A DNA stretch of 64,000 bases from positions 62,001 to 126,000 of the forward strand of contig DAIDGQ010000039.1 in the NCBI GenBank assembly GCA_027452215.1, given 5' to 3'. Below are positions 1 through 64,000 of this stretch, one piece after another. How positions within the stretch are numbered: the first letter of the stretch is position 1; each line of letters starts with the position of its first letter. Below the pieces are notes generated by a model, which was given only the letters and a program-made list of their open reading frames with translations, ran no database searches and was not told where the DNA came from. The translations under genes were made by a program, and so were the position numbers. The stretch comes from Granulicella sp. GTDB lineage: Bacteria > Acidobacteriota > Terriglobia > Terriglobales > Acidobacteriaceae.

Positions 1-249
1 GATCATTTTCTTGACTTGGTGCGTTTGGAGGAGGAGGCCGATTCCCCACTGGTCGACGCCGGCGTTGTTACTCGCGATGGTAAGGTTGCGCACTCCAGTA
101 TCACGGAGGGCTGCGATGAGAGCCTCGGGGATGCCGCAGAGGCCGAAGCCCCCGATGGCGAGGAGCATGTCGTCCTGGGCGATGTCGGCTAGCGCAGCGT
201 GGGCATCAGGGTAGAGTTTTCCGGGGCGATTAGAGGTTGCCACGAGCAT
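1..249 (-). CDS. scoA: 3-oxoacid (succinyl-CoA:3-ketoacid) CoA-transferase subunit A, partial (runs off window start)
   Basis: Reverse-strand translation MLVATSNRPGKLYPDAHAALADIAQDDMLLAIGGFGLCGIPEALIAALRDTGVRNLTIASNNAGVDQWGIGLLLQTHQVKKMI has typical CoA-transferase A motifs (GGFGLCGIPE, SNNAG). It starts 8 bp after the hppD stop. Confidence 0.85.
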   Translation of the reverse strand, partial: MLVATSNRPGKLYPDAHAALADIAQDDMLLAIGGFGLCGIPEALIAALRDTGVRNLTIASNNAGVDQWGIGLLLQTHQVKKMI

Positions 250-257
250 CCCGTCGA

Positions 258-1382
258 CTACAGATTTCCACGTGCATCTTGTTCTCTTTCTATGGCTTCA
301 AAGAGAGCCTTAAAGTTTCCCTTGCCGAAACTGCGACTTCCCTTCCGCTGGATGATTTCGTAGAAGAGGGTGGGACGGTCTTCGACGGGCTGGGTGAAGA
401 TCTGGAGCATGTAGCCTTCGTTGTCGCGGTCGACGAGAATGCCGAGGCGCTCGAGTTCGTCGATGGGCTCGTCGATTTTGCCGACGCGGGCCTGGAGTTC
501 GGTGTAGTAGCTGTGGGGGATGGTGAGGAAGTTGACGCCCTGCTGCTGGAGGGCGGAGACGGTGGCGAGGATGTCGTGGGTGGCGAGCGCGAGGTGCTGG
601 ACTCCGGGGCCGTTGTAGAAGTCGAGGTACTCCTCGATCTGAGATTTGCGGCGGCCTTCGGCGGGTTCGTTGATGGGAAATTTGACGTAGCCGCTGGAGT
701 TGGCCATGACCTTGGACATGAGGGCGGAGTATTCGGTGGAGATGTCGTTGTCGTCGAAGTGCTGGTAGAGGGTGAAGCCCATGACGTGTGAGTAGAAGTC
801 GACCCAGTCGTTCATGGCATTCCAGCCGACGTTGCCGACGATGTGGTCGATGTGGAGGAGACCGACGGGGCGAGCGACGGTGTCTTCGACGAGGGCGCGG
901 TAGCCGGGAAAGAAGGGGCCCGAGTAGTTTTTGCGCTCGACGAAGGTGTGGAGGGTGTCGCCATAGGCGGCGATGCTGGAGATGACAACGGAGCCGTGCT
1001 GGTCGGAGAGGGTGGTGGGAGGCTGGACGGAGCGGGCACCTCGTTTGGTGGTCTCGCGCCAGGCGCTGGCGGCGTCGTCGACCCAGAGGGCGATGGCGCG
1101 GACGCCGTCACCGTGCTTGGCGACGTGCTGAGCAATCTCGGAGTCGGAGCGGAGGGCGGTGGTGAGGACGAAGCGGATCTTTCCCTGCTCGAGGACGTAG
1201 GAGGCTCGGTCGCGCTGGCCGGTCTCGGGGCCGGCGTAAGCGATGAGCTTCATGCCGAAGGCGGTGCGGTAGAAGTAGGCGGCTTGACGGGCGTTACCGA
1301 CGTAGAATTCGACGTGGTCGGTGCCGTTGAGGGGGAGGAAATCGGTAGAGGTATCGGGGGTGTTCTGGACGAGTGTTGCCAT
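258..1382 (-). CDS. hppD: 4-hydroxyphenylpyruvate dioxygenase
   Basis: Translation from MATLVQNTPDTS; VOC-fold HPPD motifs (DHVEFYVGNARQAAYFYRTAFG, GVQHLALATHDI, GYMLQIFTQPVEDRPTLFYEIIQRKGSRSFGKGNFKALFEAIEREQ). Confidence 0.95.
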   Translation of the reverse strand: MATLVQNTPDTSTDFLPLNGTDHVEFYVGNARQAAYFYRTAFGMKLIAYAGPETGQRDRASYVLEQGKIRFVLTTALRSDSEIAQHVAKHGDGVRAIALWVDDAASAWRETTKRGARSVQPPTTLSDQHGSVVISSIAAYGDTLHTFVERKNYSGPFFPGYRALVEDTVARPVGLLHIDHIVGNVGWNAMNDWVDFYSHVMGFTLYQHFDDNDISTEYSALMSKVMANSSGYVKFPINEPAEGRRKSQIEEYLDFYNGPGVQHLALATHDILATVSALQQQGVNFLTIPHSYYTELQARVGKIDEPIDELERLGILVDRDNEGYMLQIFTQPVEDRPTLFYEIIQRKGSRSFGKGNFKALFEAIEREQDARGNL

Positions 1383-1596
1383 AGCGGTGCTCCTGCGTGC
1401 CCGGGTTGGCGCGGAAGTCCAGCGCGCGGTACGGGCAATGCAAAGGATCAATCGTGGAGTGGGGCGATGTCAACTGGGGTGGGGGACGGGCGGGAGGCTT
1501 CCGAATGCCGGAGCAGGTAATCGGTTGTGCGGGGGTGATGAGTATCAGCCGCGGAAGCCGACCGATCACCACCGCACCCCCAGTTGACTCGAGGCT

Positions 1597-2727
1597 CTAC
1601 TCCGTTACGAAGATCAGGGCATGCGGGCCTTTCATCCCCACGTAGATTGGCGTCATGGCTCCGGTGGCTGTGTTGGTCTGCAAGACGGTGCCCTGACCGG
1701 CGCTGAAGGCTGTGCTGGGCGTAAACCCATTCGTAGCATCGATTCGATAGATCAATTGAGCCGGATTATCGGAGACCAGCATGAAAGAAGCGCCGCTGGC
1801 TGGAGACCAGCGGGTGTCGTCCAATGGCCACGGGTTGCCATAGAGCGTTACATTCAACACGCTTGAGGATTGCATCGCGGTGCCAATGTTCTTGACAAAC
1901 ACCAACTCCGCATCCTGTTGACTGTCGACCACCAGATCGCCAGCCGGATCTACCATGGAAGAGTCCGTGTCAGTCATGTTCAGGGTTACGGGCATATTGC
2001 CAATGATCGAGGTAGACGGTGTGCTGGACATTAGCACGGGTGTTGAATGGAAGGTCTTGCCATCGCTGTTGAGTGAAACAGCGTACAGTATGGGACCGGT
2101 ATTCACGCCGTATTCGGCGGTGGCACCACTGGAGTCAGTGGAGTAGGGGGCCATATTCGGGGTTGGGTTCGCGGTGGTCGTGGGGTTCGATGCACTCGCA
2201 TAGACGACCCCGTTGATCACCTTCATGTCATCAAGACCGCCGCCGTGTGGCAATTGCGCAACGTCAGCGGTATACGACTGCAGAGTGTTGGTGGTCGTGT
2301 TGATCGACGTGATGACTGGATTCGCATCTTCGTTGCTGCTGACCCAGACGGTGGTGGAGTTGAAGGCGACCAAACCGTCGGGATGGCCGGGGACCTTGAA
2401 GGTTTGCAGCGTATTGCCCTTCTCGTCATACTCGATCACCTCGGCCTGCGGGGAGGTAGCGCCGGGGACGAACGTGCCGTCAGGACTAACGTTCTTATTC
2501 TGGTAGATGACGAAGACAGAGGTTCCCAACTGCACCATGTCGTCTGGGACCAGCGCACCCGGTGCCTTTGCGAACACGGATATCGCAAAAGCGCTACCCT
2601 GGGTACCCGTCACCGATGTCGGTACAGAGATAGGAGACGGCGTCACGGTGATGCTGGGCGGAAGGCTGGAGCAACCGGTAAGCCAGACCGTTAGTGCCAC
2701 ACATACAACCGCAGAATGCAACTTCAT
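1597..2727 (-). CDS. Secreted lipoprotein, beta-propeller-like, function unknown
   Basis: Full-length ORF with lipobox (VWLTGC) and repeats of the NTTTVWVSSNEDANP type. Confidence 0.7.
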   Translation of the reverse strand: MKLHSAVVCVALTVWLTGCSSLPPSITVTPSPISVPTSVTGTQGSAFAISVFAKAPGALVPDDMVQLGTSVFVIYQNKNVSPDGTFVPGATSPQAEVIEYDEKGNTLQTFKVPGHPDGLVAFNSTTVWVSSNEDANPVITSINTTTNTLQSYTADVAQLPHGGGLDDMKVINGVVYASASNPTTTANPTPNMAPYSTDSSGATAEYGVNTGPILYAVSLNSDGKTFHSTPVLMSSTPSTSIIGNMPVTLNMTDTDSSMVDPAGDLVVDSQQDAELVFVKNIGTAMQSSSVLNVTLYGNPWPLDDTRWSPASGASFMLVSDNPAQLIYRIDATNGFTPSTAFSAGQGTVLQTNTATGAMTPIYVGMKGPHALIFVTE

Positions 2728-2846
2728 TCGTAACCCCCAAACTTACATAGTGTGGAGGCTAGTCGGGCTATGTGACTGAGGCATGAACGGCAGGTGAATG
2801 TGCGTGCAGTGTTCGTTGAGGCTGGCAGATCAGACTCCCGCCCCGG

Positions 2847-3722
2847 CTAGGCGAAGTGCCTGGCCCAGAGTTGGACCCAGCTAAAGGTGAGAGCTTTCCA
2901 GGGTTGCCAGAAGTAGAGGACGGAGGCTGCGAACTCGAGGGCGAGCATGCTGGCGGAGGCGAGGATGAAGGAGCGCATGAGGCGGTTGCGGTACCAGTCC
3001 CATGCGGCCATGAGAAGGATGACGAGGGCGTTGCCGTAGAAAGTGTAGAGGAACCAGACGAGGACGGAGTGGGGTTCATTCGGCCAGAGATAGCCGGAGA
3101 AGCGGGAAAATCCAGGGTCGGCGATGGCGACGGTGGTGAGGATCATCATGCGACGATGCGCGGCGGGATTTTTTCGCAGGGCGATGCCCCACGCAAGCAC
3201 GCCGGTGAAGGCGATCATGTTCACGATGTTGACGGAGAGGAACGGCGGGTCGCCGAGAGGGCCGTGGAAGTTAACGGCTTGCGAGGCGATGGCCGCCCAC
3301 GGGCCGAGAACCACCATGAGGCACGCCCAGCCGGCAAGGAACCAGCCTAGCTTGCGGTGCAAAGCGATACGGTCGCCCAGAACCAGCAGGACTTGCGCGG
3401 TGAGCAGGAGCAGCCAGACCGTGAAGACCACGGCATGCACGTAGAGGATGTGCGGCGCGGGCGGATTCTCGTGGGCGAAGCGGCGCAAGTCGAAGCCGAA
3501 GCCGAGGATCATGCCCAGCCAAAGGAGAGCGAGCCAGATGGCGGAGGGGGCGCGGTCGTCGCGTGCGCTCCAGGTACCTCGGGTGTGCAGAATCGTCTTT
3601 AGCCCGGTAATGGGGGGAGCTGTGGCCACGTGCGTGTCCTCCTGCGTGAGGGTGCGAGAAATTGTGGGGCCTGATGGTGAGGACGGTAGCTGAGCGAACG
3701 GGGGAAAGTCAATTGAATTCAA
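2847..3722 (-). CDS. Multi-pass membrane protein, function unknown
   Basis: Long ORF with several hydrophobic helices (AIWLALLWLGMILGFGF; VVFTVWLLLLTAQVLLVLG). The start may be internal. Confidence 0.65.
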   Translation of the reverse strand: MNSIDFPPFAQLPSSPSGPTISRTLTQEDTHVATAPPITGLKTILHTRGTWSARDDRAPSAIWLALLWLGMILGFGFDLRRFAHENPPAPHILYVHAVVFTVWLLLLTAQVLLVLGDRIALHRKLGWFLAGWACLMVVLGPWAAIASQAVNFHGPLGDPPFLSVNIVNMIAFTGVLAWGIALRKNPAAHRRMMILTTVAIADPGFSRFSGYLWPNEPHSVLVWFLYTFYGNALVILLMAAWDWYRNRLMRSFILASASMLALEFAASVLYFWQPWKALTFSWVQLWARHFA

Positions 3723-3909
3723 TTCATTACGTTGAGATTTGGCACGTCTCGGACGCTGTCGAGGCTGGCTGATTCTGGACTGGTTCTGATGTTGAGCAAA
3801 GATCGTCCGCCGTGGGTTTCGGAGGGCCTCCGGGGCGTGTTGAGGCGTGGGAAGAAAGTATCTTCGCTGAGCGGAGTGTCAATGGATCACGAGGTAAGCG
3901 GGCAGAGCG

Positions 3910-6900
3910 CTAGTAAATGAGCTTCACCGAGAGCTGAATCTGCCGGGAGGTACCGGCCGTCTTGCTGATAATGCCGAAGCCTGAACCTTTGATGGTGTTG
4001 GCGGGAAGGCCCATGTTGACTACGTTGAAGATATTAAAGAACTCGGCGCGGAATTGAATGTCTGCACGTTCGGCGCCGGTTGCGCGGTGTCCGAAGGGGG
4101 TGCTCTTGATCAGAGCGTAGTCGAAGTCGTAGTAGGCCGGACCGAAGAAGGTGTTGCGTCCCAGGGTGCCAAACCTGCCCGAGTTTGGGCCGGTTCCACC
4201 GGGAATACCAATGGGAATGGAGAAGAAAGAGCCGTTGTTGGTGCCTCGGCCAAAGTAGTCTTCGCGCTTGCGGGTAGAGCTGTGCGCGGTGGATAGATGC
4301 GGAGTTGCAATCTGGTCGGGGCGGTCTGTGCCGTAGGTGCCCGCGCCCGTCTGCTGGATTCCGGAGTACACGGTGAAGGGAGAGCCGCTGGTGATGGTGG
4401 AGATGCTGAGCAGCTCCCAGCCGGCGGTCACGGCCTTGCTGACGGGGCGGAGGAAGCCAATCTTCTGGAGCTGCAGGTCCTGGGCCGCGCTCAGCGTAAA
4501 GGCGTGAGCTACGTCGAAGTTGGACGGACCCTTTTCCGCGTGCGTATCGAAGGGGTTCTGCGGAAAAGGGATAGCGACTGCACCGGTCGAGCCAGTTCCT
4601 CCTGACAGACCGCTGAGATCGTCGAGCGACTTCGCCCAGGTGTATCCGGCCTGAAGGCTGGGGCCGCCGTGCCCGATAGAGCCGGAGAGAGAGGTCTGCA
4701 GAGCGTTGTAGGAAGAGTGGGAGGTATCGGTGATGACGGATTCGAAGCCGAAGCCTCCGGTCACGGCTCCTGTGCTGTCGAAGGTGGTGTAGGGAGCAAA
4801 ACCGGGGTCCGCCCCGGGAAAGGCGTTCGGAAACGAGACGCGAGGGAGGCGAAAGGCTGCGGTGCCGATGTAGGTCGCGTCGGCTGTGAGGCCACCGAAT
4901 TGCCGCTCGATCCCGAGGGTCCAGGTCTGGAGAAAGCCATCTCCGAATTTGCGGTCGATGGCACTGAGATTGAGCAGGGATAACTGCTGGCCGGGCGCGA
5001 GCGACGCGAGATCGTGCTCGTAGCGGTTTACATCCATGACGGTGTTGGCTGGAACCTGCTTGGGGTCGCCGCTGGCGAAGATGTCGTTTCCGGCGGGAGT
5101 GTAGGCGCGGGGAAGCTCGGCGGGAGTGATCTGGAAGCCGTAGGGAATCTCGGCGTTCTTCGCTGCGTTGACGCGCGGATAGACGGCGAAGGGAGTTGAG
5201 CCGGTGAGGAAGTTGTCCTGCCAGATGTTCGGTGGGATGACGGTAATCGCTCCTCCGATATGCACCAACAACTTGCTCGGAGCCTGCCAGTCAAGCTGGA
5301 CACGAGGACCCCAGCCATTCCACCCTGACTGATATCCGGGCTGCGGATTGATGACGTACTGCTGGGGGGTTCCTGCTGGAGGATTCACTTCGAGGAAGCT
5401 CGAGGTGCGGTGGGCTCGCTCGGTGATTGGCGAATAGAACTCGTACCGGAGCCCGTAATCCAGTGTGAATCGATCGCTGATCTTCCAGGTGTCTTCGACG
5501 TAGACGTTGACGTCGTTGCGACTGATGGCGGCGGGGCCAATGTGGGGGCCGTTTGAGAAATAAGGAGGAGCCACCGCAACGGTATAGCTGTAGGGATAGC
5601 CGATGAGCAGACTGCTAAGCGTATCCGGAAGTGGGTCGCCGGGCTGAATGTCGTGCGTGCCGCTGGCGGAAGGGATGAAGGAGGGAGAGTAGACGGTTCC
5701 CCCTCCGAAGTCGTATTCCCCGTTGGGACTGATGCCGAAGTAGGTGGAGTCGCGGTTGAGCCGGGCCTCGATCCCAAACTTCAGGACATGGCGCTTCGTT
5801 GTCCAGGAGAAGTTCTGCTGTCCTTGGAAGAGATTGCCGAAGGAGGACATGACAGATCCTGCGGCGAGATTGAATCCTTCAAAGAGCCCATCGACCAGCT
5901 TCACTGCCGGGTCGGTGTGATTGGGCGTGTCAAAAGACGGAGTGGTACGTGTGATGCTGAAGGACGACGACCACACGAAACGTGGCGTGGCCTCACGCGT
6001 ATAGGTGAAGACGACGTTGCGCTGGCGGTCGACATACTGGACGCCGAAGGTTGGGTCGATGATCGTCTGATCAGGGTTGGTGGTTGGCCCGGTGAGGTTG
6101 TCGTAGGTAAAGCGGGCGAGGAACTGGCCCTTCGGTCCCATCCTCTGGTCCAGCCGGATAGAGAACTGATCAGCATTGGTGACAACATTGGATGGAGCGG
6201 CATAGGTCCGGTCACCGTAGGCTCCGGTCGGATCGTTGGGCTTGGGATAGCGAGCGAGGACGGCGGCAATCTTAGGATCGACAGGGATGGTGAGGGTGTC
6301 GGTGCTGCCATCGGAGTAGGTGACGGTGTCGGCTCCGGCTCGCTCCGCAAGGGTCGGGACAGCCAGCACCTGGGTGGTTCCAAGGATCTGCCGAAAGCCC
6401 TGATATTGGCCGAAATAATAGGTGCGGCCCCGGCCATCGTACACATGAGGCAAGAACACGGGGCCTCCGTTCGTGAAGCCAAATTCATTGCGATGGAAGG
6501 GTGGGATGCGGCCCGGCTCAGCGATCGACGGGTAGTCGAAGTAATTGCGCGCATCGAAGGCTGAGTTGCGCAGAAACTCGAAGAACGAGCCGTGGAAGCC
6601 GCTCTTGCCGGAGCGGGTGAGGATGTTGGTAAAGCCCGACGCGCCGCGGCCAATGTCGGCAGGCATCCAGCCGGAGCTGGACTGGATGGTCTCGATCGCA
6701 TCGACATTGAAGTTGCTGAAGGCGGCTCCTCCCATCTCGGGATCGCTGATGTCTGCGCCGTCCATGGCAAAGGTCGCTTCCACTCCACGCTGGCCGTTGA
6801 TGGCGAACTGCTGGGTGAAGTTGGTCGCTCCATTGACGTCGGTCATGGTACCCGCGGCGAGCAGCAGAAGTGTGCTGAAGTCGCGGCCGTTGAGTGGAAG

Positions 6901-7443
6901 TTCGCTGACGGCCTGGCTGGAGAGCTGCTCGCCTCCCGAGGTGGAGTTGGCTGAGGCAGCCGTTGCTCCGGCGACAGACCTTGCTCCGGTGGCGGGAGCT
7001 GCCGCAGGTGCCGGGCTGACCGCGAGGATGTTCTGCGGGGAGACAGCGAGCGAGACGTCCGGCCCCGGGATCTGAATCGGCGTGGCGGGTGTAGGCATTA
7101 GCCCGGGCAGGCGGACGGTGAGGGTATACCGTCCCGGCGCGAGGTTCAGGAAGCGGAAGTCTCCATGAACGCCGGTAGTTTTGGTGAGCGTGCCCGCGGG
7201 CAGGATGATCGTGACGGTGGCTCCGGCGACGGGCTGATTGGAGGCGTCGCGCACGATGCCTCCCCAGCTCGTGCTGGCTGGATTGGAGGCCTGAGCCCAG
7301 ACCGACAAAGAGAAAAGGCACGCTGAGAGGCAGCCAACCACGATCAGGAGTGCTGCCCGGATCAATGGTGCTGGGGTTGTAGAAACGAAAAGATGAACCA
7401 CTAAATGATCGTTCGCTGGGTGCGAGGTTCTACTCTGAAGCAT
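3910..7443 (-). CDS. TonB-dependent receptor with N-terminal carboxypeptidase-regulatory-like domain (Oar-like)
   Basis: 1177 aa; signal peptide, GGIVRDASNQPVAGATVTI CarboxypepD_reg domain, plug motif VSELPLNGRDFSTLLLLAAG, terminal beta-strand IQLSVKLIY. Confidence 0.9.
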   Translation of the reverse strand: MLQSRTSHPANDHLVVHLFVSTTPAPLIRAALLIVVGCLSACLFSLSVWAQASNPASTSWGGIVRDASNQPVAGATVTIILPAGTLTKTTGVHGDFRFLNLAPGRYTLTVRLPGLMPTPATPIQIPGPDVSLAVSPQNILAVSPAPAAAPATGARSVAGATAASANSTSGGEQLSSQAVSELPLNGRDFSTLLLLAAGTMTDVNGATNFTQQFAINGQRGVEATFAMDGADISDPEMGGAAFSNFNVDAIETIQSSSGWMPADIGRGASGFTNILTRSGKSGFHGSFFEFLRNSAFDARNYFDYPSIAEPGRIPPFHRNEFGFTNGGPVFLPHVYDGRGRTYYFGQYQGFRQILGTTQVLAVPTLAERAGADTVTYSDGSTDTLTIPVDPKIAAVLARYPKPNDPTGAYGDRTYAAPSNVVTNADQFSIRLDQRMGPKGQFLARFTYDNLTGPTTNPDQTIIDPTFGVQYVDRQRNVVFTYTREATPRFVWSSSFSITRTTPSFDTPNHTDPAVKLVDGLFEGFNLAAGSVMSSFGNLFQGQQNFSWTTKRHVLKFGIEARLNRDSTYFGISPNGEYDFGGGTVYSPSFIPSASGTHDIQPGDPLPDTLSSLLIGYPYSYTVAVAPPYFSNGPHIGPAAISRNDVNVYVEDTWKISDRFTLDYGLRYEFYSPITERAHRTSSFLEVNPPAGTPQQYVINPQPGYQSGWNGWGPRVQLDWQAPSKLLVHIGGAITVIPPNIWQDNFLTGSTPFAVYPRVNAAKNAEIPYGFQITPAELPRAYTPAGNDIFASGDPKQVPANTVMDVNRYEHDLASLAPGQQLSLLNLSAIDRKFGDGFLQTWTLGIERQFGGLTADATYIGTAAFRLPRVSFPNAFPGADPGFAPYTTFDSTGAVTGGFGFESVITDTSHSSYNALQTSLSGSIGHGGPSLQAGYTWAKSLDDLSGLSGGTGSTGAVAIPFPQNPFDTHAEKGPSNFDVAHAFTLSAAQDLQLQKIGFLRPVSKAVTAGWELLSISTITSGSPFTVYSGIQQTGAGTYGTDRPDQIATPHLSTAHSSTRKREDYFGRGTNNGSFFSIPIGIPGGTGPNSGRFGTLGRNTFFGPAYYDFDYALIKSTPFGHRATGAERADIQFRAEFFNIFNVVNMGLPANTIKGSGFGIISKTAGTSRQIQLSVKLIY

Positions 7444-7558
7444 TACCCACGATAAATGGATTTAGCGACCTTTGACTTGCAACGATCACTAATTCGATAC
7501 TGCGCCGCGAGCGGTAGTTCCCTGCCGGAACGCGACCGAATCCGATTGCGCACATCCA

Positions 7559-9109
7559 ATGGCCATGGATTCACCGAATATACGTCCCAGCACGTCGCAG
7601 GCGTCGACCCTTTCGGGCAGCGATACGGTTCGATTTGGCTTTGACAATACTTACGCAAAGTTGCCGGAGCGTTTCTATGCGCGAGTGAATCCTACCCCCG
7701 TGGCAGAGGTACGGCTGGTGAAGCTGAACGTAGAGCTGGCAATGAGCCTGGGGCTCGATCCGGAGGAGCTCAAGAGCAATCGAGGCGTGGCAATTCTGGC
7801 CGGGAACCTTGTGGCCGAGGGAGCTGAACCCTTGGCGATGGCCTATGCCGGACACCAGTTTGGACACTTCGTGCCACAACTCGGCGATGGGCGTGCGAAC
7901 CTGCTGGGCGAAGTGGTGGGGCGCGACGGGAGGCGCTACGATATTCAGCTCAAGGGCTCGGGGCGCACACCGTTTTCACGCGGAGGGGATGGCCGGGCTG
8001 CATTGGGTCCAGTGCTGCGCGAGTACCTTGTTAGCGAGGCGATGGCAGCGCTGGGCGTGCCCACCGCGCGGGCGCTGGCGGCGGTAACGACCGGCGAACA
8101 CGTGCTGAGGGAGTCGGCGTTGCCGGGTGCCGTGATGACACGGGTGGCGGGCAGCCATCTGCGCGTCGGGTCGTTTCAATACTTCGCTGCCCGCGGCGAC
8201 ACAGACGGCGTGCGCGTGCTGGCCGACTACGCGATTCGTCGGCACTATCCTGAAGCGTCGCAGGCTGAGCAGCCTTACCGCGCCCTGCTGGCCGGAGTGA
8301 TGGAGCGGCAGGCGAAGCTAATCGCGCAGTGGATGCTGCTCGGGTTTATCCATGGGGTGATGAACACGGACAATATGTCCATCTCGGGCGAGACCATCGA
8401 CTACGGACCGTGCGCGTTTCTGGAGGCATACGATCCGGCCAAGGTGTACAGCTCTATCGACCACGGCGGCCGTTATGCGTATGGAAACCAGGCTCGCGCG
8501 GCGCAGTGGAACCTGGCGAGGCTGGCGGAGACCTTGCTTCCCCTTCTGGCGATTGAGGCGGGCGGCGAAGAGGCGGCGATCGCGGTGGCCAACGAGCTTC
8601 TCACGGACTTCGTGCCGCAGTTTGAGGCCGCCCGCACCGCAGGCCTGCTCCGTAAGATTGGGATACTGACGCAACGCGAGGGCGATGCTGCGCTGGCCGA
8701 AGATCTGCTGCAGCGCATGGCCGCGAACGACGCTGACTTCACCTTGACGTTCCGACGGCTGTGCGATGCCGCTGCCGGGACGGAGGGCGATGCGGGAGTG
8801 CGAGCCTTGTTTGCCGATCCTGCGGCGTACGACGGTTGGGCTGCTGGATGGCGACGGCGGTTGGAAGAGGAGACGGACGCCGGGCGGGTTCGGGCGGCTG
8901 CTATGCGGAGGGTGAATCCGGCGATTATCCCCCGGAACCATCTGGTGGAAGCCGCGCTCCAGGCAGCCACCCAGCGACAAGACTTCCGGCAGTTTGAGGA
9001 TCTGCTGGATGCGGTCTCGCGGCCCTACGACGACCGTCCGGGACTCGAACGATACAGCGTCCCTGCACTTGCCGAGGAGTGCGTGGAGCACACCTTTTGC
9101 GGGACGTAA
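7559..9109 (+). CDS. selO: SelO/YdiU family protein (protein adenylyltransferase-like)
   Basis: SelO signatures: NTYAKLPERFYARVNPTPV, YAGHQFGHFVPQLGDGRANLLGE, QLKGSGRTPFSRGGDGRAALGPVLREYL, GVMNTDNMSISGETIDYGPCAF. Confidence 0.93.
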   Translation: MAMDSPNIRPSTSQASTLSGSDTVRFGFDNTYAKLPERFYARVNPTPVAEVRLVKLNVELAMSLGLDPEELKSNRGVAILAGNLVAEGAEPLAMAYAGHQFGHFVPQLGDGRANLLGEVVGRDGRRYDIQLKGSGRTPFSRGGDGRAALGPVLREYLVSEAMAALGVPTARALAAVTTGEHVLRESALPGAVMTRVAGSHLRVGSFQYFAARGDTDGVRVLADYAIRRHYPEASQAEQPYRALLAGVMERQAKLIAQWMLLGFIHGVMNTDNMSISGETIDYGPCAFLEAYDPAKVYSSIDHGGRYAYGNQARAAQWNLARLAETLLPLLAIEAGGEEAAIAVANELLTDFVPQFEAARTAGLLRKIGILTQREGDAALAEDLLQRMAANDADFTLTFRRLCDAAAGTEGDAGVRALFADPAAYDGWAAGWRRRLEEETDAGRVRAAAMRRVNPAIIPRNHLVEAALQAATQRQDFRQFEDLLDAVSRPYDDRPGLERYSVPALAEECVEHTFCGT

Positions 9110-9127
9110 CGGGCCGAGGCGCGATGA

Positions 9128-11488
<2,361 letters not shown>

Positions 11489-11522
11489 CCGCAGGGAGAT
11501 CGTCTAATAGCTCTTCGTACGC

Positions 11523-11577
11523 GTAGCCTCGATGGGACCTCGGATCATACCGAACCCGTTCGAGGCTACATTTTTTT
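11523..11577 (+). terminator. Rho-independent terminator downstream of katG
   Basis: GTAGCCTCGA...TCGAGGCTAC perfect inverted repeat followed by ATTTTTTT. Confidence 0.85.
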
Positions 11578-11627
11578 GCGAGCTTTTGACGGTGGAGGAT
11601 TGCTTGAGTATCGAACGCCGGGCACGT

Positions 11628-12962
11628 TCAGATCGCGGGGAGGATGGTGCCGCGGCACTCGCCGAAGGTGATGGTGGGAAGGCCAGGGCGCGCGCAGTGG
11701 CCGCGGAAGATGACTTCGTCACCGTCTTCGAGGAACGTGCGAGTCTCTCCGTTGGGTAGATGGATCGGGTGCTGACCGCGTTGCGTGATCTCGAGCAGGC
11801 AGCCTTGCGAGCCGGGAATTGCTCCGGAGACTGTGCCGGTGGCTAGGATGTCTCCCTCAACGAGGTTGCAGCCGTTGCTGGTGTGGTGCGCGATCATCTG
11901 CGCAAAGGACCAATGGAGGTCCGAGAGATTGGACTTGCTGAGTGAGATGGGAGGTAGCGAGGCCTCGCGCATGCGGGTGGTAGAGAGCAGGACTTCGAGG
12001 GAGAGGTCAATAGCGGAGGAGGTCTCTGCGAGATACGGCAGAGGCGCGGGATCGTGGGGGGCGAGCGGTGTGCGGTAGGGGCGGAGAGCGTCCATCGGGA
12101 TGACCCACGGGGAGAGGCTGGTGGCAAAGCTTTTGCCGAGGAAGGGGCCGAGGGGTTGGGCCTCCCAGACCTGAATGTCGCGAGCGGACCAGTCGTTGAG
12201 CAAGGAGAGGCCGAAGAGATGGCTCTCGGCTTCGGAGATGGGGATGGGTGTGCCGAGCGGGTTGCCGGTGCCGATGATTGCGGCGACCTCGAGTTCGTAG
12301 TCTAGCTGAAGCGTGGGGGCGAAGGTTGGGGTGGGGGCCCCGGGAAGTTTGAACTGGCCGTGAGGGCGGCGGATTTCCGTGCCGCTGACGACGAGAGACG
12401 AGGCGCGGCCATGGTAGCCGATCGGGACCCACTGATAGTTAGGGAGGAGCGGCGCGTCGGGACGGAAGAGCTTGCCGATGTTGGTGGCGTGATGAATGGA
12501 GGCATAGAAGTCGGTGTAGTTTGCGACGGCGACAGGCCTGAGGAAACGGGCGCGAACCATGGGGACCATCGACGCGGCGACGATGCGGCGATGGTCGGCG
12601 GCGGCATTACCTTCGTCGCGTTGGTCAGAGGTTGGGTCGTCTTTGAGGAGATCGAATAGAAGCCTGCGAAGAGCAGACCAGGCGGGAGGCCCGCAGCGAA
12701 GGAGCGGATTGAGTTGAGGCGCGGAGCAGGCAGCGCGGATGGCCGCAGGAAGAGAGTTGAGCGCGCCAGCGTGCGCGAGTTCGTAGAGGTCGAGGATGAA
12801 ACTGCCGATGCCGACGCCGAGGTGCGCGGTGGCGTCGAGTGCGGACGTTGAGACGAACGAGCAGTACGGGAGGGATTGCAGAGGAAAGCCGAGGGTCGCG
12901 TCGTTCGCGGACTCGACCCAGCTCTTCCCTTCCCAACTATCTTCAGTCACGAGGCTCGTCAT
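11628..12962 (-). CDS. fahA: Fumarylacetoacetase
   Basis: Start at MTSLVTEDSWEGKSWVESAN; motifs DFYASIHHATNIGKLFRP, PIGYHGRASSLVVSGTEIRRP, LDYELEVAAIIG, LLNDWSARDIQ. Confidence 0.95.
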   Translation of the reverse strand: MTSLVTEDSWEGKSWVESANDATLGFPLQSLPYCSFVSTSALDATAHLGVGIGSFILDLYELAHAGALNSLPAAIRAACSAPQLNPLLRCGPPAWSALRRLLFDLLKDDPTSDQRDEGNAAADHRRIVAASMVPMVRARFLRPVAVANYTDFYASIHHATNIGKLFRPDAPLLPNYQWVPIGYHGRASSLVVSGTEIRRPHGQFKLPGAPTPTFAPTLQLDYELEVAAIIGTGNPLGTPIPISEAESHLFGLSLLNDWSARDIQVWEAQPLGPFLGKSFATSLSPWVIPMDALRPYRTPLAPHDPAPLPYLAETSSAIDLSLEVLLSTTRMREASLPPISLSKSNLSDLHWSFAQMIAHHTSNGCNLVEGDILATGTVSGAIPGSQGCLLEITQRGQHPIHLPNGETRTFLEDGDEVIFRGHCARPGLPTITFGECRGTILPAI

Positions 12963-12966
12963 GAGT

Positions 12967-14277
12967 TTAAATCGAGCTCCCGGTGTAGTGACGCTTGAGC
13001 CCCTGCCAGCACTCGTAGTACTCGTGCTGGAGAATCTTCGATTCAAGAGCGTAGCGGGTCGGGCGAACGGCCATTCGGGTCTCGAACATGAAGGCGAGAG
13101 TGTCGGAGATGCGGTGGGGCTTGAGGTCGGCGGCCGTGGCGCGCGCGTAGGTCTCTGCGTCAGGGCCATGGCCGGACATGCAGTTGTGCAGGCTGGCACC
13201 GCCGGGGAGAAAGCCCTCGGCCTTGGCGTCGTACTCGCCATAGATGAGGCCCATGAATTCGTTCATCATGTTGCGATGAAACCAGGGCGGCCGGAAGGTG
13301 TGTTCGGCCACGAGCCAACGCGGAGGAAAGATGGCGAAGTCGATGTTGGGCGTGCCTTGAACGTGCGAGGGCGCGGTGAGCACGGTGAAGATGGACGGGT
13401 CAGGATGATCGAAGCTGACGGTGTTGATGGTGTTGAAACGCGCCATGTCGTAGAGGTAGGGGGCGTAGTTTCCGTGCCACGCGATGACATCCAGCGGCGA
13501 GTGGTTGTAGTGCGAAGTCCAGAGCTTGCCAAGGAACTTGGAGACGACTTCGAAGTCTCCGTCGGTGTCTTCGAACGCTGCAACGGGCGTGAGGAAGTCG
13601 CGCGGATTCGCGAGGCCGTTGGCACCGATGGGGCCAAGGTCGGGGAGGCGAAAGGGCTGTCCGTAGTTTTCGCAGATGTAGCCGCGCGCCTGGTTGTCCA
13701 ACAGCTCGACGCGGAATTTAATGCCGCGAGGGATAACGGCGAGATGGCCGGGCCTGACTTCGAGGATGCCGCATTCGGTGGCGATGCGTAGACCGCCCTG
13801 CTGCGGTAGGATCAGCATCTCGCCATCGGCATTGTAGAAGAAGCGAGAGCTCATGGAGGCATTGGCTACATACATATGGACACCTGCGCCGTCGTGGGTG
13901 GAAGGGTCTCCGTTGCCTCCGAGGGTGACGAGGCCTTCGACGAAATCTGTGGGCACGGTTGGGAATGGAGGCGGGTTCCAGCGCATCTGATTCGGCGGCG
14001 TGGGGACTTCGTCGAAGGGGCCGCTGCGAAGAAGTGTCTTTTCCGGGAAGGGCTGGTAGGGCTCGTGGACGACGGAGGGGCGGATGCGATACATCCAGGT
14101 GCGTCGGTTGAGGCCACGCGGCGCGGCGAAGGCAGAGCCACTTACCTGCTCGGTGTAGAGGCCGAGGGGATGCTTCTGCGGAGAGTTCTGGCCGACGGGG
14201 AGAGCCCCCGAATGAGCCTCTGTGGCGAACTCGTTTCCGAATCCTGACTGATAAGCGAGCTGCGAGTGTTCCGGCAT
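12967..14277 (-). CDS. hmgA: Homogentisate 1,2-dioxygenase
   Basis: Start at [21 protein letters not shown]; motifs [60 protein letters not shown]. Its stop lies 4 bp before the fahA start. Confidence 0.96.
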
Positions 14278-14433
14278 AAACAACCTCTTCTGCGCACGGG
14301 AATTCCGGCATCGAGAGTATCGCACGGACAGCGGTCCTCTGGCGTGCGGCCGGAGGCGGTATCACATGCAGATCGCGGTCCGGTAGCGTAGCATTTCGAT
14401 TGTACGAATTTGCGGTACGACAGCCGCTGTACT

Positions 14434-15258
14434 ATGCCCCGTCTCTCCTGTACGTTCGAGCAGCTCCACCGCGATCTTCGCGAGTTCATGGCAGAGTGCA
14501 AAGCTCGCCCAGGCGGTCATGCCGTCCATGCGCTTCGCACGTCCACGCGTCGAATGGAGGCACTATTGCGCAGCGTGCTGGAAGAGAATCCTCGAAATCC
14601 GCGGCTGCGTGGCAGGGTGCACCACGCCTTGGATGCGATGAAGAAGGTTCGGCGAGGGGCGGGCAGGGTGCGCGATCTCGATGTTCAGCGAATGCTGATC
14701 GCAGAGATCGCCGCGAGACGCACCGATATGGGGTTCGTCAAGAAGCGGGGCGCTTGGGAGGAGCAATGCGAAGAATTGGAGAGCATGCTGCGCCGGTGCC
14801 GCAAACGAGAGTCAGCGAAGCTGGTGAGCCTGCTGGATGACGCAACGCCCGCGGTGGAACGCGCTCTGGATCGATTGGCGGAGGCGATCAAGACAGTGGA
14901 CCAAACCTCTACGCTCAAGGCGGATTTGCTCCCAGGTCTGCGGAGTTCTCTCGCACTTACAGATATCACAGAGGAGAGCCTGCACCGCTACCGGAAGCGA
15001 ATCAAAGCGGCGCGTTATCTCCTGGAGTTGAGAGACGCATCCAACGACGCAAAACGGATCGCGAAGCAACTGAAACTGATACTCGATTCCATTGGACGAT
15101 GGCACGATCTGCTGCTGCTCGCCGAGCAGGCCACCGCGCTCCTGGGAAAACGTGCCGTGCTGGCGCGAGCAATCCGCGTAGAGAGGGATGAGGCACTTCT
15201 GTTGGCTATCGATGCCGCAGGATCGATCAACTCACCACAGCAAGGTCAGCAGCTTTAA
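14434..15258 (+). CDS. CHAD domain protein
   Basis: Conserved His/Arg-rich helices: HAVHALRTSTRRMEALLRSV, AGRVRDLDVQRM, ESLHRYRKRIKAARYLLEL. Confidence 0.85.
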   Translation: MPRLSCTFEQLHRDLREFMAECKARPGGHAVHALRTSTRRMEALLRSVLEENPRNPRLRGRVHHALDAMKKVRRGAGRVRDLDVQRMLIAEIAARRTDMGFVKKRGAWEEQCEELESMLRRCRKRESAKLVSLLDDATPAVERALDRLAEAIKTVDQTSTLKADLLPGLRSSLALTDITEESLHRYRKRIKAARYLLELRDASNDAKRIAKQLKLILDSIGRWHDLLLLAEQATALLGKRAVLARAIRVERDEALLLAIDAAGSINSPQQGQQL

Positions 15259-15311
15259 AGCAGAGTACAGGCCTAGCAGCGAAACCCTTTTTAAACATGC
15301 GTAACAGCAGC

Positions 15312-15644
15312 CTATGGGCGAAGTGCCCATACAAGAGTTGCGCCTTCGACAAGCAGGCAGCCCTGGATCCAGATAGGGTAACGCTGCTGAAGTAGACGCA
15401 GAGATGTCTTCGGAAAACAGAGCCTAGAGAAGCCGGAGAGAGTCAGGCCCGCAAACAGCGTCCAGTAATAGACTCCGCCCCAGGCTACGCAGGGAATAGA
15501 TAACTCGAGAAGGATTGCCCCAAGGATACGAATGCCACGTTCCCGGCTCATCCAACGTTCCGTCAACTCAGGCGCGGCAAGGTGCCAAACGCCTGAAACT
15601 AATAACACACCTACTACACTTGCAAGATAGATGGTCTTAAACAT
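15312..15644 (-). CDS. Small membrane protein, function unknown
   Basis: 110 aa with about 3-4 predicted hydrophobic segments; no family recognised. Confidence 0.55.
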   Translation of the reverse strand: MFKTIYLASVVGVLLVSGVWHLAAPELTERWMSRERGIRILGAILLELSIPCVAWGGVYYWTLFAGLTLSGFSRLCFPKTSLRLLQQRYPIWIQGCLLVEGATLVWALRP

Positions 15645-16086
15645 TTAGACAGCGTACTTGATATTTTTCGGCCAAATAGGCTGTTAACTGGCGAGCTAAT
15701 AGCATCTGCAAGACATCGAAGCTCCCGTGCATTTTGTAACACTTGATCAACCAGTAACGTTCGTGAGAGGCAATTCCACTATATCTAGACTCGCCACATC
15801 GGGATCCCGCGACGAGTGGTAGCGACGTGTCAATCACCGAAAGCATTTTGACTCAGACTTGCAATTCGATAATTAATACAAATGTTTCGGAATCGAGAGG
15901 GATTTATCCGAGTTGGCTCGATAAACCTACTTACACTCACGTCGAAAAGCTAGTTTGGAGCTACACAGGTGGTGGTGTCGGTTCAGGGTTCGCCACCTAG
16001 GAACCGCACGACGGCATGAACTGCCGTATGGTCGGACCGTTGGGTTGGGATGGTGTGAAGGTGGTGTTGGGTAATTATGGTGAAAA

Positions 16087-16121
16087 GGCTCGTCCAGAAC
16101 CGCTGCGGTCCTCGACGAGCC
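16087..16121 (-). terminator. Putative terminator hairpin downstream of the cytochrome operon
   Basis: GGCTCGTC ... GACGAGCC 8-bp stem with an inner CCG/CGG stem; AAAA on + strand (U-run on -) just outside; lies 22 bp past the minus-strand gene stop. Confidence 0.5.
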
Positions 16122-16142
16122 ACATGCAAGAGCTATCGCATG

Positions 16143-17573
16143 TTACTGAAGGCCCACCGCTGCAAGTTGCTTCGGGTCCGCCTCGTCCGTAGCTAACAAG
16201 TTGTGGCATGTCGAGCAATCGTTCGTGATGCTCTTACCGGTCTTGTCGTTGTGGTTGCCATCGTGGCAACGAAAGCATCCCGGATAATCATTGTGCCCTA
16301 TGTTGTTGGGATGTGTGCCCCACGTGACCTTCATGAAGGGGAAGACGTTATTGCTGTAGATAGCGACGATAGCCTTTGCGGCCTGATCAATTTCAGCGCG
16401 TTGACCTGTCCAGACCGCGGGATATTGAGTGCGGTAGAAGGTCTCGAGTGCCGAAGGGATACGCACGGCTGCATCTTGCCGCGAACTATAGTCCGCCTTG
16501 ATGAGGGCAAGACCTTCCTTATGGACGAAGGGCAGCGAGCGACTTGGGCGTCCCTGTGCCATATCCTTATTCAAGGCCTCTTCGGGCGTGAGAAAAGAAT
16601 GAGCAGCGCGGTTGTGGCAGTCAATGCAGTTCATGAGATGCTTTTCGCCAGTGATGGGACCCTTCGTATCCGAGGACACGAACTCGGTGACGGATCCGTC
16701 GGGGTTCGTCTTCCCTACCCACGGAATGGTCTGGTGATTTGAGTCCGTGGCTACATACTCGATGTGACCCAGATGTGCACCGTGAATTCCACTCAGATTG
16801 CCAAAGGAATCACGTCCTCCGACGTGAACCATGGCCATCGTGTAAGTCATGGAGTTCTTTTCGTCGTCACCATAGGATGTCTTTACCAGCAGCTTGTCCC
16901 CGATATTTCGCTCGGCATTATGACAGCTCAGACAAGTCACCTGAGCTGACGGAATTTTATCTCCGGCCATGATCGGTTCAGGGTAACGATGAAACATCAC
17001 CATGAGAAGCTGTTTGGTTCCATTCACCTTCGCATGAACAAATCCCTGGACTCCGGGCGCTATGTGGCAGGAAGTGCATGGCACATCCGCATGCGACGAG
17101 AGGTGATAGGCAGTGAACTCAGGTGACATGACATGGCAGGACTGACCGCAGAAGGACGGCGTATCCATATAGGCGACGCCGCGATAGGACGCGGTGCCGA
17201 CGATGACAAAATTGATGAATGTTGCCACGATGACGAAGTTAACTCCGTGGCGAAACGCGGGCTCAGCAAAATCTATTGCAGGATAGATGGATGGAATCTG
17301 GCCGGCAGCACTCAGTTGACGCTGGCGAAGCCACATGCCGAGAGGAATAAGAAGCAGACCCAGAACAAAAATGCCGGGGAGCACAAGATCGAAAATAATG
17401 CCCAGGTAAGGATTGGATGAGCCGCCATGCCCAAGAAAATCCACCACCCAGAAGCCAACTAAAACAAGGGCGGATGCACTTGTGAGTGCACCGCCGATGA
17501 GGCTGATCGTGTTGTTCCCATAAAAGAGAAATGGTCTAAGCCAATTCTTCTTGAATTGTTCCAGGTCTGCCAT
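16143..17573 (-). CDS. NapC/NirT-type membrane-anchored multiheme cytochrome c (hexaheme)
   Basis: N-terminal TM helices, then FCGQSCHVM (CX3CH) plus five CXXCH motifs (CTSCH, CLSCH, CIDCH, CFRCH, CSTCH). Confidence 0.85.
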   Translation of the reverse strand: MADLEQFKKNWLRPFLFYGNNTISLIGGALTSASALVLVGFWVVDFLGHGGSSNPYLGIIFDLVLPGIFVLGLLLIPLGMWLRQRQLSAAGQIPSIYPAIDFAEPAFRHGVNFVIVATFINFVIVGTASYRGVAYMDTPSFCGQSCHVMSPEFTAYHLSSHADVPCTSCHIAPGVQGFVHAKVNGTKQLLMVMFHRYPEPIMAGDKIPSAQVTCLSCHNAERNIGDKLLVKTSYGDDEKNSMTYTMAMVHVGGRDSFGNLSGIHGAHLGHIEYVATDSNHQTIPWVGKTNPDGSVTEFVSSDTKGPITGEKHLMNCIDCHNRAAHSFLTPEEALNKDMAQGRPSRSLPFVHKEGLALIKADYSSRQDAAVRIPSALETFYRTQYPAVWTGQRAEIDQAAKAIVAIYSNNVFPFMKVTWGTHPNNIGHNDYPGCFRCHDGNHNDKTGKSITNDCSTCHNLLATDEADPKQLAAVGLQ

Positions 17574-17579
17574 GGGTTC

Positions 17580-17906
17580 CTACTTCTTCTCTAGTGTGCG
17601 GATGTAGGCGACTACGTCCTTGATCTGACTATCCGACAGCTTGCCTGCATAGGCGGGCATTTTGCCCTTACCACTTTTCGTAGCTGCAATAAGATCAGCA
17701 TCCGACTCCTTGACAATCGCCGGAGAGGTGAGCGGCATTGCCTTCATTGCCTTTCCGGCGGGAGTGGATCCCGAACCATCAGCGGCATGGCACATCTGAC
17801 ACTTAGCTTTATAGGTATCCGCTCCAGAGTTCTGAGCAGCTGCCGTTAGAGTGGAAGCTGCCATGATGGCAACCAGTGTAATTCCGAATTGAGATCTTAC
17901 TGTCAT
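17580..17906 (-). CDS. Periplasmic class I monoheme cytochrome c
   Basis: Signal peptide, KCQMCHAADGSG heme site, distal Met in GKMPAYAGKLSDSQIKDVVAYIRTL. Confidence 0.92.
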   Translation of the reverse strand: MTVRSQFGITLVAIMAASTLTAAAQNSGADTYKAKCQMCHAADGSGSTPAGKAMKAMPLTSPAIVKESDADLIAATKSGKGKMPAYAGKLSDSQIKDVVAYIRTLEKK

Positions 17907-17950
17907 TCCAATGTCTCCTTGGTTGAGCGTATTACCGATAAGCTAGCATC

Positions 17951-20599
17951 TTAGAACTCATAGTGCATGGAGAGCGTGAGGAGATTTGCATGAAAGTTCC
18001 TCGGTGCAGAAAGCCCAGATGACGGTTCGGTTAGACCGGTTGGACCAACCAAGGTGGATGAATTGCAAGGGACGACCGTTGCTGGGGTTGAGGGGGTCGG
18101 ATTGGTCGTGCTGCAGTACGGAGCGCCGGAGGGACCACCTTCGCCGTAGCCGTAGTAGTTGTACTCCGCCTTCCAGATCCATCCCGGGTGAACCGTCCAT
18201 GCAATGTTCACATAGGGCGACTGATACGCAGATTGCAGAGAACCGTTGACTGCCTGCGCGCTGTTGAAGAACTGGTTGCCGCTCACCGAACTGATGCGAT
18301 ATCCAAGGCCGCCATGTAGCGAGTTGACCGGAGTCAGCAGGAGACCGACGGATGCGTACTGCGTGGGAGCATCCATGAAGTCTGCCACTGGGCCGTACTC
18401 GTAGTAGGACGTTCCACGGACGGTTGCTCCAGGACATGCTGTACCACTGGCCGTGGCTGCTCCGGGCAGAGCGCTGGTCGCTGCTGCGTCGTAGCAAATG
18501 TTGGTCGACGTGTATACATCCGAGTAGGAGTAGTTGAGGTCGAGCGCAAAGTGCTCGTTCGGCGTGAGCACCACGCCCATGCTGGCTACGCGGCTGTGAT
18601 CGACATGATTGATGGGGCCAATCGCAACGCTCGCAGGGGTGGGAGCGCCGACACCGGTATATACGGTTGGAGTTGAGGAGGGCAGAGACTGATTCCAGTT
18701 GCCGGAGTTGTTGGTATTGTTATGCCGTTCCCTGTCATTGAAGGCAGCGGAGATAGAGGCCCAGGACTTCGGCCTGTAAAGCGTGTGGAACCTGTAGTGC
18801 TGCGTCTGCCGTGGGTCGATCGGTGTCAGCACGTTGTTGTCGTAGATCGCTTCGACCGTCCCGTTGACGTCCCAGTGCGGGGTGGGGCGAAGTGCGACAT
18901 TGAGGATTCCCCCGTTTTCAAAGATCGTCCAATTAGCATTTGCTGGATCCGTGGAGATTGCACTTCCTTGAACGATGGTGTCGGTGCTGTAACGATAGGT
19001 GAGCGAGAACGTGGCGCGAGACGATGCGTCCCAGGTTGTGGTCAGGTCATTGGTCACGATCTTTTGGCCAAAGTAGCCATACGATAGAACACCGTTGCTG
19101 ATGCCCGGGTAAGTTACTGGTCCCGACGTCAGATTGCCGGGGTAGTTGATCGTAAAGGGACCTCCGGAGGGTATGCTGTGTTTGATTCCGGCAACGTTGG
19201 TACTGCCCGGTTCGTGAACGTTTGAGAAATACACTTGATCCGCGAAGCTCAATTTGTCGAGTGCCTGCCAGGTGATGCCCAACTCGGCACCGACATCGTG
19301 TCGCCTTGCGGTGGACCATCCGGTAAATGTGTTTGTGCGCATCGCCGAGGCAGGCGCCGTCTTGGTGGCTGCTGTGTAATACAGACCAGTCCAGGTTTCG
19401 TTGTAGTTGGGGAGATTCGTATTTGCTTCCGTGTAGCGGAAGCTTCCGTTGACTGCAATGTTCCTGATGCTCGAACTCTGAAAGCGGAATATCTCGGTGG
19501 GATAGAGGCTGCGTGTCGGAAGATGGCGCGCATAGGTGGCATTTACGTCGCATGCAGGGTCGATCACGGGAAGACCAATCGTCCCGGCGGCCGCAGTGAG
19601 TGCTACTCCGGGAGTGGCAATGCTGGGACTGCAGAGGGCTGCTGTGTAAGGAGAGGTGCTGTCATATCCTCCAAGTGAGACCGGTGTACCGTTCGCTTCC
19701 TGCACATTCAATGTGCCGGGTGCGAGCGTAAAGTAGGTATTTTCCTTGTAGTGGACGACCTCCTCTTCAAAGGTGAACTTCGTCTGTTGGAGTGGCTTCC
19801 AATCGACAGCTCCAATGAAATCGTCGGTGCTATTGCGCACGTTTTCTTGCAGCAACATGCTCTCGGCAACGATCGGGTCACCGCCAGGGCTTAGCGCCGG
19901 ACCCTGGAAGATGTTCTGTGAGTAAGCCACACGGAAGGTCACTTTTGCGAGCGGAAAGATCGTTAGGTTGGTGTCCGTCATTCTTCGCACGGTATTGAAC
20001 TTGAACGGCGAATCGTTCATCTGCGGCCATGCATATGAGCCCAGAGCACCGGCGGGTCCGATCGGGATAGACTGCCCTCCCGGGATCAGGGCGTTGCCTA
20101 AGAGGTCATAGTCAAAGTACTGGCGGTCGCGGCGGAACGTTCCAGAGAACTCATACAGCTTGCCCTTGGAAAAATCCATCTTGGCGAAGTTGTTCGGGTC
20201 ACCTCCAAAGCCGGAAGTAAACGCCGTCAGGTAGTCCAGCAGGGGATGCTTGGTACCCGGGACAGCACGCATCGTATACGTCTGGCCGAGGACACGCGGT
20301 CCGGACTGGATGTTCACGAGGGTGTCGTACATATTTCTGCTGCCAAAGACTCCGGCGACATGTCCACCAAGGTCCACAGACTGATGAATCACATAGCCCT
20401 CCTGGATCACCGGCGTTGTTTGCACCGTATTCGCAGGAGCGCCGGATGCGAGGGTTTGACCCTGAAGACCCGCGACACCCGTCATCAGTAACATTATGGC
20501 GATCCCAATCCCGGCTGCGGCCCGATGGGTCGTCTTCGATGCCAGGAGTTCATTTGGTAGCCGAGAAAACCAGTCAGTCTTCTTCATCTCAAGCCTCAT
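17951..20599 (-). CDS. Large outer-membrane beta-barrel, candidate MtrB/PioB-like porin of a porin-cytochrome complex
   Basis: 882 aa; signal peptide, alternating amphipathic strands (TFRVAYSQN, SFRYTEAN, ATFSLTYRYS, FALDLNYSYSDV), C-terminal aromatic residue (LLTLSMHYEF). It is sandwiched between cytochrome genes. Confidence 0.7.
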   Translation of the reverse strand: MRLEMKKTDWFSRLPNELLASKTTHRAAAGIGIAIMLLMTGVAGLQGQTLASGAPANTVQTTPVIQEGYVIHQSVDLGGHVAGVFGSRNMYDTLVNIQSGPRVLGQTYTMRAVPGTKHPLLDYLTAFTSGFGGDPNNFAKMDFSKGKLYEFSGTFRRDRQYFDYDLLGNALIPGGQSIPIGPAGALGSYAWPQMNDSPFKFNTVRRMTDTNLTIFPLAKVTFRVAYSQNIFQGPALSPGGDPIVAESMLLQENVRNSTDDFIGAVDWKPLQQTKFTFEEEVVHYKENTYFTLAPGTLNVQEANGTPVSLGGYDSTSPYTAALCSPSIATPGVALTAAAGTIGLPVIDPACDVNATYARHLPTRSLYPTEIFRFQSSSIRNIAVNGSFRYTEANTNLPNYNETWTGLYYTAATKTAPASAMRTNTFTGWSTARRHDVGAELGITWQALDKLSFADQVYFSNVHEPGSTNVAGIKHSIPSGGPFTINYPGNLTSGPVTYPGISNGVLSYGYFGQKIVTNDLTTTWDASSRATFSLTYRYSTDTIVQGSAISTDPANANWTIFENGGILNVALRPTPHWDVNGTVEAIYDNNVLTPIDPRQTQHYRFHTLYRPKSWASISAAFNDRERHNNTNNSGNWNQSLPSSTPTVYTGVGAPTPASVAIGPINHVDHSRVASMGVVLTPNEHFALDLNYSYSDVYTSTNICYDAAATSALPGAATASGTACPGATVRGTSYYEYGPVADFMDAPTQYASVGLLLTPVNSLHGGLGYRISSVSGNQFFNSAQAVNGSLQSAYQSPYVNIAWTVHPGWIWKAEYNYYGYGEGGPSGAPYCSTTNPTPSTPATVVPCNSSTLVGPTGLTEPSSGLSAPRNFHANLLTLSMHYEF

Positions 20600-20706
20600 T
20601 TGCAGTAAAGCGTGTTAGCAGTGAGCCCATATAGGTGGGCATAACCGTTGTGCAGGAAATCGACCGAGCCGCCCGATGCTGGCAAAACGGCACAGTCTCG
20701 GAACCG

Positions 20707-21630
20707 CTACCTCTTGAAATAGGGATCAATGTTGGACCCGTGAATCATGGTGTGGCAGCTGGTGCAGGGTGTGATCGCTGACGATCCCGGGCCCTGCCCA
20801 TGGATATTGTCGGCACCCACTGGGCTATGGCACTGATTGCACAAAGCATTGATATTTGGCACATTCAGCAATCGCGCATTCTGAGAGCCATGCGGGGTGT
20901 GGCACGCGACGCAACCCTCTGCCCTGACGGGAGGATGCTCATACACGAACGGACCACGCGTCTCCGAGTGGCACTTGGTGCAGATTGCATTCTGATCTGC
21001 GGTGGCCTTCAGATTGTTCGGAAGAAACGTACCATGCGTGTCATGACAATCGCTGCATTTGACCAGGCCCTCGTTCACCCTGTGGTGAAACGGCATGTCG
21101 AATGAGGGCTTGACGTCCGTGTGACAGGTGAAGCAAAGCGTTGGCTGCTTGGCGATCAGCAGCGCCGTATCGGGAGCAGCTTTGTGCACGCTGTGGCAAC
21201 TAAGGCAGCTAACGCCCGCCCTGGCATGAGGAGAGCGAAGAAAGTTGGGATGAGTGTTCGCGTGGCAGCCCAGGCAAGTCGCATCAACTTCTTTTGGCGA
21301 TAGCTTGCTGATGCGTGTGATCTTGGTGATGTCTCCACCGGACTCCACGTGCGCTTTACCGGCGCCATGGCAACTTTCGCAGGTGGCACCGGTTCCGCCA
21401 TGTTGCAAGGCCAGTTTGGAATGAGGATTATCGACCATTCCTTTCGCCTGCGCGTCATGGCAAGTCGCGCATGCATCATTTCCCACAAAATCGGAGGGGT
21501 TTGATACGGCCTTTGTTGTCGAATGCTGAAGGGTCTGTGCGGGTAGCATGCGAGTTCCACATGTGGTCAGTACCCCGGCCATTGCTACCAGAAGGAAACG
21601 CGTCGTAATTCTGCGGGCCAAATGCCACAT
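20707..21630 (-). CDS. Decaheme c-type cytochrome, MtrA/DmsE-like
   Basis: Ten CXXCH motifs counted (CATCH, CESCH, CLGCH, CLSCH, CFTCH, CSDCH, CTKCH, CVACH, CNQCH, CTSCH) in about 307 aa with a signal peptide. Confidence 0.9.
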   Translation of the reverse strand: MWHLARRITTRFLLVAMAGVLTTCGTRMLPAQTLQHSTTKAVSNPSDFVGNDACATCHDAQAKGMVDNPHSKLALQHGGTGATCESCHGAGKAHVESGGDITKITRISKLSPKEVDATCLGCHANTHPNFLRSPHARAGVSCLSCHSVHKAAPDTALLIAKQPTLCFTCHTDVKPSFDMPFHHRVNEGLVKCSDCHDTHGTFLPNNLKATADQNAICTKCHSETRGPFVYEHPPVRAEGCVACHTPHGSQNARLLNVPNINALCNQCHSPVGADNIHGQGPGSSAITPCTSCHTMIHGSNIDPYFKR

Positions 21631-21734
21631 AAAGGAACACCTCTATCAGCGGAGTTGGTTTATATAAATGTGTTGCTTATCTATTCGCCAAACCGTCTAT
21701 GTGAGCAACGATAGGCGTGGAAAGACGGGGTATC

Positions 21735-21750
21735 TGTGACACTCATCACG
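21735..21750. promoter_or_regulatory. Candidate Crp/Fnr-family site A (TGTGAC-ACTC-ATCACG)
   Basis: Left half perfect, right half degenerate; centre about 112 bp upstream of the decaheme gene start. Confidence 0.45.
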
Positions 21751-21887
21751 AAAAGGCAAAAAACATGACAGAACGTTTAGAGAATGGACACTTGTTCAAC
21801 TATCCATATGATTCTGTGATCCTTAGGTCATTCCATGAGCGAACAACATAGACCGATAAACGTCTTATTTGAGCGATTATCGCTTCT

Positions 21888-21903
21888 TGTGACTACAGTC
21901 ACA
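21888..21903. promoter_or_regulatory. Candidate Crp/Fnr-family site B (TGTGAC-TACA-GTCACA)
   Basis: Perfect 6-4-6 palindrome in the intergenic region upstream of the cytochrome operon. Confidence 0.65.
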
Positions 21904-22091
21904 GCTTTTTGTTGAATTAGCGGTTTCAATGATGAGCGTAGTGATTCTGGATTCAACAATCCTGAACAGTGCTGCTTTGTCGGGGTCGTGGGATTCAATC
22001 TCTTTCCGGGGGAGATCCATCAGGACAGGACGATTCCCGTCTTACTTTTTCTCAGGAGCAAGGATTGAGCTCCTCCGCAACAGACAAAATG

Positions 22092-22119
22092 GCCCGGACA
22101 CCTTGAGGTCAATCCGGGC
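22092..22119 (-). terminator. Putative terminator for the 42-aa ORF
   Basis: GCCCGGA...TCCGGGC stem; on the minus strand it is followed by CATTTTG, downstream of the small ORF stop. Confidence 0.5.
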
Positions 22120-22151
22120 AGGAGCTACAAGAGTCGAAGAGAGCGTGGCTG

Positions 22152-22280
22152 TTATTTAGGAAGCTGGGCGGAGGCAATAGTCGTGGCTAAATTCGCCAGG
22201 AACAAGATCATGAACGCAACGAGGATCACCACCACACCACCGACGGTCATCCGTTCCCAAAAGTCTGCTCTCTCTCGCAT
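22152..22280 (-). CDS. 42-aa single-transmembrane small protein
   Basis: Translation MRERADFWERMTVGGVVVILVAFMILFLANLATTIASAQLPK*; SD-like AAGGAGAG just upstream on the minus strand; one strong TM helix; absent from the supplied ORF track. Confidence 0.7.
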   Translation of the reverse strand: MRERADFWERMTVGGVVVILVAFMILFLANLATTIASAQLPK

Positions 22281-22350
22281 GTTGCTCTCCTTGTTTGGTG
22301 ATGCCCGTATGACCCACTCCCCCAACTCTACAGCCGGTGCTGTAGTTTGC

Positions 22351-22366
22351 AGTGACCACGGTCACA
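22351..22366. promoter_or_regulatory. Candidate Crp/Fnr-family site C (AGTGAC-CACG-GTCACA)
   Basis: Near-perfect palindrome between the divergent 42-aa ORF and the Crp/Fnr regulator. Confidence 0.6.
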
Positions 22367-22462
22367 CCCCGGTTTTTCCGCGCGATTATGCGCCTGAATT
22401 ACGTGTTTATTCTTTGAAATTCCCATCGCCTCATCATTTTGTTTTCCAAGAGAGCAGGTCCC

Positions 22463-23176
22463 ATGCAACATCTACAGCCACACGCGACCACTTGCTGTAA
22501 GGCCTGCACCGATCGTTCGATGCGGATACTGTGCGATCTTTCCGGACAGGCGCGGATCGACTTCGAGTCGCTGGGGATGCAGATGCGGCTACCCAAGAGA
22601 TCCATCATCTTTCAGGAGGACGACAGCTGCGACGCAGCAACCATCATTTGTGAGGGACAGGTCAAGCTCTCTTGCACCTCCCGCGAAGGAAAAACGCACA
22701 TCCTGAAGATCGCGCTCCCAGGAGATCTGCTTGGGTTGGGTGCAGCGATCTCGGGAACTCGGTTCGAGGTCACGGCAGAGACCATCGAACCTGCCGTCGT
22801 GAAGAAGATTCGACGGCATGAACTGTTGGCCTTTCTCGAGAAGTATGGGCAAGCGAGTATGCTCGCAGCGAAGGCGTTGTCTGAGGAGTACAAGTCAGCA
22901 TTCTTTGATGCGCGACGCCTGGCCTTATCGGAGTCCACCGCAGGAAGGTTGGCCGGCGTGTTGCTCGAATGGGGTCGTGCTGCGGTAGGCTGTAGCGGGG
23001 CTGATATGAGCTTCACCATGGCGCTGACCCACGAAGAGCTTGCGAATCTTGCGGGGACCTCTCGCGAGACCGTCACGCGAGCGCTGGGAAAATTCCAGCG
23101 CGATGGACTCATCGAGATCCAAGGCTCAACCTTTCGAGTGCTGTCCCCCAGCGGCCTGGAAAATCTTTCTTCCTGA
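22463..23176 (+). CDS. Crp/Fnr family transcriptional regulator with N-terminal cysteine cluster
   Basis: cNMP-binding fold, C-terminal HTH with LTHEELANLAGTSRETVTRALGKFQRDGLIEI; N-terminal TTCCKACTDRSMRILCDLSG. ATG at 22439 is also possible. Confidence 0.92.
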   Translation: MQHLQPHATTCCKACTDRSMRILCDLSGQARIDFESLGMQMRLPKRSIIFQEDDSCDAATIICEGQVKLSCTSREGKTHILKIALPGDLLGLGAAISGTRFEVTAETIEPAVVKKIRRHELLAFLEKYGQASMLAAKALSEEYKSAFFDARRLALSESTAGRLAGVLLEWGRAAVGCSGADMSFTMALTHEELANLAGTSRETVTRALGKFQRDGLIEIQGSTFRVLSPSGLENLSS

Positions 23177-23298
23177 CACTGCCCCGCGCAGGCTAGCCCA
23201 AGTCGCTCGCAGATAGCGCGCCAGGCTCCGACTCGTGTGCCACCAAGTGCGGTTCGTCACGGCAATAACCTGTCATATGTTCAATAGAGCACATACCC

Positions 23299-23314
23299 TG
23301 TGACGGCTATCACT
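23299..23314. promoter_or_regulatory. Candidate Crp/Fnr-family site D (TGTGAC-GGCT-ATCACT)
   Basis: Left half perfect, right half 4/6; upstream of the UspA gene. Confidence 0.45.
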
Positions 23315-23462
23315 GATACCTGACGCTAAACCAAATTGAATCAAACACAAGAAGTAGCGTAATTTTCGAGCGTGGCCATGGGGTCGTCAGGACTAATTGG
23401 CGTTCCACTAAAACATCGCATTCTTCACGAGCTGAACGCCAAGAGAAAGGGGGAGATGAGAG

Positions 23463-24416
23463 ATGAATACGATAAAACGAAGCGTCCAATCGCCCTTCAA
23501 GAAGGTACTCCTTGCGACCGATTTCTCCGTGAGTTTGGAGGGATCATTCAAGGCGGCGCTGCGTCTTTGCCAGATGAATGAGTCGACACTCCAAATACTG
23601 CACGTTCTGAGGGCGGACGCCGTGGCTGAGGCGGCGACGGGCTTGCAACTGGGCACTGGCCTGCTTGACAGTGAAGCCCTTCTACTCCTGAATCAACTCT
23701 GCACGCGAGCCAAGGAAGCCGGTGTTGACTGCAGGTCGAGCATTGAAACAGGGGTCGCTTCCGCAAAGATTCTGGAGGCGATCGAAGCCAACGACATCGA
23801 TCTGGCGATCCTTGGAACGAGCGAGCCGCGCGGATCGAAGCGGCTGGTCTTCGGCCCCACGGCTGAGGCGGTGATGCGCATCGCTCCCTGCCCCATGATG
23901 ACGATTGGCCCTGTCGCAGCTGACCTCATCAAGAAGAATGCGTCGAAGGGCCCCGTCGTCTTTGCGACTGATTTTCATTCGCTAACCAGAGAAGCGATTC
24001 GCCTTGCTGTCTCTTATTGCGAGAGTACGGGGCTGCGGCTGCATTGCCTCCATGTTCTGCCCAGGGCCTTGCAGTCGACCGACGGGGACCAGACGCTTTC
24101 TGCGATTTTGACCTCGGCGCTGAGGCATCTCGCCGCAACCTGCGCCGTCGACGCTGAGTTGCCAGTCTGCCGAGTTACCTATGGGAGTGAGATTTCGAAT
24201 GCCATCGTGGACTATGCCCGGGAACAGCAAGCGAGCCTCATCTTCCTGGGAGTCCGCCGCTCGAGTATGGTGGCTGCCGACGAGCCTCTGCCCATCGCGT
24301 TTCGTATCATCACAGAAGCCCCCTGCCCTGTGGTGACTCTCGTCTGCGATGCTCACGCTGAGCCGGTCTGCCCGCCTGCGATGAAGCCAGACTCATCCCC
24401 CTTCCATGTGCAGTAA
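23463..24416 (+). CDS. Tandem universal stress protein (two UspA domains)
   Basis: Two UspA repeats: KKVLLATDFSVSLEGSFKAAL...DLAILGTSEPRGSKRLVFGPTAEAVMRIAPCPMMTI and GPVVFATDFHSLTREAIRLA...LIFLGVRRSS...ITEAPCPVVTL. SD-like GGGGGAGATGAGAG upstream. Confidence 0.93.
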   Translation: MNTIKRSVQSPFKKVLLATDFSVSLEGSFKAALRLCQMNESTLQILHVLRADAVAEAATGLQLGTGLLDSEALLLLNQLCTRAKEAGVDCRSSIETGVASAKILEAIEANDIDLAILGTSEPRGSKRLVFGPTAEAVMRIAPCPMMTIGPVAADLIKKNASKGPVVFATDFHSLTREAIRLAVSYCESTGLRLHCLHVLPRALQSTDGDQTLSAILTSALRHLAATCAVDAELPVCRVTYGSEISNAIVDYAREQQASLIFLGVRRSSMVAADEPLPIAFRIITEAPCPVVTLVCDAHAEPVCPPAMKPDSSPFHVQ

Positions 24417-24490
24417 GTGTCCTTCACACGCGTCCGGGCCCCCTTTAACAACTCTTCGTCATGGCAGGGATAGGATTCTTAAGCCCAATG

Positions 24491-24529
24491 CAGGGCGAGT
24501 GCCTCTCACAGGGAGAGGCACTCGCCCTG
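24491..24529. terminator. Bidirectional terminator hairpin between convergent genes
   Basis: Perfect 17-bp stem CAGGGCGAGTGCCTCTC / GAGAGGCACTCGCCCTG with 5-nt loop. Confidence 0.8.
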
Positions 24530-24547
24530 TTATGCAATCCATGCGGC

Positions 24548-25699
24548 TCACACCGCAGCCACAGCCGGTTCGTAATGGCAGAACGGATCGCTGGCCAGCG
24601 GATCACCGGTCGCGGCAAACGCTCGTGCGCGTGAGCCTCCGCAGAGAGCCCGGTATTCACAGCGCCCACATTTTCCCTTGAAGAGATTGGGATTGTGCAG
24701 CGCCTTGAACATCGGAGCATTGCGATACACGTCGAGCAACTGGTCGTGCCGAACGTTGCCCATCGCGAGAGGAAGAAAACCGGCAGGGCAGATGTCTCCC
24801 TGATTGGAGATGAACATGATGCCGTGCCCGTCGCGAATGCCGAAGCCGCGATACACAGGCGTACGCTCGATCTCGGCGGCGACCATCCCTGTCTCGCGCA
24901 TACGGCTTAGCGCAACACGGCGATAGGACGGGGCTTCGGTGGTTGCGACCGCAAACGGAGCCGTCTTCGAGAGGTCGTAGATCCAATTCATCAATTGCTC
25001 TCCCCGCTCGGTGGAGATGGGCTGAAGCACTCTGCCGCGACCCACTTCAATCAGAAAGAACAAGCTCCAGCGCATGACGGGAAACTCTCGCGTAAGCAGT
25101 TCGTAAACCGCCGGAAGATCATCCACCGTCTCCGCGGAGACCAGCGTGTTGATCTGGATTGGCACGCCCAGAGTGGCGGCAGCTTTAGCCGCGGCAATTG
25201 TCCAGTCGAAGCAGCCCTCCACGCCGCGGACAGCTTCGTGGCGTGCGGCCGTCGAGCCATCCAGGCTCAGCCCGAAGCTATCGATGCCATGCGCCTTCAG
25301 CTTCGCAAGCACCTCGATCGTCAGGTCTGCCGTGGCGCTCGGGGTGATTGAAACATTGATGCCGAGAGCGCGGGCCTCATCGATCAAGTCAAACAAATCT
25401 ACGCGCCGCAGAGGATCGCCACCGGTAAAAACCAGGTGGGGGGTAGGTTTGTCGAAGGCCGCGATCTGATGGAGAAGCTTCTTCCCTTCCTCATACGTCA
25501 GCTCGTCCGGATGAGCCGTTGAGACCGCCTCCGCGCGACAGTGACGGCAGGCCAAACCGCAGGCCTGCGTCATCTCCCAATAGACCAGCATCGGGTTACT
25601 GGAATAATCGTGGCTGGCAGAGTGATGTGGATGAGTTGAGGCGCGATGGCCCATTGCGGGAGCGGTCGTGGGAATCGTTCGTATATCCGTGGAAGACAT
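24548..25699 (-). CDS. Radical SAM/SPASM domain protein (NirJ/AhbD-like class)
   Basis: CX3CX2C motif CGLACRHC; C-terminal Cys-rich SPASM-like ICPAGFLPLAMGN...CGRCEYRALCGGSRARAFAATGDPLASDPFC; next to hemY. Confidence 0.82.
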   Translation of the reverse strand: MSSTDIRTIPTTAPAMGHRASTHPHHSASHDYSSNPMLVYWEMTQACGLACRHCRAEAVSTAHPDELTYEEGKKLLHQIAAFDKPTPHLVFTGGDPLRRVDLFDLIDEARALGINVSITPSATADLTIEVLAKLKAHGIDSFGLSLDGSTAARHEAVRGVEGCFDWTIAAAKAAATLGVPIQINTLVSAETVDDLPAVYELLTREFPVMRWSLFFLIEVGRGRVLQPISTERGEQLMNWIYDLSKTAPFAVATTEAPSYRRVALSRMRETGMVAAEIERTPVYRGFGIRDGHGIMFISNQGDICPAGFLPLAMGNVRHDQLLDVYRNAPMFKALHNPNLFKGKCGRCEYRALCGGSRARAFAATGDPLASDPFCHYEPAVAAV

Positions 25700-25709
25700 G
25701 TTGATTCTC

Positions 25710-27173
25710 CTAAGATGCGGCAGGAATAGGTATGAGAGTTGGCTGATGGCGTAGATTGTTGGCCTTGTGTTGCAGCTTGTCGCGTTGTGTAAGTTTGAGC
25801 ACGGTATTCACGCTGCTCTGAATGCAGTCCGGAATTCCCGAGCCCCGGTAGGCGGCTCCTGCGAGATACAGGCCGGGATGCGAGTTCGCACCATCGTCAA
25901 TCTCCTCGAGCAACTTACTGTGCCCGACTTCATACTGCGGATTGGAGCGGCGCCAGGAATACGCCCGTGCCAGCACTGGCGTTGCGGTGATGCCCATGAT
26001 CTCACGCAATTCGTTCCTCGCAAGTGATACCAAAGAGGCCTCATCCTGCTCGGCAAGATTCTCCGCCAACGCTCCTCCGACGAAGACGCGCAGAAGCACG
26101 CAATCGTCCGGAGCGCGATGGTTGAACTTCGTCGAAGACCAGGAGCAGGCATTGATGCGGCGGCTTTCGCTCGCAGGAACGATAAAGCCAAAGCCATTCA
26201 GAGGGCAGGTCAATTCACTGCGTCGAAAGCCCAGCGAGACGGTAGCGGTAGAGACATACCGGATGGAGCGCAGCCTCTCCGCAAGGACAGGATCGAGTTC
26301 CTGAACGATCCCCGCCGTGACATACGCCGGCGTTGTGAACACCACATTGTCCGCAAGAATTGAGGAGCCATCGTCCAAGGCGATCCGGTATTGCGGACCC
26401 TCGGATGCGATGGATCGAACGCGGCAGTTGACTCTAATACGCTGTGGATCGAGGTGGCGAACCAGGGCATCGGGAAGCTGCTGCAGTCCTCCGGAAAGTG
26501 TCGTGAACATTGATGGCTGCTTACTCGCGGCCGGCTTCCCAGCCTGCGCCTTCCTGCGCCTCATCATGCCCAGCACTAAGCTGCCGTTGGCCTGCTCCAT
26601 GTCCGCAAACATCGGGAACGTGCTGCGAAGACTTAGTCGTTCCGGATCGCCCGCGTGGATGCCCGCCATCAGGGGGCCAGCAATCTTTTCCAGAAGCTCC
26701 GACCCTAGGCGTCTGCGAACAAAGCCCGCAAGGCTTTCGTCGATACCCTTCGGCGCGCGCCGAACGAAGACCTCCAGGCCCATGCGTAGCTTCGCCGGCC
26801 AGGAGATCAGCTTGGAGCGAAGGATGGGAAGGATCATCGTCGGAGCCATCAGCATCATGCCTTCGGGCATGGGGTGCAGACGACCATTGCTATACACATA
26901 CGTGGAGGGAGTCGCCGTGGAGTTGGAGCCCATCAGCTGATCGCCAAGTCCCAGAGTGCGGCAGAGATCCAGTGTCGCACTCTTCTGCGTTAGAAACGAG
27001 TCAGGGCCGCCCTCCACAAGGAACCCATCACCCGCATCCGAAGTGATCTTGCCACCGAGACGAGGGGAGCTCTCGAGCAACAGAAAGTCCGCACACTCGC
27101 CTGCGGTTTGCTGCAGCGAGTAGGCTGCCGCAAGTCCCGAGATTCCTCCGCCAATGATTACCGTTTTCGTCAT
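25710..27173 (-). CDS. hemY: Protoporphyrinogen/coproporphyrinogen oxidase (HemY/HemG FAD type)
   Basis: N-terminal FAD-binding MTKTVIIGGGISGLAAAYSLQQ, LGGKITSDAGDGFLVEGGPDSFLTQK, MAGIHAGDPERLSLRSTFP, C-terminal GLYLAGAAYRGSGIPDCIQSS. Confidence 0.93.
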   Translation of the reverse strand: MTKTVIIGGGISGLAAAYSLQQTAGECADFLLLESSPRLGGKITSDAGDGFLVEGGPDSFLTQKSATLDLCRTLGLGDQLMGSNSTATPSTYVYSNGRLHPMPEGMMLMAPTMILPILRSKLISWPAKLRMGLEVFVRRAPKGIDESLAGFVRRRLGSELLEKIAGPLMAGIHAGDPERLSLRSTFPMFADMEQANGSLVLGMMRRRKAQAGKPAASKQPSMFTTLSGGLQQLPDALVRHLDPQRIRVNCRVRSIASEGPQYRIALDDGSSILADNVVFTTPAYVTAGIVQELDPVLAERLRSIRYVSTATVSLGFRRSELTCPLNGFGFIVPASESRRINACSWSSTKFNHRAPDDCVLLRVFVGGALAENLAEQDEASLVSLARNELREIMGITATPVLARAYSWRRSNPQYEVGHSKLLEEIDDGANSHPGLYLAGAAYRGSGIPDCIQSSVNTVLKLTQRDKLQHKANNLRHQPTLIPIPAAS

Positions 27174-27207
27174 CTCCCCAAGGGTATCGGGGGATGGGCT
27201 TCGACAC

Positions 27208-27223
27208 TGTGACTGTAGTCACA
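27208..27223. promoter_or_regulatory. Candidate Crp/Fnr-family site E (TGTGAC-TGTA-GTCACA)
   Basis: Perfect 6-4-6 palindrome with its edge 35 bp upstream of the hemY ATG. It is the exact reverse complement of site B over all 16 bp. Confidence 0.65.
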
Positions 27224-27292
27224 GGAGCTGGCAGGCAGTGAGGTTTCCTTGAAGAATAAGCAGGAAACGCCATGCGTCATTCGGCTCGACGG

Positions 27293-28399
27293 CTACCAGA
27301 TGCCCTTATCACTGCCAGTGATTTTGTAGCCGATCGCAGCGGCCGTTGCGAGCGCAGGCAACAATCCAAGCCGCGCGCTGCTTTCCAACTCCCGCCTGCG
27401 AAGCAGGCCCGCGAACTGCGAGCGATAGAGCCTAACGGACTGCGGCAAAATCGGAACGCGAAGAAAGCCTCCTCCGAAGTGCATCACCGTTCCATCAAAT
27501 CTCGCCGCCTCCTTGACGACCGCCGGCAACGCCAGACCCGTCCCGCGGAAGCGTTGGACATAATCCGACACCAGCACGAGGTACGTCGCAACACCTTCCC
27601 AGATCCCGGCCGCCTCCGCCGACGACTTGAGATCGTCATAGTCAATCGCACCAGACTCGACCAACATCGCCGAATCGATGACGTCGCACAACCGGAAGTA
27701 GAAGTGCCGATACATGCGTTGCAGCGTCGAGATCATCAGGCGGTCAGAGACCGATGCCACGCGAAACGTCTGGCCGTCGAACTCCAGCACCCGGGCTCGC
27801 CCCGGCAGATTCGATGCAAGCACCAACTGCTCGCCCGTCTGGCCCAGCCGCCCCGCGTGTACCTCCACCGATTCCGGCAGTCCGGGGATGAGGAAGTTCC
27901 ACTTGGACGCAAGCCTGTCTCCCCAGCTTCGCGAGTCAAGCTGCGCCCCAAAACGCCTCTCCATCAGGGAACAAATGTCCTCTGACGAAGCATTGCTGTA
28001 CAGGTCGATATCGCTGCCGAAATCCGGCCAGTGGTCGAGTGATTTGATCACCGTAAGATCGAGCTTCTCTTCCTCGAAGGCGTCGCAGATGATGCGCAAA
28101 AAGGATGTAGCTTGATCAATCCGCGATCGCTCTTCAGCAATCGCGGTCGCTGCCCACTCGGCACGAAGCTCGTCCTGCGCAGCGACCATGATCTCGCAAT
28201 AGACCTCCATCGCACGCACCACAACGTGATTGCGGTGCGCGAGGGCAAGCAGTGCGCCGAACTCTTCCGCGGTCAGGCTTCGAAGCTCGGTCGCCAGCGA
28301 TGAGTGCCGCGCGACTGCGTCCTGCGAGAGCAGAAGTACAGAGAGCGTCGTCATCATCGCCTCATTCGAGACGGGTGAAATGGAGGGCGTGGCTGTCAT
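27293..28399 (-). CDS. Nucleotidyltransferase family protein (NTP_transf_5-like)
   Basis: DLTVIKSLDHWPDFGSDIDLYSNAS nucleotidyltransferase-like GSDID motif. Confidence 0.7.
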   Translation of the reverse strand: MTATPSISPVSNEAMMTTLSVLLLSQDAVARHSSLATELRSLTAEEFGALLALAHRNHVVVRAMEVYCEIMVAAQDELRAEWAATAIAEERSRIDQATSFLRIICDAFEEEKLDLTVIKSLDHWPDFGSDIDLYSNASSEDICSLMERRFGAQLDSRSWGDRLASKWNFLIPGLPESVEVHAGRLGQTGEQLVLASNLPGRARVLEFDGQTFRVASVSDRLMISTLQRMYRHFYFRLCDVIDSAMLVESGAIDYDDLKSSAEAAGIWEGVATYLVLVSDYVQRFRGTGLALPAVVKEAARFDGTVMHFGGGFLRVPILPQSVRLYRSQFAGLLRRRELESSARLGLLPALATAAAIGYKITGSDKGIW

Positions 28400-28415
28400 G
28401 AAACCTTCCTTCGAA

Positions 28416-29591
28416 CTAATGCGGAAGCGGTTGAGTCGAAGTATCCGGCGAGGAATTGCCCACAGCGGGGCTCTTCGTAGACGAGTCAGGTTGATTGGCA
28501 TCCTGACTCCTGCGCTTCAACTCGAACGTGCTTTTCTGCTCAGGATGCCTCTGCGACTGAGCATTCAATTCGAGGTTCATGTAGCGGTGATTCTCATCCG
28601 CAATCGCTACCAGATGCTCACCCGATGAAGATGATTGAGTAGTCAGACCGACACGCGCGTCGGCGTCATCGGCCTTCTGTGCCCTCGCGTAGTATGACTT
28701 GGCTGTCTCAAAGTCGCCCTCTCGCTCCGCAACGTACCCGAGATTATTCAGAGCAAAGGCGCTCTGCGGATTCTGGGAGTACGCCTCGATGAAATCCTTC
28801 TTGGCTTCCGTCCAGTTGTTTTGGTTGGTTGCAGCAACTCCGCGGATCGCCAGCATTTGGGCACGCATCTGACGCTGATCCATCTTCGCCATCCGCTTGC
28901 GCAGATTGGCGGCACTGTCCGCAGCCATCTCGCTGACCGGCTTACCTCTCCAAGCCAGGTTGCGCGTCACGACCACGGCATCCGTCGAATGCGATGCAGC
29001 GACCTGGTCATAGTAGCCAAGCGCCGCCTCCAAATCTCCCGTAGCCTCCTGGGCTACACCTAGATTGTTGAGCGTAAATGGATTCTTCGGATCAAGCGCC
29101 AGAGCTTCCTTCAATAGAGCCTCAGCCTCAAAGCCGCGATCCTGAGACAGCATCTCCATTCCCAGAATATTGAGACGATTCACGCGCATCGAACCTGTCT
29201 TCGAGAGGCCAAGAGCATCCATCATCGGCTTGCCGTTTAGCTCCTTGGCACTGCTGCGCTCAATGGTCGCTTCACAGCGCTGCTCCCCCGCGAGTTTGTA
29301 GAACTTATCTGCCCGGTCCACCTCACCCTGCAACTCCGAGACATATCCCAGATTCGTCAGCGTGAAGGGGTCGGCAGGATCGTAAAGATACGCCTTGTAG
29401 AAAAATCCATCTGCGAGTTCGTAGCGATGCTTTAAGATCGCATTGACGCCGTCGCGATTGAGTCGCTGCACAGGAGTCAGATCGCTGTGTTTAGGCATCG
29501 TGATTCGCAGATACTTTGCTGCGCCAGCCGGAGAAGCGGCGCAGACCACGAGAGGGATGATTGCAAATAGGGTAAAACGTCTGGGAGACAT
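28416..29591 (-). CDS. TPR-repeat secreted protein
   Basis: Signal peptide and TPR units (DPKNPFTLNNLGVAQEATGDLEAALGYYDQV; NPQSAFALNNLGYVAEREGDFETAKSYYARA). Confidence 0.85.
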   Translation of the reverse strand: MSPRRFTLFAIIPLVVCAASPAGAAKYLRITMPKHSDLTPVQRLNRDGVNAILKHRYELADGFFYKAYLYDPADPFTLTNLGYVSELQGEVDRADKFYKLAGEQRCEATIERSSAKELNGKPMMDALGLSKTGSMRVNRLNILGMEMLSQDRGFEAEALLKEALALDPKNPFTLNNLGVAQEATGDLEAALGYYDQVAASHSTDAVVVTRNLAWRGKPVSEMAADSAANLRKRMAKMDQRQMRAQMLAIRGVAATNQNNWTEAKKDFIEAYSQNPQSAFALNNLGYVAEREGDFETAKSYYARAQKADDADARVGLTTQSSSSGEHLVAIADENHRYMNLELNAQSQRHPEQKSTFELKRRSQDANQPDSSTKSPAVGNSSPDTSTQPLPH

Positions 29592-29733
29592 ATAATGAAA
29601 TGACTACCTTCCTCAAAATGCCAGCTATAACTGCCAGCTCAAGTGTTACGTATGCTTATTAGAGTACCGTTTTGGCATATAGGTTAGCTACAACTTATAT
29701 CGCTGAAGTAAAAAGAATCTGAGGCCTCTACCT

Positions 29734-30612
29734 TTGCCGCCCAAGCATCACACATCTATGCTCTGCTTCGCTACAGCAATTTTGATCAGCACAGTAGCGA
29801 TCGCTCAAATGCCCTCCCAGGCTCCCTCGTCGGCCACCGCCCCGCATTCAGCGACCCAGACAACCCCTCGAGATCCCCTGCCCCCCTCGCCCGGGGGAAG
29901 GAGTACCGTCATGGGTGGCGAAATCCGCACGGTAGACCCAGTGCGGGACCAACTTATCCTGAAGGTCGCGGGAGGCCAGTCGATCAAGATCTATTTTGAC
30001 GAGCGAACCCAGGTGTATCGCAATGGCACAAAGATCGACGTGCTTGACCTGCATCCCAGCGATCACGCGTCCGTTGAGACGACTCTGGACGGCACTGCCC
30101 TCTTCGCGCTCAGAATTCATATGCTGTCGAAGGTACCCGGGGATGAACTGCGTGGCCGGATCGTGAGCTACAACTCCAGGAAAGACGAACTCATCCTCAT
30201 GGCGAACTCCTCCCATGAGCCACTCACCCTCCATCTTCCCCCAGATGCACCGGTCGCAACGATCGCGCAAGATGGCTCCTCAAAGCAACTGCAGGGGCCG
30301 GCCAGCTTCATTCCCGGCTCGGTCGTCGATGTGCGCTACACCGGAAGTAAAAGTGGTCGAGGCATCATCACTGGAGTTGATATCCTCGCAATTCCCGGCT
30401 CGACCTTCATCTTCAGCGGAACACTTTCCTCCATGGATCTGCACATCGGACGGCTGATCGTTCTCGATCCGCGTGATAACAAAACCTACCCCATCGAATT
30501 CCCTCCAACCCTGCTGCCGGTGATGCGAACACTCCATGCAGGATCGATCGTGAAGGTGGTCACACTCTTCGACGGCACCCGCTACGTGGCCAGCCAGATC
30601 ACAGCGCAATAG
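29734..30612 (+). CDS. Secreted protein, DUF5666-like OB/beta domains, function unknown
   Basis: Signal peptide; repeated GEIRTVDPVRDQLILKVAGGQSIKIYFDERTQVYRNG-type units. Confidence 0.6.
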   Translation: MPPKHHTSMLCFATAILISTVAIAQMPSQAPSSATAPHSATQTTPRDPLPPSPGGRSTVMGGEIRTVDPVRDQLILKVAGGQSIKIYFDERTQVYRNGTKIDVLDLHPSDHASVETTLDGTALFALRIHMLSKVPGDELRGRIVSYNSRKDELILMANSSHEPLTLHLPPDAPVATIAQDGSSKQLQGPASFIPGSVVDVRYTGSKSGRGIITGVDILAIPGSTFIFSGTLSSMDLHIGRLIVLDPRDNKTYPIEFPPTLLPVMRTLHAGSIVKVVTLFDGTRYVASQITAQ

Positions 30613-30637
30613 GCCGCACGACGACCGATCGCCTAGC

Positions 30638-32821
30638 CTAAGGCCCGAACGATGTTGGAGTGCATGAGTTGTACCCCAACGTTGTATCCGAGACCGGGGC
30701 AGGAGGCGTAGGAGGCGTTGCCCAGGGAATCGTCGTGAAGTCGAAGAAGTCCAGGAGATTGGGCTGCGCCGCATCCCTCGCGGTCAGGTGTGCCGACGGC
30801 CCGATGAAGCGGTTCTCCACAAACTTTATGATCGCAGTATGGTCCATCGGTACGTGAGACACATAGTGCTTCCGCGTGAAGGGCGAGAAGACAATATTGG
30901 GGAGACGGAAGCCAAGCTGCGCGGATACCCCTTGGATGGCCGCGGCATCGGTCGCTGTAGTACCGGGGTCGGACGACCTCAAATCACAATGCAACGTCGG
31001 AGTACCACCCGCCGGCAGGCATGGGCTGTAGCTATCCGGATTCACCGCAATCGTCGCAATATCTGGAATACTCGCCACCGGCGTACTGCCAACTGTCGCA
31101 TCGGTGTAGTCGTTGGAGTGTCCGGGCACTGGAGGAACGTGATCGTAAGGACCGCCCCCTTCATCGTAGGAGAGGAAGAATACCGAGTCCTTCCACTCCG
31201 GACTGGTCATGAACGCATTCACAACCGTTGCGACCTGCTGCTGCCCTGCCAGAACAGATTGTCCCGATCCCGGATGCTCGTCGTTGTTGCCGTACCCCGC
31301 TTCAATGAAGGCGAAGCTCGGCAGCGTGCTATTGGTCAGATCGGTATAGTAGCTCGACAACGGCGCAATATGATTTGGATCGATGCAGAAGGAGTTCGTC
31401 GTATCGCCCACTATGCTCGAAGCCTGGGTCGGAGCTACGCAGGCTGCACCGGTTGGATTCTCATAGAGATACTTATAGGAGTAAGACAGGTAGGAGAAAT
31501 CCGTCGCCGGATACGATGCGGGCCCTCCCGGGCATTCATCCGCATGCAGGCATGAGCCCTGTGTCACTGTGTAGTAGACCTTCCACGAGACGTTCGCCTG
31601 ATCCAGCTCCTGGAAGATATTGGGAATCGTGAGTTGCGGAAGGTGGTCATCGTTACCCGGATCAAAGACGAGACCCTGCGTCGTCCCCCCGGTAAATGTA
31701 GCAATGCGATTCGGAATACTCTTGCTCGAGAGCGGCGAGAACCAGCGGTCAGAGACGGCGAACTGCGACGCCATGTAGTAGTAGTAGTTCAAAAATCCCT
31801 GGTCGTAATATCCCATCGCACGCTTACCCGTGAAGTCGGTAAATGAGCCGGCACAAATCGAATTGCCGGTCGCAGCGCAGTCTTTCGCATAGTTCTCTGC
31901 GGTGTGCACAAAGCCGTCCATCACGATCGAACGAGTCAGGCTGAAGTCATAGCGACTAACATCGCCATAACTCTCCAGCCAGGATGAGGTCTCATCGTCA
32001 ATACAGCTGCTGGTGAATTTGAAGAGCGGGTAAGAGGTTCCCTCGTCGCTCTGATTGCTGATCTTACTTAGCTTGTCGTCGATACCGTCCACGTTGTAGG
32101 TCTTGCCATCCGCGCCAATATTCCATCCATTTGCTGCGCGGTACGGATTCAGCATTCCAAAGTAGCTATCGAACGAGCGATTTTCCTGAAGCATGAACAC
32201 AACGTGATTGATCGACTGCAAACTACCCGGCGCCGTCACCGTTACCGTCGCGGTAGCAGATGCCGTCCCTGAGGAGCCCGTCGCGGTTGCGGTATAGGTA
32301 GCCGTTGCGGCCGGACTTACCGCTTGCGTACCGCCAGTCGACGACAGCGTGTACTGATTGCCATCTCCACTCACGGATACCTGTGTGGCATTCGTTGCTA
32401 AAACCGTAAGCGTCGACGAACTTCCTGCGACAATCGAGGCAGGGTTTGCCGTGATGCTCACCGTAGGCGGTGCAAGAGGAACCACAGTCACCACAGCCGT
32501 GGCCGTGGCCTTGCCCCCTGTCCCCGAGGCGGTCGCCGTATAAGTGGTGGTCGCGGCAGGAGTCACCGTCCACGTCCCGCTGGACGACGACAGAGCATCG
32601 CTGCTGCCATCCGATCCGCTCACCGTCACTTGCGTCGCGTTCGTCGACATAATCGACAGCGTGGACGAACTGCCCGCTACCACCGACACTGGGTTAGCGC
32701 TCAGCGCTACAGTCGGAGGAGGGCCCGGCTGAGTGCTCATATTGGAGCCACACCCGGCAAGCATCACGAGCAAGGAAAGACTGAGCAGCGACCTTGTCAT
32801 CTGATTCGTTAAGCTCAACAT
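30638..32821 (-). CDS. Phosphoesterase/phospholipase C family protein with tandem N-terminal Ig-like domains
   Basis: SINHVVFMLQENRSFDSYFGML motif and VFFLSYDEGGGPYDHVPPV; two near-identical PPTV.LSANPVSVVAGSSSTL... repeats; lipobox LAGC. Confidence 0.88.
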   Translation of the reverse strand: MLSLTNQMTRSLLSLSLLVMLAGCGSNMSTQPGPPPTVALSANPVSVVAGSSSTLSIMSTNATQVTVSGSDGSSDALSSSSGTWTVTPAATTTYTATASGTGGKATATAVVTVVPLAPPTVSITANPASIVAGSSSTLTVLATNATQVSVSGDGNQYTLSSTGGTQAVSPAATATYTATATGSSGTASATATVTVTAPGSLQSINHVVFMLQENRSFDSYFGMLNPYRAANGWNIGADGKTYNVDGIDDKLSKISNQSDEGTSYPLFKFTSSCIDDETSSWLESYGDVSRYDFSLTRSIVMDGFVHTAENYAKDCAATGNSICAGSFTDFTGKRAMGYYDQGFLNYYYYMASQFAVSDRWFSPLSSKSIPNRIATFTGGTTQGLVFDPGNDDHLPQLTIPNIFQELDQANVSWKVYYTVTQGSCLHADECPGGPASYPATDFSYLSYSYKYLYENPTGAACVAPTQASSIVGDTTNSFCIDPNHIAPLSSYYTDLTNSTLPSFAFIEAGYGNNDEHPGSGQSVLAGQQQVATVVNAFMTSPEWKDSVFFLSYDEGGGPYDHVPPVPGHSNDYTDATVGSTPVASIPDIATIAVNPDSYSPCLPAGGTPTLHCDLRSSDPGTTATDAAAIQGVSAQLGFRLPNIVFSPFTRKHYVSHVPMDHTAIIKFVENRFIGPSAHLTARDAAQPNLLDFFDFTTIPWATPPTPPAPVSDTTLGYNSCTPTSFGP

Positions 32822-32916
32822 GTCTGGTCTTGCCTGATCGCAGGGATGGATAGTGTTTCTCCAAGTATTCCCTACTTGCAACTACAAGACAAGGACTGCG
32901 CCGTAATCCTTATGGG

Positions 32917-34275
32917 TTACCCCGGCTGACTATGGGTAACCTCTCCAACCGTTACTTTGGGAAGTAGGCTCGTTCGCTGCGCCCAATGCGCTGTCGAGTC
33001 GCCTTGCTCTTGAGGGACAGAACCAAACCAGCGCCTGCGGAGTCCCTCAACTGTCTTCTCACCCGCGATCGTCCGCTTGAACTTATGCAGCTCGAACCAG
33101 CGCAGATAGTTCCGCGTAACATTCGCCATCGTCATCTGCACGCCGGCTTCGTAGTTATACTCCGACATCTTCCGCTGAAGTTCAGGAGACTGCAACAGCG
33201 TCACCAGCTTGTCGGCGAGATCGGTACAATCCCCTTTTTTGTAAAAGAGGATGGCCATGTCATCGTCTGCGGCCATGCAGCGAAAATCAGGAATATCAGC
33301 GCATACAATCGGCACTCCGAACTCGCACGCCTGATGTGCAGGGCCACTGGAGCCGGTCGACGAATCGTAAGGCATTACGAGCAATGAACTCGTGGCGAAC
33401 AGCTTCGGAACATCTCCTTCGGGAACATAACCCAGAAACTCGATAGGCAGGCCCGCAGGCTGCGCATCCCGGATCGACTCCCAATACCCCGCTGCCGCCG
33501 GATGGTTTCCTCCTGCAATCACCAGCCTCGCATTGGGAACCTTCTCCAACACGGCGGGGAAAGCCTCAATTAGTTTGTCCAGCCGCTTATACGTTCCCCA
33601 GTTCCCGAAGGCCAGAATGCGAAGCTCCGGATCTCCACGCTTGGTAAAGTCAGGAGGGCTCGGTATCGTGGCAAAGGTTCCATGGGTTCCGACGATGATG
33701 TTCTGCGCAGCATACTTCGTCATCAACGTACGCCGATAGTCCGAGAGCAACACCGACACCGAATTCGCTCGCAGCAAAGAGCGCGTCGCCAGATCGGTAC
33801 CCTTGCGATACAACTTCTCGCGCGACAGACCGTTGCTCGAAAAATCAACGTGTTCCACGATGTGATGCAGGGTGATGTGCGTATAGAACCCCGCGGCGCG
33901 CGTGAGCGCTGGCGCAGTCAGTCCCGCAAACGCGGCAACCGGGCTGTCTGGAGCACCAAAGCTCGAGAAGACCAGGTTGAACCACACCACATCCGGCTTC
34001 AACTGGCGAACCATATTCAAAAGGTTGAGAGGGGTCGTGAGGCTGCCAAACTTCCAGCAGCGAATCACGTTCACACCCGGCAGCTCTTGCAAGCACGGGC
34101 GATGGGCCGGATCAACGGCGGTATCTGTCCCGAGCTCATCTCCCTCGAGCACATCGGCTAGGATCGTCAACTCCACATTCTTATGGCGTTGAAGCTCTTT
34201 CGCGATGTGGTAGGAATATTCGCTCAGCGGTCCAATACTAGGAGGAAATGCTGCAATCAAACAAATCTTCGTCAT
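32917..34275 (-). CDS. Glycosyltransferase, GT4-like
   Basis: Start MTKICLIAAFPPSIGPLSEYSYHIAKEL; LRILAFGNWGTYKRLDKLIEAFPAVLEKVPNARLVIAGG, ...SSLLVMPYDSSTGSSGPAHQACEFGVPIV. Confidence 0.88.
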   Translation of the reverse strand: MTKICLIAAFPPSIGPLSEYSYHIAKELQRHKNVELTILADVLEGDELGTDTAVDPAHRPCLQELPGVNVIRCWKFGSLTTPLNLLNMVRQLKPDVVWFNLVFSSFGAPDSPVAAFAGLTAPALTRAAGFYTHITLHHIVEHVDFSSNGLSREKLYRKGTDLATRSLLRANSVSVLLSDYRRTLMTKYAAQNIIVGTHGTFATIPSPPDFTKRGDPELRILAFGNWGTYKRLDKLIEAFPAVLEKVPNARLVIAGGNHPAAAGYWESIRDAQPAGLPIEFLGYVPEGDVPKLFATSSLLVMPYDSSTGSSGPAHQACEFGVPIVCADIPDFRCMAADDDMAILFYKKGDCTDLADKLVTLLQSPELQRKMSEYNYEAGVQMTMANVTRNYLRWFELHKFKRTIAGEKTVEGLRRRWFGSVPQEQGDSTAHWAQRTSLLPKVTVGEVTHSQPG

Positions 34276-34647
34276 AATGCCTATGTGATGACAAATTTGC
34301 CTGGATAGATACCCAGACCTTCGCATCTTTCCGGAAGCTTTTGCCCCTCGGAAATTTGATATTAGCAGTTCTGAAAGATTGCGAACCGTTCATGTCCCAC
34401 GAAAGGACGTTTTTTCTGCCAGCGGCGCTGTCGTGCCGACAGCGTTTAACTGGCCCGCACCCGACTTCCACACCCAGTCAAGACCCTAGCCGCGAATGCC
34501 CGGTTGCCCACCTCTAGGACGGAACAACTCGGGCCCCGGCGCTGGTGCGGTCCTTCTCCCCCTCCCTGCGCTGCAGGAGAGTGTCGTCAGGCGCTCCCGC
34601 GGGTACCGGGCGAGGCGATCAGGCCCTCGACGGCACGTTCCCATCCC

Positions 34648-37600
34648 TTAGAAGATCGTGAGGCTTACATAGGGCCGAATCTGACTATGCCCCTGCGTGA
34701 AGTTCAGGAACGTCTCTTCCTGCACCCCCGCCGAAAAGCGTATCGGATACTTCAAACGAAGCTTCCGAGTGCTCTCCGTGAAGGAGCGATTAATTGGCCG
34801 GGTATAAGAGACCGCAAATCCGTTCTGCACGGCATCGTAGACATGAAAGCTGCGCGTGCTCTCATAGGAGCTGGTCGCCTGAATATCCCAGTAGGGCGTC
34901 GGTGAGTAGTCGATTGTTCCCGCCGGCCGAATCGCCTGGGAGATCGACGAACCCAGAGGTGAAAATGGCACAATCCGCCACGCCCTCCGGTCCTCCATAA
35001 TCGCCTCCACGTTCAACTCCTTCGAGAACCGGTGCGTAAGCCCGATATAAGACGACGTGAAGTAGTCTTCACTATTTCCGAGCGATTTCGAGTCGAACTT
35101 CTGGTCGTTGACGCCCCAGCCCGTGACCAGCGCCGTCTTCCCCCACGGTGCCCCGACGCGGAAGTTTACCGCCCCGATGGCCGACTTGCTACGCATTGCG
35201 ATCTCTGTGAACGGCCCAAACTCGTATGTAAAGAATCCATCCGCAGAGACAGCATTCAGGAAGGATGTCGTGGTGAAGTAGGTGAACACCCGCAGCAGGT
35301 TCTGATTCAATACCACCGGCGACAAGGCATCGCGACGAATCGTCCCTTGAAGCCCGCTGTTGAAGGTCACCACATTCGATCCAATATGAAGCGTAGGGTC
35401 CAGTCCAAGGCTCGTCGTATAGTCCGTCGTGTCGCGGTGTACGATCGAGTTCGTCGCTGGTACGGAGATGATGCCGCGAGCATTGCGCAACTGGAAGAAG
35501 CTGCCGTTCGGAGGCAGGTTGTGAGCATGCACATGGAACGCGCTGATCCAACTGGTCTCGATTGATGACCGAGGAGGAGGCAACTGCGCAATATCCGTGC
35601 TTGGAACCGGGCCGTTCGGACTGTCCAGCTTGGAATCCAGCACATAGACCGTGGTGTCTTCAAAGATGGGTTGAATCGTGAGATTCGACAGCACACTCAG
35701 CGTCGGATTGATGCGGAAGCCCTCATTGGCTCCGGCCTGCAGGAGTCCTTGCTCAGCCGTCTGATCTGCCCCTGAATCGGTAGACGCCTCGGCGAAGGTC
35801 GAAAGGGCCTCGGTCGTGCGGTGCTGCTGCTGCTCCAGCGCAGCTTGCGCCAGAAGAAACTGGTAGTCAGCCTCGTTATCGTCCGTCTGCTTTACGGCCG
35901 CCAACTCGGCTGCCGCCAGCCGCGTCTCGCCTAACGCAAGATAGCTATTGGCCAGCCCGATGCGAACCGACATATCCGGAGCACCGGCTTGCTTGGCCCG
36001 CTGCAGGTAGGTCTGCGAGAGCTCGTACTCATGAATCTGCTGGAAGAGGCTGGCAGCCTGAATATATTGATCGCCGGTAGCCGGGACAGTGTCGCCGGCT
36101 TCGGCCTCCATCTGCGCCAGGGCGATCTGCCGTTCCACATCCTCTGTGTGCCCCTGCTCGGCCATCAGCCCGGCAATCGCCAGCCGCACACTCACCCGGT
36201 TGCTGTTGGGCACCAGCAGCGCCTTACCGAACTGCTCCATGGCTCCGGCCTGGTCCCCCAGAGTGCTCAACGCCTGCCCAGTGGAGACGTAAATATCGCT
36301 GACCCGCCCCAGATCCGGGGCCGGATCCTTGCCTGACTCGGGCATCTCGGCATACTTCTCCGCCAGCTGCACGTTAGCCAGAGCCTGCTGCCGGTCATGA
36401 AGATTAGCGTACGAGCGAGCCATCAACGCATAGATCGATGCATTCTCTGGAAGGTACTTCGATGCCATCTGCAACTGCGTCACCGCATCCTGATAACGTC
36501 GCTCCGCGAAGAACACATTCGCCAGCCCCAGGTAAAGGGACCCGTCCGTGGGATCGAACTTCAGGGCAGCGTTATACTCCGCTGCGGACTTACCTAGCAG
36601 CCCCAGCCGACCATACGCTGTTGCGCGGATCATATGGACCAGCTCCGTATCGCCGCTCGTAGCCTCGGCTAGTTGAGTCTGGCGAATCGCCTCCTGCGGA
36701 TGCTGCAGGTTCAGCTCCGCAAACGCGAGTCCCATGTGGGCTTCGGTGTTTTTCGGCTCACGCTTGATCGCCTCCGCGAAGTCATGGGCAGCCTCACCGG
36801 GCTGGTGCAGATCATTCAGCACATACCCGCGGTTAGTATAGGCTGTCACCACGTTCGGATCGCGATTCAACGCCTCAGTGAACGCCTTCGCCGCCAAGTC
36901 CATCTTGCCATCATGCTTGTATACGTATCCGGCCAACAGTGGGATATCGGGATCCTTGGGGAAGACGTCTTCGTACTGCGTGGTCAGCGCCTGCAGCTCT
37001 GCATACCGGCCAAGATGAAGTAGATCGTACCCGAGATAGACCACCACATCCCGGTCATGGGGCAGAACCTTAATCGCCTCGCGGCCGATGTCAGCCGATT
37101 GCTGGCTCTCGCCCATGAAGCTGAAGTACCGCTCCTTCTCCCGAAGCACCTGCGGAGCCGACTCCATCGGAGCCGTCACCCGGTGCAGCCACGTGCCGGC
37201 CAGCGGAAGATCGTGGCCCTCGATCGCCGCGTTCATGCCTCCCGCCACCATCAGAGAGTTCTTCGGAGCCAGGACATAGCCCCTCGCATACGCCGTCTCC
37301 GCTTTGCCATACTCGCCAAGCGCTGTATACATATCGCCCAGCGCCAGAAACGGCACGTAGGAGGTCGGATAGTCTCTCGCTAACAGCTTGAAGTACTTCT
37401 CCGCATCGGCGTTATTCCCGGCAGCTCGCGACGCATACCCGAGGGAAGTAAGAGCGAACCGGCTCTTCGGGTCGATCGCCAGCGCCTTCTGGAAGACCGC
37501 AATCGCCTCCGTGGTCTTCCCCATCTTCATCAACAGGTCGCCATACAATTGCAGGCTGTTCGGATCCTTGGGAGTCATCGCCAGAGACTCCGTCATGTCC

Positions 37601-38895
37601 TTCAGCGCACTGTCCAGATGGCCACCACTCATTCCGATCAGTGCCCGCAGGCGCAGAAACGCGGCCCGGTTCGGCCCCTTCTCGTCCAGCGAGCCAATCT
37701 GATTCTGCGCGATTTCCAACTGCTGCTGCGCCAGATCCGGCTGCTCCAGATTCTGATACAGCGCCTCCAGATTCATATGCAACTGAATGCCGTAGAGGTC
37801 TCCCTCGGCAGGGGACGCGGGGAGGTTGGCCAAAGCAGCGCTATACTCCTGCGCGGCGTCTCCATTGCGATCCTGAATCTGCGCAATTTCTGCTCGAATC
37901 GCATGCAGCCGGTAGTACTTTGGATCCAGCACGGCCGCACGCTGGAGATACTTCGTCGCCTGATCGATGGAGCCCACCGAGACCTGCGCCTGCGCCGCTG
38001 AAAGTTGCAGCACGAGATCCTGCGGAAGCAGGTCGGCCGCCTGCCGGTAAAGCCGCGCCGAGTCCTCCGGCTTGCCATCCAGCCCATAGGTATACGCCAG
38101 CTCCGCGACCACGTCTGGTTTAGGATTCCGTATCCCCTTCAAGGCGTCCACAGCCTTCGCATAATCTCCCGTCTCGCGATAAAACTCCGCCAGCGACCGG
38201 GCTACATCCGGATTATTCGGAGCCCGCGTCTTCGCCATATCAAGATAGTGGCCCGCCAGCTCCGGCTGCTTCAGATGCTCATACGCAACGGCCAGCAGCA
38301 GCTCCGATTGCGCCGCCGGCTCAATCCGCTCTGCCTTGTTCAGCCATTCAATCGCCCCGGTGTAGTTCCCCGACCGCATGTACAGGTCCCCAAGCGCCAT
38401 CAGATCGTTCTTCCGCCCCGGAGCCGCTGCAATCACCTGCAGAAAAATTCGTTCCGCCTCGTTGGTTCTCCCCATGAGGCTGTAGGTCTGGGCCAGGCCA
38501 GACAGTCCATCGACCGAAGAAGGCTTCAGCCGAATCCCTCGCTGGTATGCGTCAACCGCAGGCCCGTACTTGCCGTCGAGTCGCGCCGCGTACCCCAGCA
38601 GGAACATCAGCTGCGGATCGTTCGGCGCCGATTTCGCCGCGCGCTCTGCATAGGAATACGCAAGTGCATGGTCCCCGCGCTGCAGCGCCAACTCAGCCGC
38701 TCGCGCCAGTCGCGCGTTCTGGATGCTCGACCCCCATCCCAGCTGCTGTTCTGGGGACGAAGGCTGATCCGTCTGTTTTCCCGAATCCGCGGAGCCGCCT
38801 GCGCCTACCTGGTAGGTCTGAGCGAGTCCCGAGCCGGTAAGAAGGCAAAGTGCAACACAGTAAATAATTTTGGAGCGGTCAAGTCGAACTATCAA
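34648..38895 (-). CDS. Giant TPR protein with C-terminal beta-barrel (BcsC/PgaA/PelB-like architecture)
   Basis: 1415 aa; signal peptide, about 20 TPRs over about 1000 aa, then beta-rich C-terminus ending GHSQIRPYVSLTIF. Confidence 0.8.
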   Translation of the reverse strand: MIVRLDRSKIIYCVALCLLTGSGLAQTYQVGAGGSADSGKQTDQPSSPEQQLGWGSSIQNARLARAAELALQRGDHALAYSYAERAAKSAPNDPQLMFLLGYAARLDGKYGPAVDAYQRGIRLKPSSVDGLSGLAQTYSLMGRTNEAERIFLQVIAAAPGRKNDLMALGDLYMRSGNYTGAIEWLNKAERIEPAAQSELLLAVAYEHLKQPELAGHYLDMAKTRAPNNPDVARSLAEFYRETGDYAKAVDALKGIRNPKPDVVAELAYTYGLDGKPEDSARLYRQAADLLPQDLVLQLSAAQAQVSVGSIDQATKYLQRAAVLDPKYYRLHAIRAEIAQIQDRNGDAAQEYSAALANLPASPAEGDLYGIQLHMNLEALYQNLEQPDLAQQQLEIAQNQIGSLDEKGPNRAAFLRLRALIGMSGGHLDSALKDMTESLAMTPKDPNSLQLYGDLLMKMGKTTEAIAVFQKALAIDPKSRFALTSLGYASRAAGNNADAEKYFKLLARDYPTSYVPFLALGDMYTALGEYGKAETAYARGYVLAPKNSLMVAGGMNAAIEGHDLPLAGTWLHRVTAPMESAPQVLREKERYFSFMGESQQSADIGREAIKVLPHDRDVVVYLGYDLLHLGRYAELQALTTQYEDVFPKDPDIPLLAGYVYKHDGKMDLAAKAFTEALNRDPNVVTAYTNRGYVLNDLHQPGEAAHDFAEAIKREPKNTEAHMGLAFAELNLQHPQEAIRQTQLAEATSGDTELVHMIRATAYGRLGLLGKSAAEYNAALKFDPTDGSLYLGLANVFFAERRYQDAVTQLQMASKYLPENASIYALMARSYANLHDRQQALANVQLAEKYAEMPESGKDPAPDLGRVSDIYVSTGQALSTLGDQAGAMEQFGKALLVPNSNRVSVRLAIAGLMAEQGHTEDVERQIALAQMEAEAGDTVPATGDQYIQAASLFQQIHEYELSQTYLQRAKQAGAPDMSVRIGLANSYLALGETRLAAAELAAVKQTDDNEADYQFLLAQAALEQQQHRTTEALSTFAEASTDSGADQTAEQGLLQAGANEGFRINPTLSVLSNLTIQPIFEDTTVYVLDSKLDSPNGPVPSTDIAQLPPPRSSIETSWISAFHVHAHNLPPNGSFFQLRNARGIISVPATNSIVHRDTTDYTTSLGLDPTLHIGSNVVTFNSGLQGTIRRDALSPVVLNQNLLRVFTYFTTTSFLNAVSADGFFTYEFGPFTEIAMRSKSAIGAVNFRVGAPWGKTALVTGWGVNDQKFDSKSLGNSEDYFTSSYIGLTHRFSKELNVEAIMEDRRAWRIVPFSPLGSSISQAIRPAGTIDYSPTPYWDIQATSSYESTRSFHVYDAVQNGFAVSYTRPINRSFTESTRKLRLKYPIRFSAGVQEETFLNFTQGHSQIRPYVSLTIF

Positions 38896-39115
38896 GGGTC
38901 ACCGAAACGTTACTACTAAGTATCAAGCCATTTGATTCAAAATGCGATGCCAGAGTCTCCTCGTCACTCAAATGTAACGGGTACACTAGGAAAGTCCGCC
39001 TGACCTGTTTGAATTCATCACTATGCCAGTCTATGTAATCTATTTAAACTTCGAGAAAAAGCAACCGGGCTTTGTGATGATCGCATCACAACCAATCTGA
39101 TCCGAAGAGGGAACT

Positions 39116-40885
39116 TTGCAAAAGCCTGTTTTTATTGCTACACCTGCAACTTCGTCGAAACCCATACCAATGAGCTTCATCCTCATGGCAGCGGTTGCGA
39201 TCCATTTGCCTCTGATGCTTATGCAACTGCCGTTGAAGTCCTACGACACCAACTTTCACATCTTCTTCGCGTCGCATTACGTCCATCACTGGTTCGATCC
39301 CTGGAATCCGAAGTGGTTCGCTGGCTTTTCGCAGACCACCTATCCTCCTCTCCCGCAGCAATGGGTGGCACTCGTCTCTTGGGTCTGTGGCCTCAACATG
39401 GCGTACATGGCCGTCCAACTGGCGGCGATCCTACTCCTCGCCATCGGCGTCTACCGGTTCTCCCGCCTCTGGGTCGGCCCCCGTGCAGCCTCCTATGCGG
39501 CCCTGGCCAGCGTCTTCCTCGGCAACGAGAGCTTCCTCGTTTACTCTGCCGGGCAACTTAGCACCACCTTCGCAGCGCCAATCTATCTCAACGCCCTTCC
39601 CTTCTTCTTCGACTGGCTTCGCTACGGCAAGTGGCGCTCTCTGCTCAAGGCAAGCGTGCTGCTGGTTGCCGCCGCCGCCGCACATCATGCGACTCTCATC
39701 TTCGGTTCCGCCTTCTTCGCCCTTCCGGTCATCGCCCTGGTCCTGATGGAGAGCAGCGAAAGTGAGTCCGACGAAAAGACCTCCGTGCAGGCCGTGATCG
39801 CGCGAACCGTTATGCTCACCGTCCTCGTCGGCGCTGCCATCGCCGTGGTGCTGCTGCCCTACTGGATCGGACTGATCCGCTATCCCATCACCCAGACGCC
39901 GATCCCGCATCCCAGCCGCGCCAGCTATATTCTCAGCCCGCAGTGGGGCCTTAACTACTTCATCGTTCCCTACGGGGCCCTGATCCTCGCCCTTCCCTTC
40001 ATCGTCATTCGAGGAGCCGCGGTCACCCGGCTCCGCCCCCTGCTCCTTGGCTTCTGGGTAGCCTTCCTCGTAGGTCTCGGCGGAACGACCCCGGTCGGCA
40101 AAGTGCTTCTTGGCCGCGCCTTCGAGGTCCTCACCTTCGAGCGCTTCAGCTACTGGGCCGCCCTGCTCGCGCTTCCCATTCTCGGCCTTGTCCTCGTGGA
40201 GTTCATCGACCGCTTCCGTCTCAAGGCAGCCATCGCGACCGCTCTGCTGGCGGCCTCCACCTGCGCTCTCGCCGTCGCCTGGTCCAGCATCCGTCCCGCC
40301 GATGCCGCCAACTTCGACGTTGCCTCCGTTGCCCTCTGGCTCAATCGCGATGGCCACGACCGCTTCCGCTACGTCACCCTCGGCTTCGGCAGCAAGCTCT
40401 CCCGGCTGGCCATTATGACCGACGCCACCAGCGTTGACGGCGAATCGAACTCCTCCCGCATGCTTCCCGAACTCACGAAGTTCGGCGGTGCCGCGCTCAC
40501 CAGTTCGAAGTACTTCGCCAAGCCCGGTCTCGACTCCCTCCGAGCCATGCTCGCCCACGCCGATCGCTACGGTCTCAAGTGGGTTATCGTGCGTGACTCC
40601 TACTACGACCCGCTCCTCTACTTCGCCGGCTGGCGCCAGGTCGATGAACTCGATGACAAGACCATCACCGTCTGGGGCAAGGACGGCGTTCCTCCGGCCA
40701 CTCCCATGAACGCCTCGCAGATGCCTCCCCACTGGCAGGGAGTCCTGTGGGGAACACTTCCCTTCGGGTTCAGCATCCTCGCCCTGCTCGTCATCTTTCT
40801 GCCAGAAGAACGAACCCGGGGCTTCCGCGATGACGACGTCTCTCTCTCCCGCGAACAGGCTCTTAACGGGGAGGTGCTCTCGTGA
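39116..40885 (+). CDS. Multi-pass membrane protein, PTPS-related/glycosyltransferase-C-like
   Basis: About 10 TM segments; luminal-type motif SYDTNFHIFFASHYVHHWFDPWNPKWFAGFSQTTYPPLPQQ. Confidence 0.65.
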   Translation: MQKPVFIATPATSSKPIPMSFILMAAVAIHLPLMLMQLPLKSYDTNFHIFFASHYVHHWFDPWNPKWFAGFSQTTYPPLPQQWVALVSWVCGLNMAYMAVQLAAILLLAIGVYRFSRLWVGPRAASYAALASVFLGNESFLVYSAGQLSTTFAAPIYLNALPFFFDWLRYGKWRSLLKASVLLVAAAAAHHATLIFGSAFFALPVIALVLMESSESESDEKTSVQAVIARTVMLTVLVGAAIAVVLLPYWIGLIRYPITQTPIPHPSRASYILSPQWGLNYFIVPYGALILALPFIVIRGAAVTRLRPLLLGFWVAFLVGLGGTTPVGKVLLGRAFEVLTFERFSYWAALLALPILGLVLVEFIDRFRLKAAIATALLAASTCALAVAWSSIRPADAANFDVASVALWLNRDGHDRFRYVTLGFGSKLSRLAIMTDATSVDGESNSSRMLPELTKFGGAALTSSKYFAKPGLDSLRAMLAHADRYGLKWVIVRDSYYDPLLYFAGWRQVDELDDKTITVWGKDGVPPATPMNASQMPPHWQGVLWGTLPFGFSILALLVIFLPEERTRGFRDDDVSLSREQALNGEVLS

Positions 40886-42015
40886 ACAAAGGACGCCTTC
40901 TCGCCGCAGGTATCGCCGTCGCCACACTTCTCCTGCTCGTCATCGGCACGATGTGGCCTGTTACCTCCGCCGTCGCATACGCCGGAGGTGGACAAGGCGA
41001 TCTGCTGGTCGCCCCCTCGACCCCAGAGGCTGCAGCCAACGATCTCGGAACCCAGATTCGACTTCACGCCTGGGATAAGGCCTACTCCAGCCTCGCCAAC
41101 AAAGCCGAGTTTACCCAGGATCAGTTCATCCACGACCTCACAGGCTATGCCCTCAGTCTGCGCACCTATGCCACCCTCGATGGCTTCGAAGTGCAGCCGC
41201 TTCACCAGACAGCCAACGATGCGGATATGATCATGAAGCTTCGCTGGTCCACCGTCGTCGGAACCTTCGAGGACAAGCGCAACGTCCACGCCACCCGCAG
41301 CGGAGATCACTGGGCCGTCAACTGGCCCATCGTCCCCGAACAGCATGTCCCGCCACAGGTCATCCCCGTTAACTATCTGCGCTGGGACGTCATCACCAGC
41401 GGCTCCGGAGACGATTGGGGGGCACAGGATGTCGAAGCTCCTCACGTCCGCATCGTCGACATGCACCCCGTCAATCGTGCCGACGGAGTCGTCGTCATGG
41501 GAGAGCTTCTTAACGAAGATGTCATCCCCGCCTACGTCTCAGTGCGCTCCACCCTGCTCGCTAAGAACGGCTCGGTCCTCGATAGCGAAGGCAGCTTTGA
41601 TATGATCTCGCACACGCTTCTTCCCAAGCAGGTGACTCCCTTCGTCATCCGCTTCCCCGGCGTAGATTTATCTGACGTAGCGAGCATCCGCATGCAGCCG
41701 CTCTCGGTCCTCGTCTCCGCCTCGGCTGATCCCGTCATCGAGGTTCTCAACCAGCAATACAACGCTCCCCCGGGAGCCTCGCTCACTGGCCAACTCTCCA
41801 ACCAGAGCGGCCAGACCGTCAACGTAGCGCACGTCATCTCATCCTTCTACGACAAGAATGGGCAGTTGATTTGGGTCGCCGGCCAATACATCGATCGCGC
41901 ACTCCAGCCCCAGACCCCCGTCGACTTCCACATCTCCGTCCCTGAAGACATCGCACGAAACGTCAACACGGAACGAACCGTCGTTTCGACGTACGTGCTC
42001 GGGGGATCGCTGTGA
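40882..42015 (+). CDS. Secreted/membrane-anchored protein, function unknown
   Basis: N-terminal TM; 4-bp overlap with the upstream gene. Confidence 0.65.
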   Translation: MNKGRLLAAGIAVATLLLLVIGTMWPVTSAVAYAGGGQGDLLVAPSTPEAAANDLGTQIRLHAWDKAYSSLANKAEFTQDQFIHDLTGYALSLRTYATLDGFEVQPLHQTANDADMIMKLRWSTVVGTFEDKRNVHATRSGDHWAVNWPIVPEQHVPPQVIPVNYLRWDVITSGSGDDWGAQDVEAPHVRIVDMHPVNRADGVVVMGELLNEDVIPAYVSVRSTLLAKNGSVLDSEGSFDMISHTLLPKQVTPFVIRFPGVDLSDVASIRMQPLSVLVSASADPVIEVLNQQYNAPPGASLTGQLSNQSGQTVNVAHVISSFYDKNGQLIWVAGQYIDRALQPQTPVDFHISVPEDIARNVNTERTVVSTYVLGGSL

Positions 42016-42890
42016 GGATTGGCCGGGCATCCGTATTCGCCGCATCAGTCGCTCTAGCGGCAGCCACGCTCGCTCGGGGACAGGCATCGCACATGACGCC
42101 TCCCCCCAGCGTCACGGCCGGCAGCGCCTTCGCTATTCCCACCACCGGAAGCGGTAAGGCAGCGCTTTACATCGTTGGTCCAGCTCAGGCAGTCCGTCGC
42201 GACGTCGACCTCGGTCAGCCCGCCTCCTTTGCTGCGGGAGTCCTCTATAACGCCGGCCACTACGTCGTACTCCTCACGGGAGACTCCGTAGCCGACACCG
42301 CAGAGCTCGACGTCGTCCCCGCCCCACAGCCCGAGACCCTCGGTTTTCTCGCCAAACCCTCTCGCCTACCCGTCGGCACACCCAACGGAATCAGCGGCGC
42401 CATCTACATCTTCGACGCCTACCATAACCTGATCACCAAGCCCCTGCCCGCCACCCTCGAACTGTCGAACGCGTCCGGCATCGTCCAGACCCGCACCGTA
42501 ACCACCCTCAACGGTCTCGCTTGGACCGAGATGAATTCGGCGGAGAAAGAAGGCACCGTCAAATTCGTGGCCCGCGTCGGCAACATCTCCAGCACCCGCA
42601 TCATCGATCAAGTCCCCGGTGATCCCTGTGCCATTACCATCTCCGCCGCTCCAGCCAATGGCAAGCTCCTGGTGCAGACCGCTCCCGTGCATGACTGCAG
42701 CGGCAACGCCATTCCCGATGGCACCATCGTCACCTTCACCGAAACTTATAACAATATGCAAACCACCGTCGATGTTCCCCTCAAACAAGGCGTCGCGCGC
42801 GTCACGATGCCAGCCTACAAAGGTTCGAAGATCTCAGCCGCCAGCGGCGTCGTCGCCGGCAACGAGATTCTATGGGGTGGCGGTCAGTGA
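42012..42890 (+). CDS. Secreted Ig/invasin-like beta-sandwich protein, function unknown
   Basis: Signal peptide; beta-rich; 4-bp overlap with the upstream gene. Confidence 0.65.
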   Translation: MRIGRASVFAASVALAAATLARGQASHMTPPPSVTAGSAFAIPTTGSGKAALYIVGPAQAVRRDVDLGQPASFAAGVLYNAGHYVVLLTGDSVADTAELDVVPAPQPETLGFLAKPSRLPVGTPNGISGAIYIFDAYHNLITKPLPATLELSNASGIVQTRTVTTLNGLAWTEMNSAEKEGTVKFVARVGNISSTRIIDQVPGDPCAITISAAPANGKLLVQTAPVHDCSGNAIPDGTIVTFTETYNNMQTTVDVPLKQGVARVTMPAYKGSKISAASGVVAGNEILWGGGQ

Positions 42891-43387
42891 TCAAACGGTT
42901 CTTCGTCCTCGCATGCTCCCTAACGCTTCCGCTCGCTTCCGCGGCAGCACAGCAGGCAACCGTACATCTTGAGCCGCAGCAACTGCACGGCTCCCGGCCC
43001 ATCGAGAAGCAGACCGAGGCCGCGGTAATTCGGGACTATCTGGCAGCCTGGGAGAGCATGCAATCAGCGCTCAATCTCAATCAGCCGACTCTCCTCGACA
43101 CGAACTTTGTCGGGCCCGCGCTGGATAAACTCACCGGCACCATTGGCGATCAAGCCAGCCTGGGGATACACGTTCGCTATCAGGAGCGTTCCCACGATCT
43201 GCAGTTCGTCTTCTACTCCCCTGAGGGTTCCTCGATCCAGCTCATCGACACCGTGGAGTACGACGAGCAGGTCCTCGATCACGACAAGGTTCTAGCCACC
43301 AAGCCGCTGCGTCAACGCTACCTAGTCGTCCTCACACCCTCCGAAGTACGATGGAGAGTACGCCTCTTTCAGGCCGACACCCAGTAA
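42872..43387 (+). CDS. Secreted protein, function unknown
   Basis: Signal peptide; 19-bp overlap with the upstream gene. Confidence 0.65.
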   Translation: MGWRSVIKRFFVLACSLTLPLASAAAQQATVHLEPQQLHGSRPIEKQTEAAVIRDYLAAWESMQSALNLNQPTLLDTNFVGPALDKLTGTIGDQASLGIHVRYQERSHDLQFVFYSPEGSSIQLIDTVEYDEQVLDHDKVLATKPLRQRYLVVLTPSEVRWRVRLFQADTQ

Positions 43388-43495
43388 CAGCAGCGCCGGA
43401 CCAAGCAGCCAGCCCACCAACGCCCTCCCACCTCATCCGGATGATCGCTCCACCCAGCTCGCTCATCCGGACTCGAACACCCCGAGGCACTTCCC

Positions 43496-44542
43496 CTATC
43501 CCTTAGGCTTTGCTTCAGCCGCCGGAGCACCCTTCGCATCCGGCTTCAGCGAAGTATCTTTAGCCGGACTGCTGCACGTTGGCACACCCGGCTCGATCTC
43601 CGATCCCTCTTCATAATCGTTCCAAGTCTCTATCATCACAAACGGAATCGTCTGCCCCGCTGGAAAGTACTTCCTCCATAGATTCATTGTGTCGTTATAG
43701 GTCATCCCGCAGCGTGCCGATATGTGACGGTTCAGGCTCCACGATGCCTTGTGATCGTCCAGCTTCGGCCACGCGCCGCCCACAATCAGCTTGTCCGCAT
43801 ACTTCTCCGCCATGTTTTTATAGAAGTCGGCAAGATACCGGTCGCCCCAGTTGCTGCCATCGGCGGCCCATCCCAGCGGCCCCGGATTGATCCACGGATA
43901 GAAGCCGTCAAACGCATCCGGGTGGGGTCCGGGAAGGTTCTCCTGGATCAGCAGCGGCGCCGGATTCCACTTGTTCACCACCGTCCTCACCTTGGCCCAG
44001 TCCGTGTGATTTCCATTAGGAAACACAAAGATCACAGGCCTTCCCTCGTACGTAAGATAGGCCTGATGCCCCGGCGCAGCGGACGAAAGATATGTGTCGT
44101 GGAACATCGTAAAATCCGCGATCGCCTCGTCCGTCGCCCCCTCTTCTGTATTGGCCTCTTCGTACATCATTGCCACTTTGAATTTGTTCTTCGCAGCCAG
44201 CTCCTGCACCAGCGAATAGCTCTGATCGATGAACGGCTCGCGATCGCCATACCAGTCCACGACAAACGCGGAAATCCCCATCTCCTTGGCGCTGTGAATC
44301 TGATTCCGGATCACTTCGGGGTCATGCGAGGTATAGCCCACCGAGATATGCTTTGGCGTGCCAAACCATGCTTCGTACACAGCCAGAACTTCAGGCGAAG
44401 AGCCTGTCGCTTTATACTTCAGTTGAACCGCGGGAGACTGACCAAAGCATCCATGTATGAGAAAAAGAAAAGCGCATAAGGTAGCACTGAGACCAACAGA
44501 CATGTAAGTATTATCCAACATACCTAATCTGAAATGGGCCAT
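43496..44542 (-). CDS. GH99/GH71-like secreted protein (putative endo-acting glycoside hydrolase)
   Basis: AVYEAWFGTPKHISVGYTSHDPEVIRNQIHSAKEMGISAFVVDWYGDREPFIDQS; FVMIETWNDYEEGSEIEPG. Confidence 0.72.
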   Translation of the reverse strand: MAHFRLGMLDNTYMSVGLSATLCAFLFLIHGCFGQSPAVQLKYKATGSSPEVLAVYEAWFGTPKHISVGYTSHDPEVIRNQIHSAKEMGISAFVVDWYGDREPFIDQSYSLVQELAAKNKFKVAMMYEEANTEEGATDEAIADFTMFHDTYLSSAAPGHQAYLTYEGRPVIFVFPNGNHTDWAKVRTVVNKWNPAPLLIQENLPGPHPDAFDGFYPWINPGPLGWAADGSNWGDRYLADFYKNMAEKYADKLIVGGAWPKLDDHKASWSLNRHISARCGMTYNDTMNLWRKYFPAGQTIPFVMIETWNDYEEGSEIEPGVPTCSSPAKDTSLKPDAKGAPAAEAKPKG

Positions 44543-44553
44543 CCTGTCTCAAC

Positions 44554-46653
44554 TTGAGACGTTTAAGTGAACCGAACTCACTTGCCGTCCTAAGCATCTC
44601 TAACGGATGTTTTGGCATCATTTCAGAAGACCTTGGATTACTGGTGCATCAAAACGTGTTAAAGAGTCAGAGAGACAAATCGCGGGATCTAAAGGCTCGA
44701 ATCATTACCGGAAGCGTTGTCCTGCTCTCGGGTTCGAGTTTGGCAACAGCGATCAATCTTGCCTACAACATGGCCGTTGCCCGGTTCCTCGGCCCCAAGG
44801 GTTTTGGACACGCAACTGCCGTCTACACGCTGCTCACCATCACCTCCGCCGTCACCCTGTCATTCCAGATCACCGCCGCGAAGGTCGTAGCGCAGCAGAA
44901 TTCGGCAGAGCGCAGAGACGCTGTCTATCGCGACCTCCACCGTGCATCCTGGGCGTGTGGCTTGATCGCCGGGCTGATCCTCGTTCTGTTCCGTCAGGGG
45001 ATTACCAACTACCTCAACCTACCAAACACCCTGCTCGTCGTATTCCTGGGTATTGGCACGGCCTTCTATGTTCCGCTCGGGAGTCGTCGCGGTTACATTC
45101 AGGGAGTCTACGGCTTCCATAGTCTCGCCAAGAACCTCGTCTTCGAGGGAGCGATTCGGCTCGGCGGATCCCTTCTGATGATCCTTCTCGGCTTTGGCGT
45201 CACCGGAGTCATCGCCGCCAACGCAGCCGCCATGGCCGTCGCCTACATTGCAATCGCGCCCAAGCTCTCCGCCCGTATACCCAACCCTCTTCGCTTCGGC
45301 ACCGCCTTCCGCGAGATCTCCCAGGCACTTGTCTTTTTCTCCGGCCAGGTGCTCATCAATAACTGCGATATCGTGCTGGTGAAGCATTTCTTTATCGCGG
45401 AACAAGCAGGCCTCTACGCCGCCGTCGCGCTGGTTGGAAGAGTCACTTTCTCCTTCTCTTCAGCCGTCGTCAACAGCATGTTCCCAGTGGTTGCAGGTTC
45501 GGGTGCCGAAGAGCGGAAGAGCCTCTCCCTGATTGCTACTTCACTGCTCCTGGTGCTGACCGTCGGAAGCGTATTCGCTCTCTGCCTCCGCTTCACCCCG
45601 GCCTGGATCTGGACCAGAATCTTCGGAGCCAGTTTCCAGATTCCCGGTCCTCACGGCTTCCCCTATCTCCTCGCGCTCTATGCTATCGAGACCGTCATCT
45701 ACTCGCTCAGCGTCGTCATTATTACCTACGAGATGTCTTACAAGATCGCCAACACCAGCTGGCTCCAGCTGCTCTTCAGCGGTGTCCTCATCGCCAGTAT
45801 CTGCCGCTACCACGATTCCCTGCAGCAGGTCATCGTGGTTCAACTGGTCCTCATGACCATCCTTCTCCTCGTCGTCGGAGCACAGTTCCTCATCTCCACC
45901 CTACGAGCTTCAACACTGCTCGTGAACGAAGGGGCGCGCCCCATTCGCCTCATTCGCAGAATCTCCGAAGATGATGTTATCTCCGAGTTCATCAAGAGCG
46001 ACTTTGAAAATGTCGCCTACCGTAAATATCACGAGTCGCTGCGAACCATGGTCTACTCCGCCGACCTCGACAGCCAGAGCGAAAGTGCCAAGCGGAGGGC
46101 CCTCCTCTTTCTGCGGCATCGCTCCCTCTGGCACGAGCTTCCCTCCGACATCGAATGGTACGAAGCCGAGATGACCGAAGCCAACCTTGATCAGATCCGT
46201 GTCTTCCCCCGTGCCCACTGGAGAAAGATCGCGCGAGGAAATTTCGAGCTCAAGACTGTTGTCAACCAGATGCGAAGCTGGAAGCGAGACCCGGAGGACC
46301 CCTTCGTTGAAAAGATCTCCGACATCCGCACTGGACTCCTTCAAAAGGAAGCCAGCGTTGGTTCCGTAGTTCTGATCGGCCTGAATGAGCGGGAGCCCAT
46401 GACCATACTGGACGGAAATCATCGCTTCGTTGCGGCAGTCCTTGAAGGCAGGGTCGACCGTCTCCGTTTTGTGTGTGGCCTCTCTCCCCGGATGAACCGG
46501 TGCTGCTGGTATAAGACCAATCTCACCAATCTCGTGTGTTACGGAAGCAACCTTATTCGGCATATAATTTTTCAGCCAGATGCCGAATTGGAACGCCTCT
46601 GTGAAGCGTCTAACCCAGCATGGCCAGATATAGCACCACGTAGCTCTTTGTAA
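44554..46653 (+). CDS. Wzx-like polysaccharide flippase fused to a C-terminal ParB-like domain
   Basis: N-terminal about 450 aa MATE/Wzx helices (ATAINLAYNMAVARFLGPKGFGHATAVYTLLTI), then a soluble about 220-aa domain with MTILDGNHRFVAAVLEGRVD. Confidence 0.8.
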   Translation: MRRLSEPNSLAVLSISNGCFGIISEDLGLLVHQNVLKSQRDKSRDLKARIITGSVVLLSGSSLATAINLAYNMAVARFLGPKGFGHATAVYTLLTITSAVTLSFQITAAKVVAQQNSAERRDAVYRDLHRASWACGLIAGLILVLFRQGITNYLNLPNTLLVVFLGIGTAFYVPLGSRRGYIQGVYGFHSLAKNLVFEGAIRLGGSLLMILLGFGVTGVIAANAAAMAVAYIAIAPKLSARIPNPLRFGTAFREISQALVFFSGQVLINNCDIVLVKHFFIAEQAGLYAAVALVGRVTFSFSSAVVNSMFPVVAGSGAEERKSLSLIATSLLLVLTVGSVFALCLRFTPAWIWTRIFGASFQIPGPHGFPYLLALYAIETVIYSLSVVIITYEMSYKIANTSWLQLLFSGVLIASICRYHDSLQQVIVVQLVLMTILLLVVGAQFLISTLRASTLLVNEGARPIRLIRRISEDDVISEFIKSDFENVAYRKYHESLRTMVYSADLDSQSESAKRRALLFLRHRSLWHELPSDIEWYEAEMTEANLDQIRVFPRAHWRKIARGNFELKTVVNQMRSWKRDPEDPFVEKISDIRTGLLQKEASVGSVVLIGLNEREPMTILDGNHRFVAAVLEGRVDRLRFVCGLSPRMNRCCWYKTNLTNLVCYGSNLIRHIIFQPDAELERLCEASNPAWPDIAPRSSL

Positions 46654-46670
46654 CCTTGAACGCTGACTCT

Positions 46671-47105
46671 ATGGAACTACCCCAGGATGAAAGGAAGTAC
46701 AACATGACCCTAAGCAAGCGGACAGTGCATCTTCAACAGGTACCCGAGCAAGTCACTCCCACCAGAGTGAGCATCATTCTTCAATATCTCCAGAAGAAGT
46801 GTACAGAGACCGAACGTCCCCTCTTTGTCCTCGATTGCTCCCTCGTCCGAACCATGGATACCGCAAACATCCATTTGCTGCTCTCATGCCTGGAAGAGGT
46901 CATGAAGTGTAATGGAGATGTGCGTCTGGCTGCCCTCAGCACCGAAGCCGAAGAAACTCTCCGCCTTTCCGGCGTCAGCCGTCTTTTTGAGACTTACCCG
47001 ACCGCTGAAGCTGCCATCCTCAGCTTCCAGAAACGTGCTTCCAGCATGGCCCCTCTCGAATTCGAAGTCGAAGTCGTCGACCTCAAATCCGGATTGGCGG
47101 CGTAG
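46671..47105 (+). CDS. STAS-domain protein (anti-sigma factor antagonist-like)
   Basis: RPLFVLDCSLVRTMDTANIHLLLSCLEEVMKCNGDVRLAALSTEAEETLRLSGVSRLFETYPTAEAAILSF. Confidence 0.78.
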   Translation: MELPQDERKYNMTLSKRTVHLQQVPEQVTPTRVSIILQYLQKKCTETERPLFVLDCSLVRTMDTANIHLLLSCLEEVMKCNGDVRLAALSTEAEETLRLSGVSRLFETYPTAEAAILSFQKRASSMAPLEFEVEVVDLKSGLAA

Positions 47106-47162
47106 CCACTCGATGACGACACATTCAATTCATGCAGCGGTGGACGAGTTCGGGAGCCCTCG

Positions 47163-47645
47163 ATGAGAGTCTTGAATTTCTGGCCGGGGCGCTACATCGT
47201 CGTCTTCCTCATGGCTTCTTTGGTCGTGCCGTTCGGCGTGGCTGAAACCAACCCGGGCCCCCGGCCAATGGCCGCCCAGACAACGAGCGTAGCCACTGCC
47301 CAGGCGACACTCCCCTCTGCGCCTTCTGCAGACGTCGTCCCACAGACGCCCTCCCAGCCAGCCCAGGGAACGACCCCTGTGCAGACTCCTGCCCCTCAAG
47401 ACTCGAGCTCGCAGACCACACAAAACAAACAAGATACTTCGTCCCCTGCACCAGTCGGCACAGCAGCGGCACCCTATCAGAAGCAAGAGGGAGTTTCTGC
47501 ATCTAAGCCAGTAGGAGCGGCCATTGCGCCCGGAAAACAGCGGCGCATCCGTTCCATCGCTATCAGAGTAGGGCTTCTGGTGGGCGCTGGCATCGCGATA
47601 GGAGTCGTGACGGCGGCATCGCTAGGCAGTTCAAGTCGGCCATAG
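47163..47645 (+). CDS. Pro/Thr/Gln-rich secreted protein with C-terminal TM, function unknown
   Basis: Signal peptide, low-complexity centre, C-terminal IAIRVGLLVGAGIAIGVVTAASLG. Confidence 0.6.
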   Translation: MRVLNFWPGRYIVVFLMASLVVPFGVAETNPGPRPMAAQTTSVATAQATLPSAPSADVVPQTPSQPAQGTTPVQTPAPQDSSSQTTQNKQDTSSPAPVGTAAAPYQKQEGVSASKPVGAAIAPGKQRRIRSIAIRVGLLVGAGIAIGVVTAASLGSSSRP

Positions 47646-47682
47646 TACCCCAACCGTTTCAAGTTCTCAGGGCATAGACACG

Positions 47683-48396
47683 ATGGACACCTCAAAGCCC
47701 GACCGCGCCATGTTGGTTAGTTTTTCTGGAATCGATGGTGCTGGAAAAAGCACGCAAATCTCCAACCTGTGCGATAACCTGCGAGCCGGAGGCCTCAAGG
47801 TCCGGCTGATAACCTTCTGGGATGACGTAGCGCAATTGAGATCCTTTCGCGAGGGAGCCACCCACAAGCTCTTCCATGGTGACCAGGGAGTCGGATCTCA
47901 GGAGGCCCCGATTCGCCGTCGTGATAAGGACGTCCGTTCGCCGCTTATGAGCCTCTGCCGTATGGCCTTCTATTTCCTCGATGCTCTCTCTCTTCGACGC
48001 ATCGCCACCAAAGCGATTCACTCCAACGTAGATGTCGTCATCTTTGATCGCTACATGTACGACGAGTTGGCGAACCTCAACCTCTCTCGCTCCGTCACCA
48101 GATTCTATGTGCAAAGCATCATGAAGATCGTACCCAGGCCGGACATCAGTTTCTTGCTCGACGCGGATCCGGTGATAGCCTTCACCAGAAAGCCCGAATA
48201 CCCCCTCGAGTTCCTCCACCTCAACCGCAAGGTGTATCTCAACCTCAGCCAATTTATAGGCGGAATCACCGTCATTCCGCCCAATCCCATCGCGGAGGTC
48301 AAAGCCGAAATTGCGCGCTACATATTCGGCGCACACTTCGCCGGAGTCCGCCTCACTCAGGCTCCAGCCGATCTAGGTGACAACATTCTTCTCTAA
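47683..48396 (+). CDS. Thymidylate-kinase-like P-loop protein
   Basis: Walker A FSGIDGAGKSTQ, FDRYMYDELANL. Confidence 0.75.
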   Translation: MDTSKPDRAMLVSFSGIDGAGKSTQISNLCDNLRAGGLKVRLITFWDDVAQLRSFREGATHKLFHGDQGVGSQEAPIRRRDKDVRSPLMSLCRMAFYFLDALSLRRIATKAIHSNVDVVIFDRYMYDELANLNLSRSVTRFYVQSIMKIVPRPDISFLLDADPVIAFTRKPEYPLEFLHLNRKVYLNLSQFIGGITVIPPNPIAEVKAEIARYIFGAHFAGVRLTQAPADLGDNILL

Positions 48397-48439
48397 GCAA
48401 GATACGATCGGCCGCATATTCGACCGATCGTATCTTGCT
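48396..48439. terminator. Strong bidirectional hairpin between convergent genes
   Basis: Perfect 16-bp stem AGCAAGATACGATCGG / CCGATCGTATCTTGCT with 12-nt loop. Confidence 0.8.
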
Positions 48440-48488
48440 GTTACTTTCGATTCAACACACTCAGCGCAACCCTCCTGAACACCTCAAC

Positions 48489-49775
48489 CTACCAGTACGT
48501 CACATTCAATTTATCCAAGTAGGTCGTGTTCGGAGACTGGTTGTAATTTCCATCCATCTGGTAGTTAACAGTCATGCCCCACCATCCCGAAGGAACCGGG
48601 AACGGAGCCACTGTCTGATTGATCGTGTGCGTAACCCCGTTCACCGTGATCGACTGATACAGTAGGTCGTTGTTGGCCTCGCGCTGCACCTGAATGGTCA
48701 CATGGTTCCATGCGGCATTGTTCAAACTACACGGAATACTCGTTGGAACCCATTGCGCATTGACGTTGTTCCAGATGTCCCAGACGCCATCTGCCAGATG
48801 GTTGCACTCAGTTCCCCACTCCATCCCCACGCCGTTCATATACATATTGATGTCGAATTCCAGGTCCTGTGTCACGGCAAAGTTCGTCACATAGACATAG
48901 GTATCGACGGTCATGTTATGAATGGTCGGAAGCAGGGTGTGGCTCGTGTCGGGCAGCCCTTCGGTCGTCCCATCCCCAATGAGCGGATTCGACCAAAGCA
49001 CGTCAGAGTAGGGAGTCGTCCCTCCAATATTGAACTGCGTTGCATTTCCGCTGAGCGAAGGCGAGCTCAAATGCGGAATCATCGACCACGTAATGCCCGG
49101 GCAGGAAGAGGTGCAGATGTTGTATGTGGGTGCGAGTTCGCCCCACTGGTTCCATCCGCCCAGCGCCTGAATACTCGGCAGCGTCGTTCCCGTTACCGTC
49201 ACGTTCACCAGCGTAACCGAGCTCCCGCCGCAGTTGTCCCAGTCCTGCACCACCGTGTTATGTGTTCCGCCAGAGAGCGGCAGCTGTGTATTCAGGCTTG
49301 ATCCCTGCGTCACATAGGCCAACTGGTTGTCCACGTAGATGCCGGTCGCCGCCACACCCTTGGCGCAGGCTGTCGTCGCTGTGGCCACATAGGCCGCTGG
49401 AGACGAAAGCGTGCTTCCATTTGCGGGCGAAACGACCGAAACGCCAGACTGTGTACTCACCGTCAACGCCAACCCCGCCGACGTCGCTCCACCGCAATAA
49501 TCCCACTCCTGCACAACTGCCAGATGCTTTCCCGTGGCGAGGTTCAGTGTGGTATTCAGATTGATACCATTAACCACATAATCCAGACTGTTATCAATGT
49601 ATACGCCCATCGCCGCCACGCCCTTCGAACAGGTGGTCGTGTTGGCGGAAGCGACGAATTGAACGCTCGTCCCCACCGTACTTCCCGTTGTGGGCGCGCT
49701 CACGACAACCGTTGCAAATGCAGGGGCTGCAGCCGCCAGAATAGACACAATTAAAGCAGTGGTAATCATTCTCAT
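48489..49775 (-). CDS. Secreted protein with two Ig-like repeats and a C-terminal lectin/concanavalin-like domain
   Basis: Signal peptide; duplicated 'SPANGSTLSSPAAYVATATTACAKGVAATGIYVDNQLAYV' units. Confidence 0.7.
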   Translation of the reverse strand: MRMITTALIVSILAAAAPAFATVVVSAPTTGSTVGTSVQFVASANTTTCSKGVAAMGVYIDNSLDYVVNGINLNTTLNLATGKHLAVVQEWDYCGGATSAGLALTVSTQSGVSVVSPANGSTLSSPAAYVATATTACAKGVAATGIYVDNQLAYVTQGSSLNTQLPLSGGTHNTVVQDWDNCGGSSVTLVNVTVTGTTLPSIQALGGWNQWGELAPTYNICTSSCPGITWSMIPHLSSPSLSGNATQFNIGGTTPYSDVLWSNPLIGDGTTEGLPDTSHTLLPTIHNMTVDTYVYVTNFAVTQDLEFDINMYMNGVGMEWGTECNHLADGVWDIWNNVNAQWVPTSIPCSLNNAAWNHVTIQVQREANNDLLYQSITVNGVTHTINQTVAPFPVPSGWWGMTVNYQMDGNYNQSPNTTYLDKLNVTYW

Positions 49776-50212
49776 GGAGTATGCCTTGTGGTTAGAGGGT
49801 TCTGCGTACGGCAGGTCTTCGTATCGGCGTATCCTGGGAGAAGTCCTACACAGGCTCGTTGTCTCTTCGGGCTGTTCTCAGCGTCGGAATAATCTTTTCC
49901 CGACGACCTCTTCACAACCATCTATCGTACAAAATGTGCCAGAGCATTAAGTTGCCCAAACAGACCCTAATAAATCGACCTCATCAGAGACTGCGCAGAG
50001 TTCGGCGGACAGCGCCCGCAAACTCGCAGCACTACAGTTAATTCAAATGAGAAGCAACCAAATGCGACGTTACACACATCCTACATCTAAGGTGCGCGAA
50101 TTCTCCACACCCTAGTAACTTTCTAGATTCTCCCCTCTTGCGTGTGGATATCTTATTTGGTGAGACGATGGATCGATGCCGTCTGCCTGCGCTGAAACAA
50201 CGAGGACCCTAG

Positions 50213-51001
50213 ATGAAGCTCTCCTTTGCAGATCTCCTTGCAACTCAAAGGGTAACGTTCCGTTTTGTCACCGTGGTTTGGATCGCTTCTCTCTGCTTCA
50301 TCTCCTTCTCCGGCATCCTTCAGGCAAGCACCATCGCCCCTAAAGCCTCTCACCGCCACGCCACCCATCTGCGAAGAGCCATTCCCTCCGCCGAAAAGCC
50401 TCCAGCCCCAAAGAGGGTTAGCGCCCGAAAGAGAATCGCTGCCCATCTAACCCCGCCCACGCAAGCCAATCCGGAGCCAACTCCGCCGCAGACGCAGCCC
50501 CATGTACCGCCGTCGTCCAAGCCCGCCGCCACCGGCCAGCCGGCCCAAATCACACTAAAGAACGGTCTTCTAACCGTAACCGCAAATGACTCCGACCTCA
50601 ACCAGATTCTGACGGAGATTTCGAACCGCAGCGGCATGGCCATCGAAGGATCCATCCGAGGCATTCGAGTCTTTGGCATCTACGGCCCGGACACATCCAG
50701 CAGCGTTCTCACCGATCTCCTCACGGGGCTCGGCTACAACTTCATGATGATCGGAGCCACGCAAAACGGCCCTCCCCGCGAGCTGCAACTCACACTTCGC
50801 AGCCAAAACACAGCGCCGATTCCCGCCCCAACGCCCGCCACCCTCGCACCCAATCACCCCGATACTGCCCCCGAGCAAGAGGTACCCGGCCCCGGAGCCG
50901 TGACAACAGTCCCCCCCGAACCACAAAATCAACAAGATCGAGTCCAGCAGAACCTGCAGCGTCTCGAGCAGATGCGAGCACCCCAACGGCCCCCGCAATA
51001 A
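50213..51001 (+). CDS. Secreted protein with STN-like domain
   Basis: Pro-rich N-terminus then QITLKNGLLTVTANDSDLNQILTEISNRSGMAIEGSIRGIRVFGIYGPDTSSSVLTDLLTGLGYNFMMI. Confidence 0.65.
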   Translation: MKLSFADLLATQRVTFRFVTVVWIASLCFISFSGILQASTIAPKASHRHATHLRRAIPSAEKPPAPKRVSARKRIAAHLTPPTQANPEPTPPQTQPHVPPSSKPAATGQPAQITLKNGLLTVTANDSDLNQILTEISNRSGMAIEGSIRGIRVFGIYGPDTSSSVLTDLLTGLGYNFMMIGATQNGPPRELQLTLRSQNTAPIPAPTPATLAPNHPDTAPEQEVPGPGAVTTVPPEPQNQQDRVQQNLQRLEQMRAPQRPPQ

Positions 51002-51270
51002 ACATGCCCCCGCGAAACATTCCAGCCTGGCAACTCCGGTCTCGCCTTCGTCTCACCACAGCGAACGTCCTGCCAAATTCCCGGGTTCAGAATTCGGGGC
51101 CTTGCGCTCCGCCGAACGACCGCAAAATCTCATAGCCATCGCCCTGCACTGGAGCCTTTTCCCGTTCCCAAACTCCACGCACGTACAGTGTCTGTTTCTT
51201 TAGCATGCCGCCCTCCATAAAGACAAAATATCGAAGTAGCACCACAAGTAGCACCGGCACTTTGGACGCG

Positions 51271-51296
51271 AAAAAGCCTCTCAGGCTGAGAGGCTT
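51271..51296 (-). terminator. Terminator downstream of tRNA-Leu(CAA)
   Basis: AAGCCTCTC-AGGCT-GAGAGGCTT stem, with T-run on the minus strand. Confidence 0.75.
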
Positions 51297-51334
51297 TGGT
51301 CCTTGTAACCTATTCATTTTGTCGAGCTTATCTG

Positions 51335-51421
51335 TGGTGCCGGGAGGGGGGGTCGAACCCCCACGAGGTTGCCCTCGGCGGATTTTGAGTCCGCTGCGTC
51401 TGCCAGTTCCGCCATCCCGGC
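51335..51421 (-). tRNA. tRNA-Leu (anticodon CAA), CCA encoded
   Basis: Minus strand GCCGGGATGGCGGAACTGGCAGACGCAGCGGACTCAAAATCCGCCGAGGGCAACCTCGTGGGGGTTCGACCCCCCCTCCCGGCACCA; cloverleaf with variable arm; loop CTCAAAA. Confidence 0.95.
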
Positions 51422-51465
51422 GCTTCTCAAGTTTACCTCACCCATCGCCGCCTGCGCACGAGAAA

Positions 51466-52482
51466 CTAATGCACACCATCCGCTGGCCGCAACGGCGCCA
51501 ACTCCGTCGCGCATGCCACCGCATTCGTCGCCGCGATACGCAGGTTATCCGCAGCCATCCACACCCACAAGCAGCTTCCCTCCCTGGACGCCGCCGCGCT
51601 CACACTCACAACCACCTCGTCCTTACCGGCGGCACTCTCATTGCTGGGCGAAGGCTCCTCCACCACATCCAACCCCTCGCCATGCAGCGCGGCGCGCACG
51701 GTCTCGGCCTCTACTCCCGACCCAAACTCCAAGAACACTGACGCCGTATAGCCGTGAAACACAGGTGCCTCGATCAATTGCAGCACAATCCTATCAGCCC
51801 CTTCGCCTCCCAACAGCGACCCAAGTTGCCGATGAATCGTCGCCCGCACCGTCTCTAGGCTCACCTTCGCGGCCTCACCCAGCGACGACACCAGGTTGAA
51901 CGCAACCTGCGTATCGTAGACATCCTTCTTCAGCGGCTTAAACGCCAATAATCCAACCGTCTGCTGATGCAGTTCCTCCACCCCGGCGCTCCCGCACTCC
52001 GACGCTGGTCGCATCACGGTCGCAGCCATTCTCGTCAGCCCAAAAGCTTGCAGCCTCGCCTGCAGCATTCCCAGCATCACCGCCACCGGATGCGCCGGAA
52101 CCAACGCCACCGTCGCCAAATTCGCAGCCGTTCCACCCTTCATACCGGCAGCACGCACCAGCACCTGTGGCTGCCCCTCCAGCGCTCCGGTCAGGTCGAC
52201 AATACTCGCTCCCGCCTCATGAGCATTCTTCCAAAACGCCAGCGTAGTCGCCGCCTCTCCCGCAAAAAACGCCACGTCGATACCCGAAAACGCCTCTGCC
52301 GAGATGGGCTGAATGACCATCGCCTCTTCGCCCGCCGCAGTCATCTGCCCACCCGCTTCCTCCGCATCCAGAAGCGTCAAATCCCACACCACGGCGGTCG
52401 CTTTGCTCAGCTCTTCTGCCAACTCTTTGCCGAGCAGCGATGATGCTCCAACCACGGCTCCGCGCAATATTCTTCCAGCCAT
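51466..52482 (-). CDS. Aspartate-semialdehyde dehydrogenase-like protein (USG-1-like, catalytic Cys apparently absent)
   Basis: RGAVVGASSLLGKELAEEL Rossmann start, DVAFFAGEA, C-terminal VWMAADNLRIAATNAVACATELAPLRP; no PNCST-type motif. Confidence 0.8.
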   Translation of the reverse strand: MAGRILRGAVVGASSLLGKELAEELSKATAVVWDLTLLDAEEAGGQMTAAGEEAMVIQPISAEAFSGIDVAFFAGEAATTLAFWKNAHEAGASIVDLTGALEGQPQVLVRAAGMKGGTAANLATVALVPAHPVAVMLGMLQARLQAFGLTRMAATVMRPASECGSAGVEELHQQTVGLLAFKPLKKDVYDTQVAFNLVSSLGEAAKVSLETVRATIHRQLGSLLGGEGADRIVLQLIEAPVFHGYTASVFLEFGSGVEAETVRAALHGEGLDVVEEPSPSNESAAGKDEVVVSVSAAASREGSCLWVWMAADNLRIAATNAVACATELAPLRPADGVH

Positions 52483-52546
52483 CTCAATCCTCTGCTTATC
52501 CCGCTGGTCTTCCGTTCACCATGAACGTCTCCAGCGATCCATCTCT

Positions 52547-53386
52547 TCACACCGCGCTCATGCGTCGTTCCCACGAGTACGCCAATCGAGCAGCTACACC
52601 GGACACCAGGTATCCCAGCGCAATCACCAACAACGCCACCTGGTCCCACTCCGCAATCACGCCAATCACCACCACCAGCACTACTAGCAACCGTCCCGGT
52701 TTGCGAGTCCCTACATCAATCTCCTTACCACTCCAGAAACGCCAGCTGCTCACCATCAGAAACCCTGTAAACGCCACCAGCGCCAGCCACACCAGCGCCA
52801 GCCACAGGTTATGGATGGGCGATCCACCCTCAAAATGGATCACCGCGGCCAGCACGCCAGCACCCGCTGGAATGGGCATTCCTACAAAATATTTGCGGCC
52901 CGGTCGCCCTGGATTCCGTGGCTGCGGATTCACGCTGATGTTGAACCGTGCCAGCCGGCACGCGCCCGAGATCAGAAACAGAAAGCACACCACCACCCCA
53001 AAGTGCATCACACGCGCTTCGATCTCCGGATGCAGCGACGGTGTCAATTGCCGCACGCCCCACAGATACGCCAGCAGGCTCGGCGCCACGCCGAACGTAA
53101 TCACATCCGCCAGCGAGTCAAGCTCCTTGCCAAACGCACTGGACGTGTTCGTCATCCTCGCAATGCGGCCGTCCAGACCGTCAAAAATAATCGCAAACGC
53201 AATCGCCAGCGAGGCATGATCGAACGCCGCCGCAGCCAGCGCAGGGTTCGACATCACCGACCCGCGAATGCTCTGCATGATGATGTAGTACCCCAGCGCA
53301 ATACTGCCCGAGGTAAAAAGCGACGGCACCACATACATGCCCCGTCGCGCCGGTGACTGTCGAACTACCTCCTCCGCCTGGCTCAT
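52547..53386 (-). CDS. pssA: CDP-diacylglycerol--serine O-phosphatidyltransferase
   Basis: CDP-alcohol phosphotransferase motif DGLDGRIARMTNTSSAFGKELDSLADVITFG. Start MSQAEEV gives a 4-bp overlap with psd. Confidence 0.9.
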   Translation of the reverse strand: MSQAEEVVRQSPARRGMYVVPSLFTSGSIALGYYIIMQSIRGSVMSNPALAAAAFDHASLAIAFAIIFDGLDGRIARMTNTSSAFGKELDSLADVITFGVAPSLLAYLWGVRQLTPSLHPEIEARVMHFGVVVCFLFLISGACRLARFNISVNPQPRNPGRPGRKYFVGMPIPAGAGVLAAVIHFEGGSPIHNLWLALVWLALVAFTGFLMVSSWRFWSGKEIDVGTRKPGRLLVVLVVVIGVIAEWDQVALLVIALGYLVSGVAARLAYSWERRMSAV

Positions 53387-54045
53387 CCTCTCCGTCCGTC
53401 GGAGGACTTGGTCGACGCGTCCTCGGCATACCCAGGTAGCACACCCAGCACTGAACTCCCGCCCTTCACCCGATCCCCCGGCTTTACCCGCAACTCCACA
53501 TCCGCCGGCATCAGGACATCCACGCGCGACCCAAACTTGATCATCCCCATCCGCTGTCCCCGTTCCACAATATCTCCCGTATGCACATCGCACACGATGC
53601 GTCGCGCCAGCAGTCCTGCGATCTGCTTGAAGCTCACGCTATGCGTCCCGTCATCGATCACAATCAGCGTCTGCTCATTCAGCACCGCCGACTCGGCATT
53701 CATCGCATTCAAAAACTGCCCCTCGCGATATTCCATCAGCGTAACCTTCCCGCTCATCGGAATGCGATTCACGTGGACATCAAACACGCTCAGGAAGATG
53801 CTCACCCGGAACCGGCTTCCCGCCGTAGTCTCAATCCACTCCGCCTCTTCCACCTTGCCATCGCCAGGAGAGACAATGATCCCCTGGCCGGTCGGAATCT
53901 CGCGCTGAGGGTCCCGGAAAAACCAGAGAAAAAAGGCAGCCAGCAATACCGGAATCGCCGTCAGGCTCACCCATTGCGTGCCCAGCCACACCAGCACTGC
54001 CACCACCATCAACGAAATTCCGTAGTAAAGACCATCCCGAACCAT
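53383..54045 (-). CDS. psd: Phosphatidylserine decarboxylase family protein
   Basis: FFRDPQREIPTGQGIIVSPGDGKVEE, FLSVFDVHVNRIPMSGKV, C-terminal KFGSRVDVLMP. Confidence 0.92.
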   Translation of the reverse strand: MVRDGLYYGISLMVVAVLVWLGTQWVSLTAIPVLLAAFFLWFFRDPQREIPTGQGIIVSPGDGKVEEAEWIETTAGSRFRVSIFLSVFDVHVNRIPMSGKVTLMEYREGQFLNAMNAESAVLNEQTLIVIDDGTHSVSFKQIAGLLARRIVCDVHTGDIVERGQRMGMIKFGSRVDVLMPADVELRVKPGDRVKGGSSVLGVLPGYAEDASTKSSDGRRG

Positions 54046-54131
54046 AGGCCACGATTATACCTTCGCAGCCCTCTCGCCCCTGCCAACCATTTCAGCCCGT
54101 GTACCTCCGCAGCCGAATCCCAACGCCTCCC

Positions 54132-54620
54132 TCACCGCAACGCGTTGCCCCGCAGCATCGCCGTCATCAGCACCGCATCCTCCACCGGCTCACGATAATA
54201 CCCCCGCCGTCTTCCCATCTCGCAAAACCCCAGCTCCGCATACAGCGCCTGCGCCCCTTCACTCGACGCGCGCACCTCGAGCTCCATCCTCTCCGCCTCG
54301 CACTCTCGTGCCCACTCCATCGCAGCCCTGCAAACCGCTCTCCCCACGCCCTGCCGCCGAGCACCTTCCGCCACCGCAACGCTCTCCAACTCCGCCACCT
54401 CGAACGAGCAGCTCACCACCGCAAACCCCACAATCCCGCCATCACCCTCCACCAAAAAACATCTGCGCGCACTCCCGCTTCCCTCTCCATCCCCGAGCAC
54501 GCCCAGCCACACACCTTCTCCCCACTGCGGAGCCTCCACACTCCCTCGCTCGATCGCAAGAATCGACTCCAGATCCCCTAACTCAGCACGCCGCACCCTC
54601 CACCCTGCCGCCCTCATCAA
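54132..54620 (-). CDS. rimI: Ribosomal-protein-alanine N-acetyltransferase-like GNAT
   Basis: GNAT motif VAEGARRQGVGRAVCRAAMEWA, EVRASSEGAQALYAELGF; 4-bp overlap with tsaB. Confidence 0.85.
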   Translation of the reverse strand: MMRAAGWRVRRAELGDLESILAIERGSVEAPQWGEGVWLGVLGDGEGSGSARRCFLVEGDGGIVGFAVVSCSFEVAELESVAVAEGARRQGVGRAVCRAAMEWARECEAERMELEVRASSEGAQALYAELGFCEMGRRRGYYREPVEDAVLMTAMLRGNALR

Positions 54621-55288
54621 ACCCCCGCGCCAGGAGCTCTGCCCGTCTCCCCCGGCTTGCGATAGATATCACTCTCTTCGCGAACATAGTTCGCATCCGT
54701 CAGCGACACGTCACTCCCACCCTCCCGCATCCTCCGCAACACAGCTCCCACCGCATCGCCCAAATGCAGCGAACGCAACACCGGCTTACACGCAGCAAGC
54801 CGCTCGATCAAACGTTCTTCTGCAACGATCAAAGCCCTCCCACCCGCCAGCCCTTCAACAGCATCCCCCGCGCAAAGCCACTCGCGAGCAGACCGCACCT
54901 CGCGGACATACAACTCGCCGCGCCCTGCATCCAGCGCCACCAGCCCTTCCTTCAGCGCGGCCGCGTCCGCCAGCACCTCCAGCCGGGACACCGCGGCCAT
55001 CCGCAGCCCCGCCGCCTCGCACAGCCCCTTCGCCGTCGCCAGTCCCGCGCGCATTCCTGTAAACGATCCCGGCCCGTTCACCACCCCGACCGCGTCCAAC
55101 TCCGCCAGCCGCCAGCCCACCTGCTCCAGCAGCCTCCGTACCGCCGACACAATCTGCGCCGAAGCGCTCCCCCGCGCCACATCCTCCGACGCCACCACTT
55201 GCGCCCCCACACTCAGCACCACACCCGCCGTCTCCCCGCAAGTGTCGATTAACAGCAGCCGTTCCGTCGCACTCATCAGCGTCTCCAC
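54617..55288 (-). CDS. tsaB: tRNA threonylcarbamoyladenosine biosynthesis protein TsaB
   Basis: LLLIDTCGETAGVVL, VVNGPGSFTGMRAGLATAKGLCEAAGL. Confidence 0.92.
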   Translation of the reverse strand: METLMSATERLLLIDTCGETAGVVLSVGAQVVASEDVARGSASAQIVSAVRRLLEQVGWRLAELDAVGVVNGPGSFTGMRAGLATAKGLCEAAGLRMAAVSRLEVLADAAALKEGLVALDAGRGELYVREVRSAREWLCAGDAVEGLAGGRALIVAEERLIERLAACKPVLRSLHLGDAVGAVLRRMREGGSDVSLTDANYVREESDIYRKPGETGRAPGAGV

Positions 55289-55330
55289 CCTCCGAGCATA
55301 CCTCGCCCACAGCTCGAAGGGTGGGCCGCC

Positions 55331-57781
55331 TTACTCCGTCGCTGCCAGCACCTCTTCGCGAACCTCTTCGTCCTGGACCACTTCGTTCACTGTCTTCGGC
55401 AGAGCAATCTCCAGCACGTCTTCAATCCGAGAAGCGTAGTGGATCGTCACGCCTTCAATCTGCTCAGCCGACAAGTCCTCTTCGACATTCGCCTTCACAT
55501 CGATCGGTAGAATCACATCGCGAACGCCCGCCCGTTTGGCCGCAAGAAACTTCTCCTTGATGCCGCCCACCGGAAGCACATTCCCGCTCAGCGTAATCTC
55601 TCCCGTCATCGCCAGCAGAGGATGGATCGGACGATCAAGCAGCAGGCTCACCAACGCCGTCGCCATCGTCACGCCAGCACTCGGCCCGTCCTTCGGAATC
55701 GCTCCCGCGGGAACATGGATATGCAGATCAATGTCCTTCAGCACATCGTCGTCCAGCCCCAGCGAAAGTGCATTCGACCGCACCCACGTCAGCGCCGCCT
55801 GCATCGACTCCTTCATCACGTCGCCGATCTGCCCGGTCATCGTGAATCCGCCCTTGCCCTTCATCTTGTTGGCCTCGATAAAGAGCACGTCGCCTCCCGC
55901 CGGAGTCCACGCCAGACCAACCGCCACACCTGGCCGCTTCGTCCGTTCGGCGATCTCCGTATCCACGCGAACCTTGATGCCGCCAAGGAACTCATGCACT
56001 ACCTCGGGCGTCACCACCAGCTTCTCGGTGCGTCCCTCCGCAACCTGCCGAGCCGTCTTCCGGCACACCGTCCCGATCAACTGCTCCAGCCGGCGAACTC
56101 CGGCCTCACGCGTATAGTGCCGCGCAATCAGGCCCACGCTCTCCGTCGGAAACTCGATCAGCGGCTCCTGCCCTTCCTTCACGTCGATCCCGTTTTCCTT
56201 GATCTGCCGCGGAATCAAATACCGCTCCGCGATATTCACCTTCTCCTCTTCCGTATACCCCGTTAGCTCGATAATCTCCATGCGATCGAGCAGTGGAGCC
56301 GGAATCGTATCCAGCTGGTTCGCCGTGCAGATAAACAGCACCTTGCTCAAGTCGAACGGCTGATCCAGGTAGTTGTCGCGGAACGTATTGTTCTGCTCCG
56401 GATCCAGCGTCTCGAGCAGCGCGCTCGCCGGATCGCCGCGGAAGTCTCTCCCCAGCTTGTCAATCTCATCCAGCATGAACACCGGATCATTCACCTCGAC
56501 CCTCTTCAGGTGCTGAATAATCTGTCCCGGCAGAGCTCCGATATACGTCCGCCGATGCCCGCGAATCTCCGCCTCATCGTGCATGCCGCCCAGAGAAATC
56601 CTTGAGAACTTCCTCCCCAGCGCCCGCGCAATCGACCGTCCCAGCGACGTCTTACCCACTCCCGGAGGCCCCACGAAGCAAAGGATCGGCCCCTTCATAT
56701 CCGGCTTCAACCGCCGCACACTCAGGTAGTCCAGAATCCGGTCCTTCACCTTCTTCAGGCCATAGTGGTCCTCATCCAGAAACTCCTTGGCCTTCTTGAT
56801 ATCCACTCCCTCAGACGAGCTCTTCGACCAGGGCAGCACTGCCAGCCACTCCACATAGTTCCGCGTCAGCGAGTAATCCGCCGCCGCCGGATTCATCCTC
56901 GCCAGCCGCGCCAGCTCCTTCAGCGCGTCCTTCTTGGTCTCTTCCGGCATGCCCGCGGCTTCAATCTTTTCCTTCAGATCCGCAACGTCCTTCTGCGTCT
57001 CATCCAGGTCGCCCAGCTCCTTCTGGATCGCCTTCATCTGCTCGCGGAGATAGAAATCCCGCTGCGACTGCTGCACTGAATCCTGCACCTCGCTCTGGAT
57101 CTTGTTGCGCAGCTGCTGCACTCCCAGCTCCTTCGCCAGGTGACCGTTCAGCATCTCCAGCCGAGCCTTCACATCCGCCGTCTCCAGCAGCTCCTGCTTC
57201 TCCGCCGTCGTCAAAAACGGAAGGCTCGCCGCAATAAAATCCGCCAGCCTTGATGGCTCATCGATATTCAACGCAATCGTTTGCAAATCATCCGACAGCG
57301 TCGACGACGACGTCACAATCTCCTGAAACTGCGCCAGCACATTCCTCTGCAGCGCCTCAGCCTCCGGCGTCCGCTCCGGAGCCTTGTCCTCCAGCGAGCT
57401 ATACTCCGCCGTCAGAAACGGCTGCGTCTGGCTGAACTCCCCCAGCTTCACCCGCTCCATCCCCTCCGTAAATACAAAGAGGCTCTGGTTCGGCATCTTC
57501 ACCACTTTATGAACCGTCGCGCGCGTCCCAATCGCGTGCAGATCTCCTCCCTCCGGGGCATCCTGCCGCGCATCCCGCTGCGCCACCACCAGGATCGTCT
57601 TCTCCTCCCCCAGCGACTGGATCAGTTGGATCGAGCTCTCCCGGCCCACCGTCAGCGGCAGCACTGCATGTGGGAAAAGCACCGTATCCCGCACTGGAAG
57701 AACAGGATACGATTTCGCCCTGCCCTCGGTCCCGCCCGTCCTGCCGCTCGACCTGATCACGCTTACAAATTCAGTAGCCAT
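55331..57781 (-). CDS. lon: ATP-dependent Lon protease
   Basis: LCFVGPPGVGKTSLGRSIARALGRKFSRISLGGMHDEAEIRGHRRTYIGALPG; catalytic PKDGPSAGVTMATALVSLL. Start MATEFVSV. Confidence 0.97.
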   Translation of the reverse strand: MATEFVSVIRSSGRTGGTEGRAKSYPVLPVRDTVLFPHAVLPLTVGRESSIQLIQSLGEEKTILVVAQRDARQDAPEGGDLHAIGTRATVHKVVKMPNQSLFVFTEGMERVKLGEFSQTQPFLTAEYSSLEDKAPERTPEAEALQRNVLAQFQEIVTSSSTLSDDLQTIALNIDEPSRLADFIAASLPFLTTAEKQELLETADVKARLEMLNGHLAKELGVQQLRNKIQSEVQDSVQQSQRDFYLREQMKAIQKELGDLDETQKDVADLKEKIEAAGMPEETKKDALKELARLARMNPAAADYSLTRNYVEWLAVLPWSKSSSEGVDIKKAKEFLDEDHYGLKKVKDRILDYLSVRRLKPDMKGPILCFVGPPGVGKTSLGRSIARALGRKFSRISLGGMHDEAEIRGHRRTYIGALPGQIIQHLKRVEVNDPVFMLDEIDKLGRDFRGDPASALLETLDPEQNNTFRDNYLDQPFDLSKVLFICTANQLDTIPAPLLDRMEIIELTGYTEEEKVNIAERYLIPRQIKENGIDVKEGQEPLIEFPTESVGLIARHYTREAGVRRLEQLIGTVCRKTARQVAEGRTEKLVVTPEVVHEFLGGIKVRVDTEIAERTKRPGVAVGLAWTPAGGDVLFIEANKMKGKGGFTMTGQIGDVMKESMQAALTWVRSNALSLGLDDDVLKDIDLHIHVPAGAIPKDGPSAGVTMATALVSLLLDRPIHPLLAMTGEITLSGNVLPVGGIKEKFLAAKRAGVRDVILPIDVKANVEEDLSAEQIEGVTIHYASRIEDVLEIALPKTVNEVVQDEEVREEVLAATE

Positions 57782-58087
57782 AATTGAGTGTCCTTCTATC
57801 AACTTTCTTGAATAGGATGCACTAGGATATGCGTTCGATGCAACCCTTTTTGCTCTCCCCTCATCTCCGGGCCCGAACGTCGTTAGCGTCCCTCTCCTCA
57901 TCGGCGAAGCCGCCGCTTCCATCAGTCCTCGCCCCCGTCCCACCCGGCCCGACGAACTGCGAATCCCCCGACACCCTCAAACTTCAATCAATAAGATGCC
58001 AGCCCGTCCACTCTCAGAAGCCCAAATTCCCGGATATTTACGACTCCATTGCAACCCGACCCGCAAGCCGTTACGCTAGTACCTGCT

Positions 58088-58171
58088 GCGGGAGTGGTGA
58101 AATGGCAGACACGCAGGTCTTAGAAGCCTGTGCCGTAAGGCGTAGGGGTTCAAGTCCCCTCTCCCGCACCA
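58088..58171 (+). tRNA. tRNA-Leu (anticodon TAG), CCA encoded
   Basis: GCGGGAGTGGTGAAATGGCAGACACGCAGGTCTTAGAAGCCTGTGCCGTAAGGCGTAGGGGTTCAAGTCCCCTCTCCCGCACCA; loop CTTAGAA. Confidence 0.95.
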
Positions 58172-58275
58172 AAAGGTCATAGCAACGCGCAAGCAACGGT
58201 GGGGGTTCAAGTCCCCCCTCCCGCACCAAAAGGTCATAGTTACGCGCAAACAACATTAGGGGTTCAACCCCCACA
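58145..58275 (+). repeat. 57-bp tandem repeat derived from the tRNA-Leu T-arm/acceptor 3' end and flank
   Basis: GGGGTTCAA occurs at 58145, 58202 and 58259 (exact 57-bp period). Copies 1 and 2 match at 50/57 positions by hand count; copy 3 is degenerate. Confidence 0.9.
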
Positions 58276-58297
58276 TCCCTCCACTCTCCAGGACCCC

Positions 58298-58624
58298 ATG
58301 AGCCAGACCATCACCCAGCCCGACAACACCCGCATCACCATCGATAAATCCGCCGACTACCGCGACACCTACGCCAACAGCGTCCAGGTCCGCCTCTCCA
58401 TCTGGGACTTCTTCCTGGTCTTCGGCACCATCGACCAGCAGGCCCCCGACCAGGTCCGCGTCGAAAACTTCCAGGGCATCTACCTCAGCCCCCAGCAGGC
58501 CAAGGCCCTCTCCAACGTCCTCAGCCACAACGTCGCCCAGTACGAGCAGACCTTCGGCACCATCTCCCTGGAAGGCCCCGGAGTCCAGCACTTCGACGTA
58601 CCCGGCAACGGCCCCGTCCACTAA
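58298..58624 (+). CDS. DUF3467 family protein
   Basis: MSQTITQPDNTRITIDKSADYRDTYANSVQVRLSIWDFFLVFGTI...NFQGIYLSPQQAKALSNVLSHNVAQYEQTFG. Confidence 0.82.
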   Translation: MSQTITQPDNTRITIDKSADYRDTYANSVQVRLSIWDFFLVFGTIDQQAPDQVRVENFQGIYLSPQQAKALSNVLSHNVAQYEQTFGTISLEGPGVQHFDVPGNGPVH

Positions 58625-58629
58625 CTCTC

Positions 58630-60276
58630 GTGGAGCCTCCCACCCATCGTCTGCGAGCAGCCGCTAACTCCCTGGCGGCCGCCCCCTCCGCGCTCCTCTT
58701 CGCCCTCTTCTTCGCAGCCGTCGCTCTCACCCACCTCACCCTACTTCGCCTTCCCTACTTCTGGGACGAAGGAGGCTACTACATTCCCGCCGCGCTCGAC
58801 TTCTACCACACCGGCCAGATCATCCCCCACTTCACCAACGCCCACCCTCCCCTTCCCAACATCCTCCTCGGCACCCTCTGGCATCTCGTCGGCTACCACA
58901 TCCTCGCGACCCGCCTGCTCATCTCCGCCTTCGCCGCCGCCGCACTGCTGGCCATCTTCCGCCTCACCCAGCGTCTACTCGACGCCCCCGCCGCCGTCGC
59001 CGTAACCCTCCTCACCGCCACCTACCCCATCTGGTTCGCGCAAAGCACCCTGGCGCATGCCGACATCGTAGCCGCAGCCTTCACCCTCTGGGCCTTCGCT
59101 CTCTACCTCCCCGCGCGAGGCGCCCCAACTCTCCGCCAGCAGCTCTCTATCGCCGCGCTCTTCTCTCTCGCCGCGCTCTCTAAAGAAACCGCCATCGTCC
59201 AGCCCGCAGCCCTCGCCGCGCTCGAGCTCTTCCTCCTCCTCCGCAATCTCCGAAGCCCTGACCTCCATAGCCCAGACCTCCGCCGCCAGCATATCGCCTG
59301 GATCGCGACCCTCGCCTTCCCCCTCCTGCCGCTCGTCGCCTGGTTCGCCTACCACCATCACGTCACCGGCTTCACCTTCGGCAACCCCGAATACCTCCGT
59401 TACAACGCCACCGCCAACCTCACCGCCGCACACATCCTCCAGGCCCTCCGCTTCCGCTTCCTCCACCTCTTTTGGCAGCGCAATATCTGGCTCCCTCTCC
59501 TCTTCGCCGCCGCCAGCCTCTTCCTCCCCCGCCGAGCCGACGCCCCCAATACCCTCACCTCCGCCACCCTCCGCGTCATCGCCGTCCTCATCGCAGCCAA
59601 CTGGCTCGCCTTCTCCATCCTCGGAGGAGCTCTCCTCACCCGCTATCTCCTTCCCATCTATCCCCTCATCCTCCTGGTCTGCGTCAACATCTGGAGAACC
59701 CGCACCCACTGGGCTCCCGCCTTCACCGCCCTCACCGCCGCGGCCTTCCTCAGCGCCCTCTGGCTCAACCCTCCCACCTCCTTCGCGCCGGAGGACAACC
59801 TCACCTACCGCGACATGATCGTCGTCGATCAGGAGGCCATCGACTTCGTCGCCCAGCACTATCCCAACGCCACCATCCTCACCGCCTGGCCCGTCGCCGC
59901 CGACGTCTTCCGCCCCGAGCTAGGCTACGTCCAGCGTCCCCTCAAGGCCATCTCCATCGAAGACTTCACAGTCCCCCAGATTCAAAAAGCCGCCAAGGAA
60001 TCCAACCGCTACGACACAGCCATCGTCTTCACCACGCACTTCGTCACACCCTCTTTCCGCCGCTATCTGATGGCCCACCCCAACTCCAGCCGGGGCCGCG
60101 AGTTCGCCGCCACCCGCGACCTCACACCCACCGAAATCGCCGCCCTCCTCGGAGGCCAGATCGTCTGGCAGGACGACCTCCACGGCGAATGGGCCGCCGT
60201 CCTCCGCTTCAACCGCTCCTACGATGCCAGCCTAGAGCCCCCCTCCAACCAGCACCTTCCAATCCATAGCTATTAG
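58630..60276 (+). CDS. GT39-like membrane glycosyltransferase
   Basis: PYFWDEGGYYIPAALDFYHTGQIIPHFTNAHPPLPNILLGTLWHLVG and about 10 TM helices. Confidence 0.8.
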   Translation: MEPPTHRLRAAANSLAAAPSALLFALFFAAVALTHLTLLRLPYFWDEGGYYIPAALDFYHTGQIIPHFTNAHPPLPNILLGTLWHLVGYHILATRLLISAFAAAALLAIFRLTQRLLDAPAAVAVTLLTATYPIWFAQSTLAHADIVAAAFTLWAFALYLPARGAPTLRQQLSIAALFSLAALSKETAIVQPAALAALELFLLLRNLRSPDLHSPDLRRQHIAWIATLAFPLLPLVAWFAYHHHVTGFTFGNPEYLRYNATANLTAAHILQALRFRFLHLFWQRNIWLPLLFAAASLFLPRRADAPNTLTSATLRVIAVLIAANWLAFSILGGALLTRYLLPIYPLILLVCVNIWRTRTHWAPAFTALTAAAFLSALWLNPPTSFAPEDNLTYRDMIVVDQEAIDFVAQHYPNATILTAWPVAADVFRPELGYVQRPLKAISIEDFTVPQIQKAAKESNRYDTAIVFTTHFVTPSFRRYLMAHPNSSRGREFAATRDLTPTEIAALLGGQIVWQDDLHGEWAAVLRFNRSYDASLEPPSNQHLPIHSY

Positions 60277-60278
60277 CT

Positions 60279-60306
60279 AGAAGCCAGAAGCCAGAAGCTA
60301 AAAGCT
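60279..60306. repeat. Heptanucleotide microsatellite (AGAAGCC/AGAAGCT/AAAAGCT)
   Basis: Four consecutive 7-bp units between converging genes. Confidence 0.8.
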
Positions 60307-60310
60307 GCTC

Positions 60311-62467
60311 CTACCTCCCACCCGTCTCATTCCAAAGAAACCCCAACTCATCGGCCATATCGTTGACCAGCTGGTCCACGCTAACGCCCGCGCTATGCCC
60401 TGCCTTCACGTCATAGTGCAGCAGCACCGGCCGCCGCTCGTCCTCCGGCTCAGCCATCACGGTAGCCTGCATCAGCGCCGCCATCTTCCGAGCATGTAGC
60501 GGAGCCACCCGCGTATCGCTATCCCCGGTAAAGAACATGATCGCCGGATACCTCACCCCGGCCCGCACATTCTGATACGGCGAATACTTCAGAATGTAGT
60601 CCGCCTGCTCCGGCTTCTCCGCCGACCCATACTCCGTAGTCCACCACCGCCCCACCAGAAACTTTTGATACCGGCTCATATCCAGCAGCGGATACCCGCA
60701 CAAAATCGCTCCAAACAAATCCGGTCGTTGCGTCATCGACGCCCCCATCAGCAGCCCGCCATTCGACCTCCCCGTAATCGCAAACCGCTTCGTCGTCGTG
60801 TACTTGTTTGCGATCAAATACTCCGCCGCCGCAAACCAGTCATCAAACACATTCTGCTTATGCTCAAACATCCCAGCCTTGTGCCACGTCTCACCGTACT
60901 CCCCGCCACCACGCATGTTCGGCAGAGCAAAAAATCCTCCTTGCTCCATCCACCACGCATACTTCGCACTGAAGCTAGGCGTTTCCGAGATCAAAAAGCC
61001 ACCATACCCCGTCATCAGCAACGGAGCCGTCCCATCCATCTTCAAGCCCTTGCGTCCCGCGATAAACATCGGCACGCGCGTCCCATCCTTCGACGTATAA
61101 AAGACCTGCTTCACCTCATACTTGTCCGCATCGAACGGCACCTTCGACCGGTCCCACACCGTCGCCTTCCCCGCCGCAATGTCATACCGGTAAATTGTCG
61201 GAGGCACCGTGAACGACGAGAACGTATAGAACCCCACCTTCGAATCCGCACGCCCCCGCACCACGCTCCCCGTCCCAATCGTAGGATAAGCAATCGCCCC
61301 AACCTCCTTCGCCGGCCCCGACTCCGGAAGCGAATAAATCGTAGTCTCCGACTTCACATCCACCAGCCGCCCCACAAACATCTTCCCGCCCGCAATCGAC
61401 ACCGCATCGATCGGGCTCTTCCCCTCCGCCACCACCACCGGCCAGCTCTTCGTCGTCGGATCGCCAAAGCTCGCCCGCAACACCTTCCCATTCGGAGCCC
61501 CCAGGTCCGTGCTCACAAACATCCGGTCGCCGTCCATGTGCAACTGGAACCGCGACTCAACTCCAAACACCAGTGGCTCCAGCCCAGCCCCCGGCTTGCG
61601 CAGATCCTGCAGCAAAATATCCTCGCGCGTCGACGGCACACCATGCCCAATCGTCACCACCAGCCAGTGCCCGTTCTCGCTCGCCCGGCAGCCCACCAAA
61701 TCCAGCGGCCCCAGCGTCTCGCCCCTGTAGCTCCCTCCAAACACCTGCACATCCTTATCCGCCGTCGTCCCCATCGCGTGCGCAAACACCGCAGCCCCGC
61801 CATTCGCCAGGATCTTCGCGTAGTACAGCGTCTTCCCACTCAGTCCAAACCCGCTATACCGAGCCAGCGGCAGCTCATCGCTCAGGTCCTTCCTCGCCTC
61901 CACATCCAGCACGCGGACGGTCTCTTCATCGGCTCCACCATGCCGCACGCCATACACCAGCACCTTCCCGTCCGACGAAATATCCGCGATGCTCACCGAC
62001 GCATTTCCATCCGCGCTCAGCGTCCCCGCATCGACCAGCTTGATCTCCGCTCCCTCCAGCCCCACGCGGTAATAGATCGAAGCCTGGTTCTCCGCCGCCA
62101 GCCGCTTCGTATAGAAGAACCTCCCGTGCTCCTCCATCGGCACACTCACCTGGTCCACCCGCGACAACTCCGTCAGCCGCGCCACCAGCCTCTCCCGCAG
62201 CGGCTTGATCTGCGCAAAATAGCTGTCCGTATACTCCGTCTCCGCAGCAATAAAAGCCCGAGTATCCGCAGCCTTCTGGTCCTCCAGCCAACGATAGTTA
62301 TCCGTTATCTCATACCCGCCCACGACCTCCGTCACCGCCTTCACCGCCACCACCGGAGGAGCTCCCAGCACCACGCCATTGTCTCCATGAATTGCCACCG
62401 TCTGTGCTCCCACCTGCATCACGCAACCACCCAACACCACACTCATCAGCGCAGAACCGAATCGCAT
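60311..62467 (-). CDS. Prolyl oligopeptidase family (S9) serine peptidase
   Basis: DNYRWLEDQKAADTRAFIAAET; active-site FAITGRSNGGLLMGASMTQRPDLFGAILCGYPLLDM; FFTGDSDTRVAPLHARKMAA; VKAGHSAG. Confidence 0.94.
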   Translation of the reverse strand: MRFGSALMSVVLGGCVMQVGAQTVAIHGDNGVVLGAPPVVAVKAVTEVVGGYEITDNYRWLEDQKAADTRAFIAAETEYTDSYFAQIKPLRERLVARLTELSRVDQVSVPMEEHGRFFYTKRLAAENQASIYYRVGLEGAEIKLVDAGTLSADGNASVSIADISSDGKVLVYGVRHGGADEETVRVLDVEARKDLSDELPLARYSGFGLSGKTLYYAKILANGGAAVFAHAMGTTADKDVQVFGGSYRGETLGPLDLVGCRASENGHWLVVTIGHGVPSTREDILLQDLRKPGAGLEPLVFGVESRFQLHMDGDRMFVSTDLGAPNGKVLRASFGDPTTKSWPVVVAEGKSPIDAVSIAGGKMFVGRLVDVKSETTIYSLPESGPAKEVGAIAYPTIGTGSVVRGRADSKVGFYTFSSFTVPPTIYRYDIAAGKATVWDRSKVPFDADKYEVKQVFYTSKDGTRVPMFIAGRKGLKMDGTAPLLMTGYGGFLISETPSFSAKYAWWMEQGGFFALPNMRGGGEYGETWHKAGMFEHKQNVFDDWFAAAEYLIANKYTTTKRFAITGRSNGGLLMGASMTQRPDLFGAILCGYPLLDMSRYQKFLVGRWWTTEYGSAEKPEQADYILKYSPYQNVRAGVRYPAIMFFTGDSDTRVAPLHARKMAALMQATVMAEPEDERRPVLLHYDVKAGHSAGVSVDQLVNDMADELGFLWNETGGR

Positions 62468-62529
62468 CGCACGTCTCCTGAAAAAATTCCGATGCACCCA
62501 CTCTATCGCACAACCACCACCCGCCCGCG

Positions 62530-62994
62530 CTACTCCTTCAGAGGAGCCAGCAGCTGGTGATACACCCACGCATCCACACCCGGCCCATAAAACTCTTCCG
62601 CCAGATGCGAGCGTGTAAACCCCGCACTCTCATAAAACCGAATCGCCGCATCGTTCCCTGCGAAGACATGCAGCACCAGCGCCGTGCACGCATCCATGCG
62701 AGCCTGCCGCTCCGCCTCGCGCATCAGCACCCCCGCAATCCCTCTGCGCCGCTGCGCCGGTTCCACATCCAGCGTAATGATGTACCCCGTCCGCCCCTCG
62801 TCTCCCACTTCCACATGCAGGATCACGAATCCCACCAGCGCATCGCCCTCTTCAGCGACGACCACCCTCGCCTTCTTCGCCTCCGCAAACCGCCGCATCG
62901 CCCCACGCGTAAAACGAAACGGCCGCTCGAAGCACACCACATCCAGAGCATGCATCGCCTCGAGATCGTCTGCCTGGTACCCCCGCAGCCTCAA
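62530..62994 (-). CDS. GNAT family acetyltransferase
   Basis: TLDVEPAQRRRGIAGVLMREAERQA, FAGNDAAIRFYESAGF. Confidence 0.85.
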   Translation of the reverse strand: MRLRGYQADDLEAMHALDVVCFERPFRFTRGAMRRFAEAKKARVVVAEEGDALVGFVILHVEVGDEGRTGYIITLDVEPAQRRRGIAGVLMREAERQARMDACTALVLHVFAGNDAAIRFYESAGFTRSHLAEEFYGPGVDAWVYHQLLAPLKE

Positions 62995-63003
62995 GACCTT
63001 CGC

Positions 63004-64000
63004 CTAAACCGCAACGGTAAAGCTATCTTCGCTCCGCGTCACCGCACGGTACAGCGTGTCCCGTTCAAACGGCACACGTCCCGCCTCGGTAATCAGCCGC
63101 ACCAGGTCCTGCCTCCGCAACCCCTGCGGAGTATTCGCTCCCGCATCGTGATAGATCTTCTCCTCAACCACCGTTCCGTCGATATCATCCGCACCGAACC
63201 GCAGCGAAATCTGCGCCATCTTCGGAGTCACCATCTGCCAATAGCTCTTGATGTGCGAAAAGTTATCCAGCATCAACCGGCTCACCGCAATCTGCCGGAT
63301 ATCCGTCAGCCCACTCGACTTCGGAAGATGCCCCAGCGCCGTGTTATCCGGATGAAAGCTCAGCGGAATAAACGTCTGGAATCCGCCCGTATCATCCTGC
63401 ACCCCGCGCAGCTTCAGCAGATGATCCACGCGGTCTTCATCATTCTCGATATGTCCATACAGCATCGTCGCGTTCGACCGCAGCCCTGCCTTGTGTACCA
63501 GTCGCGCCGTCTCCAGCCACTCTCCGCCATCAATCTTGTGGTCGCAGATGATATGCCGCACCCGGTCCGCAAAAATCTCTGCGCCGCCCCCCGGGCATGA
63601 GTCCACACCCGCCGCCTTCATCCGCTCAATCGCCTCAGCAATCGATATCTTCCCAATCTTCGCGAGGAACGAAATCTCCACCATCGTGAACGCCTTGATA
63701 TGCACCTGCGGATAGCGCTCCTTCAGCCCTCGCACCAGGTCCATGAAGTATTCAAACGGCAGATCCGGATGCAGTCCCCCGACAATATGGAACTCCGTCA
63801 CCGCCTCGGTCAGTCCCTGCCCCGCCGTCTCCCAGGCCTCTTCCAGCGCCATCGTGTACGTATCCGCTTCGCCCTTCTTGCGGCCAAACGCGCACAGCCT
63901 GCAAGACGCCACGCAGACGTTCGTCGGATTGATGTGCCGGTTGACATTGAAGTACGCAACATCCCCATGCATCCGCTCGCGCACCAGGTTCGCCATCCAG
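63004..64000 (-). CDS. mqnE: Aminofutalosine synthase MqnE (radical SAM), 5' end outside window
   Basis: YFNVNRHINPTNVCVASCRLCAFGRKKG, FHIVGGLHPDLPFEYF, ADRVRHIICDHKIDGGEWLETA, RLMLDNFSHIKSYWQM. Confidence 0.88.
   Translation of the reverse strand, partial: WMANLVRERMHGDVAYFNVNRHINPTNVCVASCRLCAFGRKKGEADTYTMALEEAWETAGQGLTEAVTEFHIVGGLHPDLPFEYFMDLVRGLKERYPQVHIKAFTMVEISFLAKIGKISIAEAIERMKAAGVDSCPGGGAEIFADRVRHIICDHKIDGGEWLETARLVHKAGLRSNATMLYGHIENDEDRVDHLLKLRGVQDDTGGFQTFIPLSFHPDNTALGHLPKSSGLTDIRQIAVSRLMLDNFSHIKSYWQMVTPKMAQISLRFGADDIDGTVVEEKIYHDAGANTPQGLRRQDLVRLITEAGRVPFERDTLYRAVTRSEDSFTVAV

Follow-up and report, generated by a model that had tools for sequence, protein, structure and literature searches.

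A divergent MtrB-class barrel and an ImcH-type cytochrome in a candidate electron conduit of an acidobacterium

Acidic soils and peat are rich in Acidobacteriaceae, and iron reduction in this family is unexplained; a comparative survey saw a complete mtr/omc operon in none of the genomes that it covered. Homologs of mtrA and mtrB are known from members of the family such as S. bohemicum and T. gabretensis, with complete operons in no genome (PMC5900883), and decaheme cytochromes of soil Acidobacteria have earlier been proposed as iron-reduction genes (PMC3669403). The locus described here raises the question whether a single gene cluster could carry electrons between the quinone pool and the cell surface, and in which direction. 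It lies in a 64-kb stretch of DNA, analysed as a whole and called the window below, from an incomplete assembly (59%, 45 contigs) of a soil acidobacterium. Its closest named relatives are Granulicella MAGs, with a barrel identity of at most 88% (best segment). We find it very probable that the locus encodes a conduit of the MtrAB kind, and we regard the four-gene conduit as a candidate for the unexplained iron reduction.

A sequence-only reading of this DNA had claimed four consecutive minus-strand genes, for a decaheme cytochrome, an outer-membrane barrel, a monoheme cytochrome c and a six-heme membrane cytochrome. All four ORFs are present and run in the same direction, separated by 107, 44 and 6 bp (Table 1). 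CXXCH motifs occur in just three of the window's ORFs longer than 70 aa, and all three fall in the conduit cluster, so chance clustering is excluded.

Table 1. Positions of the conduit genes and flanking features in the window
Feature	Position	Strand	Remarks
ImcH-type inner-membrane hexaheme cytochrome	16143..17573	-	476 aa; CX3CH + five CXXCH; 3 TM; PF03264
Periplasmic class I monoheme cytochrome c	17580..17906	-	108 aa; PF13442, E 3.6e-15; PDB cytochrome c6 chains
Divergent MtrB-class outer-membrane barrel (predicted)	17951..20599	-	882 aa; model with 26 strands and without a plug; Foldseek; hhalign bridge
MtrA/DmsE-family periplasmic decaheme cytochrome	20707..21630	-	307 aa; 10 CXXCH; operon gene 1; TIGR03508; 6r2q_A match
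CRP-like palindrome TGTGACACTCATCACG	21735..21750		1 mismatch; upstream of decaheme gene
Palindrome TGTGACTACAGTCACA	21888..21903		perfect; upstream of decaheme gene; matching sites in relatives
Palindrome AGTGACCACGGTCACA	22351..22366		1 mismatch; upstream of regulator gene
Divergently transcribed Crp/Fnr-family regulator	22439..23176	+	PF13545, PF00027; start codon uncertain
Palindrome TGTGACGGCTATCACT	23299..23314		1 mismatch; upstream of UspA-like gene
Universal-stress-protein-like (UspA-like) ORF	23463..24416	+	named by eye; position conserved in closest relatives; candidate co-regulated
Radical SAM/SPASM protein, AhbD (heme b synthase) relative	24548..25699	-	TIGR04053, E 4.1e-138, above cut-off; candidate co-regulated heme-synthesis gene
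Protoporphyrinogen oxidase	25710..27173	-	TIGR00562, E 4.8e-96, above cut-off; candidate co-regulated heme-synthesis gene
Palindrome TGTGACTGTAGTCACA	27208..27223		perfect; 35 bp before protoporphyrinogen oxidase start

The decaheme has a Sec-type N terminus and ten CXXCH motifs, scores above the TIGR03508 cut-off (E 1.5e-77) and aligns over its full length with the MtrA chain of the Mtr complex 6R2Q (6r2q_A; E 1.5e-35). Judged by these matches it is a full-length MtrA/DmsE relative, in agreement with the earlier description of a 10-heme cytochrome of MtrA/DmsE size. In a tree of 63 decahemes, two groups mirror the two classes of barrel that accompany them (support 100/100). A lipobox reading of a cysteine near the signal peptide was dropped because this cysteine is not conserved. 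The PDB entry for chain A of 6r2q (MtrA) carries the molecule name 'Cystathionine beta-synthase', a wrong label that seems to have arisen during deposition or parsing.

The barrel is harder to place by sequence. Its last residue is aromatic, as in outer-membrane proteins, and its translation lacks an N-terminal CXXC, as had been noted before. No Pfam or NCBIfam family matches it, including Pfam MtrB_PioB (PF11854), a miss that fits a divergent class; PF11854 gave zero matches in the whole recovered genome, and a profile of the barrel gave no match to PDB sequences at E 10. The barrel was modelled on its own with AlphaFold2, using 56 sequences from the window and related loci (mean pLDDT 81, pTM 0.72). 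The model has 26 strands (DSSP, counted by hand, residues 352-375 taken as one strand) and no plug, and in a Foldseek search of the PDB its top match is MtrB (6r2q_B; E 1.3e-13, TM 0.70 by target length), the runners-up among the best 50 matches listed being TonB receptors with TM of 0.44 or less. The comparison of profiles between the window's barrel family and acidobacterial MtrBs recognised by Pfam is weak when made directly (11%), so the case for homology rests on the fold and on a bridge through intermediate relatives: the window's family matches the barrels of deeper relatives (hhalign, 100%, E 2.1e-67), and these match the Pfam-recognised MtrBs (99.7%, E 8.8e-26, 587 columns), against 1.8% and 0.4% for TonB-type barrel controls. 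By predicted fold and bridging, then, the barrel is a divergent MtrB class, much as the sequence-only reading had supposed. The absent family matches and the TonB receptors in the fold-search list could also be taken to mean a large porin of other descent, or a receptor of TonB type, that adjoins the cytochrome by accident; we rejected this identity and consider it most improbable, given the MtrB fold match, the 26 strands without a plug, the negative TonB controls, a decaheme directly upstream of the barrel in 72 of 73 testable named loci, and locus L058, where both barrel classes are adjacent, each with its own decaheme.

If both termini of the barrel are periplasmic, as our loop assignment assumes, the odd-numbered loops, with 333 residues, are the long and extracellular ones and the even-numbered, with 42, the short ones. 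All six cysteines sit pairwise in three of these long, presumed extracellular loops (323/350, 702/722 and 829/845). Among the 56 barrel sequences, Cys 323, 702 and 722 are invariant and the others are kept in 53 (Cys 350), 47 (829) and 48 (845); mean conservation is 0.62 for the presumed extracellular loops and 0.70 for the strands. The long loops are presumed to be braced by disulfides, and we speculate that they take MtrC's place as a cap over the terminal heme.

That no extracellular decaheme neighbours the conduit was already part of the earlier reading, and indeed no further CXXCH ORF longer than 70 aa, and hence no MtrC/OmcA-type surface decaheme, is found in the 64-kb window. The MtrC domain PF22113 has no match in the recovered part of the 59%-complete genome, and no true MtrC shows up in the window's family, where PF22113 scores reach at most 40 bits across 60 genomes; this model is promiscuous among multiheme proteins at weak scores, and we read MtrC only near 175 bits. 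Deeper Acidobacteriota relatives (L057, L058, L060, L062, L065, L071) carry a large 10-heme gene beside decaheme and barrel, and the large 10-heme proteins of L060 and L062 match the MtrC domain with a score of about 175 bits; the same barrel class is paired with MtrC in deeper Acidobacteriota. The stretch of L058 that holds the divergent barrel and a Pfam-recognised MtrB (6097-16758) lies beside a 10-heme gene of MtrC size. The window's own genome has other multiheme ORFs with 5 to 9 motifs (L164, L165, L166, L161); among those listed none is MtrC-like by eye, and one resembles an ActA-type protein.

The membrane cytochrome has six heme motifs, first a CX3CH and then five CXXCH. It matches the NapC/NirT N-terminal region (PF03264, E 1.1e-7) and, among PDB sequences, the NrfH chain 2j7a_C (E 1.8e-7). 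Its structure model (pLDDT 70.5, used for helix positions only) has three long N-terminal helices and gave no meaningful match in a PDB fold search. ImcH has been defined by three TM motifs, one CX3CH and 5 to 9 CX2CH (PMC6295460), and by this published description the protein is of ImcH type. With six hemes and three TM helices it does not match the CymA/ImoA type, a tetraheme with a single TM helix. The sequence-only reading was therefore right about six hemes and a NapC/NirT relationship and wrong about the architecture; in the electron route that it drew from quinol to outer membrane, the pairing of decaheme and barrel, the quinone-linked cytochrome and the gene linkage stand, and a CymA-type protein is replaced by an ImcH-type one. 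The monoheme cytochrome c, also recognised earlier, resembles class I cytochrome c6 chains of the PDB, which may imply a high potential.

Conservation of the cluster was surveyed in 80 named loci, with a testable subset that differs per gene, and the linkage is conserved in them. Two outcomes that the earlier reading had named as counting against it, a barrel of TonB type and genes unlinked in relatives, were therefore not borne out. In addition to the decaheme upstream of the barrel, a monoheme cytochrome c gene follows downstream in 43 of the 50 loci that have 7.5 kb of downstream sequence, and ImcH lies within 7.5 kb downstream of the barrel in 40 of 50 testable loci. Most linked loci keep the window's gene order and hold either a single monoheme c gene or a pair; in Silvibacterium bohemicum (L076) and Bryocella elongata (L133) the order is exactly that of the window. 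Many of the relatives are peat and other soil MAGs, judged by record names. In a sample of 396 genomes of the phylum, the barrel family occurs in 56 and ImcH in 174 (E 1e-20). In a few loci, genes for a CbcL-type 13-heme/b561 protein and for an 11-heme/b561 pair are present as well; in L088, L092, L093, L099, L101 and L144 these and ImcH apparently form one operon. In three barrel-family genomes without ImcH (G130, G147, G217) the barrel is followed by Rieske and cytochrome b genes, an identity confirmed by Pfam for G130, and G257 has such a set as well, with ImcH on another contig. This exchange of ImcH for Rieske/cytochrome b suggests the quinone end of a respiratory route. Loci in which conduit, Rieske and cytochrome b genes follow one another in this way are L044, L045, L046 and L048, with ImcH missing or, in L048, elsewhere.

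Based on this, we lean towards a model, to which we attach somewhat better than even confidence, of an MtrAB-type conduit fed from the menaquinol pool and working towards an extracellular acceptor. Menaquinol would be oxidised by the ImcH-type quinol oxidase, and electrons would pass through the monoheme cytochrome c to the decaheme, held inside the barrel, and on to an acceptor at the cell surface. Since there is no MtrC, the terminal heme probably reaches soluble acceptors directly at the mouth of the barrel, under the long loops. Probable acceptors are complexed or dissolved Fe(III) and humic quinones, which are plentiful in mine waters and acidic peat, and as to the exact one we can only speculate. 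We hold outward flow, taken as a claim of its own, to be reasonably probable. Isolates of Acidobacterium and Acidicapsa reduce ferric iron under oxygen limitation (PMC8790237), and PmcA, a monoheme cytochrome of the Mto pathway, interacts with MtoA as well as with the NapC-type ImoA (PMC13390432). Against the outward model stand the gene set, which also fits a cluster of the Fe(II)-oxidising Mto kind, the possibly high potential of the c6-like monoheme protein, and the argument of Eichorst et al. (2018) that pathways like those of Shewanella or Geobacter are not in use in such strains.

The locus shares features with several known systems. With Shewanella MtrCAB (6R2Q) it has in common a decaheme homologous over its full length, with ten collinear hemes, and an adjacent barrel of 26 predicted strands for which MtrB is the best PDB match; unlike Shewanella, the window lacks MtrC, its barrel is below sequence-family detection, and it has ImcH in place of CymA and a monoheme c in place of CctA/FccA. 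The combination of decaheme, barrel, monoheme c and NapC-type protein without a surface decaheme is that of Sideroxydans MtoAB with MtoD/PmcA and ImoA/CymA, from which it differs in the three TM helices and six hemes of the membrane cytochrome, the divergent barrel and the Acidobacteriaceae host. Rhodopseudomonas PioABC likewise has decaheme and barrel without MtrC; unlike it, the window's cluster has no HiPIP gene and its decaheme no long N-terminal extension. The membrane cytochrome shares its three TM helices, membrane-adjacent CX3CH, five CXXCH and length of about 480 aa with Geobacter ImcH and its acidobacterial homologs. Zhong and Shi (2018) did not find mtrAB/mtoAB beside imcH (PMC6295460); here and in most relatives, imcH closes the conduit operon. 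A conduit of the Mtr kind is also known from Acidobacteriota as the MtrCAB Group 5 of Bryobacterales, which has MtrC and no nearby quinone oxidoreductase (Baker et al. 2022; PMC8805035), the reverse of the window on both counts. The mtrA/mtrB homologs of the family were already known, and we did not find the operon, the ImcH linkage or the barrel class described; our search covered literature on ImcH or extracellular electron transfer in Acidobacteriota or Granulicella, and a description of the operon may exist elsewhere.

The strongest competitor, which we nevertheless think rather unlikely, is an inward conduit like Mto or Pio, in which electrons from extracellular Fe(II) would pass to the monoheme c and then to a terminal oxidase, or through a reversed ImcH to quinone. 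It agrees with the absence of MtrC, as in MtoAB/PioAB, with a gene set that equals mtoABD-cymA (PMC10654088), with the class I, c6-like nature of the monoheme, with the Rieske/cytochrome b genes paired with the conduit in some relatives and with the peat and soil origin of many of these. It is at odds with the reports of ImcH, which to date all concern Fe(III) reducers (PMC6295460), with CbcL-type cytochromes in some relatives, which work outward in Geobacter, and with the lack of earlier reports of MtoAB/PioAB in acidophiles. We consider it improbable that the conduit serves a bidirectional or non-respiratory purpose, such as disposal of electron overflow or reductive iron acquisition at low oxygen, without supporting growth: iron reduction by isolates was indeed reported under micro-aerobic conditions (PMC8790237), MtrAB homologs run in both directions and the palindromes of Table 1 are common to heme-synthesis and stress genes, but the conserved coupling to dedicated quinol oxidases, two or three per operon in some loci, suggests energy metabolism. 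Extracellular DMSO respiration of the DmsEF kind, hinted at by the DmsE-family cut-off of TIGR03508, is about as improbable as the accidental porin weighed above, since MtrA-like proteins fall under this model too, no DMSO reductase gene was seen, either beside the conduit or in a scan of larger ORFs of the window, and the recurrent neighbours in relatives are cytochromes.

If the conduit works, searches with PF11854 or MtrC as the marker overlook many genomes with potential for extracellular electron transfer, ImcH, so far held to be unlinked to MtrAB, can be a direct operon partner, and the question of iron reduction becomes a gene-deletion test in cultured isolates. Taken further, the locus would represent a second, sequence-invisible MtrB class that is widespread in Acidobacteriota, in which disulfide-braced loops replace the surface cytochrome, ImcH, CbcL-type and Rieske/cytochrome b modules are interchangeable, and which underlies iron reduction in acidophilic Acidobacteriaceae; we offer this wider picture tentatively, as a possibility that has the odds against it.

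The conduit cluster also appears to be part of a larger regulated neighbourhood (21631-27223). A Crp/Fnr-family gene is found upstream in 40 of 66 testable relatives, and palindromes of the form TGTGA-N6-TCACA with at most one mismatch occur six times in the window (1.56 expected), five of them within 21735-27223. In relatives, the sequences upstream of the decaheme gene hold 99 such sites where mononucleotide shuffles predict 1.6, a count that is inflated by kinship. A consensus scan for promoters and terminators gave nothing above chance. The divergent Crp/Fnr gene and the CRP-like palindromes suggest co-regulation, in which the Crp/Fnr protein may bind the palindromes; this regulator probably induces the operon, perhaps at low oxygen, in response to a presumed ligand. 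The UspA-like, TIGR04053 and protoporphyrinogen oxidase genes lie near the conduit, and the palindrome shared upstream of the UspA-like gene and the oxidase suggests a small heme/redox regulon. The Crp/Fnr protein has a CXXC-containing group of cysteines near its N terminus, which could make it an iron-sulfur sensor; the spacing of these cysteines presumably differs from that in E. coli FNR.

Follow-up and report, generated by a model that had tools for sequence, protein, structure and literature searches.

Five palindromes lying within 5.5 kb of a Granulicella-like genome very probably represent operators of a Crp/Fnr-family regulon, which would be bound by the regulator encoded among them, probably together with a paralog encoded elsewhere in the assembly, and would act by class II activation in response to a low-oxygen or redox signal. 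Binding, activation and signal were inferred from the sites, their conservation, their genome-wide enrichment, the register of the -10 elements and the conservation of helix and cysteines, all of which were computed. The window, i.e., the whole stretch of DNA that was analyzed, is 64 kb long. A sequence-only reading of it had listed the five palindromes as intergenic, and their positions, sequences and placement (5/5 intergenic) were verified. The sites at 21888 and 27208 are perfect TGTGACN4GTCACA palindromes and, as had been claimed, exact reverse complements of each other. The site at 22351 departs from this pattern by one mismatch and those at 21735 and 23299 by two each; relative to the degenerate pattern TGTGAYN4RTCACA, these three have one mismatch each.

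Profile searches identified the genes behind the sites, in agreement with the earlier placement upstream of the decaheme operon, the 42-aa ORF/regulator pair, UspA and hemY. The proximal operator of the decaheme operon (21735..21750, minus strand; CGTGATGAGTGTCACA read towards the gene) lies about 105 bp from the ATG, and the distal one (21888..21903, minus strand; TGTGACTGTAGTCACA) is an exact consensus site. This operon, on the minus strand, encodes a DmsE/MtrA-type decaheme cytochrome c with 10 CXXCH motifs (20707..21630; TIGR03508, 260 bits, cut-off 192), an MtrB-like outer-membrane protein of 882 aa (17951..20599), which had no Pfam or NCBIfam match and is named from its position and look, and, at the operon end (16143..17906), a cytochrome c (17580-17906) and a NapC/NirT-type multiheme cytochrome (16143-17573). 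The third operator (22351..22366, assigned to neither strand) is located between tm42, a 42-aa ORF that appears to encode a single membrane segment (22154..22279, minus strand), and the gene of a 237-aa Crp/Fnr-family regulator (22463..23176, plus strand). A search of 298 genomes of the order recovered tm42 in 8, exactly those whose regulator is at least 82% identical. The fourth operator (23299..23314, plus strand), recognized by motif match and recurrence in related loci, precedes a tandem universal stress protein (Usp) of 317 aa (23463..24416, plus strand; PF00582, 113 bits in two stretches). The fifth (27208..27223, minus strand; TGTGACTACAGTCACA read towards the gene) precedes a hemY-type protoporphyrinogen oxidase (25710..27173, minus strand; TIGR00562, 322 bits, cut-off 98), downstream of which lies a radical SAM/SPASM protein (24548..25699, minus strand; TIGR04053, 460.6 bits, cut-off 395) that resembles AhbD and NirJ, both heme enzymes. 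An Rfam scan of 20600-27800 returned no known RNA.

Taken by itself, the window shows a modest excess, with six matches at up to two mismatches against 2.03 expected (six were reached in 1 of 100 shuffles), and three of the five do not match the strict consensus exactly, both of which would suit chance palindromes in intergenic DNA. The sixth match (30549) falls within an ORF; it was rejected as coding and is probably due to chance. The probability of a chance origin for the five is nevertheless close to nil, as it is contradicted by the retention of orthologous positions with freely varying spacers, by the genome-wide excess over a reversed-motif control and by a single -10 register. Scanning the genome, a Granulicella-like MAG of 2.53 Mb and 59% completeness, for TGTGAYN4RTCACA gave 6 exact matches against 0 for the reversed motif, and 24 with at most one mismatch against 4, with about 4 of the 24 expected by chance. 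Amongst these, 21 read as intergenic, a count that is approximate because genes around the sites were called from ORF length and GC3 rather than by a gene finder, as is the p value of the placement test, which assumes 13% intergenic DNA. Convincing coding sequence holds only three of the matches (C23:44399, C35:163278 and C45:146028), so the scan that had been proposed did not find the motif equally common inside genes. Across 28 genomes of the genus, the motif matched 137 times and the control 5 times.

The targets are mostly respiratory and heme genes, several of them identified by Pfam, and include nuoA/POR, nuoJ, hemB, hemY, ccmF, fumC, cytochromes, Usp, a response regulator and the other Crp/Fnr gene; POR was identified by a Pfam match and the ORF sequences. 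The description of the regulon as local proved too narrow, as nuo, POR, hemB, ccmF, fumC and several cytochromes elsewhere also carry sites. Because the 24 sites lie mostly in intergenic DNA before such genes across the genome, the regulon appears to extend over the genome, its sites being densely clustered in the window (5 of the 24 sites in 5.5 kb; binomial p ~2e-9, calculated post hoc for a cluster that had been noticed beforehand).

Footprinting of the same upstream regions across relatives, the other check that had been suggested, showed that the sites recur at orthologous positions. Four of the positions recur in 7-9 further Granulicella-type loci and the hemY site in 5, while coding DNA identity among these loci is mostly 65-83%. 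The proximal decaheme site and the site at 22351 each occupy the same position in 9 other loci, and a site before a decaheme operon is also found in a more distant genome (L078). The distal site is kept 153-156 bp from the proximal one in 8 of 9 other loci and is degenerate in L044. The locus is also carried by a cultured relative, Granulicella sp. L46 (L048). Outside the window, the nuoA and nuoJ sites are also conserved in genomes G217, G243 and G123. Judged from sequence, the five palindromes are not chance occurrences but evolutionarily conserved, predicted Crp/Fnr-type operators.

The arrangement of promoter elements points to how these operators would work. Over 25 site-gene pairs, -10-like hexamers peak at offset 47, which ranks first of 54 offsets at about 4 SD above the mean and is exactly the class II register; class II activation is therefore the most likely mode of action of the sites. 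At most targets, the operator would be centred some 41.5 bp ahead of the transcription start, with the -10 hexamer beginning 29.5 bp from that centre. The predicted decaheme -10, TATCGT (21708..21713, minus strand; class II spacing, predicted start near 21701), belongs to a register in which CTA(T/A)nnT is kept in orthologs (columns 598-601 and 604-606 of alignment A2 are invariant); the distal operator at 21888 has no -10 at the class II register. For Usp, the predicted TTGAAT (23336..23341, plus strand) has exact class II spacing, and ATT(G/C)AATCA is kept in 8/8 loci. The predicted hemY -10, TACCCT (27181..27186, minus strand), is kept as TAACCT or TACCCT in 6 loci, with a 1-bp shift in one; as the predicted start at 27174 adjoins the ATG (27173), the hemY transcript is possibly leaderless. 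Upstream of tm42, the predicted TAGAGT with an upstream TG (22325..22330, minus strand) lies within 1 bp of class II spacing, and T(G/T)TA(G/A)AGT is present in 10/10 aligned loci, while the regulator-facing side of 22351 has no conserved -10 counterpart in these 10 loci. The suggestion that the regulator probably also controls its own gene is thus unproven, because the conserved -10 is found only on the tm42 side.

The regulator itself carries PF00027 (59.4 bits, cut-off 27.5), PF13545 (70.6 bits, cut-off 27) and PF00325 (42.1 bits, cut-off 21), and the sites are two-fold symmetric and located at promoters, as expected for operators of the Crp/Fnr superfamily. Its recognition helix, SRETVTRALGKF, contains RETVTR as in CRP by alignment, so that the RETxxR arrangement noted earlier was both found and conserved; R180 and E181 are known to correlate with operator G3 and A6 (PMC1274295). 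The dimer of this regulator, probably alongside the paralog, would bind TGTGAY-N4-RTCACA. Besides the window regulator, only one Crp/Fnr gene in the assembly scored above cut-off, namely the paralog (C37:57818-58486), which shares the RETVTR helix and the CxxCx8C motif and carries its own site 71 bp upstream of its start. Because the helix is shared, the binder may be the window regulator, the paralog or both.

It is possible, though doubtful, that the sites are mainly operators of the paralog and that the window regulator has different or overlapping targets. In genome G036, a paralog-type regulator (58%) lies within an island of 50 kb that contains 9 of the 10 exact sites of that genome, one of them before a decaheme-MtrB-cytochrome c operon; since G036 and G102, which have a paralog-type regulator and no close ortholog, contain 6-10 sites, the window regulator is not the sole binder. 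Against exclusive use by the paralog, the densest sites of the own genome adjoin the window regulator, and site number tracks its close ortholog, with medians of 9.5 where one is present, then 3, 1 and 0 (no relative), in genomes that are not phylogenetically independent. Even where no relative was found at E<=1e-30, some genomes carry as many as 5 sites (G089). The claim that the encoded regulator binds these sites therefore agrees with the helix and the site counts but does not hold as a claim to a unique binder, and shared use by both regulators is as likely as use by either alone.

Two other regulators recognize similar palindromes. TGTGA-N6-TCACA is the consensus of cAMP-CRP and RETxxR its helix, which would make the regulator cAMP-responsive and the regulon one of carbon control rather than redox. 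This reading was judged unlikely because the alignment shows no conservation of the cAMP residues E72, R82 and S83; additionally, the CRP model scored 45.7 bits against a cut-off of 266, the N-terminal CxxCx8C, which CRP does not have, shows little or no variation across 37 aligned sequences, and the targets are respiratory. The redox repressor Rex, with respiratory targets and an equally spaced palindrome (TTGTGAAW4TTCACAA in S. aureus, PMC2883068), is a very improbable owner of the sites: position 6 is C or T in every footprinted site, changing it to A/G left only 10 matches against 137 in the same 28 genomes, and no PF06971, the Rex DNA-binding domain, was found in the own assembly (59% complete). 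Rex was rejected, as the sites do not follow TGTGAA-N4-TTCACA and no Rex protein was found in this incomplete assembly.

A Crp/Fnr regulon taking in conduit, heme supply and stress genes alike, in line with the earlier proposal, is strongly supported; enrichment, intergenic placement, orthologous conservation and the class II -10 all point to it. Its signal would most likely be low oxygen or a redox or NO change. Its predicted targets comprise the porin-cytochrome conduit, complex I, POR, hemB, hemY, ccmF, fumarase, soluble and multiheme cytochromes, Usp proteins and regulators. Redox or oxygen sensing by the regulator is likely because CxxCx8C is conserved, C63, in the beta-roll, is near-invariant, and the cAMP residues of CRP are missing. 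The sensor may be an Fe-S cluster or thiols, with C12, C15, C24 and possibly C63 taking part; the cluster is not assured because the fourth cysteine of FNR, C122, is not conserved, the equivalent region being variable (A/C/T). An AlphaFold2 model (8 sequences; mean pLDDT 53) was too poor for cysteine geometry or for a fold search.

Soils are rich in acidobacteria, which withstand large swings in oxygen. In genome G085, presumably Acidobacterium capsulatum, sites are found 35 bp ahead of a cydA-like ORF and also upstream of a decaheme operon, close to the gene of a CxxCx8C regulator, after which comes a histidine kinase gene. Expression of cydAB, of uspA genes and of a histidine kinase (84-fold) goes up in A. 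capsulatum at 0.1 uM O2 (PMC11636273); these genes were compared with the G085 sites by name or type rather than locus tag. Parts of its nuo operon fall as O2 drops (PMC11636273), and low-oxygen activation therefore need not hold for all such targets. The predicted regulon links the porin-cytochrome conduit with core respiration and the supply of heme, and it may explain these published transcriptomes at the regulatory level. It supplies a defined operator and promoter layout, together with two regulator candidates and a list of targets. No paper in the open-licence literature was found naming a Crp/Fnr regulon in Acidobacteriaceae; such a low-oxygen/redox response of a soil acidobacterium is known in kind and apparently undescribed in this family.

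Amongst known systems, the low-oxygen-activated (lxa) locus of Burkholderia cenocepacia also contains Usp genes and may be compared with the islands in G036, G085 and G088, a likeness of gene content; multiheme conduits and heme genes are included here. FNR and ANR are anaerobic regulators of the Crp/Fnr superfamily with respiratory, heme and Usp targets and class II operators, and the present system resembles them in its domains, an N-terminal cysteine cluster beginning CxxC, its target set and its class II operators. Unlike E. coli FNR (C20-x2-C23-x5-C29 plus C122; helix VETISR; operator TTGATN4ATCAA), the regulator has its third cysteine at x8, lacks the four Fe-S ligands of that type, and pairs RETVTR with TGTGAYN4RTCACA; the NCBIfam Fnr model scored 50.9 bits, below its cut-off of 228. 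Bacillus subtilis Fnr, an Fe-S protein, shares a CRP-like operator and differs in that its cysteines are C-terminal rather than N-terminal. E. coli CRP has the helix and operator in common with this system, and not the cysteine motif or the targets. HcpR of Desulfovibrio, also a Crp/Fnr member, has a similar operator (wTGTGAnnnnnnTCACAw) and R180/E181 (PMC1274295); it has no FNR-type cysteine motif and is centred on hcp/frdX, whereas the set here is broadly respiratory and no hcp gene was noticed in the site neighborhoods. Altogether, we tentatively suggest that Acidobacteriaceae may carry an uncharacterized Crp/Fnr clade, its members often occurring as paralogs within one genome, in which a redox sensor resembling that of FNR but with unusual ligands (CxxCx8C and C63) is coupled to a CRP-type DNA code; it would be a master switch for low-oxygen respiration including a conduit of the extracellular-electron-transfer type.

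The sequence-only reading had placed five TGTGAC-N4-GTCACA-like palindromes between the genes of this region, and each was found where it had been reported: at 21735 and 21888 (proximal and distal decaheme sites), 22351 (between tm42 and the regulator), 23299 (Usp) and 27208 (hemY). On the minus strand, an operon encodes a decaheme cytochrome of DmsE/MtrA type, an MtrB-like protein of 882 aa, a cytochrome c and a multiheme cytochrome of NapC/NirT type. The neighbourhood also holds the 42-aa ORF tm42, a Crp/Fnr regulator (22463-23176, plus strand), a gene for a tandem Usp protein, and hemY with a radical SAM gene after it. The latter encodes a radical SAM/SPASM protein of TIGR04053 (24548-25699, minus strand), kin to the heme enzymes AhbD/NirJ and kept immediately 3' of hemY.

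In the window, six matches with up to two mismatches were found against 2.03 expected, and 1 of 100 shuffles also gave six; this excess is modest, and the case rests on genome-wide counts and on relatives. In the source assembly (2.53 Mb, 59% complete), of which the window covers C39:62001-126000, TGTGACN4GTCACA occurred at 12 places with at most one mismatch, versus 2 in a reversed control. The consensus derived from footprints, TGTGAYN4RTCACA, gave 6 exact matches versus 0, and 24 versus 4 at up to one mismatch. By our gene reading, 21 of these 24 places are intergenic and 3 lie in convincing coding sequence, with roughly 4 of the 24 expected by chance. Across 28 genomes of the genus, 137 exact matches compared with 5 in controls, and only 10 were left when position 6 alone was switched to A/G.

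The nearest relatives in the genome collection were Granulicella MAGs and Granulicella sp. L46, which places the source among the acidobacteria of this group. Phylogenetic footprinting showed the sites kept at orthologous positions despite coding DNA that is mostly 65-83% identical amongst Granulicella-type loci; they recur in 9 (decaheme proximal), 8 (distal), 9 (tm42/regulator), 7 (Usp) and 5 (hemY) other loci, counts that differ partly due to loci cut by contig ends. Spacers vary freely, a distance of 153-158 bp separates the decaheme-side pair in every locus compared, and the sites are retained in four loci (L047, L070, L071, L085) where the adjoining decaheme/MtrB genes are swapped for other cytochromes. 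Outside the closest relatives, sites lie 5' of decaheme operons in L078, L115, L122 and L125. Near the distal operator (21848-21888, minus strand), the alignment also retains CGAT-n-TCG-like and CG-n2-TAtCG blocks in a different register, which may mark a further promoter or the binding site of a second factor.

The proposed regulon of cytochrome, heme and stress genes was supported, except that it is not local. One site lies between divergent POR and nuoA genes (C37:85301), and others precede nuoJ, hemB, ccmF, fumC, cytochromes, Usp, a response regulator, a paralogous Crp/Fnr regulator (PARA), a flavoprotein reductase and an aldehyde dehydrogenase. Pfam identified hemB, fumC, POR, nuoA, ccmF, the flavoprotein and three cytochromes; the target at C12:26718, by Pfam a multiheme cytochrome and nothing more, was labelled ActA from its position ahead of an ActB-like gene. 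The nuoA and nuoJ sites are also conserved in genomes G217, G243 and G123. Elsewhere in G217, a locus that looks partly misassembled (L104, C158:11500-15500) carries two exact sites 55 bp apart amid [NiFe]-hydrogenase-like ORFs, which suggests hydrogenase control in a relative.

Ortholog alignments revealed a -10-like hexamer at one conserved spacing between operator and gene in four groups: decaheme proximal (TATCGT/TATGGT), tm42 (TAGAGT/TAAAGT), Usp (TTGAAT/TTCAAT) and hemY (TACCCT/TAACCT). This is the spacing of a class II promoter, with the operator centre at about -41.5. When TATAAT-likeness was scored at 54 offsets, with the register fixed by known class II spacing, offset 47, which corresponds to class II, ranked first (-2.58; mean -6.47, SD 0.95) over 25 own-genome site-gene pairs, which count a few bidirectional sites both ways and include the window promoters where the pattern was first seen. 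In the window (27160-27229), the predicted hemY transcription start adjoins the ATG, suggesting a leaderless message in this species; in relatives (L045:12774-12919, L046, L047, L048, L071) there are about 70-90 bp more, and a short ORF, MLTRSVTA-like in most, overlaps the hemY start.

At this register, no -10-like element was found at the distal decaheme site or on the regulator-facing side of 22351, so the 22351 site most likely drives tm42, and the suggested autoregulation through it is unproven. Among 298 genomes of the order, the membrane-type tm42 (22154-22279, minus strand) occurs in just 8, and these are precisely the genomes whose regulator is at least 82% identical; it is always divergent from the regulator, with its class II promoter conserved.

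The regulator's helix SRETVTRALGKF aligns with SRETVGRIL of CRP, and the family's correlation of R180 and E181 with half-site G3 and A6 (PMC1274295) agrees with a TGTGA half-site. The CRP residues for cAMP (E72, R82, S83) are absent; amongst 37 regulator sequences, C-x2-C-x8-C is invariant or nearly so, C63 occurs in 36 and C71 in 33, and the region of FNR's C122 is variable, so that a redox or O2 sensor is likely. A contig labelled Rhodanobacteraceae (L049, CAJCHN010000050.1), probably misbinned, carries a regulator gene of acidobacterial type, preceded by an exact site, whose product is 56% identical.

The encoded regulator remains a candidate binder, but not the sole one. Apart from it, just one HTH_Crp_2 gene of the assembly scores above cut-off: PARA, on C37, which has the same helix and Cys motif; the two probably share the code. 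The cluster around PARA also contains Usp, a sigma-54 response regulator, and a histidine kinase paired with a response regulator. Median exact sites per genome, amongst genomes that are not independent, were 9.5 with an ortholog at least 82% identical, 3 with 50-67% relatives, 1 with the paralog type only and 0 with none. In genome G036, 9 of 10 sites lie within 50 kb around its best regulator, which is PARA-type (58% identical to PARA).

Altogether, the observation was confirmed and its interpretation supported with three amendments: genome-wide extent, two candidate binders and unproven autoregulation. By type, the system is a predicted Crp/Fnr class II regulon. Apparently undescribed are this specific regulon, its use of a CRP-type code by a protein whose cysteine cluster is FNR-like, and the link to the conduit. 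In genome G085, a site lies 35 bp before an ORF reading as cydA and another upstream of a decaheme operon; Usp genes lie nearby, as does a CxxCx8C regulator whose gene precedes that of a histidine kinase. In A. capsulatum at 0.1 uM O2, cydAB, several uspA and a histidine kinase (84-fold) are up, and parts of nuo down (PMC11636273). Islands in G036 (L115-L117, C1:1403-1460 kb) and G085 (L130-L131) hold Usp genes, a Crp/Fnr regulator, a histidine kinase and a decaheme conduit, are dotted with the motif, and recall the low-oxygen islands of other bacteria.
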